Positions 1 to 64,000 of a DNA stretch of 64,000 nucleotides are shown here, in pieces. Positions within the stretch are counted from its first letter, which is position 1. The number at the start of each line of letters is the position of its first letter. Source of the DNA: an uncultured Lachnospiraceae bacterium (GTDB lineage: Bacteria; Bacillota; Clostridia; Lachnospirales; Lachnospiraceae); contig CACYMJ010000001.1 of NCBI GenBank assembly GCA_902775485.1, positions 1-64,000 of the forward strand, given 5' to 3'. Position numbers and translations under genes: made by a program. The notes below the pieces were generated by a model that saw only the letters and a program-made list of their open reading frames with translations, was not told where the DNA came from and did not search any database.

Positions 1-261
1 CTGTATTTTATATTGCCTCAGGCGATCAAGAATGTACTGCCGGCTCTGGGAAATGAGATGATCGTACTGCTGAAGGAAACATCCGTTGCCGGTTATATAG
101 CGATGGATGATCTGACAAGAGGCGCTGATATCATCAGAAGCCAGACTTATTCGGCATTTACGCCACTGCTTATGGCGGCGTTCATATATTTGTTCTTTGT
201 GCTCATATTTGACAGTTTAGTCAAGAAACTCGAAAGGAATCTCAAGAACAGTGACCACTGA
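1..261 (+). CDS. amino-acid ABC transporter permease, C-terminal part
   Basis: The reading frame is open from the first base, so only the last 86 codons of this gene are in the window. It is the membrane permease of a polar amino-acid importer of the HisM/GltK family. The piece holds the cytoplasmic EAA-type loop (LPQAIKNVLPALGNE, then LLKETSVAGYI), which contacts the ATPase, and a last transmembrane segment near the C-terminus (PLLMAAFIYLFFVLIF). The stop codon lies inside the start of the ATPase gene (11 bp overlap), so the two are translationally coupled. The substrate cannot be told from this part. Confidence 0.9.
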   Translation: MYFILPQAIKNVLPALGNEMIVLLKETSVAGYIAMDDLTRGADIIRSQTYSAFTPLLMAAFIYLFFVLIFDSLVKKLERNLKNSDH

Positions 262-1012
262 TAATGAAAGGCCCCTGATAGAGGTAAAGCACCTTTATAA
301 GAAATTTAATAATCAAAGCAACAAGGACCTTGAGGTTCTGTCGGACGTAAACGTAAGTTTTTACACGGGTGATGTTGCATTTATCGTCGGTCCTTCAGGT
401 GCCGGTAAAAGTACGTTCCTTCGCTGTTTAAACCGCCTTGAGGAAGCTTCGTCGGGTGAGATATTCTTCGAAGGAGTCAATATACTCGACAGATCGGTAG
501 ATATAGATGCTCACAGACAGAAGATGGGAATGGTATTTCAGCAGTTCAATCTGTTCCCTCATCTGAGTGTTATGTCCAATCTTACAGTGGGCCCCATCAA
601 GCTTCAGGGTCTGTCAAAGGAGGAGGCGGAAGAGCGTGCGATAAAGCTTCTTCGGCGCGTTAAGCTCGAAGACCGTGCGAATTCATTCCCCAATCAGCTC
701 TCCGGCGGCCAGAAGCAGCGTATAGCGATCGCCAGGTCTCTTTGCATGGAGCCGGACGTTATGCTGTTTGATGAGCCTACAAGTGCGCTCGACCCCGAAA
801 TGGTCGGCGAGGTTCTTGAGGTTATGAGAGAACTGGCTGCAGATAAGATGACTATGATCGTTGTAACACATGAGATGGCCTTTGCAAGGGAAGTCGCCAA
901 CCGTATCATGTTTATGGCAGATTGCAATATCCTTGAAGAGAACGATCCCGTGAATTTCTTTGATAATCCTCAGAACGAAAGACTTCGCGCGTTTCTTGAC
1001 AAGATGATCTAG
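251..1012 (+). CDS. amino-acid ABC transporter ATP-binding protein (GlnQ type)
   Basis: ATPase subunit that powers the permease encoded just upstream. The 253-residue protein has the family's normal length and all nucleotide-binding motifs: Walker A GPSGAGKST at 47-55, Q-loop Gln97, signature LSGGQ at 150-154 and Walker B ending in Asp174-Glu175. The start is GTG and overlaps the permease stop. GlnQ/HisP-type ATPases serve polar amino acids such as glutamine, histidine or cystine; the actual substrate is unknown because the binding protein lies outside the window. Confidence 0.93.
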   Translation: MTTDNERPLIEVKHLYKKFNNQSNKDLEVLSDVNVSFYTGDVAFIVGPSGAGKSTFLRCLNRLEEASSGEIFFEGVNILDRSVDIDAHRQKMGMVFQQFNLFPHLSVMSNLTVGPIKLQGLSKEEAEERAIKLLRRVKLEDRANSFPNQLSGGQKQRIAIARSLCMEPDVMLFDEPTSALDPEMVGEVLEVMRELAADKMTMIVVTHEMAFAREVANRIMFMADCNILEENDPVNFFDNPQNERLRAFLDKMI

Positions 1013-1031
1013 ATCATATCCGTTTTTTAAT

Positions 1032-3071
1032 ATGGCAAAAAGTGTATTCATTGCCGAAAAGCCCAGCGTAGCCAAACAGTTTGCCGAGGCTTTGAAGCTC
1101 AGGACAAAGTCATATGACGGTTATATGGAATCCGAAAACTGTATCATTACCTGGTGCGTGGGTCATCTCGTAACGATGAGCTATCCGGATGCATATGACA
1201 GCAAATACAAGAAGTGGAGCTTTGCTACACTTCCTTTTTTGCCGTCCGAATACAAGTATGAAGTTATAAAATCAGCAGCAAAGCAGTTCGCAACCGTAAG
1301 TAAGATCTTAAACCGCGAAGACGTTGAGACCATATATGTATGCACCGACTCGGGAAGGGAGGGTGAATACATATACAGGCTTGTTGCCTCGCAGGCGCAT
1401 GTTAAAGGGAAGCGGGAAAAACGTGTATGGATCGATTCCCAGACCGAGGATGCCATAAGGGACGGCATCAAAAATGCAAAGGATATTTCCGAATATGACG
1501 ATATCGCTGCATCGGCATATCTGCGTGCCAAGGAAGATTATCTTATGGGAATTAACTTCTCAAGAGCGCTTACTCTGAAATACGGGGATTCGATCGCTTC
1601 ATTTCTGGGAGAAAAGCATTCAACCGTAGCTGTCGGAAGGGTAATGACGTGTGTCCTCGGAATGGTCGTGCGGCGCGAGAGGGAGATCAGGGCTTTCGTA
1701 AAGACTCCGTTTTACAGGGTTTTTGCAAACTGCGTAATGGATGATGTAAAGTTTAAGGCTGACTGGAAAGCACTTGAGACCAGTTCGTATTTTGCTTCTC
1801 CGAAGCTGTATAAAGATAACGGTTTTCTTAAGAAGGAAGATGCAGAGGAATTTGTACGCACCATAAGTGAAAGATCGGGCGGTACCGGTACGCTTACGGG
1901 AATTGAGAAAAAGAAAGAAACAAAGAATCCTCCGTATCTGTATAATCTGACCGAACTGTCTGCCGACTGTTCGAAGTTTTTCAAGATAAGTCCCGCGGAT
2001 ACTCTTAATGTTGCCCAGGAACTGTATGAGAAGAAACTTACAACTTATCCGAGAACAAATGCAAGGGTACTATCCACGGCGGTCGCAAAAGAGATAGATA
2101 AGAATATAAGAGGCTTGATAAAATATCCCGTGGTTTCGGATATCGCACAAAATGTTATCGATACAAAAGCGTATGAGGGTATAGCAAAGACAAGGTACGT
2201 CAACGATAAACTGATAGAAGATCATTATGCGATAATACCTACAGGCCAGGGATTTGAAGCCTTAAAGAGTCTTAGTGATACGTCGGCAAAGATATATGAA
2301 CTGATCGTCAGACGATTCCTGTCGATCTTTTATCCCGCAGCGGTATACCAGAAGATAAGCCTTTGTGCACAGTTTGCCGGTGAGAACTTTTTTGCCAATT
2401 TCAAAGTGCTTGATAAGGAAGGTTATCTTGGTGTATCAAGGCCGTCATATTGGAAGGATAAAAAAGAATCAGACTCCGGTAAGGAAGATGGTGACGAAAA
2501 GCCGGATGAACAGGAAGAAACTGCCGTAGACTCGTCATTTCTGGAGACTGTAAAGAAACTGAAAAAAGGTGCGGCCATAACGGCGGAGGATATGGGAATA
2601 AAAGAGGGCGAGACGAGCCCGCCGAAGCGTTATACTTCAGGAACCATGATGCTTGCGATGGAAAATGCCGGGCAGCTTATAGAGGATGAGCAGCTGCGTG
2701 CCCAGATAAAAGGCAGCGGTATAGGTACGAGTGCCACACGTGCAGGGATACTTGAAAAACTAGCGAAGATAAACTATATGAAGGTAAACAAGAAGACACA
2801 GGTCATCACTCCCGCACAGCTTGGGGAAATGGTGTACGATGTTGTCGATCTGTCGATACGCCCGCTCCTTGATCCGAAACTTACGGCAAGCTGGGAGAAG
2901 GGACTTACGATGGTGGCTGAGGGTGAGCTTGAGTCTGAAGAATACATGACAAAGCTTAACGACTATGTTGCTAGGCGGACGAATTTTGTAAGAGGACTTA
3001 ATAATCAGTCGGATCTTCGCAGAATGTTTTCAGAGAGTGCACAGTATTATAAGAGCGCCAAAAAAAAGTAA
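1032..3071 (+). CDS. topB: DNA topoisomerase III (type IA)
   Basis: Type IA topoisomerase of 679 residues that relaxes or decatenates DNA by single-strand passage. The Toprim domain is at the N-terminus (FIAEKPSVAKQFAEAL, then CTDSGREGEYIYR with its acidic metal-binding residues). The catalytic tyrosine is Tyr339 in the segment LTTYPRTNAR, and the later SGIGTSATRAGILEKL motif is typical of TopB/TopA. There is no C-terminal zinc ribbon, which favours TopB over TopA. An acidic stretch at about 480-500 (DSGKEDGDEKPDEQEE) looks like a flexible insertion. The gene follows the ABC ATPase by 19 bp without a clear ribosome-binding site, so it may be read from the transporter transcript. Confidence 0.93.
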   Translation: MAKSVFIAEKPSVAKQFAEALKLRTKSYDGYMESENCIITWCVGHLVTMSYPDAYDSKYKKWSFATLPFLPSEYKYEVIKSAAKQFATVSKILNREDVETIYVCTDSGREGEYIYRLVASQAHVKGKREKRVWIDSQTEDAIRDGIKNAKDISEYDDIAASAYLRAKEDYLMGINFSRALTLKYGDSIASFLGEKHSTVAVGRVMTCVLGMVVRREREIRAFVKTPFYRVFANCVMDDVKFKADWKALETSSYFASPKLYKDNGFLKKEDAEEFVRTISERSGGTGTLTGIEKKKETKNPPYLYNLTELSADCSKFFKISPADTLNVAQELYEKKLTTYPRTNARVLSTAVAKEIDKNIRGLIKYPVVSDIAQNVIDTKAYEGIAKTRYVNDKLIEDHYAIIPTGQGFEALKSLSDTSAKIYELIVRRFLSIFYPAAVYQKISLCAQFAGENFFANFKVLDKEGYLGVSRPSYWKDKKESDSGKEDGDEKPDEQEETAVDSSFLETVKKLKKGAAITAEDMGIKEGETSPPKRYTSGTMMLAMENAGQLIEDEQLRAQIKGSGIGTSATRAGILEKLAKINYMKVNKKTQVITPAQLGEMVYDVVDLSIRPLLDPKLTASWEKGLTMVAEGELESEEYMTKLNDYVARRTNFVRGLNNQSDLRRMFSESAQYYKSAKKK

Positions 3072-3082
3072 ATTGATATGGA

Positions 3083-3105
3083 TTTTTCACATCGATTGTG
3101 AGAAA
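3083..3105. promoter_or_regulatory. imperfect palindrome, possible operator
   Basis: TTTTCACA, then TCGAT, then TGTGAGAAAA forms an inverted repeat (core CACA-N5-TGTG) in the 77-bp gap between topB and the NifU-like gene. Its place upstream of a two-gene operon suggests a repressor or activator site. No good -35/-10 pair can be matched to it, so this is a suggestion only. Confidence 0.3.
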
Positions 3106-3148
3106 ATAGAAAAGGTTTTCCATTACATTTTGAAAGGAGTTATTTTGC

Positions 3149-3853
3149 ATGGTTTATTCAAAAGAAGTTGAAGAAATGTGTCCGGTAGCACAGGGCGTTC
3201 ATCATGGCTGTGCTCCCATACCCGAAGAAGCTAAATGGGTAAAGGTTAAAGAAGTTAAAGATATCTCCGGCTATACGCATGGTGTAGGCTGGTGTGCTCC
3301 CCAGCAGGGTGCGTGCAAGCTTTCCTTAAACGTAAAGGACGGTATCATCCAGGAGGCACTCGTTGAAACACTCGGATGCTCAGGAATGACTCATTCGGCA
3401 GCAATGGCAGCAGAGATCCTTCCCGGACTTACGGTTATGGAAGCGCTTAACACAGACCTTGTATGTGATGCTATAAATACTGCAATGCGTGAACTGTTCC
3501 TGCAGATCGTATACGGACGTTCACAGTCTGCGTTCTCAGAGGACGGTCTTGCGATCGGAGCAGGTCTTGAGGATCTCGGTAAGGGAATGCGTACTATGAC
3601 AGGTACAACCTACGGTACATTAAAGAAAGGTCCCAGATATCTTGAACTTACCGAAGGTTATATCACAGCCGTTGCTCTTGACGAGGAAGATCAGATCATC
3701 GGTTACAAATATGTAAACTTCGGAAGAATGATGGATTTCATCAAGGCCGGAGAAGAACCCAAGACAGCACTTGAGAAGGCAAGCGGACAGTACGGACGCG
3801 TAGCTGATGCTGTTAAACTGATCGATCCCAGAACTGATAAAGAAGTTAAGTAA
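3149..3853 (+). CDS. NifU-like iron-sulfur scaffold protein, GGGtGRT partner
   Basis: A 234-residue protein related to the scaffold domain of NifU/IscU, on which Fe-S clusters are built. Cysteines sit at 11, 21, 49, 56, 77 and 106. The segments GWCAPQQGAC (49, 56) and LGCSGMTHSAA (77) match the positions of scaffold cysteines; LGCSG resembles the NifU GCGSA segment. The C-terminal 90 residues are not part of the classical scaffold. A strong ribosome-binding site (GAAAGGAG) precedes the ATG. It lies 18 bp before the GGGtGRT gene and the two form an operon. The scaffold role is inferred from the fold family; the pair's true client is not known to me. Confidence 0.8.
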   Translation: MVYSKEVEEMCPVAQGVHHGCAPIPEEAKWVKVKEVKDISGYTHGVGWCAPQQGACKLSLNVKDGIIQEALVETLGCSGMTHSAAMAAEILPGLTVMEALNTDLVCDAINTAMRELFLQIVYGRSQSAFSEDGLAIGAGLEDLGKGMRTMTGTTYGTLKKGPRYLELTEGYITAVALDEEDQIIGYKYVNFGRMMDFIKAGEEPKTALEKASGQYGRVADAVKLIDPRTDKEVK

Positions 3854-3871
3854 GGTAAGGAGGAAAAGGAA

Positions 3872-4891
3872 ATGGCATTATTTGAATCATATGAGAGAAG
3901 AGAGCCCCAGATCCTTGCCAAGCTCAAGGAGTACGGAATCTCATCGATTGAAGAGTGTAAGGATATATGCGACAAGGCAGGTATCGATGTTTATCATCTG
4001 ATCGAAGGCATCCAGCCTATCTGTTTTGAAAATGCAAAGTGGGCATACACTGTTGGCGCAGCTATCGCCATCAAGAAGAACTGCCGTAAGGCTGCCGATG
4101 CTGCAGCTGCAATAGGTGAAGGCCTTCAGGCTTTCTGTATCCCCGGTTCCGTTGCGGATACACGTAAGGTTGGTCTCGGACACGGTAATCTCGGCAAGAT
4201 GCTTCTTGAAGAGGAGACAGAGTGCTTCGCGTTCCTTGCCGGACATGAGTCATTCGCAGCAGCAGAAGGTGCGATCGGTATCGCAGAAAAGGCAAACAAA
4301 GTTCGTAAGACACCTCTTCGTGTCATCCTTAACGGTCTCGGAAAGGATGCCGCACAGGTTATCTCACGTATAAACGGATTCACATTTGTTGAGACGGAAT
4401 ATGATCCTTATACTAATACAGTTAAGGAAGTTTCCAGAAAGTGCTACAGCAAGGATCCCGCTTCACCGCGTGCAAAGGTTAACTGCTACGGTGCAAATGA
4501 TGTTTGTGAAGGTGTTGCGATCATGTGGAAGGAGAACGTTGATGTTTCCATCACGGGTAACTCAACAAATCCCACACGTTTCCAGCATCCCGTTGCAGGT
4601 ACATACAAGAAGGAACGTATCGAAAAGGGTAAGAAATACTTCTCTGTTGCATCCGGCGGCGGTACGGGACGTACGCTTCATCCGGATAACATGGCAGCAG
4701 GTCCTGCTTCATACGGAATGACCGATACAATGGGACGTATGCATTCAGACGCACAGTTTGCCGGATCATCATCGGTTCCCGCTCACGTTGAGATGATGGG
4801 ACTGATCGGCGCCGGTAATAACCCGATGGTAGGTATGACGGTTTCAACGGCTGTATCTATCGAGGAAGCTGCAAAGGCAGGAAAGTTCTAA
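3872..4891 (+). CDS. GGGtGRT family protein (conserved, function unknown)
   Basis: A 339-residue protein of the family named after its GGGTGRT motif, seen here at residues 262-268 within SVASGGGTGRTLHPDN. Other conserved features are several cysteines (33, 51, 71, 89, 118, 191, 205, 212) and glycine-rich segments near 100-110 and 310-322, but no recognisable catalytic signature. No signal peptide or membrane segment is visible, so it is probably cytoplasmic. It follows the NifU-like gene with its own GGAGG site and is most likely its functional partner in iron-sulfur or redox chemistry. That function is inferred from the pairing and the cysteines only. Confidence 0.85.
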   Translation: MALFESYERREPQILAKLKEYGISSIEECKDICDKAGIDVYHLIEGIQPICFENAKWAYTVGAAIAIKKNCRKAADAAAAIGEGLQAFCIPGSVADTRKVGLGHGNLGKMLLEEETECFAFLAGHESFAAAEGAIGIAEKANKVRKTPLRVILNGLGKDAAQVISRINGFTFVETEYDPYTNTVKEVSRKCYSKDPASPRAKVNCYGANDVCEGVAIMWKENVDVSITGNSTNPTRFQHPVAGTYKKERIEKGKKYFSVASGGGTGRTLHPDNMAAGPASYGMTDTMGRMHSDAQFAGSSSVPAHVEMMGLIGAGNNPMVGMTVSTAVSIEEAAKAGKF

Positions 4892-4901
4892 GTTTTAAAT
4901 C

Positions 4902-6071
4902 ATGAAGTCTACATTAAAGAGAACATGGGCGGAAATTGACCTTTCCGCCCTTTCTTACAATTATAAAAAGATACGGCAGCATATCGGAGATGATGTTAAG
5001 TTCTGCGGTGTCGTAAAAGCGGATGCATACGGGCACGGCGCCGTTATGGTTGCCGAAAAGCTTGAGAGCCTCGGCGCTGATTATCTTGCGGTATCATCCA
5101 TTGATGAAGCAATGGAACTGCGGTTTAACGGTATAACCATGCCGATCCTGATTCTCGGACATACCCCGAAGGAACAGGTTGACAGGCTTATATGCCTGAA
5201 TATAACGCAGGCCGTGACATGCGAGGCCAAGGCAGTGGAATACAGTGAGGAAGCTGTCAAATACGGCGGAACGCTGAAGATTCACATTAAGGTCGATACG
5301 GGTATGAGCAGGCTCGGCTATATATGCGAGGGAGACTATTTCGAACATGGAGTTGACGGGATCGTTGACGCATGTTCTATGCCCGGCCTATACGCGGAAG
5401 GCATATTCACTCATTTTGCCGTTTCCGATGAAAGCGGAGAAGAGTGCAGGAAATATACCGATCATCAATTGTCATTGTTTACAGATGTGGTATCTGCCGT
5501 TGAAAAAAAACTGAATAAGAGATTTAAGATCAGACATTGTGCCAATACAGGTGCTACCGTAGAACTTCCCGGATCATGGCTTGATATGGTAAGACCGGGA
5601 CTTTTACTGTACGGATACGGTGAATTTGCCGCAAAGCTCGGTTTGAAGCCTGTCATGACAATGAAAACAACGATATCCACGATCAAGATCTATCCCGCAG
5701 TAACAAAGATAAGTTACGGCGGATTATATACAACGGATAAAACAACTAGGATCGGGGTGGTACCTTACGGTTATGCCGACGGTTTTATGCGCACGCTGTC
5801 AAACAGATACAGTGTTATGACATCAGAGGGCAGTGCGCAGGTCAGGGGCCGGATATGCATGGATATGTGTATGATCGATCTTACGGACAAGCCGGGAGTA
5901 GGCGTCGGTGATGAGGTGGTCATATTCGGACCTTCCAATCCGATAGAGAAAATGGCACAGATGGCGGATACGATACCTTATGAGATCGTATGTGCCGTCA
6001 GCAAGCGTGTACACCGTGTTTATATTTGCGACGGATCGGTCGTTCACAGCGAGCTTATGCTCAGAATGTAA
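4902..6071 (+). CDS. alr: alanine racemase
   Basis: PLP-dependent racemase that makes D-alanine for peptidoglycan. The 389-residue length is normal. The PLP lysine is Lys39 in VVKADAYGHG. The second catalytic base is the tyrosine of ISYGG in the C-terminal beta domain, followed by the conserved VPYGYADGF. The gene starts 10 bp after the GGGtGRT stop with a poor ribosome-binding site. It lies just upstream of the separately promoted rplU block. Confidence 0.95.
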   Translation: MKSTLKRTWAEIDLSALSYNYKKIRQHIGDDVKFCGVVKADAYGHGAVMVAEKLESLGADYLAVSSIDEAMELRFNGITMPILILGHTPKEQVDRLICLNITQAVTCEAKAVEYSEEAVKYGGTLKIHIKVDTGMSRLGYICEGDYFEHGVDGIVDACSMPGLYAEGIFTHFAVSDESGEECRKYTDHQLSLFTDVVSAVEKKLNKRFKIRHCANTGATVELPGSWLDMVRPGLLLYGYGEFAAKLGLKPVMTMKTTISTIKIYPAVTKISYGGLYTTDKTTRIGVVPYGYADGFMRTLSNRYSVMTSEGSAQVRGRICMDMCMIDLTDKPGVGVGDEVVIFGPSNPIEKMAQMADTIPYEIVCAVSKRVHRVYICDGSVVHSELMLRM

Positions 6072-6101
6072 GTTTTTTTAAGCGATCCGGGGCTTTTTTC
6101 C

Positions 6102-6130
6102 TTGACAATTACAATAAGTGATGATACTAT
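6102..6130 (+). promoter_or_regulatory. sigma-A promoter of the rplU operon
   Basis: TTGACA at 6102-6107 and TACTAT at 6125-6130 are separated by exactly 17 bp. A TGA directly before the -10 box gives an extended -10. This fits a strong housekeeping promoter for the ribosomal protein operon; transcription would start near 6137. Confidence 0.8.
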
Positions 6131-6136
6131 TTCACG

Positions 6137-6212
6137 GTATGCCGCATAGTGGGGTTATAAGAGGCCTATGGCTCACCGAAGCTAGCGAGAAAGTAATTCA
6201 GGAGGTGCAAGC
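6137..6212 (+). promoter_or_regulatory. L21 leader (ribosomal protein autoregulatory RNA)
   Basis: The untranslated leader of rplU resembles the Firmicutes L21 leader: a GCATAGTGGGGTTATAA block, then CCTATGGCTCACCGAAGC and a purine-rich ribosome-binding site. CATAG (6145-6149) can pair with CTATG (6166-6170). GTGGG (6149-6153) could instead pair with CTCAC (6172-6176), giving alternative folds. Such leaders are thought to mediate feedback by L21 or a protein of its operon. The call rests on sequence resemblance and position. Confidence 0.7.
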
Positions 6213-6518
6213 ATGTACGCTATCATTGCAACAGGCGGTAAGCAGTATAAGGTTTCCGAAGGCGATACCATCAAGGTTGAAAAGCTTAATGTAGAAGCCG
6301 GAGATACTGTTAAGTTTGATGAAGTTCTTGCAATCGGCGGTGACAAGCTCTTGGTAGGCGATGATGTTAAGTCTGCATCCGTTTCTGCAACAGTTGTTGA
6401 AAACGGTAAAGGCAAAAAGGTCATTGTATACCGTTACAAGAGAAAGAGCGGTTACCACAAGAAGAACGGTCACAGACAAGCATACACTCAGGTTAAGATA
6501 GACAAGATCAACGCTTAA
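6213..6518 (+). CDS. rplU: 50S ribosomal protein L21
   Basis: Ribosomal protein L21, 101 residues, beginning MYAIIATGGKQYKV and carrying the family's basic C-terminal region (YRYKRKSGYHKKNGHRQ) that binds 23S rRNA. A strong AGGAGGTG site precedes the ATG. It heads the operon rplU-prp-rpmA, which ends at the hairpin at 7156. Confidence 0.98.
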   Translation: MYAIIATGGKQYKVSEGDTIKVEKLNVEAGDTVKFDEVLAIGGDKLLVGDDVKSASVSATVVENGKGKKVIVYRYKRKSGYHKKNGHRQAYTQVKIDKINA

Positions 6519-6541
6519 TTGATTGATATGCAGGTGGTAAT

Positions 6542-6862
6542 TTGGTTACTGCGACGGTAGTTAAGAATTCTAAGGGATATGAATCGTTTACATGCAGCGG
6601 TCATGCCGGATTCATGAAAAAGGGCAGGGACATTGTATGTTCAGCCATTTCGGTACTGACGATAAATACCGCTAATTCGATCATGACACTTACCGATTCG
6701 AAGATAAGCGTTAATGAGAATGACGGATTTCTGTCATGGACATTTGAAGATGTTCCGACAGACGATGCAAAGCTCCTGATGGATTCACTGCTGATCGGAC
6801 TTATGTCCATTGAAGAAGAATACACGAAGAAGTATCTTACACTCGAGATAAAGGAGGTGTAG
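6542..6862 (+). CDS. prp: ribosomal-processing cysteine protease Prp
   Basis: Small cysteine protease (106 residues) that removes the N-terminal extension of ribosomal protein L27 in Firmicutes. The catalytic pair is visible: His21 in SGHAGF and Cys33 in DIVCSAIS. The start codon is TTG at 6542, supported by an AGGTGG site six bases upstream. It sits between rplU and rpmA as usual, and its substrate sequence is present in the next gene. Older annotations call it YsxB or DUF464. Confidence 0.92.
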   Translation: MVTATVVKNSKGYESFTCSGHAGFMKKGRDIVCSAISVLTINTANSIMTLTDSKISVNENDGFLSWTFEDVPTDDAKLLMDSLLIGLMSIEEEYTKKYLTLEIKEV

Positions 6863-6865
6863 ACC

Positions 6866-7150
6866 ATGATAAAGTTAAACCTTCAGTTATTTGCTCATAA
6901 AAAAGGAATGGGTTCCACAAAGAACGGAAGAGATTCGGAATCCAAGAGACTGGGCGCAAAGAGAGCTGACGGACAGTTTGTAAAAGCCGGAAACATTCTT
7001 TACAGACAGCGCGGAACAAAGATTCACCCCGGTGTGAACGTTGGACGCGGCGGAGACGATACATTGTTTGCTACGGTTGACGGTGTTCTCCGTTTTGAAA
7101 GAAAGGGCAGGGACAGGAAGCAGGCTTCCGTCTATCCCGTAGAGCAGTAA
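6866..7150 (+). CDS. rpmA: 50S ribosomal protein L27 with cleavable N-terminus
   Basis: Ribosomal protein L27, 94 residues. The mature N-terminus reaches the peptidyl-transferase centre. The protein begins [18 protein letters not shown]. This matches the Firmicutes extension (consensus close to MLKLNLQFFA) that Prp cuts just before the Ala-x-Lys-Lys-Gly start of the mature form. The start overlaps the prp 3' end region, whose AAGGAGGTG serves as its ribosome-binding site. Confidence 0.97.
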
Positions 7151-7155
7151 TTGTC

Positions 7156-7185
7156 AGGGCCTTGATAGTTCAAGGCCCTTTTTTT
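7156..7185 (+). terminator. intrinsic terminator after rpmA
   Basis: AGGGCCTTG (7156-7164) and CAAGGCCCT (7171-7179) form a perfect 9-bp stem with a 6-base loop, followed by a run of T to 7185. It ends the rplU-prp-rpmA unit. Partial read-through would feed obgE, 25 bp further on. Confidence 0.92.
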
Positions 7186-7210
7186 AAAGATCAGGATCAT
7201 TTATAAAAAT

Positions 7211-8491
7211 ATGTTTGCTGACAGAGCCAGAATATATATAAGGAGCGGAAAAGGCGGCGACGGACATGTATCGTTTCGGCGTGAGAAATACGTCGCAAAC
7301 GGCGGACCTGACGGCGGCGACGGAGGAAAGGGCGGCGATGTCATCGTAGAGATCGATGACGGTATGAATATGCTGACCAATTATCGTCATGTCAGAAAAT
7401 ACTGTGCGGGTGACGGTGAAAACGGCGGAAAGCGCAACTGTAAGGGAAAAAGCGGCGACGATATCGTACTTTATGTCCCTGCCGGAACAGTTTTCAAGGA
7501 AGCCGAAACCGGAAAGGTCATTGTAGACATGTCCGGTGATAACAGAAGAGTTGTTTTGTTAAAAGGCGGACTTGGCGGAAACGGTAATCAGCATTATGCG
7601 ACACCGCGTATGCAGGCTCCGAAATATGCTCAGCCCGGACAGCCGGCCATGGAATTGAATGTCGATCTGGAACTGAAAGTAATTGCCGATGTCGGACTCA
7701 TAGGTTATCCGAATGTCGGAAAATCAACGCTTTTATCTGTTGTATCAAATGCAAGGCCTGAAATAGCAAACTATCATTTTACAACGATCAGTCCTCATCT
7801 GGGCGTTGTTGATCTGGATGGCGGAAAAGGGTTTGTGATGGCTGATATTCCCGGACTTATAGAGGGAGCTGCTGAGGGCGTAGGTCTCGGACATGATTTT
7901 CTGCGTCATATAGAAAGAACGCGAATGCTCATTCATGTTGTGGATGCTTCCGGATGTGAGGGCAGGGATCCGGTTGAGGATGTATATGCGATAAACAGGG
8001 AACTTGAAGCATATGATGCCGATCTTGCCAAGCGGCCCCAGATAATCGCAGCAAACAAGATTGATTCAATAACGGGCGATACCGATCCGGTTGAAGAACT
8101 GAGAAAAGAGTTTGAACCGAAGGGCGTTATGGTTGTTCCAATCTCTGCGGCTGTCGGAACGGGAGTCTCCGATCTTATATCCCGGGTTCGAAAGATGCTT
8201 GAAGAGCTAAAAGAAAAGCCCCTGGTATTCGAAAGTGAATATACACCCGTCAGGGATGATGCCAATAATTCGTTTGAAGTTTATTATGATGAGAAAGAGA
8301 AGAAATACGTTGTAGAGGGTCCTAAGATCGAGAAAATGCTCGGATATACAAATCTGGATTCCGAGAAGGGATTTACATTTTTCCAGAAGTTTCTGGATGA
8401 AAACGGCATAATAGAACAACTGAAAGCACTCGGGATCACCGAGGGTGATACAGTAAGGCTGTACGGCTGGGAATTTGAATATATGGAATAG
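7211..8491 (+). CDS. obgE: GTPase ObgE/CgtA
   Basis: Essential ribosome-assembly GTPase, 426 residues. The N-terminal glycine-rich Obg domain spans about 1-157 (repeated GGxGG segments). The G domain follows with G1 GYPNVGKST starting at residue 165, G3 DIPGLIEGA, and G4 NKID. The last 70 residues form an OCT domain (YVVEGPKIEKML). It heads the run obgE-yhbY-nadD-yqeK-rsfS, whose genes are nearly contiguous. Confidence 0.97.
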   Translation: MFADRARIYIRSGKGGDGHVSFRREKYVANGGPDGGDGGKGGDVIVEIDDGMNMLTNYRHVRKYCAGDGENGGKRNCKGKSGDDIVLYVPAGTVFKEAETGKVIVDMSGDNRRVVLLKGGLGGNGNQHYATPRMQAPKYAQPGQPAMELNVDLELKVIADVGLIGYPNVGKSTLLSVVSNARPEIANYHFTTISPHLGVVDLDGGKGFVMADIPGLIEGAAEGVGLGHDFLRHIERTRMLIHVVDASGCEGRDPVEDVYAINRELEAYDADLAKRPQIIAANKIDSITGDTDPVEELRKEFEPKGVMVVPISAAVGTGVSDLISRVRKMLEELKEKPLVFESEYTPVRDDANNSFEVYYDEKEKKYVVEGPKIEKMLGYTNLDSEKGFTFFQKFLDENGIIEQLKALGITEGDTVRLYGWEFEYME

Positions 8492-8503
8492 AAAGGAGTT
8501 TCC

Positions 8504-8803
8504 TTGACTAGTAAACAGCGTGCTTACCTTAAAAGCATTTCAAGTACATACGATCCTGTATTCCAGATAGGAAAGAGCAGTATAACACCCGAAATATGCA
8601 ATGCGGTTTCAGAGGCTTTGGCTGCAAGGGAACTTATCAAGATATCCGTTCTGAAAAACTGTGCTGACGATCCTAAAGATATCGCGCAGATAATCGCTGA
8701 GAGGACCCGCTCCGAAGTAGTGCATGTTATCGGAAAAAAGATCGTTCTGTTCAAACAGAATCCTAAAAAAGAAGACAGGAAGATAAAACTTCCGGTTGAA
8801 TGA
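8504..8803 (+). CDS. yhbY: YhbY family RNA-binding protein (CRM domain)
   Basis: A 99-residue single CRM-domain protein that associates with pre-50S ribosomal particles in the family's studied members. It shows the typical N-terminus LTSKQRAYLKSI and the glycine-containing IGKSSITPE segment. The start is TTG at 8504, after a GAAAGGAG site. The stop overlaps the next start (ATGA). Confidence 0.9.
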   Translation: MTSKQRAYLKSISSTYDPVFQIGKSSITPEICNAVSEALAARELIKISVLKNCADDPKDIAQIIAERTRSEVVHVIGKKIVLFKQNPKKEDRKIKLPVE

Positions 8804-9441
8804 CCCCTATGAATAACAAAAGTTATTTAAAAAAGATCGGAATACTTGGGGGAACTTTTAACCCTGTTCACAACGGGCATTTGATCCTAGCGGAAAATGC
8901 AAAGATATATTGCGGTCTGGATAAAGTACTGTTCATTCCGTCCGGAGTTTCGTATTTAAAAGATGCAAGTCTTATCGTGGACAAACAGCATCGTCTGAAA
9001 ATGTGTGAACTTGCCATCCGCGGACACAAAGATTTTGAATTATCCACTGTAGAGACTGACAGGAGCGGTGATTCACACACATACAAAACACTGGATATTT
9101 TATGTAAAAACTATCCTGATGCGCATTTTTATCTTATAACGGGTGCCGATACTTTTCTGTTCATGGGAAACTGGGTTAAGCCCGAAGAGATATTTTCAGG
9201 ATGCACGGTTGTATGTGCCATGAGGGATGCTCATTCTGCTGCCGAACTTGAAACTGCCGCAAAATGTTATGAGGAGCAGTATGGGGCGGATATAGTGATC
9301 ATGGATTCAAAAGAGGTTGATATATCTTCGTCCGCAATAAGGGAAATGCTTGCTGCGGGCATGGACTGCAGTGATTATCTTGATAAGGATGTTATTGAAT
9401 ATATAAAAGAAAACGATTTATATGGGAACGATCGTTATTGA
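8800..9441 (+). CDS. nadD: nicotinate-nucleotide adenylyltransferase
   Basis: Joins nicotinate mononucleotide and ATP to form deamido-NAD in NAD synthesis. The 213-residue protein has the nucleotidyltransferase motif GGTFNPVHNGHL near the N-terminus and SSSAIREML (the SxTxxR-type motif) near the C-terminus. The first ATG overlaps the yhbY stop; a second ATG three codons later is equally possible, as neither has a clear ribosome-binding site. Confidence 0.95.
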   Translation: MTPMNNKSYLKKIGILGGTFNPVHNGHLILAENAKIYCGLDKVLFIPSGVSYLKDASLIVDKQHRLKMCELAIRGHKDFELSTVETDRSGDSHTYKTLDILCKNYPDAHFYLITGADTFLFMGNWVKPEEIFSGCTVVCAMRDAHSAAELETAAKCYEEQYGADIVIMDSKEVDISSSAIREMLAAGMDCSDYLDKDVIEYIKENDLYGNDRY

Positions 9442-10015
9442 TGAAAAATATGAGGCCTGCCGCAAGATACTGAAAGAAGAGATATCACAAAAACGGTATC
9501 TGCATTCGATCGGAGTCAGTAATACAGCTGCATGTCTGGCCATGCGATATGATGCCGATGTATCAAAAGCGGCGCTTGCCGGTCTGCTTCACGACTGTGC
9601 AAAGGGGCTGAACAAAGAGGAACTTGTTGTTATAACACAGGAAAACGATCTTGAAATAAGTCCGATCGAAAGATCCAATCCGGAACTCCTTCATTCAAAA
9701 GCCGGGGCGATACTGGCCAAACAAAAGTACAAGATAGATGATGACGGGATATGCTCCGCGATTTACTGGCATACTACGGGAAAACCGGACATGACGCTTC
9801 TGGAAATGATCATTTTTGCAGCTGATTACATTGAGCCTAACAGATGCAATATCCCGAATCTGGATCGGATCAGAAAAACTGCATTTGTGGACCTGAAAAA
9901 AACCACAGCCATGATATGTGCCAATTCCATAGAATATCTGAAAAGATCTTCGAAGGAAATTGACAGGATAACTATAGATACATACGATTACTACAATAAA
10001 CTTAGCGTTAAATAA
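9422..10015 (+). CDS. yqeK: YqeK family HD-domain hydrolase (Ap4A hydrolase)
   Basis: HD-domain phosphohydrolase of 197 residues. YqeK members cleave diadenosine tetraphosphate symmetrically. The metal-binding HD pair is in GLLHDCAKG, with an upstream His in RYLHSIGV and a later His in YWHTTG. It overlaps the nadD 3' end by 20 bp. Placement between nadD and rsfS is the standard Firmicutes order. Confidence 0.92.
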   Translation: MGTIVIDEKYEACRKILKEEISQKRYLHSIGVSNTAACLAMRYDADVSKAALAGLLHDCAKGLNKEELVVITQENDLEISPIERSNPELLHSKAGAILAKQKYKIDDDGICSAIYWHTTGKPDMTLLEMIIFAADYIEPNRCNIPNLDRIRKTAFVDLKKTTAMICANSIEYLKRSSKEIDRITIDTYDYYNKLSVK

Positions 10016-10052
10016 AGCCGTTATCGATAAAAGGCAGAAGCGGGAGAGTCAT

Positions 10053-10409
10053 ATGGCATTATCGGAAAATGCACAAAAGATAATTGAAACTGGAATAAAG
10101 GCGCTTTCGGAAAAGAAGGCCGAAGATATCAGAGTCATAGATATTTCAAAGATAAGCGTTATTGCCGATGCGCTCGTTATATCGAGCGGGAATAACAAGA
10201 AGCAGGTTCAGGCGATGAGCGATGAAACGGATGAGAAACTGTCAATGGCCGGATTTGAACATTACTGCATAGAAGGTTATGATACGGCAAACTGGATACT
10301 AATAGGGTATGAAGACGTAATATTCCATCTGTTCGATAAAGAGACGAGAAGTTTCTATGATCTCGAAAGATTGTACAGAGACGGAGAGATAGTTGAAATG
10401 CCGGTATGA
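10053..10409 (+). CDS. rsfS: ribosomal silencing factor RsfS
   Basis: A 118-residue protein of the RsfS/Iojap family, which binds L14 on the large subunit and blocks subunit joining in slow growth. Typical segments are ADALVISSGNNKKQVQAM, and WILIGYEDVIFHLF followed by RSFYDLERLY. It is the last gene of the obgE run; a hairpin follows at 10463. Confidence 0.95.
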   Translation: MALSENAQKIIETGIKALSEKKAEDIRVIDISKISVIADALVISSGNNKKQVQAMSDETDEKLSMAGFEHYCIEGYDTANWILIGYEDVIFHLFDKETRSFYDLERLYRDGEIVEMPV

Positions 10410-10462
10410 TCGCTATCAGCACGATCAGATCTCAACTGTGAAATAATATATTAAATGATAAA

Positions 10463-10493
10463 GGAAGTCCGCAGGGTTTAATCTGCGGACTCC
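10463..10493. terminator. hairpin between convergent rsfS and lexA
   Basis: AGTCCGCAG (10466-10474) pairs with CTGCGGACT (10483-10491) over 9 bp; outer GG/CC pairs extend it past one bulged A. The minus-strand side is followed by TTTATCATTT, the plus-strand side only by a short TT. It probably ends lexA transcription and may work in both directions. Confidence 0.65.
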
Positions 10494-10537
10494 TTGCGTC
10501 TTATACACAATATGAGGGGAAGTGGACGCTGTAATTG

Positions 10538-11155
10538 TCAATTGAAAAATCTGAACACACCGTAGACCCTGCCGAGTATATCAACATGATCGACAATAAT
10601 GGGCTCCATCGTGTCATTCTCAGGCTGAAGACGATAATGACCGTTCTCTTTATAATAAGTCTTGACCGTCGCGGAATCATCGATCAGCGCGACAACAATA
10701 TCACCGTTTCGGGCGGTATTACACTTTTCCACAAATATCTGATCACCGCTCATGATACCGGCATTGATCATGCTCTCACCCTTGACCGTTAAAATAAAGC
10801 TCTCGGCGTTTGGAGCATATTCAACGGGAATAGGGAAGTAATCCGTAATATTCTGCTGGGCCAGTATCGGCTGACCGGCTGCAACAGTACCCACTACGGG
10901 TATCTGAGCCATCTCACGTCTCGTGAGCTGGAAATTATCATCAACTATCTCTATGCATCGCGGTTTGGCGGGATCCCTTCTGATATAACCGTTCTTCTCA
11001 AGCTTTTCAAGATGATTGAAAACACTTGAAGTGGAAGACAGCCCGACAGCGGTACATATCTCTCTGACCGAAGGCGGATAGCCCTTCTTCAATATCACCT
11101 CTTTAAGATATTCAAGGATCTCCTGCTGCTTGACAGAAATATTACCGTTCGCCAT
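10538..11155 (-). CDS. lexA: SOS repressor LexA
   Basis: Represses DNA-damage genes and cuts itself when RecA is activated. From the ATG at 11155 (GGAGG five bases before it) it has 205 residues. An upstream in-frame GTG is less likely. The N-terminal winged helix-turn-helix covers about 1-70 (PPSVREICTAVGLSSTSSVF). Self-cleavage is between Ala93 and Gly94 (VVGTVAAGQPIL), and the catalytic dyad is Ser128 (KGESMINAG) and Lys165 (ATVKTYY). LexA boxes lie in its own upstream region, so it is autoregulated. Confidence 0.97.
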   Translation of the reverse strand: MANGNISVKQQEILEYLKEVILKKGYPPSVREICTAVGLSSTSSVFNHLEKLEKNGYIRRDPAKPRCIEIVDDNFQLTRREMAQIPVVGTVAAGQPILAQQNITDYFPIPVEYAPNAESFILTVKGESMINAGIMSGDQIFVEKCNTARNGDIVVALIDDSATVKTYYKENGHYRLQPENDTMEPIIVDHVDILGRVYGVFRFFN

Positions 11156-11257
11156 AGTCACCTCCGAATTATCCGATGGAATGAATGCCGGTAAATTTAT
11201 GGGACATCAAATGTAATATCATGTTATCAAAAGGAAACCGGCGTATCCTTTTGGAAC

Positions 11258-11286
11258 ATAATAACATATATGTTCGAATAAAGCAA
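11258..11286 (-). promoter_or_regulatory. lexA promoter with LexA box in the spacer
   Basis: On the minus strand, TTGCTT (11281-11286) and TATTAT (11258-11263) lie 17 bp apart, directed at lexA about 100 bp away. A LexA-like site, AACATATATGTTCG (11263-11276, 10 of 14 bases matching CGAACATATGTTCG), fills the spacer. This would give autoregulation. The -35 box is weak, so the promoter is probable rather than certain. Confidence 0.6.
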
Positions 11287-11310
11287 ACATATTTTCGGAA
11301 AATATGTTCG
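11284..11310. promoter_or_regulatory. two adjoining LexA boxes
   Basis: CAAACATATTTTCG (11284-11297) and GGAAAATATGTTCG (11297-11310) each match 12 of 14 bases of the Gram-positive SOS box CGAACATATGTTCG and share one base. They lie between the two divergent promoters. Confidence 0.75.
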
Positions 11311-11329
11311 AAAAAATACAAAAAACATA

Positions 11330-11358
11330 TTGACATTCGAAAACATGTTCGATATAAT
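11330..11358 (+). promoter_or_regulatory. consensus SOS promoter of the yneA-like gene
   Basis: TTGACA (11330-11335) and TATAAT (11353-11358) are both perfect sigma-A consensus with a 17-bp spacer. The spacer contains the LexA box CGAAAACATGTTCG (11338-11351, 12 of 14 matches). A very strong promoter fully covered by repressor is what a tightly switched SOS gene needs. Confidence 0.88.
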
Positions 11359-11367
11359 TCGAACATA

Positions 11368-11394
11368 AGAACAAATGTTTGTAACGAATGTTCG
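11368..11394. promoter_or_regulatory. two further LexA boxes downstream of the yneA-like promoter
   Basis: AGAACAAATGTTTG (11368-11381) and GTAACGAATGTTCG (11381-11394) fit CGAACRNRYGTTYG at 13 and 12 of 14 positions and share one base, like the pair at 11284. They lie in the early transcribed region before the ribosome-binding site at about 11407. A further half-site (CGAACATA) starts at 11360. Confidence 0.72.
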
Positions 11395-11417
11395 AACGGC
11401 AAGATTAGGAGGCAGAT

Positions 11418-11816
11418 ATGAAATCTTCATATTACAGGATCGATTCTTATATTGAAATGTATGGAATGCAGAGAGAGAGGAAACTTGCCAGAGCCAGACA
11501 GGTCAGACGTCAGAAATCGCTTATTATAATAGGAGTGCTTATAACTATGGCTTTTATATCATTTTTTTCTGTCAGGGCATTTGCCGATACCGGAAATACA
11601 TCAGACTTTTTCGGTACCAAACAGTTCAAAAGTGTTAAGATATACTGTGGAGATACCGTTGAATCAATAGCAGAGGACAACTATTGCGCGCTATATCCTT
11701 CTGTAGGCAAATACGCGCAGGAGATCAGAAAGATCAATCATATTTCGGAAGGAGAGGAACTGATACCCGGGAATTATCTTGTGATCCCACATTTTCAGAC
11801 GGCATCCGGTTACTGA
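11418..11816 (+). CDS. YneA-like SOS cell-division inhibitor (membrane LysM protein)
   Basis: A 132-residue protein with a basic cytoplasmic N-terminus, one membrane segment at about 34-56 (LIIIGVLITMAFISFFSV), and an outward C-terminal LysM domain (KIYCGDTVESIAEDNY to GNYLVIPHF). Size, topology and the divergent place opposite lexA match Bacillus YneA, which halts septation during DNA damage. The name is inferred from architecture and position, as overall sequence is poorly conserved in this family. It is driven by the consensus promoter at 11330 under several LexA boxes. Its last 7 bp overlap the convergent recombinase gene. Confidence 0.8.
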   Translation: MKSSYYRIDSYIEMYGMQRERKLARARQVRRQKSLIIIGVLITMAFISFFSVRAFADTGNTSDFFGTKQFKSVKIYCGDTVESIAEDNYCALYPSVGKYAQEIRKINHISEGEELIPGNYLVIPHFQTASGY

Positions 11817-12877
11817 TCGTCTTTTTTATCGTCTTCACGCAGTTTGACGGCTGTGGCAGCCATCCGTCTCCGATCGTCTTCAAGTGCGGCATAGTGTTTT
11901 TTGGTTGTGTTTACATCTGAATGGCCCAGTACATCTGCTACCAGGTAGATATCCCCGGTTTCACGATAAAGGCTGGTTCCGTAGGTGCTTCTGAGCTTAT
12001 GAGGCGTTATCTTTTTAAGGGAAGTAACCGCTGATGCATATTTCTTTACAAGCTTTTCGACCGCACGAACTGTCAGACGTTTATTCTGCAATGACAAAAA
12101 CAGAGCCCCCTCGTGTCCGCTTTCGGGAATTATGGAGTTTCGCTGTCGCAGGTAGTCCTGTAATGCTTTTTCTACTTCCGGTCCGAAATACACAACAGCT
12201 TCGTATCCGCCTTTTCGGCGTATCAGAATTCCGTTATTTTTAAAATCCACATCTTTTATATCAAGGCCTACACATTCCGATACACGTATTCCCGTTCCGA
12301 GAAGCAGCGTGATCAGTGCCAGGTCCCTGACTTTCGTTTTTTCGTGGAATCTTGCTTCCTGCTTGCTCATCTGATCGCCGTTCTCGACATGTTCGAGTAA
12401 AAGAGCGACTTCATCGGGATCGAGTCGTATTATCTCTTTTTTATGAAGCTTAGGCATTGATACGAGAGCGGCCGGATTTTTCTCTATAAGCTCCGAATTG
12501 AAGAAGAATTTGTAAAAGCTGCGAAGAGATGCGAGTTTACGCTGCTTTCCGCGCTCATCATTAGTGATCGCTTCGTTGTCCTTTTCGTAATATGACAGAT
12601 AATCAAGATATTCGGTAATATCAAGTGCTTTAACCTCGTCCAGCCACTTTAGCTCGAATTCGGGTATGTCGGTTTTCGCAAATGTCGGATGGTTCTCGTG
12701 CAGATATTCGAAAAACAGGCGCAGATCATATGCATATGCGAGCCTTGTGCGAGTTGATGTAGTATCCTTTATACCGAGGAAGAATTCACGGCAGAACGCC
12801 GGAAGGGATTTCTGAAGCTCCCGCAGTTTAACCATGTTTTCCGCGTTTTTTTTATCGTGATAATTCATATTATTCAT
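11810..12877 (-). CDS. tyrosine recombinase, XerC/XerD-like
   Basis: Site-specific recombinase of 355 residues from the ATG at 12877 (an in-frame TTG lies 18 bp upstream). An N-terminal SAM-like DNA-binding domain covers about 25-135. The catalytic domain has the full set Arg198 (GTGIRVSECVGL), Lys222 (RRKGG), His293 and Arg296 (HKLRST), His319 (LGHSD) and nucleophile Tyr329 (KKHYA). XerC/D enzymes resolve chromosome dimers. No element ends, excisionase or phage genes are near, so a housekeeping role beside lexA is more likely than a mobile integrase. It overlaps ttcA upstream and the yneA-like gene downstream. Confidence 0.85.
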   Translation of the reverse strand: MNNMNYHDKKNAENMVKLRELQKSLPAFCREFFLGIKDTTSTRTRLAYAYDLRLFFEYLHENHPTFAKTDIPEFELKWLDEVKALDITEYLDYLSYYEKDNEAITNDERGKQRKLASLRSFYKFFFNSELIEKNPAALVSMPKLHKKEIIRLDPDEVALLLEHVENGDQMSKQEARFHEKTKVRDLALITLLLGTGIRVSECVGLDIKDVDFKNNGILIRRKGGYEAVVYFGPEVEKALQDYLRQRNSIIPESGHEGALFLSLQNKRLTVRAVEKLVKKYASAVTSLKKITPHKLRSTYGTSLYRETGDIYLVADVLGHSDVNTTKKHYAALEDDRRRMAATAVKLREDDKKDDQ

Positions 12878-13592
12878 TTCGTTCCCATCCGCCAAGATAG
12901 CTGCGTTGTATTGCCGTGAACATACGGTCCTTTACTCCCGGATTGTCTTTGTTTATATCAGACAGGAGATTTTTTACATACTCCCGCTTGGTATTACCGT
13001 CTGCCGGACATTTTTTGCCCATTACCGGAAGCTTCATTTTATTGGCAAAGCCTGTAATATCGGCCTCATCGATAAATAACAGCGGCCTTATGGCTGTAAT
13101 GCCTGATCTGTCCAGAAATGTAACCGGTCTGAACGTGTTTATCCTTCCCTCATATATGAGAGAGAGCATCAGAGTCTCGACCACATCGTCCTTGTGGTGA
13201 CCGTAAGCGACTTTGTTGCATCCGAGCTTTTTGATAGCATCATTTAATGAACCCTTTCGCATTTTGGCACACAGACTGCAGGGATTGCTTTCGCGGCGCT
13301 TATTGAAAACAATATCGTATATCTGTGTATCTATAACGGTATATTTGATCCCCAAACTATCGCACAGTACCTTAACAGGTTCGGTATTAAAATCCTTAAA
13401 TCCAAGATCCACGGTGATCGCCTGCAGATCAAAATGGGCGGGATAGAACCTTTTCAGACCGGAGAGAGCGTATAACAGGGTAAGGGAATCCTTGCCTCCG
13501 GATATTCCGACAGCTATACTGTCGCCTTCATTTATCATTTTGTATTCATCTACGGCTTTACGCGTCAGACTCAGTAATCTCTGTAATTCCAT
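12870..13592 (-). CDS. TtcA family tRNA 2-thiocytidine synthase-like protein
   Basis: A PP-loop ATPase of 240 residues that activates a tRNA base for sulfur transfer. The PP-loop SGGKDS is at 31-36. The CxxC motif (NPCSLCAKM) and a third cysteine (GKKCPADG) match the three ligands of a [4Fe-4S] cluster in TtcA-type enzymes, and AYGHHKDD is the family's histidine motif. C32 of tRNA is the expected target, but family members differ. Its stop lies within the start of the recombinase gene. Confidence 0.85.
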   Translation of the reverse strand: MELQRLLSLTRKAVDEYKMINEGDSIAVGISGGKDSLTLLYALSGLKRFYPAHFDLQAITVDLGFKDFNTEPVKVLCDSLGIKYTVIDTQIYDIVFNKRRESNPCSLCAKMRKGSLNDAIKKLGCNKVAYGHHKDDVVETLMLSLIYEGRINTFRPVTFLDRSGITAIRPLLFIDEADITGFANKMKLPVMGKKCPADGNTKREYVKNLLSDINKDNPGVKDRMFTAIQRSYLGGWERNE

Positions 13593-13744
13593 GCAGATAT
13601 TATATCAGATTTTTGGGGCTTGACATAAAATAATAGTGAACAGGTCGGAATTGTGTTATATTTATTCCTGTATTATCATTTATCGAAACTGTATGTGTAT
13701 AATGATAAGTGTTGTGTAAATAATAGAAACGGAGGATCATTAAC

Positions 13745-13984
13745 ATGGTTGGATTTATTGCTGCTATCATAATCGGCGGAGTATCCGGATGGCTTGCAGG
13801 TAAGCTTATGGGTACGAATCACTCGGTCATAATCAATATCGTTCTCGGACTGATCGGAGGATTGCTCGGCGGATGGCTTGGCGGTCTTATCGGTGTAGGT
13901 GCTACCAACTGGATCGGAAGGATACTTATTTCCGTTGTAGGTACATGCATTCTTATATGGCTGTCCAGACTGATCTTTAAATAA
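13745..13984 (+). CDS. GlsB/YeaQ/YmgE family small membrane protein
   Basis: A 79-residue, glycine-rich integral membrane protein with three hydrophobic segments (about 3-22, 29-50, 56-76). It has the family's repeated GG and GW pattern (GLIGGLLGGWLGGLIG). Members are often tagged stress-response or transglycosylase-associated, without a proven role. A good GGAGG site precedes the ATG. The 152-bp region upstream has a TATAAT at 13698 with no convincing -35. Confidence 0.85.
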   Translation: MVGFIAAIIIGGVSGWLAGKLMGTNHSVIINIVLGLIGGLLGGWLGGLIGVGATNWIGRILISVVGTCILIWLSRLIFK

Positions 13985-14012
13985 GGCTGTATTAGGGAGG
14001 ACATTTGATATT

Positions 14013-14993
14013 ATGAAAATTGGAATACTCGGGTACGGTAATCTCGGCAGGGGTGTCGAGTGTGCTATAAGACAGAATGATGATATGCAGCTTTCGTGTG
14101 TTTTCACGCGCAGAGACCCCTCATCCGTAAAGATTCTTACCGATAATGTAAATGTATACAGTGTTTCTGAGATAGAAAAACATACCGCAGAGGTTGATGT
14201 TCTTGTCATATGCGGAGGAAGCGCAACGGATCTGCCTGTTCAGACGCCGGAATATGCACGCCTATTTAACGTAATAGACAGTTTTGACACTCATGCAAGG
14301 ATACCGGAGCATTTTGCAAATGTTGATGAAGCCGCAAAAAAGAGCGGTCATACGGCGCTTATTTCTGCCGGATGGGATCCCGGAATGTTTTCGCTCAACA
14401 GACTGTATGCTAACTGCATACTTCCGGAAGGAAATGATTATACGTTCTGGGGCAAGGGTGTTTCCCAGGGCCATTCGGATGCTATCAGAAGAGTTAAGGG
14501 TGTAAAGGACGGCAAACAGTATACCATACCCGTTCCCGAGGCTCTTGAAGCGGTAAGGGCAGGAGAGAACCCGACACTTACGACACGCCAGAAACATACG
14601 AGAGAGTGTTTTGTTGTTCCGGAAGAAGGTGCCGATCTTGCTGCAATAGAAGAGGCTATAAAGACTATGCCCAATTATTTTTCCGATTATGATACTACCG
14701 TACATTTTATCACGGAAGAAGAGCTAAAGCGTGATCATGCGGGAATACCGCACGGAGGATTTGTGTTCAGAACAGGCGTTACCGGATGGGAGAAGGAACA
14801 TAAACACGTTATAGAATACTCATTGAAACTGGATTCCAACCCCGAATTCACTTCTTCGGTAATTCTTGCATATGCACGTGCCATTTACAGACTTAATAAA
14901 GAGGGTGTGTCAGGCTGTAAGACAGTATTTGATATCGCTCCTGCATATTTAAGCCCGATGAGCGCGGATGAGCTTCGCGCACATCTGTTATAG
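14013..14993 (+). CDS. ddh: meso-diaminopimelate dehydrogenase
   Basis: NADPH-dependent enzyme that makes meso-diaminopimelate from tetrahydrodipicolinate in one step, for lysine and peptidoglycan. The 326-residue protein begins with a Rossmann motif (GILGYGNLGRGVE). It shows family landmarks VICGGSATD, ISAGWDPGMFSL and GKGVSQGHSDA, the last at the substrate site. A GGGAGG site precedes the start. It lies 28 bp after the small membrane protein. Confidence 0.95.
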   Translation: MKIGILGYGNLGRGVECAIRQNDDMQLSCVFTRRDPSSVKILTDNVNVYSVSEIEKHTAEVDVLVICGGSATDLPVQTPEYARLFNVIDSFDTHARIPEHFANVDEAAKKSGHTALISAGWDPGMFSLNRLYANCILPEGNDYTFWGKGVSQGHSDAIRRVKGVKDGKQYTIPVPEALEAVRAGENPTLTTRQKHTRECFVVPEEGADLAAIEEAIKTMPNYFSDYDTTVHFITEEELKRDHAGIPHGGFVFRTGVTGWEKEHKHVIEYSLKLDSNPEFTSSVILAYARAIYRLNKEGVSGCKTVFDIAPAYLSPMSADELRAHLL

Positions 14994-15005
14994 GAAATGA
15001 TAATT

Positions 15006-15803
15006 ATGACACAGAAGAACATTTATTCTTCCGCAACACCTGCGGAGGTCAGACAGCTCATAAGAAAGGGCAGTATTACAGGACAGACAAGCGGAATGTG
15101 TGACGGATTCGCACAGGCCAACCTTGTCATTCTCCCTGAAAAAGAAGCCGGCGATTTTTTGCTGTTTGCAAATAAGAATCCGCGGTCCTGCCCGATCCTT
15201 GAGGTTACTGAAAAGGGAAGCAGAACGATCAGGGACATCGCTGATAATGCGGATGTTGCGACTGATCTTCCAAAGTACAGGGTATACAGAAAAGGTGAAC
15301 TTGAAGGAGAATACACGGATATATCAGATCTATGGAGAGATGATCTTGTCAGTTTCCTTATCGGGTGCAGCTTTTCATTTGAGAGCGAGATGATATCCGC
15401 TGACATCCCCGTAAGACATATAGAAGAGGGCCGTAATGTACCGATGTATGTTACAAATATCCCGTGCCGTGATGCCGGAATGTTTCACGGCAATATGGTC
15501 GTGAGCATGAGGCCGATACCGTATGATCTTGTTACAAAAGCGGTTCTTGTTACCGGAGCGATGCCGAGAGTTCACGGTGCACCGGTTCATATAGGATATC
15601 CTGAACTTATCGGTATAAGCGACATAAACAGACCTGATTTTGGCGATGCGGTGACGATCAATAAGAATGAGATCCCGGTTTTCTGGGCCTGCGGAGTGAC
15701 CCCTCAGGCAGTTGTCATGGCATCAAAGCCCGAGTTCTGCATTACCCATGCACCGGGACATATGTTCATAAGTGATATAAAGAATATCAATCTGAAGTAT
15801 TAA
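15006..15803 (+). CDS. putative hydro-lyase, DUF1445 (YcsI) family
   Basis: A 265-residue protein of the DUF1445 family, related to D-glutamate cyclase. Conserved segments include GMCDGFAQANLVILP near residue 35, RKGELEGEYTDI, and GCSFSFESEM followed by the HIEEGRNVPMY region. The ATG at 15006 is preferred because the AGGA at 14992 is spaced correctly for it; the ATG at 14997 is too close. It follows ddh by 12 bp, so a role in amino-acid metabolism is likely, but the substrate cannot be read from the sequence. Confidence 0.85.
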   Translation: MTQKNIYSSATPAEVRQLIRKGSITGQTSGMCDGFAQANLVILPEKEAGDFLLFANKNPRSCPILEVTEKGSRTIRDIADNADVATDLPKYRVYRKGELEGEYTDISDLWRDDLVSFLIGCSFSFESEMISADIPVRHIEEGRNVPMYVTNIPCRDAGMFHGNMVVSMRPIPYDLVTKAVLVTGAMPRVHGAPVHIGYPELIGISDINRPDFGDAVTINKNEIPVFWACGVTPQAVVMASKPEFCITHAPGHMFISDIKNINLKY

Positions 15804-15805
15804 CT

Positions 15806-17068
15806 TTAGATCTTCCAATTATCCCTGCCGTCCTGTTTAGCCCTGTAAAGGGCTTCGTCGGCACGGGAAAGGGTACTTTTATAATCCATATCGGAATCAT
15901 TAAAGTACGCAAAGCCCATCGAAGAAGTGATGTTTACGCCTTCGGGAAGATCCTCAAGCCTGATCGAACGTATTGATTGAATTATCTTGTCTGCGATAGG
16001 ATCCAGGATCTGCCTCGGAACATTTTGAAGGATAACGACGAATTCATCGCCGCCCCAGCGTATTATCGAATCGGATGACCTTGTACAGTCACGAATGGCA
16101 TTTACGAAGGCCTTTAGAACCTTATCGCCGACTTCGTGGCCGTAACCGTCATTGAACTGCTTAAAGAAATCAACATCCATCATAAGCAGCAGAGTGTCTT
16201 TTTTCCCTTTTTTGAAATCATCGAATTCATTTTTTAGCAGATGTTCGCCATGGACTCTCGAATCAGCCCCGGTAAGTACATCGGAATTGAGCTTGCTGCG
16301 AAGTTCTTTGTTCTTTTTCTCAAATTCCTTAAGGCCGGCGCGTCTGTATAAAAACAGCATCATGAACAGCATTAACAGCCAGGTTATCGCTATGGCGGAC
16401 AGCACAATCATCTGATATGAATGCATGTTTTCCTGGGCCTGTCTGCGGTAATGCTCTATATCATCAAGATTTACACCCATGCAGATTATCCAGTCAAACG
16501 GTTCATAAAGCTTTGCATAGGAGACCTTCTCGGTAACATCATCGGAATCCAGTTTTTTAAATGCGTAGTTCTGGAATATCTCGCCGTCAGATTTTATACC
16601 GTTCAGTTCGATCTCATAGGCTTTCATTCCCATCTGGTTTACTTCGTTTGTGGAAAGATAGCATCCTTCGGTATCCGACAGATTCGGATGTATCAGCCTG
16701 ATCGCATAGTTGTCACCGCCGTTGTAATCGAGAACTTTCTGTATCCACATATAAGCACCGTCTTCATGCTTCTCGGAATAGATGCGTTCCCTTGCAGCAA
16801 CAAGAAGAGCGTTCTCAACATCATCATCTGATGCATCGGGATTTTCGGAAGTATACTTATCTTTTACAGAATCCAGGAATATGATCATATTATTTACATA
16901 TTCATTCAGCATCGTTTTTTTTACGGCCATTGTCGTGTCATATGTCATTGTCGCACTTATTCCCGTAACGGCACTTGAAAAGACCGAAACGACCATAAGA
17001 GAGATGATGGAACCGATTATCACAAAGATGATGGATCTTATCAGATCATTTTTTTTCTCGTTTTTCAT
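15806..17068 (-). CDS. Cache-domain diguanylate cyclase
   Basis: Membrane receptor that makes cyclic di-GMP in response to an external signal. From the ATG at 17068 it has 420 residues; 31 upstream in-frame codons look untranslated. Membrane segments at about 12-35 and 220-242 flank an outside Cache domain with the usual W-I-Q, LIHPN, EGCYLS and Y-EPFDWIICMGV landmarks. The GGDEF motif at 339-343 (RWGGDEF) is intact, and RSSD at 330-333 is an inhibitory I-site, so the enzyme should be active and feedback-inhibited. It ends 3 bp from the convergent DUF1445 gene and faces the hydrogenase-like receptor across a 227-bp gap. Confidence 0.92.
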   Translation of the reverse strand: MKNEKKNDLIRSIIFVIIGSIISLMVVSVFSSAVTGISATMTYDTTMAVKKTMLNEYVNNMIIFLDSVKDKYTSENPDASDDDVENALLVAARERIYSEKHEDGAYMWIQKVLDYNGGDNYAIRLIHPNLSDTEGCYLSTNEVNQMGMKAYEIELNGIKSDGEIFQNYAFKKLDSDDVTEKVSYAKLYEPFDWIICMGVNLDDIEHYRRQAQENMHSYQMIVLSAIAITWLLMLFMMLFLYRRAGLKEFEKKNKELRSKLNSDVLTGADSRVHGEHLLKNEFDDFKKGKKDTLLLMMDVDFFKQFNDGYGHEVGDKVLKAFVNAIRDCTRSSDSIIRWGGDEFVVILQNVPRQILDPIADKIIQSIRSIRLEDLPEGVNITSSMGFAYFNDSDMDYKSTLSRADEALYRAKQDGRDNWKI

Positions 17069-17253
17069 TATTCGAATGTCAACCTTACGATTAAAAAATG
17101 TATAAAATTTAAAACAATTCAAAAACAATTGAAAAATACAGCAAAATCGATAAAAAGTCAATGAATATACATTCCGGTATATGACGAAAAGATACTATTT
17201 TTGTCAGAAAACAGGGAAAAAGTTATTATTTACTTTAATATTTTAAGGGAAAA

Positions 17254-17262
17254 TGATATAAT
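17254..17262 (+). promoter_or_regulatory. extended -10 promoter of the hydrogenase-like receptor
   Basis: TGATATAAT gives a consensus -10 (17257-17262) with an extended TG. The -35 position (TTTAAT, 17234-17239) is weak, as tolerated by extended -10 promoters. The gene starts 34 bp downstream. Confidence 0.5.
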
Positions 17263-17295
17263 TTATATAATTTTTTCCGAAAGAAGGTATTTCAT

Positions 17296-19230
17296 ATGGG
17301 ATTGGTCAAAACAAATAACAATTGTGTCGGTTGTAACCGCTGCATAAGTGCATGTCCGAGCAGAGGAGCTAATGTTGCCATTGAAAAGGACCGCCGAAAT
17401 GTCATCGAGATCGTTCCGGAGAACTGTATCGCATGCGGCGCCTGTATAGATGCCTGTAAGCATAATGCCCGCGAATATGTGGATGATGTCGACAGATTTT
17501 TTGCAGATCTTAAAAAGGGAGAGAAGATTTCCGTACTTATAGCTCCCGCTTTTCTTGCCAATTATCCTAACGAATATGAAAAATATCTCGGTATGCTCAA
17601 AAAGCTCGGTGTAAACCGTTTCATCAGCATATCATTTGGCGCCGATATAACGACATGGGGATATATCAAGTATATCACCGAGAGGAATTATTACGGCAGC
17701 ATTTCCCAGCCGTGTCCCGCGGTTGTAGGTTATATAGAGCGCTTCCTGCCTGAACTTCTGCCCAAGCTCATGCCTGTACAGAGTCCGATGATGTGCGGCG
17801 CGATATATGTCAAGAAATACATGAATGTAAGTGACAAACTTGCATTTATCAGTCCCTGCATAGCCAAAAAGAACGAGATAGACGACCCGAATAACAAGGG
17901 TATCGTTTCATATAACTTAACATTTAAGCACCTTGTGGATTATCTGAAGAATAATCCCGTAAGCGGATATACGCCGTATACCGATGAGATCGAATACGGT
18001 CTCGGATCGATATATCCGATGCCCGGCGGACTTAAAGAAAACGTTTACTGGCTTCTCGGGGAAGATGCTCTTGTACGCCAGATGGAAGGCGAGCATCATA
18101 TGTACGAATACCTTGAGCGCAACAAGGAAAAGATAAAGAGTACGAGATTCCCTTATCTGTTCATAGATGCTCTCAACTGTACGAACGGATGTCTGTACGG
18201 TCCCGGAGTCGAGGCCAGAAAGACTCTTGATGAGAGTACTTTTATCAGCATCCAGAAGATCAAGGCCAACAGCAAGAAGGACAACAGCAAGGATGCATGG
18301 AGCAGAAAGTTGACACCGGCCAAGAGACTCGAGGCACTCAACAAGCAGTTTGCATCCCTTGATCTTAATGATTTTGTCAGAAAATATACAGATCGCAGCA
18401 AGGAATGCGCATACAAGGAGCCTTCTGAGTCCGAGATCATCAAACTCTACGGCCAGATGAACAAGGATACGGAAGAGAAGAGAAGTATCAACTGCGGATG
18501 CTGCGGATACCGTACATGCCGTGATATGGCTATCGCAATATACAATGGAATCAACCATGTACACAACTGTGTTCACTACATGAGCGATCAGGCTTATGAG
18601 GAGAAGGATAAGGCTGTCGCACTTGCCGATGAGGTCAGACAGGCAAGAGACGAGATGCAGGAGAAAAAACGTTCTCTTTCTGAAGGTATCAAGGAGAACT
18701 TTGATAATCTTACGGAATCGATCACTCAGATTGAGATGACAAGTGCCGATAATGCCAAACAGACCTCAGGAATATATGATGCTATGACCCAGGTTGATGA
18801 TTTTGCGAACAATCTGAAGGAAGTTCTTTCAACGATCGAAGGATATCTTGAAAAGCTTGAATCCAACAATGCAAACGTTATAGCGATATCGTCACAGACA
18901 AACCTTCTTGCATTAAATGCCAGCATTGAGGCGGCGCGTGCAGGTGAAGCGGGAAGAGGATTCGCTGTTGTTGCGGAAGAGATCAAGAATCTTGCGGAGA
19001 ATTCCAAGACAACTGCCGATGATTCAAACAAGAACAATAATGATATTAAGGAAACTATAGAAAAGCTTATTGTCGAAGCCGAAAAGCTTTCAGAGATCGT
19101 AGACGGAGTTAATCAGAGGGCTGAGAATCTCGTGGCTTCAGCCGAAGAGACAACGGCATCGATCGGAAGCATGCGATCCATCTCCATAAGCGTGGAGAAC
19201 TCACTTTCCGAGATACTTGAAAGCGATTAA
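17296..19230 (+). CDS. [FeFe]-hydrogenase-like sensor fused to a chemoreceptor signalling domain
   Basis: A 644-residue fusion with no membrane segment. Residues 1-60 hold two [4Fe-4S] ferredoxin motifs (Cys10/13/16/20 and 44/47/50/54). Residues 75-320 resemble the hydrogenase large-subunit C-terminal domain. Its H-cluster [4Fe-4S] ligands are retained as Cys140 (SQPCPA), Cys188 (ISPCIAKK), Cys295 and Cys299 (NCTNGC), but Pro139 stands where catalytic enzymes have the proton-transfer cysteine. Residues 398-428 form another Fe-S domain (Cys400, 402, 403, 408, 425). Residues 460-640 are a methyl-accepting signalling hairpin with tip near 532-562 ([20 protein letters not shown]). I infer a cytoplasmic redox or H2 sensor feeding the chemotaxis pathway rather than an active hydrogenase. 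Confidence 0.88.
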
Positions 19231-19253
19231 GCAACACACTGAAATCACATAAA

Positions 19254-21029
19254 TCAGGATACACCGGTCTTATGAAGTTTGTTTTTCGGGATGTACTTGA
19301 TCAGTACTTCCTCAAGAGTTCTTCCTGAGACCGGTTTTCCTATCTGATCATCAAATCCGGCACTTTTATAGTAATTATCTGCTTTTGCTCCGACATTTGC
19401 CGTCAGTATTATGACCGGAATGTCTGTGCACAATCCCTCATCCTGTGAGCGTATAAGCTTAAGACATTCTATACCGTCCATTTCGGGCATGAGATGATCC
19501 ATAAGGATTACGTCATAATGATTTTTCTTCGTCAGTTCAAGAGCATCCCTGCCGGATAATGCCGTATCTATATCGATTTTTGTTTCCCGCAGGAGTTTTT
19601 GCTCGACGAGAAGGTTCATTTTAACATCATCAACGATAAGTACCCGGGCCTCAGGAGCAGTGAACATGCTTTTATAATCGTAACGTTTCGCTGCGTGGGA
19701 GATTATGTTAATACTTCCGATCTTATTACTGCCTTCGACCATCTTCTGGGGTATCAGCGCTGTAAATGTTGTTCCCTGTCCGTATATGCTGTCAACTTTT
19801 ATATCACCGTTCATAAGGTCTATAAGCTGTTTTACGATAGAAAGACCAAGGCCGGTACCTTCGATCTCCCTGTTCTTTTCCTGATCCATTCTGGCAAACG
19901 CATCAAAAAGAGTAGGGATAACATCCTCTTTTATACCTATACCGGTATCCTTGATAACGGCGATAAGCCTAATGTTATCATCATCACCGGATTCTGAATA
20001 TACATGTATTGAAACATATCCGGATTCCGTATATTTGACCGCATTATTGAGCAGATTTACAATGATCTGTCTGATCCTTATCTCATCACCGATAAGTTCA
20101 GCCGGTGTATCCGGATCTATGTCGGCATTAAATTTCAGTCCCTTTTCTTTTGCCTGGGGCATTATCATATTGACGATCTCACTCATCATGTCGGAAAGAC
20201 TGTATCTGACCGGAACAATATCCATGCGGCCGGCATCGATCTTTGAAAAATCAAGGATATCGTTAACAAGTGCCAGAAGCATCTTGCCGGCTCCCTGAAT
20301 GATATTTGCATCATTTATTATTTCATCGCTTGCATCGCTCTGACGCAGGATTACCTCATTGAGTCCGAGAATGGAGTTAATGGGGGTCCTGATCTCGTGA
20401 CTCATGCTGGAAAAGAATTTACTCTGTGAACGACTTAATTCTTCAATATCTTTTTTCTGTTTGTTGACACGCTCATTTTCCCTATAAAAAAGGGTGGCCT
20501 GATAGCTTAAAAGAGCAGTCATTACAATACCGACTATGATCAGGGTGAAAAAAGAGTCAAAAAAGGCTTCTTTTCTAGAAAACTCAGTTATTGTTTCGGG
20601 ATGTGTGTATCCTATCCACCAGCATACTGTGACTACGATAAAATTACATGCCAGGAAGAATGCTTTGGTCTTCCCGGATAACGTGATAACTATAAAAAGT
20701 GTGGAAAAAGCGAACCATACGGGTGTTCCTCCGGCTGCTCCGCCGCTTGTAAAGAATGCAGCGGGAAGAAATACGAATATGAGAAGGGTAGCAATTATCT
20801 TCATCGCTGTTTTGATGGTATTACGGTATATAGCCCATATGAACAGGACAGAAGAGAATATGAACTGTATAAATACGAACAGATTGGCATAAAAGGACTG
20901 CCCCAGCACAATTCCACTGATCATCGCAACAAACAGGCCAATGAGCGTGATTATGGAGAACAAAACAAAGGATTTGCTTTGAAAATCAAGTTCCGGGTCG
21001 TTTAAAAGACTGCGTATCCTTTTGATCAA
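19254..21029 (-). CDS. hybrid sensor histidine kinase with receiver domain
   Basis: Membrane kinase of 591 residues. Five or six hydrophobic segments fill residues 20-180 without an obvious periplasmic sensor domain. The HisKA box has His211 (SSMSHEIRTP), the ATPase domain has its N box (NLLNNAVKYTE), DTGIGIK and GTGLGLSIVKQL, and a C-terminal receiver (462-580) carries phospho-acceptor Asp511 and Lys565. The start codon is TTG at 21029, supported by a GGAG site. No dedicated response regulator lies next to it. It is convergent with the hydrogenase-like receptor, 23 bp away. Confidence 0.92.
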   Translation of the reverse strand: MIKRIRSLLNDPELDFQSKSFVLFSIITLIGLFVAMISGIVLGQSFYANLFVFIQFIFSSVLFIWAIYRNTIKTAMKIIATLLIFVFLPAAFFTSGGAAGGTPVWFAFSTLFIVITLSGKTKAFFLACNFIVVTVCWWIGYTHPETITEFSRKEAFFDSFFTLIIVGIVMTALLSYQATLFYRENERVNKQKKDIEELSRSQSKFFSSMSHEIRTPINSILGLNEVILRQSDASDEIINDANIIQGAGKMLLALVNDILDFSKIDAGRMDIVPVRYSLSDMMSEIVNMIMPQAKEKGLKFNADIDPDTPAELIGDEIRIRQIIVNLLNNAVKYTESGYVSIHVYSESGDDDNIRLIAVIKDTGIGIKEDVIPTLFDAFARMDQEKNREIEGTGLGLSIVKQLIDLMNGDIKVDSIYGQGTTFTALIPQKMVEGSNKIGSINIISHAAKRYDYKSMFTAPEARVLIVDDVKMNLLVEQKLLRETKIDIDTALSGRDALELTKKNHYDVILMDHLMPEMDGIECLKLIRSQDEGLCTDIPVIILTANVGAKADNYYKSAGFDDQIGKPVSGRTLEEVLIKYIPKNKLHKTGVS

Positions 21030-21064
21030 TTAGATGTTCTCCAATTATTGACTGGTTATAATAT

Positions 21065-21093
21065 ATTATCCATTCTAACGGTGTAACGGTCAA
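21065..21093 (-). promoter_or_regulatory. promoter of the hybrid histidine kinase
   Basis: On the minus strand TTGACC (21088-21093) and GATAAT (21065-21070) are 17 bp apart, each one mismatch from consensus. The site is 36 bp upstream of the TTG start. Confidence 0.6.
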
Positions 21094-21202
21094 GATTAAC
21101 TTAAATTGAATTCAACGATATAAATCTAAGGTTTAATACGATAATATAATGCCTTATAATGTGTTTGGAAGATCAAAATGCCAAAGAAAGAGGAGAGAGA
21201 AG

Positions 21203-21598
21203 ATGTTAAAGGATACGGCATTAAAATATTATACCGAACAAAACTATAACTGCGCCGAAACGCTCATAAGAGCCGCCAATGAATACTATGATCTGAAACT
21301 CCATGACCGGGATATGATAATGCTTGGAGCATACGGCGGCGGAATTCAGACCGGAAACACTTGCGGAGCCATTCTGGCGGCAGTATCGGTTCTGTCAATG
21401 AAATACGTCGAGAAAAAAGCTCATGAAAGTAAAGATATCAAGCCGATCACAACCGAGCTTATAAGGAAGTTCAATCTGAAATACTCCTCAATACTTTGTA
21501 AAGACATAAAGCCACAGTCATTTGACCACGAAAAAAGATGTCTGATGACTGTCGAAAGCATCTGTGATATTCTTGAATCCGTTATAAACGATCACTAA
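21203..21598 (+). CDS. C-GCAxxG-C-C family redox protein
   Basis: Small protein (131 residues from the ATG at 21203, which has an AGGAGAG site) of the family named for its cysteine pattern. The pattern is visible as NCAE at residue 16, GNTCGAILAA, SILCKDI and EKRCLMTV. The spaced cysteines suggest metal or redox-cofactor binding; members are typical of anaerobes and their function is unsettled. A longer frame from 21149 exists but lacks a ribosome-binding site. Two TATAAT boxes at 21145 and 21155 lie upstream, without clear -35 elements. Confidence 0.85.
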   Translation: MLKDTALKYYTEQNYNCAETLIRAANEYYDLKLHDRDMIMLGAYGGGIQTGNTCGAILAAVSVLSMKYVEKKAHESKDIKPITTELIRKFNLKYSSILCKDIKPQSFDHEKRCLMTVESICDILESVINDH

Positions 21599-21717
21599 GC
21601 AAGAAATCTTTGAGCGAAGGTTGATGCGAAGGAAGGAAGGTGGATTTTGGTATATAGAACTATTCGCGAAAGACAACTTTAACGAATACATTATATGCCA
21701 AAAACAAGGTGAAATGC

Positions 21718-22173
21718 TCAGAACTGTAATTCCGCAGAATCAAGCATGACCGTAAACGGTCCGTCGTTTATCAGGCTTACCTGCATATCGGCACCGAAAA
21801 TGCCTTTTTCGACATGAATATCGTATGATCTTTCAAATTCGTCCGTGATATATTCATACAGAGCGTTTGCATGATCGGGATCGCCGGCTTTTATAAATGA
21901 AGGCCTGTTTCCTTTACGACAGTCGGCATACAGAGTAAATTGCGAAATAACAAGCATCGAACCTGAAATATCCTTAACGGACAGGTTCGTTTTTCCGTTT
22001 TCGTCCTCGAATATTCTAAGATTTGCCGTTTTTTTGATCATTTTATCGGCTGTTTCCGTTGTATCGGAATCACACACACCGACAAGTACCAATAAACCGC
22101 GGCCGATCTTTCCGACGGTTTTCTCATTAACATCCACGGATGCGTTTTTAACTACCTGTATCAGGAATTTCAT
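21718..22173 (-). CDS. dtd: D-aminoacyl-tRNA deacylase
   Basis: Frees tRNA wrongly charged with D-amino acids. The 151-residue protein starts MKFLIQVVKNASVDV and has the two active-site motifs SQFTLYADC (usual SQFTLxA) and NDGPFTVML (the Gly-cisPro region). It starts 3 bp after the AI-2E family gene ends and is the last gene of that run. The 119-bp stretch between it and 21598 shows no recognisable feature. Confidence 0.95.
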   Translation of the reverse strand: MKFLIQVVKNASVDVNEKTVGKIGRGLLVLVGVCDSDTTETADKMIKKTANLRIFEDENGKTNLSVKDISGSMLVISQFTLYADCRKGNRPSFIKAGDPDHANALYEYITDEFERSYDIHVEKGIFGADMQVSLINDGPFTVMLDSAELQF

Positions 22174-22176
22174 GGA

Positions 22177-23568
22177 TCAGGATTCCGTCCTTTTATCTTT
22201 TTCGTTCAGAAGTGCATCTACTGTAGAACTATTCGTTAAAGCATTTGCTCTGCTTTCATCATCCATTTTTGTTTCCTTGGTGACTTTTTCAAATGTTTTT
22301 TCGGCAAATCTGAATGATTTACCGCTGTTGCTTACGCCCTCGTCTTCGGGTGTAAAATCGGATTCAATGTAATATGCCGTCTCAACAGGCATATGCTTAA
22401 TCTCCAGTCTCTTGTTGATAAGCGTCTTAAATGCAGCATATACAACCGCAAATACCGGTACGCCTATAAACATGCCCCATATCCCGAAAAGCCCGGAAAA
22501 TACCGTGATCGAAAAGATGACCCAGAAACTGTTCAGACCGGTCGAATCCCCGAGTATCTTCGGACCGAGTATATTACCGTCAAACTGTTGCAGGATGAAA
22601 ATAAATATGATAAATATCAGACATTTCCGGGGATCCACCATCAGTATGAAGAATCCGCACGGGATCGCGCCTATGAACGGTCCGAAATATGGAATAACAT
22701 TAGTTATTCCAACAACGACCGCGATAAGTGTCGAATACGGGAGCTTTAATATCAGCATTCCGATATAACATAATATTCCGATTATTATTGAATCTATAAC
22801 CTTTCCGGTAATGAATCCGCCGAATATCTTATCCGAATAACGCAAGTTATTTATGAAATTATTGGCTCTCTCCCGCTTCAGGAATGCATATAATACTTTC
22901 TTGGATTGGGCCAGGAACCTTTCCTTATCAATGAGCAGATACAATGAGATTATGATACCGATAACAAAATTCAGAAGGCTCTTGAATATGGAAATTATGC
23001 TTCCGAGCAGGCTTGTCGATGTCCGGCTTATAACATCCTCAAAATAAGGAAGGATCTTGTCGTAAAACAGCTGCGACATATCTATACTGTACTGTTTAAG
23101 CAGCGTCTCCAACTTGGGATATTCAACTAGCACATTCGAATAATAATCATTAACGTTCAAAAGATATACGGGAATACGTCCCAAAATGCTCTGAACGTTT
23201 ACGATAAGCTGAGGCATAAGTGACATTACAAGACCGTATATTACCGCTATGAACATTATCAGCGTGATAAATGCGCTTATAAACCTGATGGTTTTGGCTT
23301 CCCTGGCATATGTATGATCCTTTTTGGGCTTTATCTTATTCCAAAGCGGGAAAAGAAGACGCAGTTCAATAAATCTCATGACAGGGTTTAAGATGTAGGC
23401 GATGGTGAGCCCGGTTATAATGGGAGTCAGCATCGAAAAGAACGCGCCGATCAGCGCGGATAATCTGTCCGAATGAAACAGTATGTAATAAAAAAGTATC
23501 CCTCCGCATACTATAAGAAGCCCGTTAAGCCCCATCTTAAAATACGGATTGTTCTTGTTGTCTCTCAA
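22177..23568 (-). CDS. AI-2E family (YtvI/PerM) membrane transporter
   Basis: A 463-residue membrane protein with about seven hydrophobic segments and the family's re-entrant region (VVGITNVIPYFGPFIGAIPC). Members export varied small molecules or ions; the AI-2 name reflects only the first one studied. The C-terminal 80 residues are hydrophilic and charged. It lies 13 bp after the cytidylate-kinase-like gene and directly before dtd. Confidence 0.9.
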   Translation of the reverse strand: MRDNKNNPYFKMGLNGLLIVCGGILFYYILFHSDRLSALIGAFFSMLTPIITGLTIAYILNPVMRFIELRLLFPLWNKIKPKKDHTYAREAKTIRFISAFITLIMFIAVIYGLVMSLMPQLIVNVQSILGRIPVYLLNVNDYYSNVLVEYPKLETLLKQYSIDMSQLFYDKILPYFEDVISRTSTSLLGSIISIFKSLLNFVIGIIISLYLLIDKERFLAQSKKVLYAFLKRERANNFINNLRYSDKIFGGFITGKVIDSIIIGILCYIGMLILKLPYSTLIAVVVGITNVIPYFGPFIGAIPCGFFILMVDPRKCLIFIIFIFILQQFDGNILGPKILGDSTGLNSFWVIFSITVFSGLFGIWGMFIGVPVFAVVYAAFKTLINKRLEIKHMPVETAYYIESDFTPEDEGVSNSGKSFRFAEKTFEKVTKETKMDDESRANALTNSSTVDALLNEKDKRTES

Positions 23569-23581
23569 TTAAAGCCTCTCT

Positions 23582-24214
23582 TTACTTACCGGATATCATA
23601 TCTTCATAGTCCATTATGAACTGATACAGGAGATTTACCGTACCGTCACGTCCGAGAACCGTTGAATCAACACACAGATCGTAAGTCTCGGCCTTGCCCC
23701 ATTTCTTCGTGGAATAATAGTTATAGTAGCTCTGACGCTGTTTATCCTTCTTCAGGATCATGTCCCTGGCTTCCTTCTCGGATACACTGTATTTATCCAT
23801 AACACGCTCTATCCTGTGATTCAGATCGCCGTATATGAAAAGGTTCAGTACATGTTCGTAATCAGCAAGCGCATAATCGGCGCATCGCCCGATTATAACA
23901 CACGGGCCTTCAGCCGCGATCTTTTTGATAGTATCGAACTGTGCCAGGAAAACCTTGTGTGAAAGCGGCATATCAACATAACTGGTGTTGGTTATGCCGA
24001 ACGAATATGTGTCCATTACGAGATTATACAGGAAACTGCTTGTCGGACGCTCGTCATTGTGTTCCAGTATCTCCTCACAAAGACCGGATTCCTTTGCAAC
24101 ACGCTTGATAAGCTCCTTGTCATAGCTCTTGATGCCGAGCTTTTCTGCAAGTTTCTGCCCTATCTCATGTCCGCCGGTGCCGAACTGGCGCCCTATCGTG
24201 ATTATCGATCTCAA
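23582..24214 (-). CDS. cytidylate kinase-like family protein
   Basis: A 210-residue P-loop protein of the AAA_26 cytidylate kinase-like family. The N-terminus IITIGRQFGTGGHEIGQKLA holds a variant P-loop (GRQFGTGG) without the classical GKS/T ending. VIIGRCADYAL and an R/K-rich lid region (HRIERVMDKYSVSEKEAR) follow. It is not canonical cmk, and the natural substrate is unknown. It heads a run with the AI-2E family gene and dtd. Confidence 0.85.
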   Translation of the reverse strand: MRSIITIGRQFGTGGHEIGQKLAEKLGIKSYDKELIKRVAKESGLCEEILEHNDERPTSSFLYNLVMDTYSFGITNTSYVDMPLSHKVFLAQFDTIKKIAAEGPCVIIGRCADYALADYEHVLNLFIYGDLNHRIERVMDKYSVSEKEARDMILKKDKQRQSYYNYYSTKKWGKAETYDLCVDSTVLGRDGTVNLLYQFIMDYEDMISGK

Positions 24215-24290
24215 TACAGAACCCTCCGTTATAATTTAACGCGCGTTATGATATGCGAGTCCTGTCTTCATTTTAAATCAGAACAGGCAA

Positions 24291-24333
24291 AAATACAATA
24301 AAAATGGCAGGTCCCGATAAAAAGAGACCTGCC
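24291..24333 (-). terminator. intrinsic terminator after ilvC
   Basis: GGCAGGTC (24306-24313) and GACCTGCC (24326-24333) form an 8-bp stem. Read on the minus strand it is followed by ATTTTTATTGTATTTTTG. It ends the ilvB-ilvN-ilvN-ilvC unit, 17 bp past the ilvC stop. Confidence 0.88.
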
Positions 24334-24349
24334 TTATCTGCCTGTTAGA

Positions 24350-25369
24350 TCAGTTATTAATCAGCTTGTCGCTTTCATTGTTCCATGAATATAATTTACG
24401 AATCTCCTCGCCGACCTTCTCTGAAGGATGCTCGGCAGCGAGCTTTCTCATGGCATTGAAGTGAACCTTTCTTCCGGCCGGTGACATATCAAGCAGGAAC
24501 TGCTTTGCAAATGAACCGTCCTGTATATCGGAAAGAATCTGCTTCATGGCCTTCTTAGTATCTTCCGTAATGATCTTGGGTCCTGTGATGTAATCGCCGT
24601 ACTCAGCTGTATTTGAGATCGAATATCTCATTCCGGCAAAGCCCGACTGATATATAAGGTCAACGATAAGCTTCATCTCATGGATACATTCGAAATAAGC
24701 GTTTCTCTCATCGTATCCGGCCTCAACGAGCGTTTCGAAACCTGCCTGCATAAGTGCGCATACACCGCCGCACAGAACTGCCTGCTCTCCGAAAAGATCG
24801 GTTTCGGTCTCTGTTCTGAACGTTGTCTCAAGAACACCGGCCCTTGCTCCGCCGATGGCAAGTGAGTATGCAAGAGCCATATCAAGAGCTTTTCCTGTTG
24901 CGTCCTGCTCAACGGCAACAAGGCAGGGAACACCCTTTCCGGCCTGATATTCGCTTCTTACAGTATGGCCGGGTCCTTTTGGAGCGACCATTGTTACGTC
25001 TATATCCTTCGGAGGTTTGATGCATCCGAAATGAATATTGAAACCATGAGCGAACATGAGCATATTGCCTGCTTCAAGATTGGGCTCGATATCTTTCTTA
25101 TACATATCAGCCTGAAGTTCATCATTGATGAGGATCATGATGATATCCGCTTTTTTTGCTGCCTCTGCAGCGGTATAAACCTTAAAGCCCTGCTCCTGCG
25201 CTCTCTTCCAGCTCTTTGAGCCCTCATAAAGACCGATGATGACATTACATCCGCTCTCTTTTGCGTTGAGCGCATGGGCATGTCCCTGGCTGCCGTAACC
25301 GATAACGGCAATCGTCTTGCCATCGAGCATGGAAAGATTACAATCTTCCTGATAAAAAATCCTTTGCAT
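24350..25369 (-). CDS. ilvC: ketol-acid reductoisomerase
   Basis: Second step of valine/isoleucine synthesis: isomerises and reduces acetolactate. The 339-residue class I enzyme has the NADP-binding motif [12 protein letters not shown], then the [10 protein letters not shown] segment, and the metal-binding residues of [10 protein letters not shown] and the C-terminal ISNTAEYGD. It is the last gene of the ilv operon, with a good ribosome-binding site (AGGAGGAATTGTAATG). Confidence 0.97.
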
Positions 25370-25393
25370 TACAATTCCTCCTTAGTGCTGATG

Positions 25394-25891
25394 TTAATTT
25401 ATCTCTACGACTCCTTCACTTCCGCGGCGAAGTCCCGCTATACCGGTTCTTGCTATTTCAAGAATCTTATAGTCGTTAAGCATCTCAATAAATGCATTTA
25501 TCTTCGGCTGATCACCGGTAAGTTCAATGATTATTGAGTCTTTTGTGATATCAACGATCTTTGCGCGAAATACATCACATATCGTCACAAGAGACTGCCT
25601 TTTATCGGCTCCGACACCGACTTTGAAAAGAACAAGCTCTCTGTAAACGCTTTCTCCGGGCTTAAGAACACGGATATCTCTTACATCGATAAGTTTGGCG
25701 ACCTGTTTTTCGATCTGCTCGAGAATATCCTCATCACCGCTTGTAACAATTGTAATACGCGTAAAGCGCGGATCCGAAGTGATCCCCGCGGTAATGCTTT
25801 CGATATTATAGCCGCGCCTTGAGAAAAGCCCCGATATCCTTGACAATACACCGGATGTATTATCAACGATGAGCTGAATGACTCTGATCAT
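25394..25891 (-). CDS. ilvN: acetolactate synthase small subunit, copy 2
   Basis: Regulatory ACT-domain subunit, 165 residues. The N-terminal ACT domain starts IRVIQLIVDNTSGVLSRISG with the valine-binding region, and the C-terminal domain includes LVLFKV, AKIVDITKDSIIIELTG and the end IARTGIAGLRRG. Length and motifs are typical of IlvN/IlvH. It stands between another ilvN paralogue and ilvC, so two different small subunits could associate with one catalytic subunit. Confidence 0.93.
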   Translation of the reverse strand: MIRVIQLIVDNTSGVLSRISGLFSRRGYNIESITAGITSDPRFTRITIVTSGDEDILEQIEKQVAKLIDVRDIRVLKPGESVYRELVLFKVGVGADKRQSLVTICDVFRAKIVDITKDSIIIELTGDQPKINAFIEMLNDYKILEIARTGIAGLRRGSEGVVEIN

Positions 25892-25960
25892 AATGATACT
25901 CCTTTAACAATTCATAACGAAGAACATTTTATCTTTTTGGTATTTCGTTGTCAATGACAC

Positions 25961-26446
25961 TCAGTCCGAAAGTGAGCATTTCTGAAGAGCCAGAGTGCCT
26001 GTCCGGGCAACTTCGGTAATGGCGATGTTCCCGAGCATCTGGAGAAGAAGTGCGGTTTTTTCAGGTGTATCGCATATCTGTATCATCATGATGTTTTTGG
26101 ACATGTCTACTATCTTCGCATCAAGTATCTCGCAGATCTCCATGATCTCACGACGGTTTGATTTGGTGTATTTTACCTTAACGAGCATCAATTCTCTTGA
26201 TATGCTCTCTTCGGCAGAAAAAGTTTTGATCTTAATAACGTCGATCTTTTTATTCAGCTGCTTTTCTATCTGTTCAAGTGTTCCCTTCTCACCCGAACTG
26301 ACTATAGTTATGCATGAAACGGCAGGATCATCGGTCTCGCCAACGGCAAGAGAATCAATATTAAAACATCTTCTTGCAAAGAGTCCGCTGACCTTTGCCA
26401 GAACACCTGATCTGTTTTCAACTAGAATTGAATATAACCTTTTCAT
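25961..26446 (-). CDS. ilvN: acetolactate synthase small subunit, copy 1
   Basis: A second ACT-domain small subunit, 161 residues from the ATG at 26446 (AGAGG site; a TTG two codons upstream is less likely). It begins KRLYSILVENRSGVLAKVSG and ends IAITEVARTGTLALQK, so it has both domains, but it is clearly diverged from the copy downstream. It follows ilvB by 9 bp. A 69-bp gap with no clear signal separates the two copies. Confidence 0.92.
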   Translation of the reverse strand: MKRLYSILVENRSGVLAKVSGLFARRCFNIDSLAVGETDDPAVSCITIVSSGEKGTLEQIEKQLNKKIDVIKIKTFSAEESISRELMLVKVKYTKSNRREIMEICEILDAKIVDMSKNIMMIQICDTPEKTALLLQMLGNIAITEVARTGTLALQKCSLSD

Positions 26447-26455
26447 AAGCAACCT

Positions 26456-28072
26456 CTATTTTACCGTATCCATAGGGTCCAGGACACATTCGAGCATATA
26501 AGGACCTTTTGCTTTAAGGAAACTGTCGATAATCGATCCCATGCCTTTATTGTTTTCAAGTTTTTGATAAGGGATACCGTAAGCAGCGGCGATCAATGAC
26601 AGATCAGGGCTTCCGGACAGATCCACCATCGAATAGTTACCCTTGTAAGTATTGTGCTGGTATTCGCGAACAAGCCCCAGATATCCGTTGTTGAAAACGA
26701 TGATCTTTATCGGAATATCATGCTGCATCATTGTCGCAAGTTCATTCATCGACATCTGGAACGATCCGTCTCCGCAGACGGCGACAACCTGTCTTTTCGG
26801 ATCGGCTTTTTTAGCACCTATGGCTGCGGGTATCGAATAGCCCATTGTTCCCATTCCGCCGCTGGTCAAAAACTTTCCGGCCTTTGCGACATAATATCCG
26901 CAGGACCACATCTGATTCTGACCGACATCAGCGACATATACGGCATTATCAGCCATTTTCAGGGATAATTCCGTAATGAACTTTGTCGGATCGACAAATC
27001 CCGAACGTGGCTGCCTGCGTGCTTTTTCCTGCTTCCTGTAAGCATCAAGGTGTGATGTCCAGTCGGAAAAATCACATGCGACATTTTCCTTGGCCAGATC
27101 GGCGAAGATGTTTTTGATATCTCCGACTATCGGTATTGTCGGTCCAACGTTCTTGCCTATTTCGGCGGGATCAACATCTATATGTATAAGAACGGTATCC
27201 TTCGCGACAAGATCGGGCGATGATATTGCCCTGTCTGCGATACGGGCGCCTATCACGATGAGCAGATCGGATTCCTGCATGGCAAGATTGGCATATGATT
27301 TGCCGTTATTTCCGATCATTCCGTAATAAAGACTGTCATCGCTTGCCATGGCACCGATACCCATCATCGTTGAAACCACAGGTATTTGGTATCTGTGTGA
27401 AAAATCGTTAAGTTCACGTACGGCACCCGAAAGTATCACTCCGCCGCCGGCAAGAATAAGAGGTTTTTTGGCACGGGCAAGTTCGGTATTGACCTTTTTC
27501 AACTGTACGGCATGGCCTTTGACGGTAGGCTTGTATGTACGCATATTGACGGATTCCGGATATTTAAAATCTCTTATTGTCTTGTTCTGTATATCAATAG
27601 GTACGTCAATAAGGACCGGACCTTTTCTGCCGGTCGATGCGATATGAAAAGCTTCTTTCATTATACGGGGTATCTCCGATACATGCTTTACGAGATAACT
27701 GTATTTGACGAAGCTTTCTGCAGCACCGGTTATATCGGCTTCCTGGAATACATCGCTTCCAAGAAGGTGTGAATCCACCTGCCCGGTAATACATACAAGA
27801 GGTATGGAATCCGCATAAGCCGTTGCTATTCCGGTGATAAGATTTGTTGCACCCGGTCCGCTCGTAGCTACGCATACTCCGACCTTACCTGTTACTCTTG
27901 CGTATCCGCTTGCCGCATGAGCAGCGTTCTGCTCGCTCCTTACAAGAACAGATTCGATTTTTGTGTTTAAAATGCTGTTAAAGAAGGGGCAAATCGCCAC
28001 GCCCGGATATCCGAACAGCGTTGTTACCCCTTCTTTTTCCAGGCATTTTACGATTGCATCAGCACCAATCAT
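26456..28072 (-). CDS. ilvB: acetolactate synthase large subunit
   Basis: Thiamine-diphosphate enzyme that condenses pyruvate to acetolactate, first step of the branched-chain pathway. The 538 residues include the catalytic glutamate in VRSEQNAAHAASGYAR, the FAD/central domain and the ThDP motif GDGSFQMSMNELAT ending in NN. Two small-subunit genes follow, so it is the biosynthetic, feedback-regulated type. The gene starts 36 bp after the upstream coiled-coil gene and has a good AGGCAGGG site. No T-box or other leader fits in that gap. Confidence 0.95.
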   Translation of the reverse strand: MIGADAIVKCLEKEGVTTLFGYPGVAICPFFNSILNTKIESVLVRSEQNAAHAASGYARVTGKVGVCVATSGPGATNLITGIATAYADSIPLVCITGQVDSHLLGSDVFQEADITGAAESFVKYSYLVKHVSEIPRIMKEAFHIASTGRKGPVLIDVPIDIQNKTIRDFKYPESVNMRTYKPTVKGHAVQLKKVNTELARAKKPLILAGGGVILSGAVRELNDFSHRYQIPVVSTMMGIGAMASDDSLYYGMIGNNGKSYANLAMQESDLLIVIGARIADRAISSPDLVAKDTVLIHIDVDPAEIGKNVGPTIPIVGDIKNIFADLAKENVACDFSDWTSHLDAYRKQEKARRQPRSGFVDPTKFITELSLKMADNAVYVADVGQNQMWSCGYYVAKAGKFLTSGGMGTMGYSIPAAIGAKKADPKRQVVAVCGDGSFQMSMNELATMMQHDIPIKIIVFNNGYLGLVREYQHNTYKGNYSMVDLSGSPDLSLIAAAYGIPYQKLENNKGMGSIIDSFLKAKGPYMLECVLDPMDTVK

Positions 28073-28108
28073 AAATTACCCTGCCTTATGGTAAATAAAG
28101 ATTAAATA

Positions 28109-28786
28109 TTATTTTCTGAACAGTTTAGCCAGAGGAGCGATGATCGTTGACAGATCATTGATAGCCTTGTTAAGGGAATCAAGATCGATATCATCTATCT
28201 TCTTGACAGTATCCTGAACGCTCTTTTCGCTCGTATCAACAAGACTGTTCACGTTGTCGAGCATGTCATCAAGATCGATGGCTGCAAGTTCCTGTGTGCT
28301 CTTGTCAAGATTTGTGACAACAGCCTGAACCTCACCCATCATGCCGTTAACGCTTTCAATAGCTTCGCTTGCGGTTGTGATGGCTGCGGTTGCTTCTGTC
28401 ATTGCATCGCCGGCCTGATTGATGATACCTGTTGCATCATCAACAACCTGTGAAACCTTCGTAACTTCATCCGTAACGGATACGATAAGATTGTTGGCAT
28501 TTGCTACAGCACCTTCAACCTGAGGGATGAATTTCTTGATCGTAACAAGCATAACGATCAAAAGAATAAGACACAGAACAGATGCACATAATGAAAACAG
28601 ACTCTGGATCTTAACACGCTTTTGTGCACGTTCGTTTTCATTCTTCATTTCCACGAGGAGTCTGGCAATAACCTGCATATCCCCGCCCTGGACCTTCTGA
28701 AGCATTGCGGTCACTTCCGAATCACTGAGCTTTGCTGTGCCTGTGTACGGATTCTCGTTTCTAACTTCGTTGTTCTCTTCGCTCAT
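28109..28786 (-). CDS. membrane-anchored coiled-coil protein of unknown function
   Basis: A 225-residue protein I do not recognise. The first 60 residues are hydrophilic (with LSDSEVTAMLQKVQGGD), one membrane segment spans about 62-84, and the rest is an Ala/Asp/Val-rich heptad-like helix, comparable in character to DUF948 proteins. It ends with a short hydrophobic tail (LSTIIAPLAKLF). It lies 36 bp upstream of ilvB on the same strand and could share its transcript, though a link to valine synthesis is not evident. Confidence 0.75.
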   Translation of the reverse strand: MSEENNEVRNENPYTGTAKLSDSEVTAMLQKVQGGDMQVIARLLVEMKNENERAQKRVKIQSLFSLCASVLCLILLIVMLVTIKKFIPQVEGAVANANNLIVSVTDEVTKVSQVVDDATGIINQAGDAMTEATAAITTASEAIESVNGMMGEVQAVVTNLDKSTQELAAIDLDDMLDNVNSLVDTSEKSVQDTVKKIDDIDLDSLNKAINDLSTIIAPLAKLFRK

Positions 28787-28836
28787 AAGTAACCCTCCGT
28801 ATGTTTTTTTATATACACCTTCCGTGTATCAGTGAT

Positions 28837-28845
28837 ATTTTACCA
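28837..28845 (-). promoter_or_regulatory. possible extended -10 promoter of the coiled-coil gene
   Basis: TGGTAAAAT on the minus strand gives an extended -10 about 50 bp before the start at 28786. No good -35 is visible. It may also be the source of ilv operon transcription. Confidence 0.4.
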
Positions 28846-28869
28846 CAAGCAAATGATAATCGCTACAAT

Positions 28870-29802
28870 TTATGTGAGATTTGACGAAACTTTTTCGCAG
28901 ATATCCAGGAATTGCTCGAAATAAACAGGAAGCGGCGCTTTTGTTTCTATATATTTTTCATCTGACGGACGTAAAAAGCCGAGAATACAGGCGTGCAGTG
29001 CCTGTCCGTGTGTGTCGACGGGAGTTTTTATACCGTTACCGTAAACGATGTCTCCTGCCACAGGATGGCCGATGTGAGCCATATGAACCCTGATCTGGTG
29101 GGTTCGTCCCGTTTCGAGACGGCATTTTATCAAAGTAAAGGAATCAAATCTTTTTTCCACCTCATAATGTGTTACAGCTCTTATGCCTGTTGAAGTTACA
29201 GCCATTTTCATCCTGTTTGAAGGATTTCTGCCGATCGGTGCATCAACTGTTCCAGCATCTTTATCGATATTACCGGTTACTATTGCCATGTATTCACGCT
29301 TTATCGAATGATCAGCCAGCTGTTTGGCAATATATTCATGTGCTCTGTCATTTTTGCATATTATAAGGGATCCGGAAGTGTCCTTATCTATACGATGAAC
29401 TATACCGGGCCGCATAACCCCGTTGATACCGGACAGATCCGACCCGCAATGATACATAAGTGCGTTCACAAGCGTATGTTCATAGTGCCCCGGTGCAGGG
29501 TGCACAACCATTCCCTTGGGCTTGTTCACAACAATGACATCACTGTCCTCATAAAGTATATCAAGCGGAATGTTCTCGGGCGTGATGTCAGGTATGACCG
29601 TATCAGGCGTGATAACGCTGATAACATCGTTTGGCTTAACCTTATAACTTGCCTTTACGGGTTTATTGAAAACGGTTATACCGCCGTCGGCGATGATCTT
29701 TTGTATATATGAACGCGAAAGATCGGCAAGTGTGTCACAGACATACCTGTCGATCCGTTCGTTTTCAAGATCTTCTTCAACAGTGAGCGTATACTCTTTC
29801 AT
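28870..29802 (-). CDS. RluD/RluA family pseudouridine synthase with S4 domain
   Basis: Converts uridine to pseudouridine in rRNA. The 310 residues comprise an N-terminal S4 RNA-binding domain (RIDRYVCDTLADLSRSYIQK), then the catalytic domain with the active Asp in HRIDKDTSG and the later RTHQIRVHMAHIGHPV. It matches the Firmicutes YlyB type found directly downstream of lspA, as here, where the genes overlap by 4 bp. The target uridine is not predictable. Confidence 0.93.
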   Translation of the reverse strand: MKEYTLTVEEDLENERIDRYVCDTLADLSRSYIQKIIADGGITVFNKPVKASYKVKPNDVISVITPDTVIPDITPENIPLDILYEDSDVIVVNKPKGMVVHPAPGHYEHTLVNALMYHCGSDLSGINGVMRPGIVHRIDKDTSGSLIICKNDRAHEYIAKQLADHSIKREYMAIVTGNIDKDAGTVDAPIGRNPSNRMKMAVTSTGIRAVTHYEVEKRFDSFTLIKCRLETGRTHQIRVHMAHIGHPVAGDIVYGNGIKTPVDTHGQALHACILGFLRPSDEKYIETKAPLPVYFEQFLDICEKVSSNLT

Positions 29803-30350
29803 TGTTTTCTCTTTTTTGAGGATAATCTTTTAAGAGGGGTACGAAAAGCTTCTTCGAGAACGGTATAATCTTCTTCCTTCAGTCTGAAGAGAACGATGAT
29901 GGCAAGTATTACGGTACATACGGATACGTACATATCGGCCACATTGAATATCGGGAAATTGATCGCGGATATATAGATAAAATCTACGACATACCCCTGT
30001 AAATAACGGTCGATCATGTTTCCGACGCCGCCTGATGCAATAAAAACAAGAAGTATCTCTATTATGGAATATTTCCGGTCAGAAGGCATATTAACGACAA
30101 GATACAATATCGCGGCAACTACTATGACCGCTATGAAAAGAAACAGTATCCTGTGTCCGGCCAGCATTCCGAAAGCCGCACCGGTATTGCCGTTCGGAAG
30201 ATAATAAAGTTCAAGAACATTATCTATGAGCGGAATGGACGGTGCATCCATCAGATTGTTCACTGCCCAGGCTTTTGTGATCCTGTCGATCGCTATGAGC
30301 AGAAAAAACAATATTATATCAATAACATATCTTCCGATCTTCTTATTCAT
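29799..30350 (-). CDS. lspA: lipoprotein signal peptidase II
   Basis: Membrane aspartyl protease that cuts lipoprotein signal peptides. From the ATG at 30350 it has 183 residues; an in-frame TTG lies 15 bp upstream. Four membrane segments are visible, and the catalytic aspartates lie in GGVGNMIDRYLQGYVVDF and FNVADMYV. The start follows the aroB stop by one base. Likely substrates in this window include the DacF-like putative lipoprotein. Confidence 0.95.
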   Translation of the reverse strand: MNKKIGRYVIDIILFFLLIAIDRITKAWAVNNLMDAPSIPLIDNVLELYYLPNGNTGAAFGMLAGHRILFLFIAVIVVAAILYLVVNMPSDRKYSIIEILLVFIASGGVGNMIDRYLQGYVVDFIYISAINFPIFNVADMYVSVCTVILAIIVLFRLKEEDYTVLEEAFRTPLKRLSSKKRKQ

Positions 30351-30351
30351 A

Positions 30352-31449
30352 TCAGTCCCATTCAACGATAAGGCTCTTCATTGCCTCTTTTATCTCTTCT
30401 GCAGTAATATCCTTTGCTATAACGGCTTTTCCTATCTTTTTAAGAAGGATGAACTTAAGTCCGCTTCCGGTATTCTTTTTGTCATGGCCGATGAATTCAA
30501 ATGCCTTATCAACATCGTACGCATCAACTGATATAGGAAGTCCGAAAGGTACAAACATATCCCTTATTTCATAAAACTCTTCATCGGAAAGCATGGATCT
30601 TTTGTATGAGATATATGCGGCAGCGATGCTACCGAGTGCCACACACTCTCCGTGAGAGTATGCAAAATCAAAGAACTTTTCAAGGGCATGCCCTATCGTA
30701 TGCCCGAAGTTTAATATCATTCTTTCGTTTTCCTCGAAAGGATCTTTGGTCACGTAGTACTGCTTTATCTCTATCGCACGTCCGAGCATATCGTTTATGG
30801 TATCGGTGTGTCTGTCCATTATCCTGTCAAAGTTCGAGATAAGCCATTCATAGTAAGAACCGTCCCTTATAAGTCCGGCTTTTAATATTTCAGCCATACC
30901 GGATGAAAACTCTCTGTCCGGAAGGGATCTTAGCACTGATGTTGATGCATATACAAGGGAAGGCATATATATACTGCCGATAAGGTTTTTATAGTTTTGG
31001 TAGTTAACACCGCATTTACCGCCAACCGATGAATCAGCCATGGCAAGAAGGGATGTGGGGAGCGATATATAGTTACATCCTCTCATATAGCTTGATGCTG
31101 TAAATGCAGCCATATCACCCGTAACACCGCCGCCGAGGCCAATGATCAGATCCCTTCTGTTAAAATCACGGGCAAGCAGTTCGGCGTAGCATTTATTTAC
31201 GGTCTCAAGATTTTTGCTTTCCTCTCCTGCATCAAATACAAAACCGGTGACAGTATCGGCACATCCGGAAAGTGCTTCCTTTACGGTATCGAGATACAAT
31301 CCCGATACATTGGAATCGGATATGATCATTATCCTTTTAAGTTCGGGAAACATATCACGCACGATACTGCCGAGTCTGTTATAGTTTTCTTCTATGACAA
31401 CAGGATATGAACCGTTGTTTTTGTATGAGATATTAAGTGCATCTTCCAT
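30352..31449 (-). CDS. aroB: 3-dehydroquinate synthase
   Basis: Second step of the shikimate pathway. The 365-residue protein carries the NAD-binding glycine motif GLGGGVTGDMAAF, the active-site lysine region ADSSVGGKCGVN, and zinc ligands in the NFGHTIGHALE segment. It heads aroB-lspA-rluD-like. A terminator at 31459 separates it from sepF, so it needs its own promoter, which I cannot point to. Confidence 0.96.
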   Translation of the reverse strand: MEDALNISYKNNGSYPVVIEENYNRLGSIVRDMFPELKRIMIISDSNVSGLYLDTVKEALSGCADTVTGFVFDAGEESKNLETVNKCYAELLARDFNRRDLIIGLGGGVTGDMAAFTASSYMRGCNYISLPTSLLAMADSSVGGKCGVNYQNYKNLIGSIYMPSLVYASTSVLRSLPDREFSSGMAEILKAGLIRDGSYYEWLISNFDRIMDRHTDTINDMLGRAIEIKQYYVTKDPFEENERMILNFGHTIGHALEKFFDFAYSHGECVALGSIAAAYISYKRSMLSDEEFYEIRDMFVPFGLPISVDAYDVDKAFEFIGHDKKNTGSGLKFILLKKIGKAVIAKDITAEEIKEAMKSLIVEWD

Positions 31450-31458
31450 ATCGGCCTC

Positions 31459-31489
31459 AAAAAAAACTTCCGATTGTTCATCGGAAGTT
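31459..31489 (-). terminator. intrinsic terminator after sepF
   Basis: AACTTCCGAT (31465-31474) and ATCGGAAGTT (31480-31489) form a perfect 10-bp stem with a 5-base loop. The minus strand continues with eight T residues. It lies 6 bp beyond the sepF stop. Confidence 0.93.
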
Positions 31490-31494
31490 CTGTG

Positions 31495-32001
31495 TTAGAA
31501 TTTGTTGTTCAAAGCCGGAACATCGAAAGCTCCGGATAAGATCTCCTGGAAATCACCTGACACATCAACATTTTTCGGGGTCAGGATAAAAATATAATGA
31601 GATATCTTCTGCAGATTTCCGTCTATTGCATAGGTGCTTCCGCTTGTAAAATCTATGATACGCTGTGCCATATCCACATCAAGACCTTCCATATTGAGAA
31701 GTACTGTGTGATTCTCAAGAAGCGTATCGGTTATTTCCCTGGCATCTTCCACGGATGTCGGTTTAATGACACAAACTTCCATTCCGTTACTCATCATCCT
31801 GTTTCTGCCGTTACGCGGTGTGGTTCTTGCAGGAGTTTTCTTGGCTTCGGCAGCTTCGTCATCAAGAGTCTGCGCTTTTACCGCTCTTCCTTTTGAACGG
31901 GACGGTGCTTCTTCGTATTCGTCATCATCATAATAGCCATCATCATATTCGTCATCATCGTCGTATTTCATTGCACCGAGCATTTTGTCAAGTAAACCCA
32001 T
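31495..32001 (-). CDS. sepF: cell division protein SepF
   Basis: Membrane-tethered FtsZ partner that shapes the division septum in Gram-positive bacteria. The 168 residues begin with an amphipathic membrane-binding helix (MGLLDKMLGAMK). A disordered acidic linker rich in Asp and Tyr follows, then the globular core (CVIKPTSVEDAREITDTLLE) ending in YIFILTPKNVDVSG. It is preceded by yggS, the usual neighbour. Confidence 0.95.
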   Translation of the reverse strand: MGLLDKMLGAMKYDDDDEYDDGYYDDDEYEEAPSRSKGRAVKAQTLDDEAAEAKKTPARTTPRNGRNRMMSNGMEVCVIKPTSVEDAREITDTLLENHTVLLNMEGLDVDMAQRIIDFTSGSTYAIDGNLQKISHYIFILTPKNVDVSGDFQEILSGAFDVPALNNKF

Positions 32002-32010
32002 AATAATCTC

Positions 32011-32709
32011 CTATCCTTGGACCCTTTTATACTCCCTGTTTCCGAAAATGGATGTGCCGACTCTAACAAACGTTGCCCCTTCTTCAACTGCAACATAATA
32101 ATCGCCTGACATACCCATTGACAGACAATCCATATTGACATTATCAATGTTTTTGCCCTGTATGTCAACTAATAATTGCCTCAGGGCGCAAAAAACGGGT
32201 CTGTTTTCCTCTTCATCATCCACAATCGGCGCAACAGTCATAAGTCCGCGTACGGTTATGTTGTCAAGAACGCTTATCTGCTCACAAAGCAGAGGGGCAT
32301 CCTTGCATGAAACCCCGAACTTGCTCTCTTCGCCTGCCACATTAACCTCGATGAGAATATCCATGTTTACATTATGTTTGACTGCCTGCCGGCTTATCTC
32401 CTGAGCCAGTTTTAATGAATCAACACTGTGGATCATCGCAACTTTGTCGATGATGTATTTGACTTTGTTAGTCTGCAGATGACCGATAAGATGCCATCTG
32501 ATATCCTTCGGCAGAACCGGGTACTTCTCGACAATCTCCTGAACCCTGTTTTCGCCGAAATCCCTTATACCGGCATCATAAGCCTCACGTATCATTTCGA
32601 CCGGCTTGGTCTTTGATACGGCTATCAGTGTTGTTTTTCCGACCCTTTGGGCCTTCTTTTCGGCTTCGGAGATTCTGTTTTGTACATTTTCCAGGTTTTC
32701 TTTGATCAT
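32011..32709 (-). CDS. yggS: YggS family PLP homeostasis protein
   Basis: PLP-binding protein without enzymatic activity in studied relatives, keeping vitamin B6 and amino-acid pools in balance. From the ATG at 32709 (AAAGGG eight bases upstream) it has 232 residues. The PLP lysine is in LIAVSKTKPVEMIREA, and GENRVQE, WHLIGHLQTNK and LSMGMSGDY are family landmarks. It lies between the HlyD-like gene and sepF. Confidence 0.94.
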   Translation of the reverse strand: MIKENLENVQNRISEAEKKAQRVGKTTLIAVSKTKPVEMIREAYDAGIRDFGENRVQEIVEKYPVLPKDIRWHLIGHLQTNKVKYIIDKVAMIHSVDSLKLAQEISRQAVKHNVNMDILIEVNVAGEESKFGVSCKDAPLLCEQISVLDNITVRGLMTVAPIVDDEEENRPVFCALRQLLVDIQGKNIDNVNMDCLSMGMSGDYYVAVEEGATFVRVGTSIFGNREYKRVQG

Positions 32710-32730
32710 CTTACGCACCCTTTATAAGAC

Positions 32731-34155
32731 TCAGTCATAAATAAAATCATTCTCGGTTACGGAATCACCTTTTAGCGCTATATAGTCGTATACCGAAAGG
32801 CCGTACTCGCTGTTCGATTTTACTATAGAGTATTCCTCGTTCTGATTGAGTATCGTTATCTGCTTGAAATCGGCATAGCCCTTGTTTATATTATATACAC
32901 CTATCAGACTTGCCTGTTTGGATATGGCGTATCTTTCCCCGTCCTCGGGTTTTATTACATAATCACCTATCTTAAATACGGATTCATCAACATACAGCAT
33001 ACCGTCAACATTGTTATATATCGTTGCCGGAACAAACTCTACAGACAATGTTCCATCCTCAAGATAGGATTCCCTGTTAAATCCGGGATCACCGGAATTG
33101 CCGCCGTTAGTCAGATAATCTTCGGGTATCAGATAAAACGTTCTCTCAACTATCGCTGAATTGGGTATCTTAAGTCCTTCCCTTGCATTATCGAGAAGTT
33201 CTATCTCGACGAATCTGTCAGATGCGAACGTTATCATGGAATTATTAAAGTCCAGTTTAGCATATGTTTTTCCGTTCTGGCGAAGTATGCTGACCCCGGC
33301 CCAGGCCGTATAGTTATTCTTTAAAAATCGTACTTCGATGTAATTCGTATCGGCAAGCGACTGAGCTCTCTCCTCGTCTATCTCTATAATGATCGACCAT
33401 AACTCGCTCGTGATCAGTTTATAAGCATTGTCGCCTTCGGAGATAAGATCGTTGGAATGCAGAACATTTTTCTCATAATCCACACCTTCAACCTGTTCGG
33501 GTGTTATCGATTCTGCCGTAAGTTCTTCATAGCCGTCTGTCGAGTACAGTATCACACCGGACGAGGGAGCATATCCGAAATCTATGGAATCGGCATAGTT
33601 CTCGGCACGCAGCTTGTCTATATTGGCAAGTACCGCAGTGTTTGCCAGTTTTAATACGGTTCCTTCGATATTGTACTTGAACGCATATGTATCGATATAA
33701 TCCTCGGGAGTAAAATCCACTGCGAAGGTTGAAATGCTGTTCCTGATATCTGAAAGGCTTTCATTTGAGATCGAACTCGCATCTGTTCCTTCGTCGTTTA
33801 TCATCTCTGCGAGTTTTCCTGTCGAATCGACTGTATAAACCATTGAATAGGCATTAACTTTTTCGGATTCACGGGCATAATAGTTGATATATCCGGAAAA
33901 ATCGCTTGTAATAACCGTCTCGTCACGAAGGATAACACCACGGTATGTATTATTTATAGCCAATGATCCGAGCTTGACTTCATAAGGGGTTATATGCGTC
34001 TGCCTGAAATAAGATACGACCATTATGACTATATATACAAAAATAACCAGGAATACGAGTACTCCCGGATTAAAACTTATTGGCTTACGATATTGAAAGA
34101 CTTTTCGCTGGTTCCTGTCTTCCTGGTTTTTCTTTTTCCTTTTTTTGGCCTTCAT
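32731..34155 (-). CDS. HlyD-like membrane protein of the sepF cluster
   Basis: A 474-residue protein with a very basic cytoplasmic N-terminus (11 Lys/Arg in the first 18), one membrane segment at about 31-50, and a large extracellular part. The extracellular part has the lipoyl/barrel-sandwich character of HlyD adaptors (VILRDETVITSDFSGYINYY) and a C-terminal beta domain. No ABC or MFS exporter is nearby. Its stable place upstream of yggS-sepF suggests a division-linked envelope role, which is inference. The ATG has no strong ribosome-binding site. Confidence 0.75.
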   Translation of the reverse strand: MKAKKRKKKNQEDRNQRKVFQYRKPISFNPGVLVFLVIFVYIVIMVVSYFRQTHITPYEVKLGSLAINNTYRGVILRDETVITSDFSGYINYYARESEKVNAYSMVYTVDSTGKLAEMINDEGTDASSISNESLSDIRNSISTFAVDFTPEDYIDTYAFKYNIEGTVLKLANTAVLANIDKLRAENYADSIDFGYAPSSGVILYSTDGYEELTAESITPEQVEGVDYEKNVLHSNDLISEGDNAYKLITSELWSIIIEIDEERAQSLADTNYIEVRFLKNNYTAWAGVSILRQNGKTYAKLDFNNSMITFASDRFVEIELLDNAREGLKIPNSAIVERTFYLIPEDYLTNGGNSGDPGFNRESYLEDGTLSVEFVPATIYNNVDGMLYVDESVFKIGDYVIKPEDGERYAISKQASLIGVYNINKGYADFKQITILNQNEEYSIVKSNSEYGLSVYDYIALKGDSVTENDFIYD

Positions 34156-34170
34156 ATCCGTAAACTTTAA

Positions 34171-34198
34171 GGAAAGTCCCGGTCACCCGGGACTTTCC
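34171..34198 (-). terminator. strong hairpin after the P-loop gene
   Basis: GGAAAGTCCCGG (34171-34182) and CCGGGACTTTCC (34187-34198) form a perfect 12-bp stem with a 4-base loop. On the minus strand TTAAAGTTT follows, so the T tract is imperfect. It probably separates the gene ending at 34217 from the HlyD-like gene. Confidence 0.7.
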
Positions 34199-34216
34199 AA
34201 AAGGATCCGTTTGGTA

Positions 34217-34639
34217 TTAAAGTGCAACTATTACCTGTGATTTGTATTTCTCGGGTACCTCATCCGGCTCAAGAGAAACACTGATTATAAAATCAACATC
34301 GAACTGTGAGCTGATCTTTTCGAACTTGTCGAAAACGCCTTCTATTGCGGCCTTATCTTTAATAAAAGCAACATCCATAAAACTGTCGAGGTATACTTCC
34401 TGAAGATCGTGATCCTGTGATACTATACCGCAGATGAAACCAAAGAACTCTTCTGTGGTTGAAAAAGGAAATTCGGAAGTATTTATAAGTCTGATCCTGT
34501 TTTTGAGTTCATACATATGCTTCGAATTCTTATCAAGATAGACGATATTTCCGTCCACGGTCTTGACCGCATTATTAACCTTTTCCAGTAAGTGCTTTGT
34601 TTTGCCTTTGCCCTTGGCTCCAACAATAAACTGAATCAT
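34217..34639 (-). CDS. small P-loop protein of unknown function
   Basis: A 140-residue protein I cannot name. It starts MIQFIVGAKGKGKTKHLLEK, with a good Walker A motif at residues 7-14 (GAKGKGKT). A hydrophobic strand ending in acidic residues (LQEVYLDSFMD) may stand in for Walker B. There are no membrane segments. It is preceded by a clear ribosome-binding site and flanked by its own hairpin, so it is probably a single-gene unit between the sepF and cell-shape clusters. Confidence 0.75.
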   Translation of the reverse strand: MIQFIVGAKGKGKTKHLLEKVNNAVKTVDGNIVYLDKNSKHMYELKNRIRLINTSEFPFSTTEEFFGFICGIVSQDHDLQEVYLDSFMDVAFIKDKAAIEGVFDKFEKISSQFDVDFIISVSLEPDEVPEKYKSQVIVAL

Positions 34640-34707
34640 TGCCTATCCTCCTGTTAATTAAGAATATATCTAATTATAGTGTATTTGAACGTAAATGACA
34701 ACAATAT

Positions 34708-35676
34708 TCAGATATCCGTAAGCAGTGTTGTCATATTCCTGTACAGACTGTCATGGTCGGTAGATCCGAGTATAACAGATATATATGTATGATCGTTCGG
34801 ACCGTTTGATAACAAAATAAGACAGCTTTTTGCGGCCTTTGTGGTACCTGTTTTGCCACCGATAACATTTACACCGTCCGGAGCGTTCTGATCGCCTTTC
34901 AGATATGCGTTTGTTGTTGATATTTCGATCTTTTTGGGATTACCCTCACGATCCCTGTATTCGCTTTTGTATTCGGTTGAATTGATTATTCTTCTGAATT
35001 CTTCAAACTGCATTGCCGCATTGAACATAAGATAAAGATCATATGCGGTAGTATAGTGTTCTTCGTCGGTCAGTCCGTGAGGATTGGTAAAATGAGTGTT
35101 GGTGGCCCCGATCTTGAGTGCTTCATCATTCATGACCGCAGCAAACTTTTCCACGCTTCCTGAAAGATACTCTGCTATAAGCACACCGGCATCATTGGCA
35201 GAATACATAAGAAGTGCATGCAGAGCCTGATCAAGAGTCATTTTATCCCCTTCCTTTATACCGAGAAGCTGTGCGCCGCTTTCGGTTATAAGGACGTTGG
35301 ATGACGCAGTGAGCGTGTCCTCGAGATGACCGTATTTGAGTGCTATATAGGCTGTCATGACCTTTGTAAGAGATGCCGGATTCATCTTCTGATGAACATT
35401 CTTGGCATATACCGTTTCGCGGCTTGTGGCATCAAACAAACCACCGGCCTCGGCTTCATCTATCGACAGGCTCATTGATTCGAAATCATCATCGCATACA
35501 CATATATCCGAAGCAAACGATCTTACCTCGGGTTTTTCGGGTTTTGATCGTATATTGAACGTTCCGGCAGCCGAATCCGGATCGAAGGCAAATCCCACAC
35601 TGCCCTTACATGCGGTTAATGATAATGAAATTAGTATTCCAAAAGCAATGAGTCGTGCTTTATTTGTACATCTCAC
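34708..35676 (-). CDS. D-alanyl-D-alanine carboxypeptidase, putative lipoprotein
   Basis: Low-molecular-weight penicillin-binding protein (DacF/PBP5 type) that trims the terminal D-Ala of peptidoglycan peptides. The GTG at 35676 fits: GGAG lies upstream, and it gives a signal peptide with lipobox LTAC at Cys23. The upstream in-frame ATG at 35763 would lie deep in mgsA. Active-site motifs are SLTK (Ser102, Lys105), SAN (from Ser159) and KTG (from Lys275) in the resulting 322 residues. It closes the mre-rodA run, overlapping mgsA by 17 bp. Confidence 0.9.
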   Translation of the reverse strand: MRCTNKARLIAFGILISLSLTACKGSVGFAFDPDSAAGTFNIRSKPEKPEVRSFASDICVCDDDFESMSLSIDEAEAGGLFDATSRETVYAKNVHQKMNPASLTKVMTAYIALKYGHLEDTLTASSNVLITESGAQLLGIKEGDKMTLDQALHALLMYSANDAGVLIAEYLSGSVEKFAAVMNDEALKIGATNTHFTNPHGLTDEEHYTTAYDLYLMFNAAMQFEEFRRIINSTEYKSEYRDREGNPKKIEISTTNAYLKGDQNAPDGVNVIGGKTGTTKAAKSCLILLSNGPNDHTYISVILGSTDHDSLYRNMTTLLTDI

Positions 35677-36055
35677 GCCACTCCATATCTCCTCTGTCCA
35701 GTGATTTGATGAGCAGTTCAGCTGTTGCAAGATTAGTCGCAAGAGGGATATTATGCATATCACACAGCTTGACTATATAATTGATATCCGGCTTGTGAAG
35801 GTCGGGAGCAAGAGGATCACGAAGAAAGATCATCAGATCGATCTCATTATGCTCGATCTGTGCGCCGATCTGCTGCTCTCCGCCCAGATTACCTGCGAGG
35901 TATTTATGGATCGAGAGATTGGTCACTTCCTCTATGAGTCTTCCTGTCGTTCCCGTTGCAAAAAGAGTATGCTTGCTTAAAGATCCCCTGTATGCAATAC
36001 AGAAATTCTGCATAAGTTTTCTTTTAGATTCGTGAGCAATGAGTCCAATGTTCAT
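35660..36055 (-). CDS. mgsA: methylglyoxal synthase
   Basis: Converts dihydroxyacetone phosphate to methylglyoxal, a bypass of lower glycolysis. The 131 residues include the phosphate-binding LFATGTTGRLIEE, the GGEQQIGAQI segment, and the catalytic Asp of FLRDPLAPDLHKPDI. It shares one base with the rodA stop. Carriage in the cell-shape cluster is common in Clostridia. Confidence 0.95.
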   Translation of the reverse strand: MNIGLIAHESKRKLMQNFCIAYRGSLSKHTLFATGTTGRLIEEVTNLSIHKYLAGNLGGEQQIGAQIEHNEIDLMIFLRDPLAPDLHKPDINYIVKLCDMHNIPLATNLATAELLIKSLDRGDMEWREMYK

Positions 36056-37188
36056 CAGAATTCCCCCTCGAAATATTCACCGGCCGGTGACTGCAGTTTA
36101 ACGTTTAAAACAAATCCCATTCCGATAAAAAGACTGACAAGACTTGTCAGCCCGTAACTGACAAACGGCAGCGTCAGTCCGGTATTGGGAAGTAATCCCG
36201 TAACAACACCGATATTTATAAAAGTCTGTATTCCGATCAGTCCGGCCATTCCTCCGGCTATTATCTGTCCGCCGACATCCTTTGCCCTTCTTGCGATAAG
36301 GATACAGATTATGGCTATAAGAAACAACAGACCGATAACCACACAGCATCCGACAAAGCCGGTCTCCTCACCTATGACCGCAAAGATAAAATCGGTATGT
36401 GCGGCAGAGATAAAGTTTCCGTTTTTGACCGAAGCAACGACGTTGTTGTTTATGCCCTTTCCGGATAACTGTCCCGAACCGATTGCCGTCATTGCATTTA
36501 ACGTCTGATAGGCTTCCGTGCTTGCATATTCATCAGGATAGAGCCAGGCAAGTATACGTCCTTTATGGTAATCCTTGATAATATGAACGTCATCCCGCAT
36601 AAGATATCTGAGGGCAAGGATGAATGACGGAACACCGATAAGTATCGCACCGCCTATGACTTTCCAGCTGACTCCGCCTATGAACATGATAAGACAGAAT
36701 ACTGAAACGACCATGATCGTTGTTGACAGATCAGGCTGATTGAAGATCAGCGCAGTCGGCGGTATTATCAGAAGAACGCAGGCAACTATCATACGTACAG
36801 TATTGATATTTTCCTTATGTTTCATAATAAACGCGGCATAAAATAAAATCAATAAGATCTTAACCAGCTCTGAAGGCTGGAAACGTATGCCGGCGATCTC
36901 AAACCAGCGCTGTGCTCCGCCGCCCGAATCACCGAACAGTTTGACCACAACCAGAAGACCTATCGATACGGCATAGATAAGCCAGTAAAACTTCAGAACG
37001 AACGAATAACTGATGAAAGAGATCACTATCATCAATATAAGGCCCATGATAAAGCCTTCCTGCTGATGTTTTACATATGATTCGTTCGCGCTGTTTATGA
37101 ACACTATTCCCAGTAAGGAAATACCGGCACATAACAGAACGAGAAGAATATCGTATTTTTTGAAATTATAACCTTCGAACATTATCAA
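36055..37188 (-). CDS. rodA: rod-shape protein RodA (SEDS glycosyltransferase)
   Basis: Polymerises lipid II into glycan during elongation, together with PBP2. The 377 residues hold about ten membrane segments. SEDS landmarks are FEIAGIRFQPSELVKI, NQPDLSTT (the Asp region needed for catalysis), AHTDFIFAVIGEE and the C-terminal LPFVSYG. The gene starts 3 bp after minC; its usual partner PBP2 is broken in this window. Confidence 0.95.
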   Translation of the reverse strand: MIMFEGYNFKKYDILLVLLCAGISLLGIVFINSANESYVKHQQEGFIMGLILMIVISFISYSFVLKFYWLIYAVSIGLLVVVKLFGDSGGGAQRWFEIAGIRFQPSELVKILLILFYAAFIMKHKENINTVRMIVACVLLIIPPTALIFNQPDLSTTIMVVSVFCLIMFIGGVSWKVIGGAILIGVPSFILALRYLMRDDVHIIKDYHKGRILAWLYPDEYASTEAYQTLNAMTAIGSGQLSGKGINNNVVASVKNGNFISAAHTDFIFAVIGEETGFVGCCVVIGLLFLIAIICILIARRAKDVGGQIIAGGMAGLIGIQTFINIGVVTGLLPNTGLTLPFVSYGLTSLVSLFIGMGFVLNVKLQSPAGEYFEGEF

Positions 37189-37191
37189 CCT

Positions 37192-37863
37192 CTAAAAAGG
37201 TATATTTGCAAGAAATTCCTTTGTTATGTCTTCGCAGATCACTCCGTCGGCACCGATGTAAATGATCTTGGCACCGGCGATCTTCCGCAGAAAACCGGCA
37301 TTTTTGGAAAACATCGTACATTTTTGCCCGCATACCGTTACCGTATCGGCCTTTATATCAAGAGCAGCGGCAAATGCGCCTTCATCACCTTTTATACCTG
37401 CGGCAATATCGCCGTAAACGGTACCGAGAATGACAACTGAACCGGCCGCCGAAACGCTCGCTCCGGGATTTACGTCACCGAGTACCACTATGCTACCTTC
37501 GGTTTCAAGATTCTGTCCGGCATGCAGAGTTCCTTTATAAACCGATGTGTTCTCAACTTCCCCGCTTGGTGAAAAAGCATTGGCAGCCTGTATGAACACT
37601 TCGTTTTTCTTTTCATCTCGCTCCATCACGCACAATACGGTGACATGACTGTACTGGCCGAAAGCCTCTATAAGAGCTCTTTCTTCCAGATCTGACAGCT
37701 TTCTGCCGTCAAATGTTATAACGAGTTTGGCATCCCCCAGAAATCTGTCCGATTCGATCAGCTTTTGGGCAAATGCAACATATAACTGCTCAAACGGTAT
37801 CTCGTTGTTAAGGATCAGTTTGAGTCCGTTCGGAAAACTTTTGATGGTTACGGGATCCTGCAT
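37192..37863 (-). CDS. minC: septum site-determining protein MinC
   Basis: Inhibitor of FtsZ ring formation, 223 residues. The N-terminal FtsZ-binding domain covers about 1-95, and the C-terminal beta-helix domain starts near VYKGTLHAGQNLETEGSIVV and continues GDVNPGASVSAAGSVVILG. The C-terminal domain normally dimerises and binds MinD. No minD or minE is next to it: rodA follows after 3 bp. A good GGAAGGTGA site precedes the ATG. Confidence 0.93.
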   Translation of the reverse strand: MQDPVTIKSFPNGLKLILNNEIPFEQLYVAFAQKLIESDRFLGDAKLVITFDGRKLSDLEERALIEAFGQYSHVTVLCVMERDEKKNEVFIQAANAFSPSGEVENTSVYKGTLHAGQNLETEGSIVVLGDVNPGASVSAAGSVVILGTVYGDIAAGIKGDEGAFAAALDIKADTVTVCGQKCTMFSKNAGFLRKIAGAKIIYIGADGVICEDITKEFLANIPF

Positions 37864-37880
37864 GCTATCACCTTCCGTCC

Positions 37881-40659
37881 TTAATCTTCTATTATCTCGT
37901 TCGTTGATTCGGCAGCCACACCGTTTACAAGTTCTTCGACATCTTCGGTCTTGAAATAATAACTCAGTACATCCTTTGAAAGCTGAGCTGCATTTGCAGA
38001 AGTATATCCGTATGCTATACGCGTGGCTACGGTTACCTCGGGATCGTCATAAGGTGCAAACCCGATGAATACGGCGTGATTTGTCCTTGATTTGCTGGTC
38101 TGTGCCGTTCCGGTCTTACCTGCTGTTGCGATCGGGAAACCTTTAAAAGCACCGGCAGTCTCAACAACATGTCTCATTCCCTTGAATATCTGATCCCAGG
38201 TACTGTCGGCAAACAATACGCTGTTCTGTATGCCGGGAGAATTGGACATTATAACAGTCCCGTCCTGGCCGACAACTTTATCAAGAAGTGTATATTTATA
38301 ACACGTTCCCCGTGTGGCTATCTTCGTTCTCTTCCATCTCGATCCCTGTTTTGCTCGTCAGGCCGAACAGATCCGCATATTTTTGCAGACGGTCAAGACC
38401 TCGCTGTTCATCATAGTTTGATGTGTGTGTATTTGTCGCAAGCCTGAAGCCGACTTCATAGAAAAATACGTTACATGAATTTCCTATGGCTCCTATGACA
38501 TCAAGAGGTCCGTGTCCTCCGGGATAAACCCAGCACTGCTTTTTCACGTCAAAGTATTCAAAAACGCCTTCACATCTTATCGTCTCACCTGTATTAACAA
38601 CACCTTCTTCAAGAGCACAGGCTGCCGAACAAGGTTTGAACGTTGATCCGGGTGCAGTCATCTGCTGGGTTGCGTTGTTATAAAGCGGACTTGCAAGATC
38701 AGCGAGAAGCTTCGCATAGTATGCCGAGTCGATGGAATTGGCGAATCTGTTATTATCATACCCGGGATAAGTAACAAGCGCCAGCAGTTCACCGTTCGTA
38801 TTTGCGACGACACAGGATCCCGAACAAGGATCAAGAGCAAGCATTGCCGGAGTGATCTCAAGGTTTGATATCTTATTTATGATAAAATCATACGGCGTTT
38901 TTGCACCCGATTCAAGCAGTGATCTTTCAGCGGCACTGCCATATAATATCTTCTGTTCATAGAGTATCATACACAGCTGTTTCCCGCTGATATTGTTATC
39001 GGCGATCATATATTTGAACATTTTCTTACCGAAACCGCTGTTCTGCGAAAGATCTTCGATTATATAATCAACAAGCTGGGTATATATCTCTTCGGAATCG
39101 GAATACTGGCTGGCCAGATGGAACTTTGTGACGTCGATCCAGTTATTAGCCAGACAGTAATGAAGGTATTCATTAAGACTTATCGTTTCATTTACGGTCC
39201 AGTTGATATATGTACTGTCTTCACGGTCTATAAGATCCGATACCAGAATACCTGTTGACTGTGACATAAGCCTTGAAACGATATAGCTTTCGTAAACCTT
39301 GAGTTCATCACTGAGATTTTTATATTCGGTCTTTGTGGTTAGAAGTTCATCGCGTAATGCCGACAGAACCGATGCCTGTTTGACAAGGAAAGCATCGTAC
39401 ACCTGCCGCTCATACGCTCCGGCATTGTCCTCGGACATATGATCCACGTCTATGACATTATTGTTTATAAGCGCGTAATAAACGTCATCGATCGGTATCA
39501 TCATACGGGATGATTTTACTTCACTGTTGTTATACGTCTTCATGTTGATGATCTTGGATACGAGTATACCGGCGAGCTTTTGCTCGAGCATGTTATACAC
39601 GGCTTTTTGAAGATCAGCATCTATTGAAAGATAAACATCATTTCCGGCCTTCGGATCAACATGGGAGATCGTATCGATGACCTTTCCCATGTTATCGACG
39701 TATATGGCATCTTTACCCTTCTCGCCCTGCAGATACTCTTCCATCGACTTTTCTATTCCGGATTTTCCGACCATGTCCGCACCGTTATAATCGTGCGAAG
39801 ATGACGCGAGTTCGGCAAGATCGTCAGGCGACGCATTTCCCGTATAACCGATTATATGAGCAAAGTACTCGGCATCGTTATACATTCTGAGTGTGTTTAC
39901 TTCGATACAGACCCCCTGCAGTATGTCCGAGTTTTCCTTGATGGCAGCCACGGTCTTTTCATTAACATCGTCTGCAATGACGGTGGACAGGTATTTCTGA
40001 TAACTGTTCGTGGCCAGCTGATAACGGACGGTTATAAGCTTTAAAGCTTCTTCATTGGTGTAACCTTCAAGCGCTATGAAGTCGGAATCCCCCTGCTCGT
40101 CGATAACGGTATGGCCTATACCGTATCTTTTCTGGTCCGCAAGATAAAGGATAATGTCTTCGGGAGTGGAATTTCTCTCACTTGTAGTAAGGTCATCCAT
40201 CGACTTATGACCGTAAACATCAGCAAGAAAACGCGTCAGTCTGGTTCCGGATATCGCAAATTCATATTGCCCGTCATCATTGATTATGATATTAAAATCA
40301 TTTGATACACTGTCACCGCATGATTCCACTATCCTGATGGCACGCATGATTGAATCGTTAAGCAGGGCATTCTTTTTCTTGCCTGATTCGAAGTTATCTT
40401 CTATCGTCACGGCATATGCCAGCTTGTTATAAGCAAGCAGATTGCCGTTTCTGTCATATATGTTGCCTCTGGTACTTTTAAGAGTCGTTTCTTTTTTTAT
40501 CGTCAGTTTAAAGTTATTAAGATAATCCTGACCGTTTATTATCTGCATTATAAAAAGACGTTGTACAAGTACAACTATCAATATGACATAAAATATAAGA
40601 AGTAACGTAAAACGGTTAAAGATCGCATCCTTAAACCATTCCTTTAAATCCGAGAACAA
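37881..40659 (-). pseudogene. mrdA: penicillin-binding protein 2, frameshifted with internal loss
   Basis: Elongation transpeptidase, partner of RodA, in two pieces. Piece one (38296-40659, 787 codons) has the membrane anchor (about 15-36), the dimerisation domain with an unusually long insertion, and Ser672-x-x-Lys675 plus Ser728-Cys-Asn. It runs to KTGIEMEENE, then out of frame to a stop. Piece two (frame +1, first ATG 38249, ends 37881) has the KTG motif in ATAGKTGTAQ. Its frame reads back as IATRGTCYKYTLLDKVV to about 38320. The usual SIGQG...TPLQ stretch between the pieces is missing, about 35-40 residues, so this is a deletion with frameshift and not one lost base. Piece two has no ribosome-binding site. 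Real inactivation and assembly error are both possible. Confidence 0.85.
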
Positions 40660-41166
40660 TCAAATATTCCTTCTTTCCAGATCTTCAAGCCATTCGTTTA
40701 TGTTCAGTATGACCTTGTAGATGATTATCGTCACAAAGATCGTATAAACTATTTCCGGCAGGATTATATGCAGAAAATAATAACCGAAATGAATCTTACC
40801 CTGTATCAGAAATCTGAATACGTAAACAATGAAACAATATACAAGTTCACTGCTTGTTATCAGAAAAACAGGGAGTTTGATATCTTCCGGATAGAATATG
40901 CTCGCAAAAAAACCGTTCAGATAACCTATTACCATATATATAAGGGCATAAAAACCGATCAGTTCACCGAACAGAACATCAAGGATCAGACCGGATATAA
41001 ACCCGGCATACATACCGTCCTTTTTGCCGCGCATGAATCCGAAACATGAAGTCAGAATGATAAGAAAATTGGGAGCAACACCGCCAAGCGGAAGTATGCG
41101 GATCATCGTACTCTGAAGCAGATATCCGATTAGTATGAGTAATAGTACAACTGCTTTTCTGTACAT
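40660..41166 (-). CDS. mreD: rod-shape protein MreD
   Basis: A 168-residue membrane protein with five or six hydrophobic segments, typical of MreD. It links MreC to the elongation machinery. Identification rests on topology, features such as LPLGGVAPNFLIILTSCFGF and, mainly, its place between mreC and mrdA, with near-zero spacing on both sides. Confidence 0.9.
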   Translation of the reverse strand: MYRKAVVLLLILIGYLLQSTMIRILPLGGVAPNFLIILTSCFGFMRGKKDGMYAGFISGLILDVLFGELIGFYALIYMVIGYLNGFFASIFYPEDIKLPVFLITSSELVYCFIVYVFRFLIQGKIHFGYYFLHIILPEIVYTIFVTIIIYKVILNINEWLEDLERRNI

Positions 41167-41167
41167 A

Positions 41168-42031
41168 TCAGTCCTTTGTCTGTTTCATCTGTGTAATAAC
41201 AAGCACGATATCCAGATGTTCGAAATCAACGACCGGTGTCAGGTAACCGGATTTGGTGAGATTGTTTGAATCGCTGTTGATCTCCTTTATATACCCAATT
41301 GAAATTCCCGGAAGGTATTTATCGCTTATCTGGCTGGTCACGATCTGATCGCCTTCCGCAACAGCATCATCTTCATCACGAAGATCGGAAAACTTGATGT
41401 TTCCCTTTGAATAAAGCTCCAGATCGCCGGTCACGATCATTGTATCCGAAGTATTTAAAACCATGGCGCTGATATTTGAATCATCGTCGATTATGGAACG
41501 TACGGTGGCCCAGTTAGGCCCTACCGAGGTTACTATCCCGACTAGTCCGGCTCCGGCCATAACGTTCATATTGACCTTTATACCGTCATTGCTTCCCTTG
41601 TCTATAAGAAACGTGGAATACCAGTTGCCGGCATCCTTACCTATAACACGTGCACCGACAGTGGGATAATCACTGTACCGTTCATCAAGCGCCATAAGCT
41701 GCCGAAGTTCGGCAAGCTCATATTTGTCGGTTGTCAGATCATTGATCCTGATCGTCAGCTGCTTTACCGTTTCCTTCAGTTCTTCATTTTCTATCCTGAG
41801 TTCTTCGAGTTCCCTTATGGATTCGGAACGGTTGAATAACCAGTTCCCGGCATATGAGATTGCCTTTTGAAAAGGTATGACAGTATAACCCGCAACAGTC
41901 TGCGGAACGATACTCATCATGTCGGTTGCATATGAAAGAACCATCATGATAACGCATATAACCGAAAGTGCGAGTAACACATATTTACTCGGAATGTTTA
42001 TTTTGTTCCTGCCGGATCTGTTTCGTGCCAT
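41168..42031 (-). CDS. mreC: rod-shape protein MreC
   Basis: A 287-residue bitopic protein: short basic N-terminus, membrane segment about 16-33, coiled coil about 70-105 (RELEELRIENEELKETVKQL), then beta-barrel domains with GARVIGKDAGNWYSTFLIDKG and the DSNISAMV segment. MreC scaffolds the cell-wall elongation complex outside the membrane. It follows mreB by 11 bp. Confidence 0.95.
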   Translation of the reverse strand: MARNRSGRNKINIPSKYVLLALSVICVIMMVLSYATDMMSIVPQTVAGYTVIPFQKAISYAGNWLFNRSESIRELEELRIENEELKETVKQLTIRINDLTTDKYELAELRQLMALDERYSDYPTVGARVIGKDAGNWYSTFLIDKGSNDGIKVNMNVMAGAGLVGIVTSVGPNWATVRSIIDDDSNISAMVLNTSDTMIVTGDLELYSKGNIKFSDLRDEDDAVAEGDQIVTSQISDKYLPGISIGYIKEINSDSNNLTKSGYLTPVVDFEHLDIVLVITQMKQTKD

Positions 42032-42042
42032 TTTTCCCCTGT

Positions 42043-43053
42043 TTATACGGAAAAGTCTTCCATCGTATATACAATAGGATGGAGACGTTCATTCTTGATT
42101 ATCTGTGAAAGACCGAATGCCACACTTCCCTGTCCGTGAGGCGAAAACAATACCTTCAGGCCGGTGCTCTTTGAGATCAGTGCATGAAGATCTCCGATAC
42201 CGGCACTTCCTCCGGTCAGAAAGATACCTTTTTTGTATATATCCGCTCCGAGTTCGGGAGGTGTACGTTCAAGTATCAGTCTTACATTATCTATTATCGT
42301 TTCAAAGTGTTCATGCATCGCCCTTTCGATCAGAACAGTCGGGATCGTACGTTCAACCGGCAGTCCGGTAACGATGTCTCTTCCGTAAACAACAGCATCC
42401 CGTTGCTCTTTTTCAAGTTCAACGAGATCGATTTTGGTCTGTTCCGCCGTTTTGAATCCGATCAAAAGGTTATATTCCTTTCGTACCATGTTACGGATGG
42501 ATTCGTCGAATTTCTTACCGCCTATCTTTAACAGTTTGGACAGAACTATCCCGCCGAGACTCAGTATTGAGATCTCGGTAGTTTCATATCCGACGTTTAC
42601 AACAAGAAAGCCCTGTGACCTGTGCATGTCAACATCCATACCTATACCGTCGGCAATGGCTTTTTCGACTATATAGATATTCCGGGCTCTTATGTTGGAT
42701 TCTTTTACCAGGTCAACGAAAGCTCTTTTTTCAACTTCGGTTATATCCGTCGGTACGGAAATATAATAATCCGCACTTCTTATATTTCCCTCCATCTCAT
42801 CACTTATAAAATTACGGATGAGTATCTGCATATGATTGATATCCGCGATAACTCCGTATGTAAGCGGAAATGTCACCTTGATGTTATCCGGAGCTTTCTC
42901 GTACATAGTAAAAGCATCGTCACCGTATGCAAACAGATTTCGCCGGTTTTGAATGGCGATCATATTCTTGTGAGAGATGATCCTGTCGGTAAAACCGTTA
43001 TATATTTTTATATTATATGTTCCCAGATCTATTCCGAAAGCATTGACTGCCAA
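42043..43053 (-). CDS. mreB: actin-like cell-shape protein MreB
   Basis: Actin homologue that guides cell-wall elongation, 336 residues. ATP-binding motifs are visible: phosphate 1 GIDLGTYNIKIY, connect 1 near IYIVEKAIADGIG, phosphate 2 FLVVNVGYETTEIS, and the adenosine motif FLTGGSAGIGDL. Amphipathic membrane-binding character near the N-terminus is weak. It heads the run mreB-mreC-mreD-mrdA-minC-rodA-mgsA-dacF. Confidence 0.95.
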   Translation of the reverse strand: MAVNAFGIDLGTYNIKIYNGFTDRIISHKNMIAIQNRRNLFAYGDDAFTMYEKAPDNIKVTFPLTYGVIADINHMQILIRNFISDEMEGNIRSADYYISVPTDITEVEKRAFVDLVKESNIRARNIYIVEKAIADGIGMDVDMHRSQGFLVVNVGYETTEISILSLGGIVLSKLLKIGGKKFDESIRNMVRKEYNLLIGFKTAEQTKIDLVELEKEQRDAVVYGRDIVTGLPVERTIPTVLIERAMHEHFETIIDNVRLILERTPPELGADIYKKGIFLTGGSAGIGDLHALISKSTGLKVLFSPHGQGSVAFGLSQIIKNERLHPIVYTMEDFSV

Positions 43054-43111
43054 TGTTTTTTCCCCGTTTTTCGCAAATTTGATGCATATCCTGCCTGATT
43101 CATATCAGATT

Positions 43112-43140
43112 ATTTTAACATAAGACTTAATTTATGTATA
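43112..43140 (-). promoter_or_regulatory. probable promoter of the mreB operon
   Basis: On the minus strand TAAAAT (43112-43117) is preceded by TGT, an extended -10. TATACA (43135-43140) lies 17 bp upstream as a 4/6 -35. The -35 overlaps the stop region of the upstream gene. Confidence 0.55.
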
Positions 43141-44419
43141 TATCCGCAAGTTTTGCATCTACCATCTTCTGGAGTGATTTCAATATTCCCATTTTGGCAT
43201 GAGGCCATGTCAGCCCTCCCTGAAAATACACTGCATACGGCGGCTTAATCGGCGCATCCGCCGATAATTCTATAGAACTTCCGGATATGAACGCGCCGGC
43301 GGCCATTATCACTTTACTGTCGTATCCCGGCATATCCCACGGTTCGGCCGTAAGATAAGCATCCACGGGAGACGCGGACTGGATACCGTTACAGAATGCG
43401 CTTATCGCTTCGGGAGAACCAAGAGTCAGCGCCTGGATAATATCCGCTCTTTTTGCATCGGCGGCCGGATAAGCATCAAACCCCAATGCTTCGTATATAC
43501 CGGCAGCAAATACGGCGGCCTTGAGCGCACTGATGGTGACAGTGGGTGCAAGAAACAATCCCTGGAACAAGGACCTGTTTATGTCAAGAGTAGCTCCCAC
43601 TTCCTTTCCGAGACCCGGACTGGTAAGTCTGTATGCCGCTTTTTTTATACATTCCTTTGTACCTGCTATATATCCTCCAAGCGGTGCAAGACCGCCTCCC
43701 GGATTTTTGATGAGCGATCCTACGACCATATCGGCTCCGACATCGGAAGGCTCTATGGTTTCGACAAACTCGCCGTAACAGTTATCAACCATTACTATCA
43801 GATCGCTTCGTATGCTCTTTACAAATCTGATAACATTTCCGATCGCCGAAACAGAAAGCGAAGGACGGGTCTGATATCCTTTTGATCGTTGTATGGCTAT
43901 CAGTTTTGTTTCGCTTCTTATTGCACGTCTGATACCTTCTTCATCAAATGATCCGTCCTCATGAAGATCGACCTGACGGTATGTTATCCCGTATTCCGCC
44001 AGGGAACCTGTACCGGGTCTTATACCTATGACTTCCTCCAGAGTATCATACGGCTTGCCGGAGATTGAAAGTATCTCGTCATTCGGTCGAAGCTGGGAAG
44101 AAAGAGCAACGGCAAGTGCGTGTGTTCCGCATGTCAACTGCGGTCTGACAAGTGCATCTTCTGTTCCGAATATCCTTGCATATACTTGTTCAAGGGTATC
44201 TCTTCCGATATCATTGTATCCGTATCCGCTTGAAGGCATAAAGCATGCTTCACTGACACGACATGACTGCATAGCTTCAACGACTTTCAGCTGATTGTAC
44301 TCGGCAACCTTGTCATATTGTTCGAATCGTTCTTTAAGACCGGCCAGGATATTCTCCCCGAACTGATAGACATCCTTGCTGATCCCGCATTTTTCGTATA
44401 TTTTTATGATCTCATCCAT
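43127..44419 (-). CDS. methionine gamma-lyase family PLP protein (YnbB-like)
   Basis: A PLP enzyme of 430 residues in the group called aluminium-resistance or methionine gamma-lyase family proteins. The N-terminal VVEAMQSCRVSEACFMPSSG, the GYGYNDIGRDTLEQVYARIF block, the aspartate MVDNCYGEF and the PLP lysine in SLIKNPGGGLAPLGGY are characteristic. The ATG at 44419 has a GGAAGG site; an earlier ATG at 44446 lies inside miaA. The true substrate is not established for this family. Confidence 0.88.
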   Translation of the reverse strand: MDEIIKIYEKCGISKDVYQFGENILAGLKERFEQYDKVAEYNQLKVVEAMQSCRVSEACFMPSSGYGYNDIGRDTLEQVYARIFGTEDALVRPQLTCGTHALAVALSSQLRPNDEILSISGKPYDTLEEVIGIRPGTGSLAEYGITYRQVDLHEDGSFDEEGIRRAIRSETKLIAIQRSKGYQTRPSLSVSAIGNVIRFVKSIRSDLIVMVDNCYGEFVETIEPSDVGADMVVGSLIKNPGGGLAPLGGYIAGTKECIKKAAYRLTSPGLGKEVGATLDINRSLFQGLFLAPTVTISALKAAVFAAGIYEALGFDAYPAADAKRADIIQALTLGSPEAISAFCNGIQSASPVDAYLTAEPWDMPGYDSKVIMAAGAFISGSSIELSADAPIKPPYAVYFQGGLTWPHAKMGILKSLQKMVDAKLADIYIN

Positions 44420-45347
44420 TGATGATACCCTTCCTTTTGAGTTCATACATGATCGTTGTTAATACATCATCATCTTTTTCAAGATCCAGCCATATAACAT
44501 CCTTTTCACGCCTGAACCATGTCATCTGCCGTTTTGCAAAATGCCTGCTCTCCCTTTTTATTCTGTATATCGCTTCATCGAGAGTACAGTTTCCGGTAAG
44601 ATGATCGATGATCTCTTTGTAGCCAATACCGTGCATTGATACGTTGTCTTTTGTCAGCCCCATATCCATCAGTTTTCTGACCTCACCGACAAGTCCGTCT
44701 TCTATCATCCGGTCAACACGTTTGTTTATCCTCTCGTATATTTTCTGCCTGTTGTCGGTAAGAACAAAATAACAGAAGTTGTAACTGCTGTCTTTCAAAC
44801 GGCTTTCCAGGTTGTGATCCGAGATCTTCAGACCTGTATATTCATAATATTCCAGTGCCCTGATCATACGTTTATGATCGTTTTGATGAATGCTTTCGGC
44901 AGCTGTGGGATCAACTGCTTTTAACATATCATGTACATATCCGCTGCCCTTTTGTTCTATCAGATCAAGCAGTTTTTTTCGGTACAGTGGCATTTCATCA
45001 CTTTCGGTAAAATCCGTGTCATAGATAACACTCTGAATGTAAAACCCTGTGCCTCCGACCATGATCGGAATCTTTCCCATTGAGGATATTTCGTTTATCG
45101 CTTCTTTTGCCTTGCGCTGAAAGTATACAATATTAAAATCTTCTGTCGGCTCAAGCGTATCTATAAGATAATGAGGAACACCTTTCATCTCATCTTTTGT
45201 TATCTTTGCGGTCCCTATGTCCATATTTTTGTATACCTGCATCGAATCCGCACTTATGACAGCTCCGCCGATCTTTTGGGCAAGCTTTATTGAAAGAGAT
45301 GTTTTTCCGACAGCCGTGGGGCCGGCCAGGATTATAAGATCCTGCAT
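44412..45347 (-). CDS. miaA: tRNA dimethylallyltransferase
   Basis: Adds the isopentenyl group to A37 of tRNAs reading UNN codons. The 311 residues start with the P-loop GPTAVGKTS (9-17), followed by SADSMQVYKNMDIGTAK and FYIQSVIY. It abuts the mutL stop and overlaps the next gene by a few bases, the order mutS-mutL-miaA being common in Firmicutes. Confidence 0.97.
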   Translation of the reverse strand: MQDLIILAGPTAVGKTSLSIKLAQKIGGAVISADSMQVYKNMDIGTAKITKDEMKGVPHYLIDTLEPTEDFNIVYFQRKAKEAINEISSMGKIPIMVGGTGFYIQSVIYDTDFTESDEMPLYRKKLLDLIEQKGSGYVHDMLKAVDPTAAESIHQNDHKRMIRALEYYEYTGLKISDHNLESRLKDSSYNFCYFVLTDNRQKIYERINKRVDRMIEDGLVGEVRKLMDMGLTKDNVSMHGIGYKEIIDHLTGNCTLDEAIYRIKRESRHFAKRQMTWFRREKDVIWLDLEKDDDVLTTIMYELKRKGIING

Positions 45348-47132
45348 TTATACTATCCTCTTGAACAGTTTTTCCAGATCACTTTGGGAAAATGATATAA
45401 CAGTCGGTCTCCCGTGAGGACAGTTATACGGGTTGTCGAGGGTAAACAGCTGTGATATCAACGCATCGGCTTCGGTATATGACATTCGCATGTTGCCCTT
45501 TACAGCGGCTTTGCATGCCATTGTCGCTATCCTGTCCTTTATCTGCGCAGGCTGCTTATTCGGTCTGTTTTCGGCAATATCATCAAGAACGCTTAGAAAA
45601 TAATCATGCGGAGACATTCCAAACAGTTCGACCGGAACCGAGGACAAGGCATATTCCTTTTGACCGAAATGTTCTATTGTAAAACCGATCTCGGCAAATT
45701 CCGATATATATTGTCTGACAACCTCTTCCTCGGAAGGCGACAGAGTAACGATAAACGGGGGGCTTATCATCTGTGAGATAACGCTGTTTTGGACGATCTG
45801 TTTTGAAAACCGCTCATAAAGCACTTTTTCGTGAGCCGCATGCTGGTCGATGATATACATCTTATCTTCATATTCTATTATCCAGTATGTATCAAATACC
45901 TGCCCGATGATACGGTGTTTGCTGTGGTTATCCTCGGAAAGAAATCCTTCCTTAAACAATGTTTCCTGTTCGGGTTTACCTTCGGGATACGAAACAGGCC
46001 GGGAATATGATATTTCGGATTCACGGGTTGGAATACGCGCCGGAGCCGGGGATTTATCGGATGGCTTTATAAGGTTATGCTCAAACGGTTCGGGCATATC
46101 AGGAACAACTCTTTCTTCACTCTCCTGTCTGAGTGCATCGCTGATCAGTTCCTTTTTGGTGATCCCTTCGGTCACGCTCGTTATGGTGACACTGCTTACA
46201 AGCCTCTCCTCCATAAACCTTATCTCGGTCTTTGCGGGATGGACGTTAACATCAAGCAGTTCCGTAGGAATATCGTAATAGAGTATAACGAACGGGAACT
46301 TATGGAGCATTAAGTACGGTTTATAAGCTTCTTCGACTGCCTGCGAGAGTATTTTGCTTTTAACACATCTCCCGTTAACAAAGAACAGTTCATGATTCCG
46401 GTTCTGACGTGCTGTTTCAGGCTTTCCAACAAAGCCGGTAATACTGCAGTTTTCGGAAACATATTCGATATCTGTCATAGCCGTCACACTTTGACGGCCG
46501 AAAACACTGTAAATACATGCTTTGATATCACCGCTTCCGTCACTTGCAAGCCTGACTCTTCCGTCGGATGTGAATTTGAATGAAATATCGGGATGTGAAA
46601 GTATCAGTTTTTCAACAAGTTCAGTAATATAGTTGCCTTCCGTCGCGCTGCTTTTTAAAAATTTACGTCTGGCGGGAGTATTGTAGAACAGATCCTTTAC
46701 TATGATCGTAGTACCTTCCGGAACCCCGGCTTCATCGAACGACAATTCACGGCCGCCGCTTATACGATACCTGTATCCTAAGATGGAATCTTTTGTTTTG
46801 GTCATCACTTCAACCTTGGAAACAGATGCGACCGATGAAAGTGCCTCACCGCGAAAACCAAGAGAAGATATTCCGGCAAGATCCTCGGCAGAGTGTATCT
46901 TACTTGTTGCATGACGCAAAAACGCAAGCGGGATATCCTCACGGTTTATACCGGTGCCGTTATCGGTCACTCTTATGCTGTCAATCCCGCCGCCTTTGAT
47001 CTCAATGCTTACGGATGTACTTCCCGCATCAATGGCATTCTCCGTAAGTTCCTTCACTACGCTGACGGGCCTTTCTACGACCTCGCCGGCAGCTATCTTG
47101 TTTATGGTCTGATCATCAAGTATATTTATCAT
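45348..47132 (-). CDS. mutL: DNA mismatch repair protein MutL
   Basis: Couples MutS to strand incision and excision. From the ATG at 47132, which gives the standard MINILDDQTINKIAAGEVVE start, it has 594 residues (two in-frame ATGs lie upstream to 47150). The GHKL ATPase motifs are ELTENAIDAGS, VTDNGTGI and GFRGEALSS. The C-terminal domain has the endonuclease metal motif DQHAAHEKVLYE, so this MutL nicks DNA itself, as in bacteria without MutH. Confidence 0.96.
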   Translation of the reverse strand: MINILDDQTINKIAAGEVVERPVSVVKELTENAIDAGSTSVSIEIKGGGIDSIRVTDNGTGINREDIPLAFLRHATSKIHSAEDLAGISSLGFRGEALSSVASVSKVEVMTKTKDSILGYRYRISGGRELSFDEAGVPEGTTIIVKDLFYNTPARRKFLKSSATEGNYITELVEKLILSHPDISFKFTSDGRVRLASDGSGDIKACIYSVFGRQSVTAMTDIEYVSENCSITGFVGKPETARQNRNHELFFVNGRCVKSKILSQAVEEAYKPYLMLHKFPFVILYYDIPTELLDVNVHPAKTEIRFMEERLVSSVTITSVTEGITKKELISDALRQESEERVVPDMPEPFEHNLIKPSDKSPAPARIPTRESEISYSRPVSYPEGKPEQETLFKEGFLSEDNHSKHRIIGQVFDTYWIIEYEDKMYIIDQHAAHEKVLYERFSKQIVQNSVISQMISPPFIVTLSPSEEEVVRQYISEFAEIGFTIEHFGQKEYALSSVPVELFGMSPHDYFLSVLDDIAENRPNKQPAQIKDRIATMACKAAVKGNMRMSYTEADALISQLFTLDNPYNCPHGRPTVISFSQSDLEKLFKRIV

Positions 47133-47143
47133 CTGCATTGTAT

Positions 47144-49789
47144 TTACCATCTGTTTTTGAGTTTGCTCTGCAGCATGCTTAGGGCATTTAATGCTTCCAT
47201 CGGAGTCAGATTATTGCAGTCAAGTTCCCTGATCTCGCGAATGATCTCGTCATCTGTTACGGTATCGAACAGGGACATCTGTCCCCTGTCAACATCATCA
47301 CTCTTTTTAAGTATCGTCTTTGACGGTTTTTCTGATGCGATATATCTGATACTGGCCGATATATCGTTATCGGATAATTGAGCCACAAGTTCATTGGCTC
47401 TTGATATCACAACGTCCGGAAGTCCGGCAAGTTTTGCCACGGCTATACCGTAGCTTTTATCCGCCCCGCCTTTAACGATCTTTCTGAGAAATACGATACT
47501 GTCGTTTTTCTCTTTGACGGCTATACAGTAATTGTTTACTCCGGCGATCTTACCCTCAAGTTCGGTAAGTTCATGATAATGTGTCGCAAAGAGAGTTTTT
47601 GCTCCCAAAAGCTTTGTATTGCTTATATATTCTATGACTGCCCAGGCTATGGAAAGACCGTCAAACGTAGATGTTCCGCGGCCTATCTCGTCAAGTATCA
47701 GAAGACTTTTGGGCGTTGCGTTTCTGAGTATATTGGCAACTTCCGTCATCTCAACCATAAATGTGGACCTGCCGCTTGCGAGATCATCGCTTGCACCTAC
47801 CCTTGTAAAGATACGGTCTACAACACCTATGTTTGCTGATCTTGCAGGCACAAATGACCCTATCTGAGCCATCAGCACAATAAGTGCCACCTGCCTCATA
47901 TAGGTTGATTTTCCGGCCATATTTGGTCCTGTAATGACCCCGATGCGATTGGCCGAATTATCAAGATATGTATCGTTTGATATGAATATCTCATCTTTTG
48001 TCAGCATCTCTACTACCGGATGACGCCCCTCTGAAATATCGATTATCCCTTTTTCGTTGATCACCGGTCTGACATAATTGTTTGCAACGGCGACATATGC
48101 AAGAGATGAATATGCGTCAACTTCGGCTACAAGTCTTGCGGCCGCAAGTATCCTGTCAACGGAAAGTGACAGCATGTTCCGAAGTTCAATAAACATATCA
48201 TATTCAAGCGAGAAAAGCTTATCCTCAGCATTTAAAATGGTATCTTCCAGATCCTTCAGTTTAGCCGTAGTGTATCTCTCGGCATTGGAAAGTGTCTGTT
48301 TTCTGATAAAATCTTCCGGGACCAGTTCGAGAAAAGAATTTGTAACTTCAAAATAGTACCCGAAAACCCTGTTATATTTTATACGAAGGTTTTTGATACC
48401 TGTCCGTTCGCGGTCCTGTGCTTCAAGTTCGGCAAGCCATTTCTTGCCCTCAGTTTTGGCGTTTCGCAGACTGTCTATTTTTTCGGAAAAACCTGCCTTT
48501 ATGATGCCGCCGTCTTTTATGGTCACAGGAGCATCTTCGCTTATACGTGAATCTATGAGTTCATAAAGATCCTCAAGAGTATCAAGCTGCTCCGCTATAT
48601 TTCGTATGACGCCAATCTTCGAATCGGAAAGAAGATTCCTGATATAAGGGAGCATCTTTATCGAAGATGCAAATGCAAGAAGGTCGCGGGGATTTGCGGA
48701 ATGGTAATTGATCTTTCCCATTAGACGTTCGAGATCATAAACAGGTGCCAGATATTCGCGCAGCTCTTCGCGAAGTATAAGATCATCCTTAAAAGCCTGT
48801 ACCGCATCCAGTCTGGCATTTATCTTTTTTTTATCGGTAAGCGGCTGTTCAAGAAATGATCTGATCATTCTTGCGCCCATAGCGGTCTTTGTCTTATCAA
48901 GGACATACAAAAGAGATCCTTTTTTCGTTTTCTCCAGCATCGTTTCCGTAAGTTCAAGGTTTCGCCGGGTCGCACAGTCAAGTATCATATAATCCGTAAC
49001 TGAATAAACCTTAAGATTTCTTATCTGATCGATGCTGCTTTTTTGGGATTCACAGAGATATTCGATAAGGGCACCGGATGAAACGGTTGCCACGTTAAGA
49101 TCTGCCAGGCCGAGACCTGTTATATCGTTCACGCCGAATTGCCGGCATATTGCATCGACTGCGCCGGCGTCATCAAAAAATCGCGGTTCCAGTGGAAAAA
49201 CCACAGCCTGTGTTCGAAGTTTAAGATCATCAAAATCAAATCCCGATACTGTAAATGCTTCATTACAGATTATCTCGGATGGCATATATTTGTATATCTC
49301 ATCCGTCAGCTTGCGAAAACCTTCGACTTCTGTTGTAAGAAACACTCCCGTAGTAATGTCAGATACTGCGATCCCGTAATTATCACCCGCATAATATATG
49401 CACATGATATAGTTGTTGTTATCCTCATTGAGCGACTCCATGTCTATATTGGTACCGGGAGTCGCGATACGGGTCACTTCACGCCGGACAAGTCCCTTTG
49501 CTTCCTTCGGATCCTCAACCTGTTCACATATGGCAACTTTATAACCTTTACTTACAAGCTTGTTGATATAAATCTGCGCGGAATGGAAAGGAACACCGCA
49601 CATCGGAGCCCGCTCTTCCAGACCGCAGTTTTTTCCTGTCAGAGTCAGTTCAAGTTCACGGGAAGCCGTCAGCGCATCATCAAAAAACATCTCGTAAAAA
49701 TCGCCGAGACGATAAAAAAGTATACAATCCCTGTATGCTTCCTTTGTTTCCATATATTTCTTCATCATAGGGGACATTTTATCGTCCAT
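47144..49789 (-). CDS. mutS: DNA mismatch repair protein MutS
   Basis: Mismatch-recognition ATPase, 881 residues from the ATG at 49789 (AGAGGTG site five bases upstream). The mismatch-reading motif is FYEMFFDDA near residue 33. The ATPase has Walker A GPNMAGKST near 620, LLILDEIGRGTSTFDG (Walker B and signature) and THYHEL. The tail PMEALNALSMLQSKL is the usual C-terminal helix. It overlaps mutL. Confidence 0.97.
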   Translation of the reverse strand: MDDKMSPMMKKYMETKEAYRDCILFYRLGDFYEMFFDDALTASRELELTLTGKNCGLEERAPMCGVPFHSAQIYINKLVSKGYKVAICEQVEDPKEAKGLVRREVTRIATPGTNIDMESLNEDNNNYIMCIYYAGDNYGIAVSDITTGVFLTTEVEGFRKLTDEIYKYMPSEIICNEAFTVSGFDFDDLKLRTQAVVFPLEPRFFDDAGAVDAICRQFGVNDITGLGLADLNVATVSSGALIEYLCESQKSSIDQIRNLKVYSVTDYMILDCATRRNLELTETMLEKTKKGSLLYVLDKTKTAMGARMIRSFLEQPLTDKKKINARLDAVQAFKDDLILREELREYLAPVYDLERLMGKINYHSANPRDLLAFASSIKMLPYIRNLLSDSKIGVIRNIAEQLDTLEDLYELIDSRISEDAPVTIKDGGIIKAGFSEKIDSLRNAKTEGKKWLAELEAQDRERTGIKNLRIKYNRVFGYYFEVTNSFLELVPEDFIRKQTLSNAERYTTAKLKDLEDTILNAEDKLFSLEYDMFIELRNMLSLSVDRILAAARLVAEVDAYSSLAYVAVANNYVRPVINEKGIIDISEGRHPVVEMLTKDEIFISNDTYLDNSANRIGVITGPNMAGKSTYMRQVALIVLMAQIGSFVPARSANIGVVDRIFTRVGASDDLASGRSTFMVEMTEVANILRNATPKSLLILDEIGRGTSTFDGLSIAWAVIEYISNTKLLGAKTLFATHYHELTELEGKIAGVNNYCIAVKEKNDSIVFLRKIVKGGADKSYGIAVAKLAGLPDVVISRANELVAQLSDNDISASIRYIASEKPSKTILKKSDDVDRGQMSLFDTVTDDEIIREIRELDCNNLTPMEALNALSMLQSKLKNRW

Positions 49790-49791
49790 TA

Positions 49792-50964
49792 TCACACCTC
49801 TTGATGGTAATTATCACAAAAGATCTCCGAAAGACACCGTCCGCTTCTTTTTCGAACCAGCTCACACAGTCCCGTCCCGGTAAAATCAACAAATCTGCAG
49901 TTTATCCTGTCGGTTTTTATAAGACTGCACAGGACAGATCTTAGTTCATCATAATCGTTGTCGCTTTTCATATTGATAAAATCTATAACGATGATGCCGG
50001 AAAGATTTCTAAGGACCATCTGTCTTACGGTTTCGGCAGCAGCTTCAATATTTATTTTTCTGAAATTATCGCGGCCTGTCCCTTTTGGCTTTATCGACGC
50101 GGAATTAACGTCAACTGCAGTGAGGGCTTCGGTTTTATCTATAGTTATATAAGCTCCGCTCTTTAAATATACTTTCCGTGAAAGTGTCTCGGATATTTTA
50201 GCATTAAAACCGTAAAGATTACACAGCGGAAGCAAAGGATCATCATAAAATCTCAGTCTGACTCGGTCAGTCATATTGACCGGACCGGATATATCCTCAT
50301 ATGTATTTTCCAAAGCCTTTGCTATCGTCTCATCATCGGTAACTATCTCACCGATCCCGATATTACACAGATACATGATATCTTTAACAAATTCCGGCAA
50401 TGGATTGTACAAAACCGAATATACCGGTATATGGGAACTTTTTTCCTTTATCTTTTTCAGAAGATCATGAATCTTTATGATCTCTTCCTTGGCATATGCA
50501 ATACCGTCATCTTCAATAAATGCCTGTGTTCGTATAATAATTCCAATATTAAGAGAACGTGCCAGCGGCAAAATTGCATTAATGAATTCTTCTTTTTGAG
50601 CCTCAGGTATCTTTGCGGAGCATTTTACAAAAACATCATCATCAAAAACAACGGCATATTTCCCGTTGATCGACAATTTGTCCGTAAAACACGCTCTTTT
50701 GCTGCCGACAGGCTCTTTTTTGTACATCAGCGGAATTATCGTTTCGCATTTTATGTTCCTGTTGATGAACCCGCTCTCTTTTTCGGAGTATCTGACAAAT
50801 GATGCATCAATACCCGTTGACTTTTCTATCCGGCAATTTATTATCTTTCCGATCTCACCTTGCGAAAGATCGTTATATGCATAAATATGCATTGCCTTAT
50901 TGTCATGTATATGCATCAGGACATATCTGCCGTTATAAAGGGTAAAAACCGCCTTATCATTCAT
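49792..50964 (-). CDS. ribonuclease E/G
   Basis: Endoribonuclease of the RNase G/E family, 390 residues from the ATG at 50964 (an in-frame TTG is at 50973). It has an N-terminal S1-like RNA-binding region (about 25-70) and the DNase I-like catalytic domain. The catalytic aspartates fall in TAVDVNSA and VIDFINMKSDNDYDEL. The zinc-link and small domain are shortened, with only one late cysteine, compared with roughly 490 residues in E. coli RNase G. It abuts mutS and overlaps the TIGR03936 gene. Confidence 0.88.
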   Translation of the reverse strand: MNDKAVFTLYNGRYVLMHIHDNKAMHIYAYNDLSQGEIGKIINCRIEKSTGIDASFVRYSEKESGFINRNIKCETIIPLMYKKEPVGSKRACFTDKLSINGKYAVVFDDDVFVKCSAKIPEAQKEEFINAILPLARSLNIGIIIRTQAFIEDDGIAYAKEEIIKIHDLLKKIKEKSSHIPVYSVLYNPLPEFVKDIMYLCNIGIGEIVTDDETIAKALENTYEDISGPVNMTDRVRLRFYDDPLLPLCNLYGFNAKISETLSRKVYLKSGAYITIDKTEALTAVDVNSASIKPKGTGRDNFRKINIEAAAETVRQMVLRNLSGIIVIDFINMKSDNDYDELRSVLCSLIKTDRINCRFVDFTGTGLCELVRKRSGRCLSEIFCDNYHQEV

Positions 50965-51656
50965 TGTATCCAAGTTCCTATCTCATCGAGCGAGATTATC
51001 CTGCCGTCCGATATCGTATACTGATCTATCCTTTTGATCTCAAGATCGTTTTTTTTAAATGTCATGTTGGCAAATGAAGCCAGGGCTTTCATGACAAGTT
51101 CGGGCTTTATATTGTCAGTGCTTCCCGAGCTTATCAGCATATTGATGATATTATCTTTATTATCAAAGGCTAATTCGGCGATCAGAGGCCTGATATTTAT
51201 CTCGGTTTCGTTTTTCTTTGTCTTTTTAACAACCGTAACATTTTCGGCTTCGGTCAGTTTTCGGATGCAATCGGGAATTATATCGCATACATCCGGATCT
51301 TTTGTTTTTACCGTATATCTGGCATATTTAACCGCCGCCATAGCATTTTCGCTGCTTGCATCAAGTTCCTTAAATGACATTATTTCTATTTCCGGAACTG
51401 TCTGTGCTCTGAGCGACCTTAATGCTTCTTCGCTGCTTACCGGCTCGGTAAGTTCGACATCGGCGTATTCCCCTGTACTTTCCATCCCCAGCGGCAGAGG
51501 ATTTGAAAAGGACAGTATCTGATGAGGCGAAAACCCTTCCGAGTATCGCACAGGTATATCACATCGCCTGAACAGTTTCTGGAAATATCTCATGATATCA
51601 AGATGACTGATATATACAAGGGCGCCTGTTTTGGAAAATCTTATCCTAACTTTCAT
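50961..51656 (-). CDS. TIGR03936/DUF2344 protein, radical SAM partner
   Basis: A 231-residue protein of the DUF2344 family, almost always found beside or fused to the TIGR03960 radical SAM protein. The ATG at 51656 gives the typical start MKVRIRFSKTGALVYISHLD, followed by FRRCDIPVRYSEGFSPHQ and the PLPLGMESTGEYADVEL motif. An earlier ATG at 51686 lies in the radical SAM gene. The pair is presumed to act in RNA modification or processing, given the linked RNase; this is not proven. Confidence 0.9.
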   Translation of the reverse strand: MKVRIRFSKTGALVYISHLDIMRYFQKLFRRCDIPVRYSEGFSPHQILSFSNPLPLGMESTGEYADVELTEPVSSEEALRSLRAQTVPEIEIMSFKELDASSENAMAAVKYARYTVKTKDPDVCDIIPDCIRKLTEAENVTVVKKTKKNETEINIRPLIAELAFDNKDNIINMLISSGSTDNIKPELVMKALASFANMTFKKNDLEIKRIDQYTISDGRIISLDEIGTWIQ

Positions 51657-53505
51657 AACAAACTCCCCCGTGATACTTTGCCGCACCGCATCCGCTGCAT
51701 TTTTCCCTGCAATTGGGAGTTACGATGCCCTGCTTCGCGTTCTCGTTCTCTCTTATCAGGAATTTCTTTGTTACGCCTATATCGATAAAATCCCATGGAA
51801 GGATCTCATCATATGATCTTTCGCGGTTATAATAGAATGCCGGATCAACTTGACATTCTTCGAATGCTTCCTTCCAGGGCTCAAATGAAAAAGTCTCAGT
51901 CCATGCATCGAACATACATCCTTTTTCATATGCACGAACAAGTACTTTGGCCAGTCTCCTGTCTCCGCGTGCAAATATGCCTTCAAGGACAGAAACATCG
52001 GCAGCATGCCAGTTGTATCGTATACTTTTATAATTAAGTTGACGTCTCATCGCCTCATTGACAACATGGGCTTTATATCTGAATTCATCCATTGTGTTCA
52101 TTTTGGCCCATTGAAACGGCGTAAACGGTTTTGGGACAAAAAAGGATGTGGATGAGACAATGGAAACTTTTGTCCGGCGTTCCTGTTTAGGTATGGTGTC
52201 GTAGTATAACATGGCGATATCATTCGACAGTTCGGCGATCTTTATCATGTCATCTTCGGTCTCGTAAGGAAGACCCAGCATAAAATAAAGTTTTACCCTT
52301 GTCCAGCCCCCCAGAAAGGCCTGCCGGCATCCGTTTAATATATCATCTTTTGTGAGTCCTTTGTTTATGACGTTTCTCATCCGCTGGCTTCCGGCCTCCG
52401 GCGCAAATGTCATTACACTTTTTTTGATGTCCTGAACTTTGCTCATAACATCGAGTGAAAAAGCATCAACACGAAGTGACGGAAGTGATATGTTGATATG
52501 CTTTCCGGCGAATTCGTCTATCAGATAATTACATATATCCTCAAGTGCCGGATAATCCGATGAACTCAGTGAAGAAAGCGATATCTCTTCATGCCCCGTG
52601 TTTGCGAGCATTTCCCTGGCATATCCTTCCAGTTTTTTCTCATCTCTTGCACGGATCGGCTTATATACCGATCCTGCCTGACAAAAGCGGCATCCGCGTA
52701 TACATCCCCGCTGTATCTCCAGAACAACGCGGTCCTGGGTGGCTTTGATATATGGGACCACTGGTTTTAACGGATAATAGGTATCCGACAGGTCGCTTAC
52801 GATCTCCTTTTCTATCTTTAAAGGCATATCATCATATATAGCCTTGAATTCTTTTATTGTACCGTCATCATTGTACGAAGTCTCATACATCGAAGGGGCA
52901 TAGATCCCGGGGATCTTTCCGGCTTTCCGGATAAAATCGGATCTGTCATATCCGTTTTTGCGGCAGCTTTTATACAGATCCAGAAGTAACCTGTAACTCG
53001 TCTCTCCTTCTCCGATATATACAAGATCAAAAAACGGGGATACAGGCTCCGGGTTATATGCACACGGACCGCCGCAGATCACGATCGGATCAGCGTCCGT
53101 CCTGTCCTTTGAATAGAATGGTATTTTTGAAAGATCGAGTATCTGCAGGATATTTGTGTAACACATCTCATATTGAAGAGTTATGCCGAGAAAATCAAAA
53201 TCCCTGATATTATCCTGAGACTCGATCGCAAATAAAGGTATATCCTTATCTTTCATTATTGCGTGAAGATCAGTCCATACCGAATAAACACGTTCACACC
53301 ATACGTCATCGAATGAGTTGAGCATATCATAAAGGATCTGTATGCCAAGATGTGACATACCGATCTCATAAAGGTCGGGAAAACACATGGCAAATCGTAT
53401 AAGTCCGTCGGGATCCTTATATACCGCATTGACCTCGTGACCTATATAACGCGCCGGCTTTTCGACCGATAACAGTATTTCTTTTGACAGAGCAAGATCG
53501 TTCAT
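51646..53505 (-). CDS. TIGR03960 B12-binding domain radical SAM protein
   Basis: A 619-residue radical SAM protein. An N-terminal B12-binding-like domain (about 20-190, containing MCFPDLYEIGMSHLGIQIL) is followed by the radical SAM core with its [4Fe-4S] motif CxxxCxxC in QRGCIRGCRFCQAG. A cysteine-rich tail (NCREKCSGCGAAKYHGGVC) may hold another metal or cluster. It overlaps its partner gene by 11 bp. The reaction is unknown. Confidence 0.9.
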   Translation of the reverse strand: MNDLALSKEILLSVEKPARYIGHEVNAVYKDPDGLIRFAMCFPDLYEIGMSHLGIQILYDMLNSFDDVWCERVYSVWTDLHAIMKDKDIPLFAIESQDNIRDFDFLGITLQYEMCYTNILQILDLSKIPFYSKDRTDADPIVICGGPCAYNPEPVSPFFDLVYIGEGETSYRLLLDLYKSCRKNGYDRSDFIRKAGKIPGIYAPSMYETSYNDDGTIKEFKAIYDDMPLKIEKEIVSDLSDTYYPLKPVVPYIKATQDRVVLEIQRGCIRGCRFCQAGSVYKPIRARDEKKLEGYAREMLANTGHEEISLSSLSSSDYPALEDICNYLIDEFAGKHINISLPSLRVDAFSLDVMSKVQDIKKSVMTFAPEAGSQRMRNVINKGLTKDDILNGCRQAFLGGWTRVKLYFMLGLPYETEDDMIKIAELSNDIAMLYYDTIPKQERRTKVSIVSSTSFFVPKPFTPFQWAKMNTMDEFRYKAHVVNEAMRRQLNYKSIRYNWHAADVSVLEGIFARGDRRLAKVLVRAYEKGCMFDAWTETFSFEPWKEAFEECQVDPAFYYNRERSYDEILPWDFIDIGVTKKFLIRENENAKQGIVTPNCREKCSGCGAAKYHGGVCYES

Positions 53506-53552
53506 ATTATCCGAAAACAGTCCATAAAATATCAGTTTTTATAATAACATAA

Positions 53553-53580
53553 GAAAAGACGTATTTACATACGTCTTTTC
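53553..53580 (-). terminator. hairpin terminator of the secreted repeat protein gene
   Basis: GAAAAGACGTAT (53553-53564) and ATACGTCTTTTC (53569-53580) form a perfect 12-bp stem with a 4-base loop. The minus strand continues TTATGTTATTATAAAAAC. It lies 22 bp past the stop at 53603. Confidence 0.8.
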
Positions 53581-53602
53581 CTTGCATATAGGATAACCAA
53601 CT

Positions 53603-54415
53603 TTATTTGTTTTTATAAGTAGCATGAAGACAAAGATCTTTGGTAAGGCCGCCGCCCTCATAAACCCATCCGTCAGACGTTACGTAATGATCAAACTTCA
53701 CTCCCTTGTCTCCGTGATCATGAGGATCGATCCATGCACCGTCTCCGTCATGTATGGTTCTCTCTCCGAGATCCTCACCGCAGAAATCACATACAAAATG
53801 AATCTTGTGTGTTCTGAAATACCAGGCCTTAATAGCTCTGTCTTCGGTGATGTTTGTCCAGTCACCTTCCCAACCCATGAACTCATATCCGGCTATACAC
53901 GGATCATCGGGTGTCGGAAGAGAACTTCCGTAAGGTACGATATCGGTCTTCCACAGTTCACCGTTATGTCCGTTGTACCAGTAAACGGCACAGGTTTTTC
54001 CGGGAACACCCTTTTGCATATTGATAGTACTCCACCAGGGCTCGAACGGAGCAGATTTGTTTCCGTTTATCTTTCTTCCGCTCCTGTATCCGCCTGTATA
54101 GGTTTCAAAATAACAATAAGGCTGAGGCGGAGCTTCCTTGCTGTATGCACCGAGTATAACGCGGTCCTCGGTTACGTTTAATGCGTTTCCGACCCATGAT
54201 ACAAAATTATAACCGGGTACATAAGTATCGGTGGGAACCGGCGCATTCTGTCCATGAGCTACGGGTACGGTCACAGTCTTGAGTCCGTAAATATATGTAA
54301 CATTATGCGTACCGCCCTTTCTGGATCTCGCGGCTACATCAACACCGCCAAGAACTGTTGCAGATAATGCAACAGACAGCAGACATACGACCGCCTTTTT
54401 CATTAATCCCTTCAT
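53603..54415 (-). CDS. secreted protein with InlB B-type repeats
   Basis: A 270-residue exported protein. The ATG at 54415 (AAAGGGG site) gives a signal peptide of about 28 residues (KKAVVCLLSVALSATVLGG, cleavage near VAARS). Two repeats resemble the InlB B-repeat (Listeria-Bacteroides) beta-grasp domain: about 38-90 (GYNFVSWVGNALNVTEDRVI) and about 125-180 (GYEFMGWEGDWTNITEDRAI). A third, diverged unit (about 185-268) begins with a CxxC (FVCDFCGEDLG). There is no LPXTG, membrane or choline-binding anchor. It stands alone with its own promoter and terminator. The binding partner is unknown. Confidence 0.8.
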   Translation of the reverse strand: MKGLMKKAVVCLLSVALSATVLGGVDVAARSRKGGTHNVTYIYGLKTVTVPVAHGQNAPVPTDTYVPGYNFVSWVGNALNVTEDRVILGAYSKEAPPQPYCYFETYTGGYRSGRKINGNKSAPFEPWWSTINMQKGVPGKTCAVYWYNGHNGELWKTDIVPYGSSLPTPDDPCIAGYEFMGWEGDWTNITEDRAIKAWYFRTHKIHFVCDFCGEDLGERTIHDGDGAWIDPHDHGDKGVKFDHYVTSDGWVYEGGGLTKDLCLHATYKNK

Positions 54416-54478
54416 CTTTTTCCCCTTTCGTGTTTCATTTAATGATCGTTTCATTATCAAATGTTACAGTCTTATTTG

Positions 54479-54507
54479 ATTATATAAGTTTACATAAAAA
54501 TTATCAA
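54479..54507 (-). promoter_or_regulatory. promoter of the secreted repeat protein gene
   Basis: On the minus strand TTGATA (54502-54507) and a perfect TATAAT (54479-54484) are separated by 17 bp. The site lies just beyond the hisIE stop and gives a 5' leader of about 55 bases. Confidence 0.82.
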
Positions 54508-54523
54508 GATGTTTTTTTAACTT

Positions 54524-55783
54524 TTATCTGTTGGCAAGTTCTTCCATAACATCATCCCACGTTATGTTCTTTTCTGCCATCAGTACCATCAGATGATAAA
54601 GAAGATCCGCTATCTCGTATTTACTCTCTTCAGGTTCGGGATTCTTGGCTGCTATCACGATCTCAGTAGCTTCTTCCCCTACTTTTTTGAGGATCTTATC
54701 TATACCCTTGTCAAACAGATAATTTGTGTATGATCCTTCCTTGGGATTTTCCCGTCTGTCAAGTATAACGGCCATAACATCCGTAAGTACGGAATACGGG
54801 TCCTGTCTGTCATAATCCTTTTTGACCACTTCGTTAAAGAAGCATGAATACTCGCCCGTATGACATGCCGCCCCTATCTGTACTACCTTTGCAAGCAGCG
54901 TATCATTATCGCAGTCGGCATAAAGCGATTTAAGATACTGATAATGACCGCTCGTTTCACCTTTTTTCCACAGACACTCTCTTGAACGCGAATAATAAGT
55001 CATTATACCTGTCCGGACAGTTGCCTCAAAAGCTTCCCTGTTCATATATGCGACCATTAGAACGGCTGATGTGGCTGCATCCTGGCAGACGACCGGTATC
55101 AGATCCTTATCGTTTTTTACAAGTTCATCCCATGAGATCTTTGCATCCGGGATATTCACTTCAAAACCGAGTTCTTTAAGATCATCTTTTAGAGCAAGCA
55201 GATCGGATTTCCCATTTACGATATCACCGGACAGTCCATAAACGTTTTTCTTCGAGAAAACGCTTTCTATGTCGCAATCGTCATTGATAACACATATAAC
55301 GGGAATATCTTCAAACATTTCATCGCTCATATGACCCAGCAGTAAGGCGCCGCCGGTATTTTCCCTGACAGCTTTGAGATTATCAAGGATCTGTTCACAG
55401 CTGTCAGCACATACAAATGTTTTATCCTTAGAAAAGCGCTTACCTGCTTCCTCCATAAGATCGATGTTGGATTGCTTGGCCATATTGAGCGCGACTTTAC
55501 GGCAACCTGCATACAACAGTTTTTTAACATCTTCCAGTCTGTTGACATTTCCGGCGGCATATATGTCTGTATCAACGGCTTTTGTGATCGCTCTTACAGT
55601 CAAAAGCGCATCTTCATGTTCGGTATCTCCGTCCGAAAGATCAAAAAGCAATATGGCATCGGCACCGTTTACCGAAAGCGAAACACAGTATGACACCGGA
55701 TCGCTGCTTATGACAGTATCGTCTTTAAATCCCTTTATAAGCTTTCCGCATTTAAGATATACGCATGGTATTATCAGTTTCAT
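54524..55783 (-). CDS. hisI: HisF-like domain fused to HisI-HisE
   Basis: Three-part protein of 419 residues. About 1-190 resembles the HisF/HisA barrel ([38 protein letters not shown]), but the first catalytic aspartate is Tyr9 and the GGGI phosphate loop reads AAGNVN, so it looks inactive and shortened. About 215-315 is phosphoribosyl-AMP cyclohydrolase ([41 protein letters not shown]). The rest is phosphoribosyl-ATP pyrophosphatase ([28 protein letters not shown]). Steps two and three of histidine synthesis are thus covered. It is the last his gene here, with a start overlapping the hisB stop. Confidence 0.9.
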
Positions 55784-56388
55784 CAAAGAGCCCCTTTCGT
55801 AGATAAAACACCGGCGATCCTTTCGTCAGGCGTGCAGGCTTCATCCAGTGCCTTGGCAAAGCTCTTGAACATAGCTTCGCATATATGATGTGAATTGTTT
55901 CCTGATATAACCTTTATATGAATGTTCATAAGAGCACTGTAACTTACGGCATAGAAAAACTCGCGAACAAGTTCGGTATCAAGATATCCGATCCTCTCAG
56001 TCGGAAAATCGGCCTCATAAGAAAGATAAGGTCTGCCGCATAGATCAACAGCACACAAAACAAGAGCATCATCCATCGGAAGGATAAAAGATCCGTACCG
56101 TTTTATCCCTTGCTTGTCTCCAAGCGCCTCTTTTATCGCCTCACCCAGAACTATTCCGCAATCTTCCACGCTGTGATGTCCGTCAACAAGAAGATCACCT
56201 TCACATGTAAGTTCAAGATCGAAAAAGCCGTGCCTTGCAAAGCCTTCAAGCATATGATCAAAGAAACCTATGCCGGTATCTGTCTTAGCCTGACCTTCCC
56301 CGTCGATGTTTATGCTCACCGATATGTTGGTCTCTTTTGTTTTACGTTCTTTCTGCGCTTTTCTTGAAACAGTTTTTTTTACAGCCAT
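55783..56388 (-). CDS. hisB: imidazoleglycerol-phosphate dehydratase
   Basis: Sixth-step enzyme of histidine synthesis, 201 residues from the ATG at 56388 (GGAG site). The manganese-binding histidine motifs are [24 protein letters not shown] and [14 protein letters not shown]. It is the single-function form without a phosphatase domain. It overlaps hisIE and follows hisD immediately. Confidence 0.96.
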
Positions 56389-56389
56389 A

Positions 56390-57691
56390 TCATAATACTC
56401 CTTTATCAAACCTTACTCCTATGGAATTGGCATGTGCGGTAAGACCTTCGGAACGTGCAAATTTCATGATATCATCGCAGTCTCTTTCAAGTGCATTTCT
56501 CGAATATGCGATTATGCTTGTCCGTTTTATGAATGCATCCACTCCGAGAGGTGAGAAAAACTTTGCCGTACCGTTTGTAGGAAGCACGTGATCCGGACCC
56601 GCAAAATAATCTCCCAAAGGTTCGGAAGAATATGCTCCAAGGAAGATCGCGCCTGCATTTTTTATCTTTGTCATCGTCTCATAAGGATCTTTTGTCAATA
56701 TCTCAAGATGCTCTGATGCGATCGCGTTTGCAGCGTCAACGGCTTCATCAATATCTTTGGCAATAAGGATATATCCGTAGTTATCAAGTGATTTGCGGAT
56801 TATATCCCTCCTTTCAAGAAGCGGTACAAACTCATCGATATATCGGCTTACGGACTGTGCAAGTTCATTACTGTCGGTTATCAGTATCGCACTTGCAAGT
56901 TCATCATGTTCCGCCTGGGAAAGCAGATCGGCGGCGACATACTTGGGATCTGCAGAATCGTCGGCTATAACAAGTATCTCACTTGGTCCTGCAATAGAAT
57001 CAATGCTGACAAATCCGAAAACAGCTCTTTTGGCCAGCGCTACAAATATATTACCTGGTCCGACTATCTTGTCAACTTTTGGTATTGAAGCGGTACCGTA
57101 AGCCATTGCGGCTATAGCCTGGGCTCCTCCGACCTTATATATCTCCGTTACACCGGTTATCTTTGCGGCCACCAAAGTAGCCGGATATACCTTGCCGTTA
57201 CTATCAGCCGGTGTTGTCATTATTATGCGTTTTACTCCGGCAACAACTGCTGGTATTATGCACATAAGCGTAGAAGAAGGATATGCCGCCTTACCGCCGG
57301 GCACATAAACTCCGACACGCTCTATTGGAGTGATCTTCTGTCCAAGTATCGATCCGTCTTCTTTTGTTTCTATCCAACTGTTTGCAAGCTGTTTTTCATG
57401 ATATGATCTGATGTTTTCGGCAGAGCGCCGCATCACTTCGATAAGATCCGGATCAAAGCAGTTGTATGCCTCTTCGATCTCCTGTTCGGTCACCTTTACA
57501 TTCGACTGATCAACCTGCCATTTATCGAACTTTGCAGTATATTCAAAAACAGCCTTGTCACCGTTTTGACGTACATCAGATATTATATCGTTAACGGTCT
57601 GTTCATACTGTGTATACTGACCGGGATTACGTTTTAAAAGATCTGACAGGATATTGTCTACGGATTCTTTTGTAAGTACTATCTTATTCAT
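56390..57691 (-). CDS. hisD: histidinol dehydrogenase
   Basis: Oxidises histidinol to histidine in two NAD-linked steps. From the ATG at 57691 (AAGGAGG site) it has 433 residues, the normal length. Landmarks are VPGGKAAYPSSTLMCIIPA, AQAIAAMAYGTASIP, GPGNIFVALAKR, LLSQAEHDELASAIL with zinc ligands, and GPDHVLPTNGTAKF. The start overlaps the hisZG stop by 4 bp. Confidence 0.96.
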   Translation of the reverse strand: MNKIVLTKESVDNILSDLLKRNPGQYTQYEQTVNDIISDVRQNGDKAVFEYTAKFDKWQVDQSNVKVTEQEIEEAYNCFDPDLIEVMRRSAENIRSYHEKQLANSWIETKEDGSILGQKITPIERVGVYVPGGKAAYPSSTLMCIIPAVVAGVKRIIMTTPADSNGKVYPATLVAAKITGVTEIYKVGGAQAIAAMAYGTASIPKVDKIVGPGNIFVALAKRAVFGFVSIDSIAGPSEILVIADDSADPKYVAADLLSQAEHDELASAILITDSNELAQSVSRYIDEFVPLLERRDIIRKSLDNYGYILIAKDIDEAVDAANAIASEHLEILTKDPYETMTKIKNAGAIFLGAYSSEPLGDYFAGPDHVLPTNGTAKFFSPLGVDAFIKRTSIIAYSRNALERDCDDIMKFARSEGLTAHANSIGVRFDKGVL

Positions 57692-59325
57692 AAAACCTCC
57701 TTGATCCTGTCTACCAGAAGCTTTATGCGTTTCGAATGAAGCCTCATGGACACAGGGTTTACGACCATTCTTGCAGACAGATCGCATATTTCCTCAAGAA
57801 CATCCAGACCGTTCTCACGAAGAGTCGAACCTGTTTCGACTATATCCACGATAACGTCGGATAATCCCACTATAGGAGCAAGTTCAATACTTCCGTTCAG
57901 TTTTATGAGATCCACGCTCTGATGTTTGATATTGTTAAAATATGCTCTGGCAATATGCGGGTATTTTGTCGCCACTTTTATGATATCTCTTTTTTCAAGT
58001 AACTGCGAATCACTTTTATGACCGCATACGCACATACGGCATTTACCGAAACCCAGATCAAGAACCTCAAGTATCTTACGGTCTTCCTCATCAATGGTAT
58101 CCTTGCCTGTCACACCGATATCGGCAACGCCGTGTTCCACATATGTCGGAACATCAGGGCCTTTGGCAAGGAAGAACTTTACCTTGAGTTCTTCATTGAC
58201 AAATATCAGTTTGCGCGAGCCGCCATCCTTCATCTCATCACAATAAATACCGGTCTTTTCGAGTAATGCCAGAGTCTTTTCGGCAAGTCTTCCTTTTGTT
58301 AGTGCAAAAGTAAGATATTCGTTATTTGCCGACCTGCCATCGTCCTTTGCATCGCGAAGTGCTATCATAAGTTCATCGAGAGATACACCGAATCCGATAG
58401 CCGGAGTATCCTTTCCGAATTCCTTCACAAGATTATCATATCTGCCGCCCTTCATTATCGCATCGCCGAATCCGAACGTATATGCCCTGAAAAGAACACC
58501 CGTGTAGTAGTTGTACTTGTTCAGAAGGCCGAGATCCACCGAAATATACTTATCGGCCCCTTCACGGCTGAGTATATCGATGACATTTATCAGCCGGTCA
58601 ATTGCTTCAAGGCTTTTAGGGTTGGAAATTTTGCTCTTTAATCCGGCCAGTGACTGTCCGGTCGTATAATCATTGGGAACGGCAAGTATCAGTTCGATCA
58701 TTTCCCGATCTATACCGATACGGTTTAACAGATCTTCAACCTTATAAAAGTTACCCGACGCGATAAGTGCCCTCAGTTTTTCCTCGTCAGGCCCTGTAAT
58801 GCCCATCTGTTCAAACAGGCCTTTAAAGAAATTACCGTTCCCGACGGAAACGACAAAGTTTTTAAAGCCGGCTGCTATCATACAGTTTATGACAAGACTT
58901 ATCATACCGGCATCAGCTTCGCATGAATCATCATTGTACAGTTCGGCTCCTATCTGGGTCAGTTCCTTCAGTCTGCCGTTAAGATCGCTTCCGTTAACAA
59001 ACGTATTTCCGCTGTAACAAAGCTTGACCGGATCCGTTACATCATAATAGAGCTTTGAATAAGCTCTCGCCATGGACGGGGTAAAATCGGGACGAAGGAC
59101 AAGCGTATTGCCTTCCTTATCATAGAACTTATACAGTTCACGGGATGGGGTCATTCCCATATTATTGGCAAACACGTCAAAATACTCAAAAGAAGGGGTC
59201 TGCATAAGCATATACCCTTTCTCTTTTATTACATCCAGAAGCCTGTTGCCGATCTCGAGCTGTTTTTTTAATTCGTCAGGTGTTATATCTCTTACACCTT
59301 CAGGGGTGTGGATAAGATCCGCCAT
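57688..59325 (-). CDS. hisG: HisZ-HisG fusion, ATP phosphoribosyltransferase
   Basis: One uninterrupted frame of 545 residues joins the regulatory and catalytic subunits of the first histidine enzyme. Residues 1-325 are HisZ, a histidyl-tRNA-synthetase paralogue (HTPEGVRDITPDE, LRPDFTPSMARAYS, YYTGVLFRAYTFGFGDAIMK, GGRYDNLV). A ten-residue polar linker follows, then HisG of the short type at about 337-545 (FALTKGRLAEKT, GVADIGVTGKDT, and PRPP loop DIVETGSTLREN). Short HisG needs HisZ, so the fusion enforces a 1:1 ratio. It is the first gene of the operon and has a GGAGG site before the ATG. Confidence 0.93.
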   Translation of the reverse strand: MADLIHTPEGVRDITPDELKKQLEIGNRLLDVIKEKGYMLMQTPSFEYFDVFANNMGMTPSRELYKFYDKEGNTLVLRPDFTPSMARAYSKLYYDVTDPVKLCYSGNTFVNGSDLNGRLKELTQIGAELYNDDSCEADAGMISLVINCMIAAGFKNFVVSVGNGNFFKGLFEQMGITGPDEEKLRALIASGNFYKVEDLLNRIGIDREMIELILAVPNDYTTGQSLAGLKSKISNPKSLEAIDRLINVIDILSREGADKYISVDLGLLNKYNYYTGVLFRAYTFGFGDAIMKGGRYDNLVKEFGKDTPAIGFGVSLDELMIALRDAKDDGRSANNEYLTFALTKGRLAEKTLALLEKTGIYCDEMKDGGSRKLIFVNEELKVKFFLAKGPDVPTYVEHGVADIGVTGKDTIDEEDRKILEVLDLGFGKCRMCVCGHKSDSQLLEKRDIIKVATKYPHIARAYFNNIKHQSVDLIKLNGSIELAPIVGLSDVIVDIVETGSTLRENGLDVLEEICDLSARMVVNPVSMRLHSKRIKLLVDRIKEVL

Positions 59326-59381
59326 ATTTCCTCCACTTTAATGCGTTAAATTGCTAATTCGCTACCATGCTACCACGTGAA

Positions 59382-59411
59382 ATTATAATCCGTTCATCCT
59401 CTTAATGTCAA
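59382..59411 (-). promoter_or_regulatory. consensus promoter of the his operon
   Basis: On the minus strand TTGACA (59406-59411) and TATAAT (59382-59387), both perfect, are separated by 18 bp. The -35 lies within the last codons of recU. The short leader (about 50 bases) contains a repeated GGTAGC (GGTAGCATGGTAGC) but no attenuator hairpin or T-box that I can see. Confidence 0.82.
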
Positions 59412-59924
59412 ATCCTTTTTGATACCGTCAAGATAAGGCACAAACAATCCGTCATGCGGCAACAGATCGAACCCGTCTTCTATCTCGTCAAGGCGGAAAC
59501 TTTTTCGGCCTCCTTCGATCATCCGGTTCCAGAAATTGTGCAGTATCTCATATCTCATATAATGAAACCTGTTAAGGTGTGAATAGTAAATGACTATAAA
59601 GCTGATACCGCCCTGCTTTTCATATTCTTCCATAAAAGCGATCTGATGTTCGTGGATGTTAGCAAGAGTAAAGGTGTTAACCGAACACTCTTTTGCATCA
59701 AAGCATATCGGGATCCCCTGAACGGAACCGATATAATCCACTGTACTTTTCTGGTCAAAATATGCCAGTGTTATCTGGGAATGATCCTCGTTCATTTTAA
59801 CCGGCGTTATGGGAGTCGGGATCTTTTGCACTATACACAGTCCATGCTCCCTGTACAGTTCGTTTGTTCTGTTTATAAGATCTTCAAGAGTCGACCCGCG
59901 AAGTCCCCTTGATGTCCATGTCAT
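59394..59924 (-). CDS. recU: Holliday junction resolvase RecU
   Basis: Resolves recombination intermediates in Gram-positive bacteria; 176 residues. The N-terminus has the RGLRGSTLEDLINRTNELY segment. The nuclease core of the PD-(D/E)xK type is seen in STVDYIGSVQGIPICFDAKE (Asp, then Asp-Ala-Lys-Glu). The C-terminus has the usual PHDGLFVPYLDGI. It is the last gene of the pepD-recU run. Confidence 0.94.
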   Translation of the reverse strand: MTWTSRGLRGSTLEDLINRTNELYREHGLCIVQKIPTPITPVKMNEDHSQITLAYFDQKSTVDYIGSVQGIPICFDAKECSVNTFTLANIHEHQIAFMEEYEKQGGISFIVIYYSHLNRFHYMRYEILHNFWNRMIEGGRKSFRLDEIEDGFDLLPHDGLFVPYLDGIKKDLTLRG

Positions 59925-59925
59925 C

Positions 59926-60873
59926 TCACATCACCTTTTTAAAATCTTCCGGGATATCTATTTCCACAGTCTTACCTGCCAGATCATTTAATTGAGGATC
60001 ATCGGGAAATACAAGTCTGTAACAGACAAGCATCTGGGATCTGATCCCGAATTTTTTCTCATATTCCCTGTTAACATCAGCATATCCGTATTTTCCGTCT
60101 CCGATCAGAGGATGTCCTATAGAAGCCATGTGAGCTCTGATCTGATGGGTTTTCCCGGTTACAAGTTCTATCTCAACAAGACTTCTGTTGTTTTTTGTGC
60201 AAAGCGGATGAACCAAAGTAATTATATCCGCACCTTCTTGGCCGGTACTGATACTGACGGTATTGGTAGCGTTATCTTTTATGAGCTTTCCCGATAATTC
60301 CATATCGGAACTGATGCTACCGTATATTATGCATTTATAGTATTTTCTGATCGTGTGTTCTTTTATCGCCAGGGTTACACTTCTTGCCGCACGGTATGTC
60401 TTGGCAAAGATAACAAGCCCGGATGTGTTCCTGTCCAGCCTGTTACAAACCGACGGGGTAAAATTGCCGGATGTTTCGCCGGATCCGGCAGGATCATGTG
60501 TAACATATGCAAGACAGATCTCGTTAAGAGAAACATCATTTTTTGCGGATCTTTGTGACAGCATACCTGACGGTTTGTTTACTATCAGGATATCCTCGTC
60601 TTCATAAACGATTTTGGGCATCATACCGGACAGCGAAGGATCGGGCGTGCTCTTTTCGGAAAAAGAAGCAAATGTTTCATCCGAAAGATAAAACTTTACA
60701 ACATCGCCTTCGCTAAGAAGTTCACTGCCGGAAGCTTTTGCATCATTTAATACTATGTTTTTTTTGCGCAGCATCTTGTATGTAAATGACCTGGGTGCAT
60801 TACAAAGTATATGTGATGCAAATTTATCAAGACGCCTTCCTTCGTCGTTTTTTGAAATGACGTATTGCTTCAT
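59926..60873 (-). CDS. RluA family pseudouridine synthase
   Basis: A 315-residue rRNA or tRNA pseudouridine synthase. An N-terminal S4-like domain (EGRRLDKFASHIL, YKMLRKKNIVLND) is followed by the catalytic motif RLDRNTSGLVIFAK with its aspartate, and KTHQIRAHMASIGHPL. It is a second RluA-type enzyme, distinct from that at 28870, with closer resemblance to RluC. It overlaps the upstream membrane protein gene by 4 bp. Confidence 0.92.
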   Translation of the reverse strand: MKQYVISKNDEGRRLDKFASHILCNAPRSFTYKMLRKKNIVLNDAKASGSELLSEGDVVKFYLSDETFASFSEKSTPDPSLSGMMPKIVYEDEDILIVNKPSGMLSQRSAKNDVSLNEICLAYVTHDPAGSGETSGNFTPSVCNRLDRNTSGLVIFAKTYRAARSVTLAIKEHTIRKYYKCIIYGSISSDMELSGKLIKDNATNTVSISTGQEGADIITLVHPLCTKNNRSLVEIELVTGKTHQIRAHMASIGHPLIGDGKYGYADVNREYEKKFGIRSQMLVCYRLVFPDDPQLNDLAGKTVEIDIPEDFKKVM

Positions 60874-61442
60874 AATGATACCGCTTTTAATGTATTCAGT
60901 ATTGCCGCGTCTGCATTTTGCGATTGAGATGAAAACTTATCGTTAAGCTCGCGGCATCTGTTTGAAAACAGCGTTTCATCGTCAAATATACATACAACGG
61001 CCTTATGTCCGGCGGCTTTTAAAACATCAGACAAATGGTCCTTAAGCGGTTTATGATCTTCCTTTTTGTTTACCAAAGCGATCACATTACCGGCCATGGA
61101 ACATATCACCGGAACAAAATAAGTCTTTTCGGATGTGGTCAGTATATTTTCGAATATAACCGGCAGATCACGTATAAATCCGCAATATCTTTCATGATCT
61201 TTTTTTGTAAGCGATCGAAACCGTGCGAACATGATCACACCAACAAGTGATTTACATGCCGGAAGAAGCACCAGTACCGCGAACACGGACCAAAGGCTTT
61301 TTCGCGTGTGCAGCGTCAAAAGACCTATAAAAAAGATGCCCAGAGCCATTGCATAAAGGATCGCAGTCTTTATGATCTCAAATATCATTTGTTTATGTAT
61401 ATATCCGAATGTCCCTTTAAGATCACGATTCACATATTTCAT
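60870..61442 (-). CDS. two-helix membrane protein of unknown function
   Basis: A 190-residue protein I do not recognise. The N-terminus has two membrane segments (about 24-44 and 49-71) separated by a short basic loop. The C-terminal 115 residues are soluble and contain FVPVICSMAGNVIALVNKK and HKAVVCIFDDETLFSNRCRE. It overlaps the HAD gene upstream and the RluA-type gene downstream, so it is a true member of this operon. Confidence 0.75.
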   Translation of the reverse strand: MKYVNRDLKGTFGYIHKQMIFEIIKTAILYAMALGIFFIGLLTLHTRKSLWSVFAVLVLLPACKSLVGVIMFARFRSLTKKDHERYCGFIRDLPVIFENILTTSEKTYFVPVICSMAGNVIALVNKKEDHKPLKDHLSDVLKAAGHKAVVCIFDDETLFSNRCRELNDKFSSQSQNADAAILNTLKAVSL

Positions 61443-62097
61443 CGGTTATCTCCCTGTAAGACATTATATGATGATCGGCCAGATCACATTTTTCCTGCCA
61501 CTGATATGCCGAATATTCGTCATATACAGCAACAACTGTCATTCCGGCGGCTTTCCCGGCTCTTATGCCGTTGCTCAGATCTTCAAAAACTATACATCTT
61601 TGCGGATCAGCTCCCAGAGCCTTTGCGGAAGCTATGTATATATCAGGTGCGGGTTTTCCTGCAGTTTTTTCCTCACCGGTTATTATCGAATCAAAAAACG
61701 GCAGCAGATCGTTCTTTTTTAATGTTGCCTCACACAGAATACGGGAATTACTCGTGGCAATACCCGCACTGATACCGCGGCCCTTTAAATGTTTCAGGAA
61801 TCTGATGACCTCTTCTTTGGGCCAAACATCGGAAACATAGTGGTCATATGCCATCTCGTTCCAATCGTTCATAAGATCTTCCGTCTGAAGATGAGGTAAA
61901 TATTTGTTCCTCGTATACAATGCAGTCTCATAGAAGCTGAGCCCTTCGATCTCTTTCTGATAGGTTTCGGGCATTTTCAATCCGCATTTGGCAAAATAAT
62001 CTATGTCTATCTGTTTCCATATCCACATGGAATCGACTACTGTACCGTCCAGATCAAAAAGAACCGCATCGGCATTATTAAGTATCTCTTTCCACAT
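61423..62097 (-). CDS. HAD family phosphatase (beta-phosphoglucomutase-like)
   Basis: A 224-residue HAD superfamily IA hydrolase. Motif I is FDLDGTVVDS with the nucleophile aspartate, motif II lies in AGIATSNSR, motif III is the lysine in EEKTAGKPAPDIY and motif IV is FEDLSNGIRAGKAAG. A helical cap lies between motifs I and II. The substrate, a sugar phosphate or phosphoglycolate-like compound, cannot be specified. Confidence 0.9.
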   Translation of the reverse strand: MWKEILNNADAVLFDLDGTVVDSMWIWKQIDIDYFAKCGLKMPETYQKEIEGLSFYETALYTRNKYLPHLQTEDLMNDWNEMAYDHYVSDVWPKEEVIRFLKHLKGRGISAGIATSNSRILCEATLKKNDLLPFFDSIITGEEKTAGKPAPDIYIASAKALGADPQRCIVFEDLSNGIRAGKAAGMTVVAVYDEYSAYQWQEKCDLADHHIMSYREITDEICES

Positions 62098-63488
62098 TAT
62101 CTGATGATCCAGCCTTTTTCATATAGATTTTTCAATTTGGTACCGTCGCAGGAGGCAAATCCGAGCGGATATGAATCAACACATATAAGGACATATCCTT
62201 TTCGTGGTATGCTATCGCGGTTTGCGGGAAGCGTTTCACCTTTTAAATACTTGACAACCATGGGATCATCGGCATTAAAACTGACGGTATTGGAATAATC
62301 CGTACTTTTCATATTCAAGGCAAGTGCAGTATGGGGTGTGAACTTCCCGTGCCTGTTAACGATCCCTATACATGTTCCCGTACGGACATAACGTATGTTT
62401 TTGTTATAAAGTGCGGTCATGGAAGGAGTCATCATGTATATGAACCCGTCGGCCATGACCAGAAAAGCATTCCTTGTAAACTCATCGTAATACGAAGAGG
62501 AAAACTGTTTTGCAAATTGCTTTACCTCATCATTCAACTGTGAAAACGGGCAAAGTTTTTCGGAATAAGCTGTTATTTTGCTGCCGGTGCCCTGCTTTTT
62601 CATAAGAGCAATAAAATGCCCTTCACCTTTGAAGCGGTGCCATAAAGCATGAACACAACCTTGTAGATCCGGACGATCAGAGTATTTCCCATAAGGCCCG
62701 CATAGTCCGTATTTTTTCTCTATTTCGCACACAGACATATCATGGTGATCATCGGTAAACGAAATGATGACCTTCTCATCTTCGATATCGGAGAATGTAC
62801 ATGTGCTGTATAAAATATATCCTCCGCATTTGAGCATTCTGTATGCACATTCAAGTATATTGCGTTGAACGGGAGCATACTTTTCGGGCCCTTCCTTTAA
62901 ATAGGCCGATATCAGGGCATGATCCTTTCGGAACATTCCTTCTCCCGAGCATGGCGCATCTACAACTATACAGTCAAATGTTTCAGGATAAACATCGGCA
63001 AGTTTAGCGGGATCGCAGCATGTGACAAACGTTCCACGGGCGCCTGATATCTCTAGATTTTTAACAAGCGCCATGGTTCTTGAAAAACTTATATCGTTCG
63101 ATACAAGTATTTGAGGATTTTTCAAGCATAAAGCAGTCGATTTCCCACCGGGTGCGGCACACAGATCAAGTACTATGCTGTTCTCATCCACCGGAGCAAT
63201 GATTCCCGGAAGCATTGCCGAAGGTTCCTGAATATAATAAAGGCCCGCATAATAATACGGATGTTTGGACCAAGCATCCGTATCGCTTATATAATATCCG
63301 TTATCTGAAAACGGGATCTTTTCAATATCGTATGGAGCGATCTTTTCAAACTCGGAACCCGTTATCTTCGACGTATTTATCCTGACGGCGCTTTTGGGAC
63401 GATCTTCGCAGGCTTTTATAAAGAGGTCATACTCATCCTCAAGAAGATCTTTCATGGATGATTTAAAACTATCCGGTAACGTCATCAT
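62097..63488 (-). CDS. RsmF/NOL1-NOP2-sun family rRNA cytosine-C5 methyltransferase
   Basis: A 463-residue SAM-dependent RNA m5C methyltransferase. The SAM site is DLCAAPGGKSTAL, and the two motif cysteines are in VVDAPCSGEGMFRKD and LYSTCTFSDIEDE. The C-terminal third has the PUA-like domain found in RsmF-type enzymes of Firmicutes. Its start overlaps the pepD stop and its last base abuts the HAD gene. Confidence 0.92.
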   Translation of the reverse strand: MMTLPDSFKSSMKDLLEDEYDLFIKACEDRPKSAVRINTSKITGSEFEKIAPYDIEKIPFSDNGYYISDTDAWSKHPYYYAGLYYIQEPSAMLPGIIAPVDENSIVLDLCAAPGGKSTALCLKNPQILVSNDISFSRTMALVKNLEISGARGTFVTCCDPAKLADVYPETFDCIVVDAPCSGEGMFRKDHALISAYLKEGPEKYAPVQRNILECAYRMLKCGGYILYSTCTFSDIEDEKVIISFTDDHHDMSVCEIEKKYGLCGPYGKYSDRPDLQGCVHALWHRFKGEGHFIALMKKQGTGSKITAYSEKLCPFSQLNDEVKQFAKQFSSSYYDEFTRNAFLVMADGFIYMMTPSMTALYNKNIRYVRTGTCIGIVNRHGKFTPHTALALNMKSTDYSNTVSFNADDPMVVKYLKGETLPANRDSIPRKGYVLICVDSYPLGFASCDGTKLKNLYEKGWIIR

Positions 63489-64000
63489 ATATTTTTTAAA
63501 ATCTCAATAAGATAATCGTATACACGTTGCGTGCTCGATATTGAAAGATGTTCCTTCGGTGTATGGATATTGGCTATGTCAGGTCCTATGGATATTATAT
63601 CCACTCCTTCCATCTTCCTGAAAAATACACCGCATTCAAGACCGGCATGAAAGCCCCTGAGTTTGGGGTTTTTCCCGAACATGCGCTGATATATGTCAAA
63701 AGCGGTCTTGCGAAGCTGTGAATCGGATACAAACTCCCATGCAGGATAATCATATTCTTCAATATACCGGCCTCCGATCGTCTCTATAAGGTATTCGATC
63801 TTATCGGCAAGAGCTTCTTTTTCGGATTCTGCAAGACTTCTCATATTTATGATCAATGAAAATGTACTGTCTGTCAGTTTCATTATCCCGCAGTTAAGAC
63901 TCGTTCTGACAAGTCCGTCATTTTTGCGGCTCATTTTGATTATACCGTCCGGAACAGTATTGAGAAGAAAACCGATACGTCTCTTGGATTCGGGATCAAG
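63485..64000 (-). CDS. pepD: aminoacyl-histidine dipeptidase PepD, C-terminal part
   Basis: The frame stays open to the window edge (LDPESKRRIGFLLNTVPDG precedes the first internal Met), so the gene continues beyond 64000. The visible 171 codons belong to the M20-type metallopeptidase PepD. They include FHAGLECGVFFRK, with a metal-ligand glutamate, and SIGPDIANIHTPKEHLSISS, with the conserved histidine. It cleaves dipeptides such as those with a C-terminal histidine and is the first visible gene of this operon. Confidence 0.9.
   Translation of the reverse strand, partial: LDPESKRRIGFLLNTVPDGIIKMSRKNDGLVRTSLNCGIMKLTDSTFSLIINMRSLAESEKEALADKIEYLIETIGGRYIEEYDYPAWEFVSDSQLRKTAFDIYQRMFGKNPKLRGFHAGLECGVFFRKMEGVDIISIGPDIANIHTPKEHLSISSTQRVYDYLIEILKNI

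Follow-up and report, generated by a model that had tools for sequence, protein, structure and literature searches.

The locus analyzed here raises the question of whether HisZ and HisG, the two subunits of the short-form ATP phosphoribosyltransferase, can be made as one chain, how often such a chain has arisen, and how it might work. The passages of PMC10795190 drawn on here treat HisZ and HisG as normally separate proteins, in agreement with the preliminary description of the locus, in which the subunits were said to come normally from separate genes. In the window, by which we mean the whole 64,000-nucleotide stretch of DNA analyzed, from an uncultured Lachnospiraceae bacterium, ORF translation gives a minus-strand frame (59325 to 57688) of 545 residues with zero internal stops, here called hisZG.

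One frame for HisZ and HisG

The profile matches divide this frame into two parts. The Pfam family tRNA-synt_His aligns over its entire model (1 to 308 of 308) with residues 10 to 319 at 233.1 bits (cut-off, 25), and Pfam HisG (PF01634) aligns over model positions 3 to 157 of 158 with residues 390 to 542 at 181.8 bits (cut-off, 25.5). The NCBIfam model for HisG, TIGR00070, covers residues 338 to 522 at 200.7 bits (cut-off, 75.75), and that for HisZ, TIGR00443, covers residues 12 to 323 at 265.2 bits, about 6 bits under its equivalog cut-off of 271.65. The HisZ part is nevertheless closer to HisZ than to histidyl-tRNA synthetase (HisRS), as TIGR00442 (hisS) scores 174.2 bits, a gap of 91 bits. 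The earlier claim that a single stop-free frame joins a complete HisZ to a complete short-form HisG is thus borne out by the ORF and by the Pfam and NCBIfam matches, whose limits also agree with the domain boundaries (1 to 325 and 337 to 545) and junction position given at that time. We regard the equivalog score line of TIGR00443 as a convention and not a biological feature; the Pfam cut-off is exceeded by 208 bits.

The Pfam scan of the fusion, which returned two families only, contained no match to the C-terminal domain of long-form HisG, and the protein ends at residue 545, with the HisG match reaching 542. By sequence, the nearest solved chains are a separate HisG chain for the HisG part (2vd2_A, fusion residues 336 to 541) and a separate HisZ chain for the HisZ part (3od1_A, fusion residues 6 to 324), and none of the 50 matches listed had its best stretch spanning both parts.

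Table 1. Features of the hisZG locus in the window
Feature	Position	Strand	Basis
hisFIE: N-terminal HisA/HisF-like half barrel, PRA-CH, and PRA-PH	54524..55786	-	Pfam PF00977 (5-131), PF01502, PF01503
hisB, imidazoleglycerol-phosphate dehydratase	55783..56409	-	Pfam IGPD
hisD, histidinol dehydrogenase, from inferred start (mechanical ORF begins at 57787)	56390..57691	-	Pfam Histidinol_dh, 593 bits
ATGA overlap of hisZG stop and likely hisD start (start inferred)	57688..57691	-	Sequence
hisZG, fused gene	57688..59325	-	ORF, ATG start, 545 aa
Short-form HisG domain, residues 337-545, with what we take to be the PRPP loop, VDIVETGSTLRENGL	57691..58317	-	Pfam, TIGR00070, solved chain 2vd2_A
Polar linker, residues 326-336	58318..58350	-	Sequence, linker comparison
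HisZ domain, residues 1-325; stops at the core, C-terminal domain absent	58351..59325	-	Pfam, TIGR00443, split-HisZ comparison
Shine-Dalgarno sequence GGAGG of hisZG	59330..59334	-	Sequence
Likely HisR operator, 20-base palindrome	59334..59353		1 mismatch in 14 specified bases against CACTTTAn6TAAAGTG
Promoter-like site TTGACA-18-TATAAT	59382..59411	-	Sequence pattern, 12/12 matches

The fused gene stands first in a his run ordered hisZG-hisD-hisB-hisFIE, and the likely HisR operator is placed between the promoter-like site and the hisZG start codon (Table 1). When the HisR consensus given in the consulted part of PMC9413887 is searched with up to three mismatches, the window contains four matches, where chance would give 3.0; the site upstream of hisZG is the only one with a single mismatch, and the remaining three each have three. 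An RNA leader was considered and set aside, as the window matched no Rfam family at the gathering threshold. Across the genome (84% complete), hisZG is the only HisG match, there is one match to the TrpR family, to which HisR belongs, and a separate HisRS is encoded as a 427-residue frame on contig C10.

Distribution and origins of the fusion

Within the genus, 37 genomes were searched and 35 matched at an E value of 1e-60 or better, and by frame count 12 of these are fused and 23 split. As the same fused frame recurs in 12 of 35 matched genomes, a one-off assembly join is very unlikely. The window's genome is a draft of 61 contigs and incomplete, as might be the setting for an assembly or sequencing error that joined two genes, but 11 further members of the genus carry the fused frame at 64 to 75% identity to the window's protein, all fall with it in one clade at 100/100 support, and 36 fused genes are found in other genera. 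The reading as an artefact is accordingly rejected, its remaining probability being very small.

The fusion was then mapped, as the preliminary description had proposed with its search for full-length homologues, across samples of the genus, family, order, class, and phylum. Any HisG match lying in a frame of at least 500 residues was taken as a candidate, fetched, and confirmed. Fused genes were found in 4 of 114 HisG-matched genomes of the family sample (130 searched, one genome per genus), 5 of 106 of the order sample (156 searched), 10 of 127 of the class sample (157 searched; the class is Clostridia, to judge from named relatives), and 1 of 134 of the phylum sample (159 searched), the last being the window's own; these fractions are rough lower bounds, as long-form HisG and matches cut by contig ends are counted as not fused in the denominators and a few genomes occur in more than one sample. 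A control returned a match in 13 of 14 known genomes, the exception being Bacillus subtilis, so the survey overlooks part of the HisG genes. In family f41, 33 genomes have a HisG match (38 searched); 26 of them are fused and 6 split, and 1 could be assigned to neither state. The fusion is thus uncommon, in line with the earlier remark, which did not take it for a common arrangement, but it is recurrent.

In total, 48 distinct fused genes from eight family codes were checked: 12 from the genus, three from three other genera of the same family, 26 from f41, two from f11, and one each from f8, f9, f26, f79, and f53. All 48 have one architecture, HisZ-linker-HisG without the HisZ C-terminal domain. 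Among the 12 genus fusions the linker varies in sequence and is nearly constant in length (13 to 15 residues by HMM boundaries). Several longer or shorter frames were considered and set aside. The f41 frames of 605 to 619 residues, taken as fusions that keep the C-terminal domain, were rejected, as the extra length is an N-terminal open-frame extension and the domain is absent; frames of 622 to 637 residues, taken in the same way, are split genes by frame count; and the frames of 380, 436, 446, and 377 residues (G151, G252, G350, and G396) likewise proved to be split genes.

The 12 genus fusions form the single, fully supported clade mentioned above in a tree of HisZ, HisG, and HisD with 48 rows, built from 54 loci with six omitted (G053, whose stretch lacks HisZ; G046 and G040, with no cutting motif; and G044, G052, and G043, too divergent), and they also form one clade in each of the HisZ-only, HisG-only, and HisD-only trees. 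On a wider HisZ and HisG tree of 126 rows (40 fused, 86 split), the fused or split state must change 11 times, 9 of these changes being forced by supported branches; the tree was built by a quick method, and the program cautioned that long branches meet in it. Of the 35 genus genomes, 16 are included in the 91- and 126-row trees. G350 and G396 were omitted from these trees as divergent, and G053 and G528 because their stretches lack HisZ. Constraining all fusions to a single clade is rejected with an AU p of 4e-50, on a 30-row subset with 11 fused rows and 6 changes under a model without mixture. From these comparisons, the fusion appears to have arisen more than once across related bacteria.

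Closer to the window, it could be argued that the fusions of its own family (genus g1, G551, G576, and G605) share a single origin, with subsequent transfer or a later return to split genes. The AU test does not reject a clade of the genus fusions and G576 (p of 0.099), and the HisG-only tree joins the genus fusions with G605 and the split row G595, both that test and its accompanying HisG-only tree omitting G037, G049, and G634. However, split genes lie between these fusions in the HisZ and HisG trees, with modest support, and across families the single fused clade is rejected on the 30 rows as above. We consider a single event within the family somewhat unlikely.

The HisZ C-terminal domain and change on the fusion stems

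In the 126-row set, 73 of the 86 split HisZ proteins have 47 to 106 residues past the core and 13 have 2 to 14, the line for presence of the C-terminal domain being set at 45 residues, with L014 and G606 of the 73 barely above it. The 23 split genomes of the genus are themselves divided, with a long tail (the C-terminal domain) in 15 and absence of the domain in 8. As only 9 to 22 residues stand ahead of HisG in all 48 fused genes, no checked fusion retains the domain, and sequence comparison thus places HisG at the position where most split HisZ proteins carry it. Among 9 tree-independent pairs taken on supported branches, fusion is accompanied by loss of the domain in 7 to 8, the reverse is seen in none, and there is no difference in 1 to 2 (sign test, median p of 0.016).

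Two routes fit this association. A deletion running from inside the domain to the start of hisG would produce fusion and domain loss in one step; alternatively, the domain was lost first and fusion came afterwards. The f8 family fits the second route, as its fused gene sits among domain-less split genes. The HisZ proteins of Lactococcus lactis and Thermotoga maritima are likewise without the C-terminal domain and still form the complex, according to the passages of PMC10795190 drawn on, and assembly therefore does not require the domain. As every checked fusion is without it, the fusions allow the question of the domain's purpose to be asked.

On a fixed topology, both fused partners have a long stem leading to the genus fusion clade, at 0.65 for HisZ and 0.43 for HisG against 0.09 for the neighboring HisD, compared with 0.13 to 0.35, 0.04 to 0.21, and 0.04 to 0.17, respectively, on four other genus stems (42 rows, with L014 to L019 omitted from the 48-row set). 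Across eight fusion stems, the median HisZ/HisD ratio is 1.34 against 0.89 on 117 branches outside fused clades (p of 0.015) and the median HisG/HisD ratio is 1.21 against 0.85 (p of 0.011), one fused clade with zero HisD length being excluded from the medians; minus the genus stem, the p values are 0.046 and 0.035. These ratio tests are exploratory and one-sided and use a topology derived from HisZ and HisG themselves, and the comparison covers 99 of the 126 rows, with usable HisD in the stretch for just 18 of the 40 fused rows. The stems of G305 and G044 have no HisZ excess. The long stems could alternatively reflect a transfer that replaced hisZG. The genus is recovered as a single group by HisD, whereas the HisZ-only tree needs 2 changes and the HisG-only tree 3. 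It is also observed that long HisZ and HisG stems are compatible with changed regulation, which counts against the explanation that we favor below.

Putative working of the tethered enzyme

We defined conserved positions as those with at least 93% conservation in the 86 split rows, which gives 58 in HisG and 22 in HisZ. The window keeps all 58 in its HisG part and 19 of 22 in its HisZ part, with departures at residues 140, 191, and 221, and it retains D80, T82, G126, E128, Y273, Y274, G293, G294, Y296, and D297. Over the 40 fused rows, E128, Y273, Y274, G293, G294, and Y296 are kept in 100% and D80 in 95%; the positions kept in less than 90% are 140, 221, and 279 in HisZ and 433 and 483 in HisG, the lowest being HisZ F279 (55%) and HisG A483 (47%), both kept in the window. 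We take E128, Y273, and Y274 to belong to the histidine pocket, and presumably D80, G293, G294, and Y296 of the HisZ part do so too. The VRGMSYYTG motif of the genome's HisRS, whose Arg we take to be the aminoacylation residue, aligns with LNKYNYYTG in the fusion, with Asn in place of Arg before the Tyr-Tyr pair. These alignments give the pattern of a HisZ, with the putative aminoacylation Arg lost and the Tyr-Tyr pair and Glu of the predicted histidine pocket retained. As the pocket residues are kept, there is no sequence sign of lost feedback. As separate observations that weigh against the favored explanation, the TIGR00443 cut-off is missed by 6 bits, three conserved HisZ positions are altered, and F279 and A483 are poorly kept over the fused rows.

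When these results are set beside known systems, one of the closest is the short-form HisZ and HisG hetero-octamer of L. lactis, T. maritima, Psychrobacter arcticus, and Acinetobacter baumannii, which has the same two domains, key residues, and place in the pathway, but consists of two separate proteins whereas here one linker-joined chain is encoded. Short-form HisG alone is slow and histidine insensitive, and HisZ activates it from about 20 Å away and bears the histidine pocket, as the parts of PMC9734150 and PMC10795190 drawn on report. The long-form HisG-L homohexamer likewise unites its catalytic and regulatory parts on the same polypeptide (PMC10795190, in the same parts), but its regulatory part is the C-terminal domain of HisG, in contrast to the HisRS-like N-terminal HisZ found here. 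The hisIE, hisNB, and hisFIE fusions also combine partners of the pathway within a single gene (passages drawn on from PMC1963479 and PMC9413887); the enzymes united in hisIE and hisNB catalyze different steps, whereas in hisZG a catalytic subunit is linked with the allosteric subunit of the same enzyme.

That hisZ-hisG fusions exist is known already, as the consulted part of PMC9413887 names hisZ-hisG among fused his genes in one background sentence that cites two papers; the likeness to our gene is one of name, with species, architecture, and function not given there. One of the two cited papers, PMC1963479, does not contain "hisZ" in its text. Searches of the open PMC literature brought up no characterized HisZ-HisG fusion, and the passages drawn on from PMC7478625, PMC3896937, PMC8305728, PMC9437257, and PMC9026213 do not mention one. 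To this and to the preliminary description, the present analysis adds that the fusion appears to have arisen repeatedly, that the C-terminal domain is consistently absent, and that split relatives in the same genus make the fusion testable. hisZG is a real and recurrent variant of a known enzyme and looks functional at the level of sequence.

The hisZG product is most probably a single-chain, histidine-regulated short-form ATP phosphoribosyltransferase that assembles like the usual 4+4 complex, where we infer activity, feedback inhibition, and quaternary structure; normal chemistry and feedback would be expected because the catalytic and pocket positions are kept. It would then be the first enzyme of histidine synthesis, in which the N-terminal HisZ, a relative of histidyl-tRNA synthetase that would have lost tRNA charging, may sense histidine and activate the C-terminal HisG, and the HisG domain would join ATP and PRPP. 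A flexible linker tethers HisG where most split HisZ proteins have their C-terminal domain, and four chains most likely assemble as in the known complex, with a HisZ tetramer between two HisG dimers. As both domains are in one chain, the HisZ:HisG ratio is fixed at 1:1, as the preliminary description had anticipated of a covalent fusion. HisG would in this arrangement never be free of its activator, and unregulated HisG would not be produced.

It is conceivable that the chain is active but that HisZ acts mainly as a scaffold, with histidine feedback weakened or lost and control passing to HisR at transcription. The fast evolution of both fused partners on the fused-clade stem, in which HisD does not share, the three altered HisZ positions, and the likely HisR operator would all be consistent with this. 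However, the retention of the presumed pocket positions across the 40 fused rows speaks against it, and HisG is accelerated too, which fits a re-fitting of the interface no less than a loss. We judge a mainly scaffolding HisZ improbable.

Returning to the histidine-regulated enzyme, we tentatively put forward, as a possibility short of an even chance, that in Clostridia HisG has repeatedly been fused to HisZ, taking over the place of the C-terminal domain with joint re-fitting of both, and that the tethered enzyme is permanently activated by HisZ and controlled by histidine alone, without a two-protein assembly step. How activation and inhibition are relayed between separate proteins is studied with the short-form ATP phosphoribosyltransferase as a model, and a natural one-chain form with split relatives in the same genus lets the effect of the tether on activation and histidine feedback be asked. 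For biotechnology, it offers a construct that already exists in nature and in which the subunit ratio is fixed.

A further alternative is that the subunits are separate after all, either by posttranslational cleavage of the chain or by additional production of HisG from an internal start. The linkers are polar and variable, as cleavable ones could be, an in-frame start codon lies inside the linker in 11 of 48 fused genes, and in 8 of 48, all from f41, a GGAG, GAGG, or AGGA stretch precedes a start near the beginning of HisG. Against this, no in-frame start codon lies in the window's own linker (residues 326 to 336), in-frame starts near the beginning of HisG are not preceded by such a ribosome-site stretch in any of the 12 genus genes, and no common cleavage motif is visible in the linkers on inspection by eye. 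We consider separate subunits highly improbable. In f41, the 8 genes with a ribosome-site-like stretch before a nearby start suggest that separate synthesis of HisG may be possible.

Split genes related to the fusions

The genus to which the window belongs also contains split genes whose HisZ has no C-terminal domain, found in eight members (G019, G006, G004, G014, G001, G024, G012, and G016). In six of these eight, the hisZ frame runs into the hisG frame or almost reaches it, with gaps of -45 to +15, and the remaining two have gaps of +55 and +125. From the sequences, it is possible that these domain-less split pairs represent stages preceding the fusion.

Fused and split genes also occur side by side within genus g340 of another family, f41, where the genes of G516, G519, G520, G521, and G523 are fused and those of G515, G517, and G518 are split. 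In the tree, the g340 genes branch apart from the remaining f41 fusions. The g340 fusion is apparently a second one within f41.

Half barrels and a second hisD

The HisIE of the window's his run (Table) carries a half barrel, and its PF00977 match in Pfam spans model positions 2 to 132 of 228. It resembles the '(FIE)' fusion named in Ruminococcus gnavus by PMC9413887. Longer PF00977 matches are held by contigs C26 and C37 of the window's genome.

Contig C41 of the same genome bears a stretch, L119, in which a partial hisD is followed by a HisF-like half barrel, similar to the window's, fused in frame to an FHA domain. This hisD has its closest counterparts in G019, G018, and G025 (75 to 76%) and shares 69% identity with the window's own, and on this basis the stretch may be foreign DNA, a misjoin, or a genuine odd fusion.

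Features in the window and on contig C41
Feature	Location	Strand	Remarks
HisIE	window 54524-55786	minus	HisA/HisF-like half barrel at N-terminus
Small secreted-looking protein	window 53603-54460	minus	weak Listeria-Bacteroides / InlB-B-type repeat matches, under Pfam's cut-offs
190-residue frame	window 60870-61442	minus	flanked by pseudouridine synthase and HAD hydrolase; no Pfam match at E 0.01
Second hisD, partial, then half barrel-FHA frame	L119 (G000:C41) 2-1873		partial hisD at stretch start

Strand composition of the window

GC skew flips from plus to minus at about 16000-24000 of the window, and the long frames listed at 14-28 kb change from mostly plus strand to minus strand.
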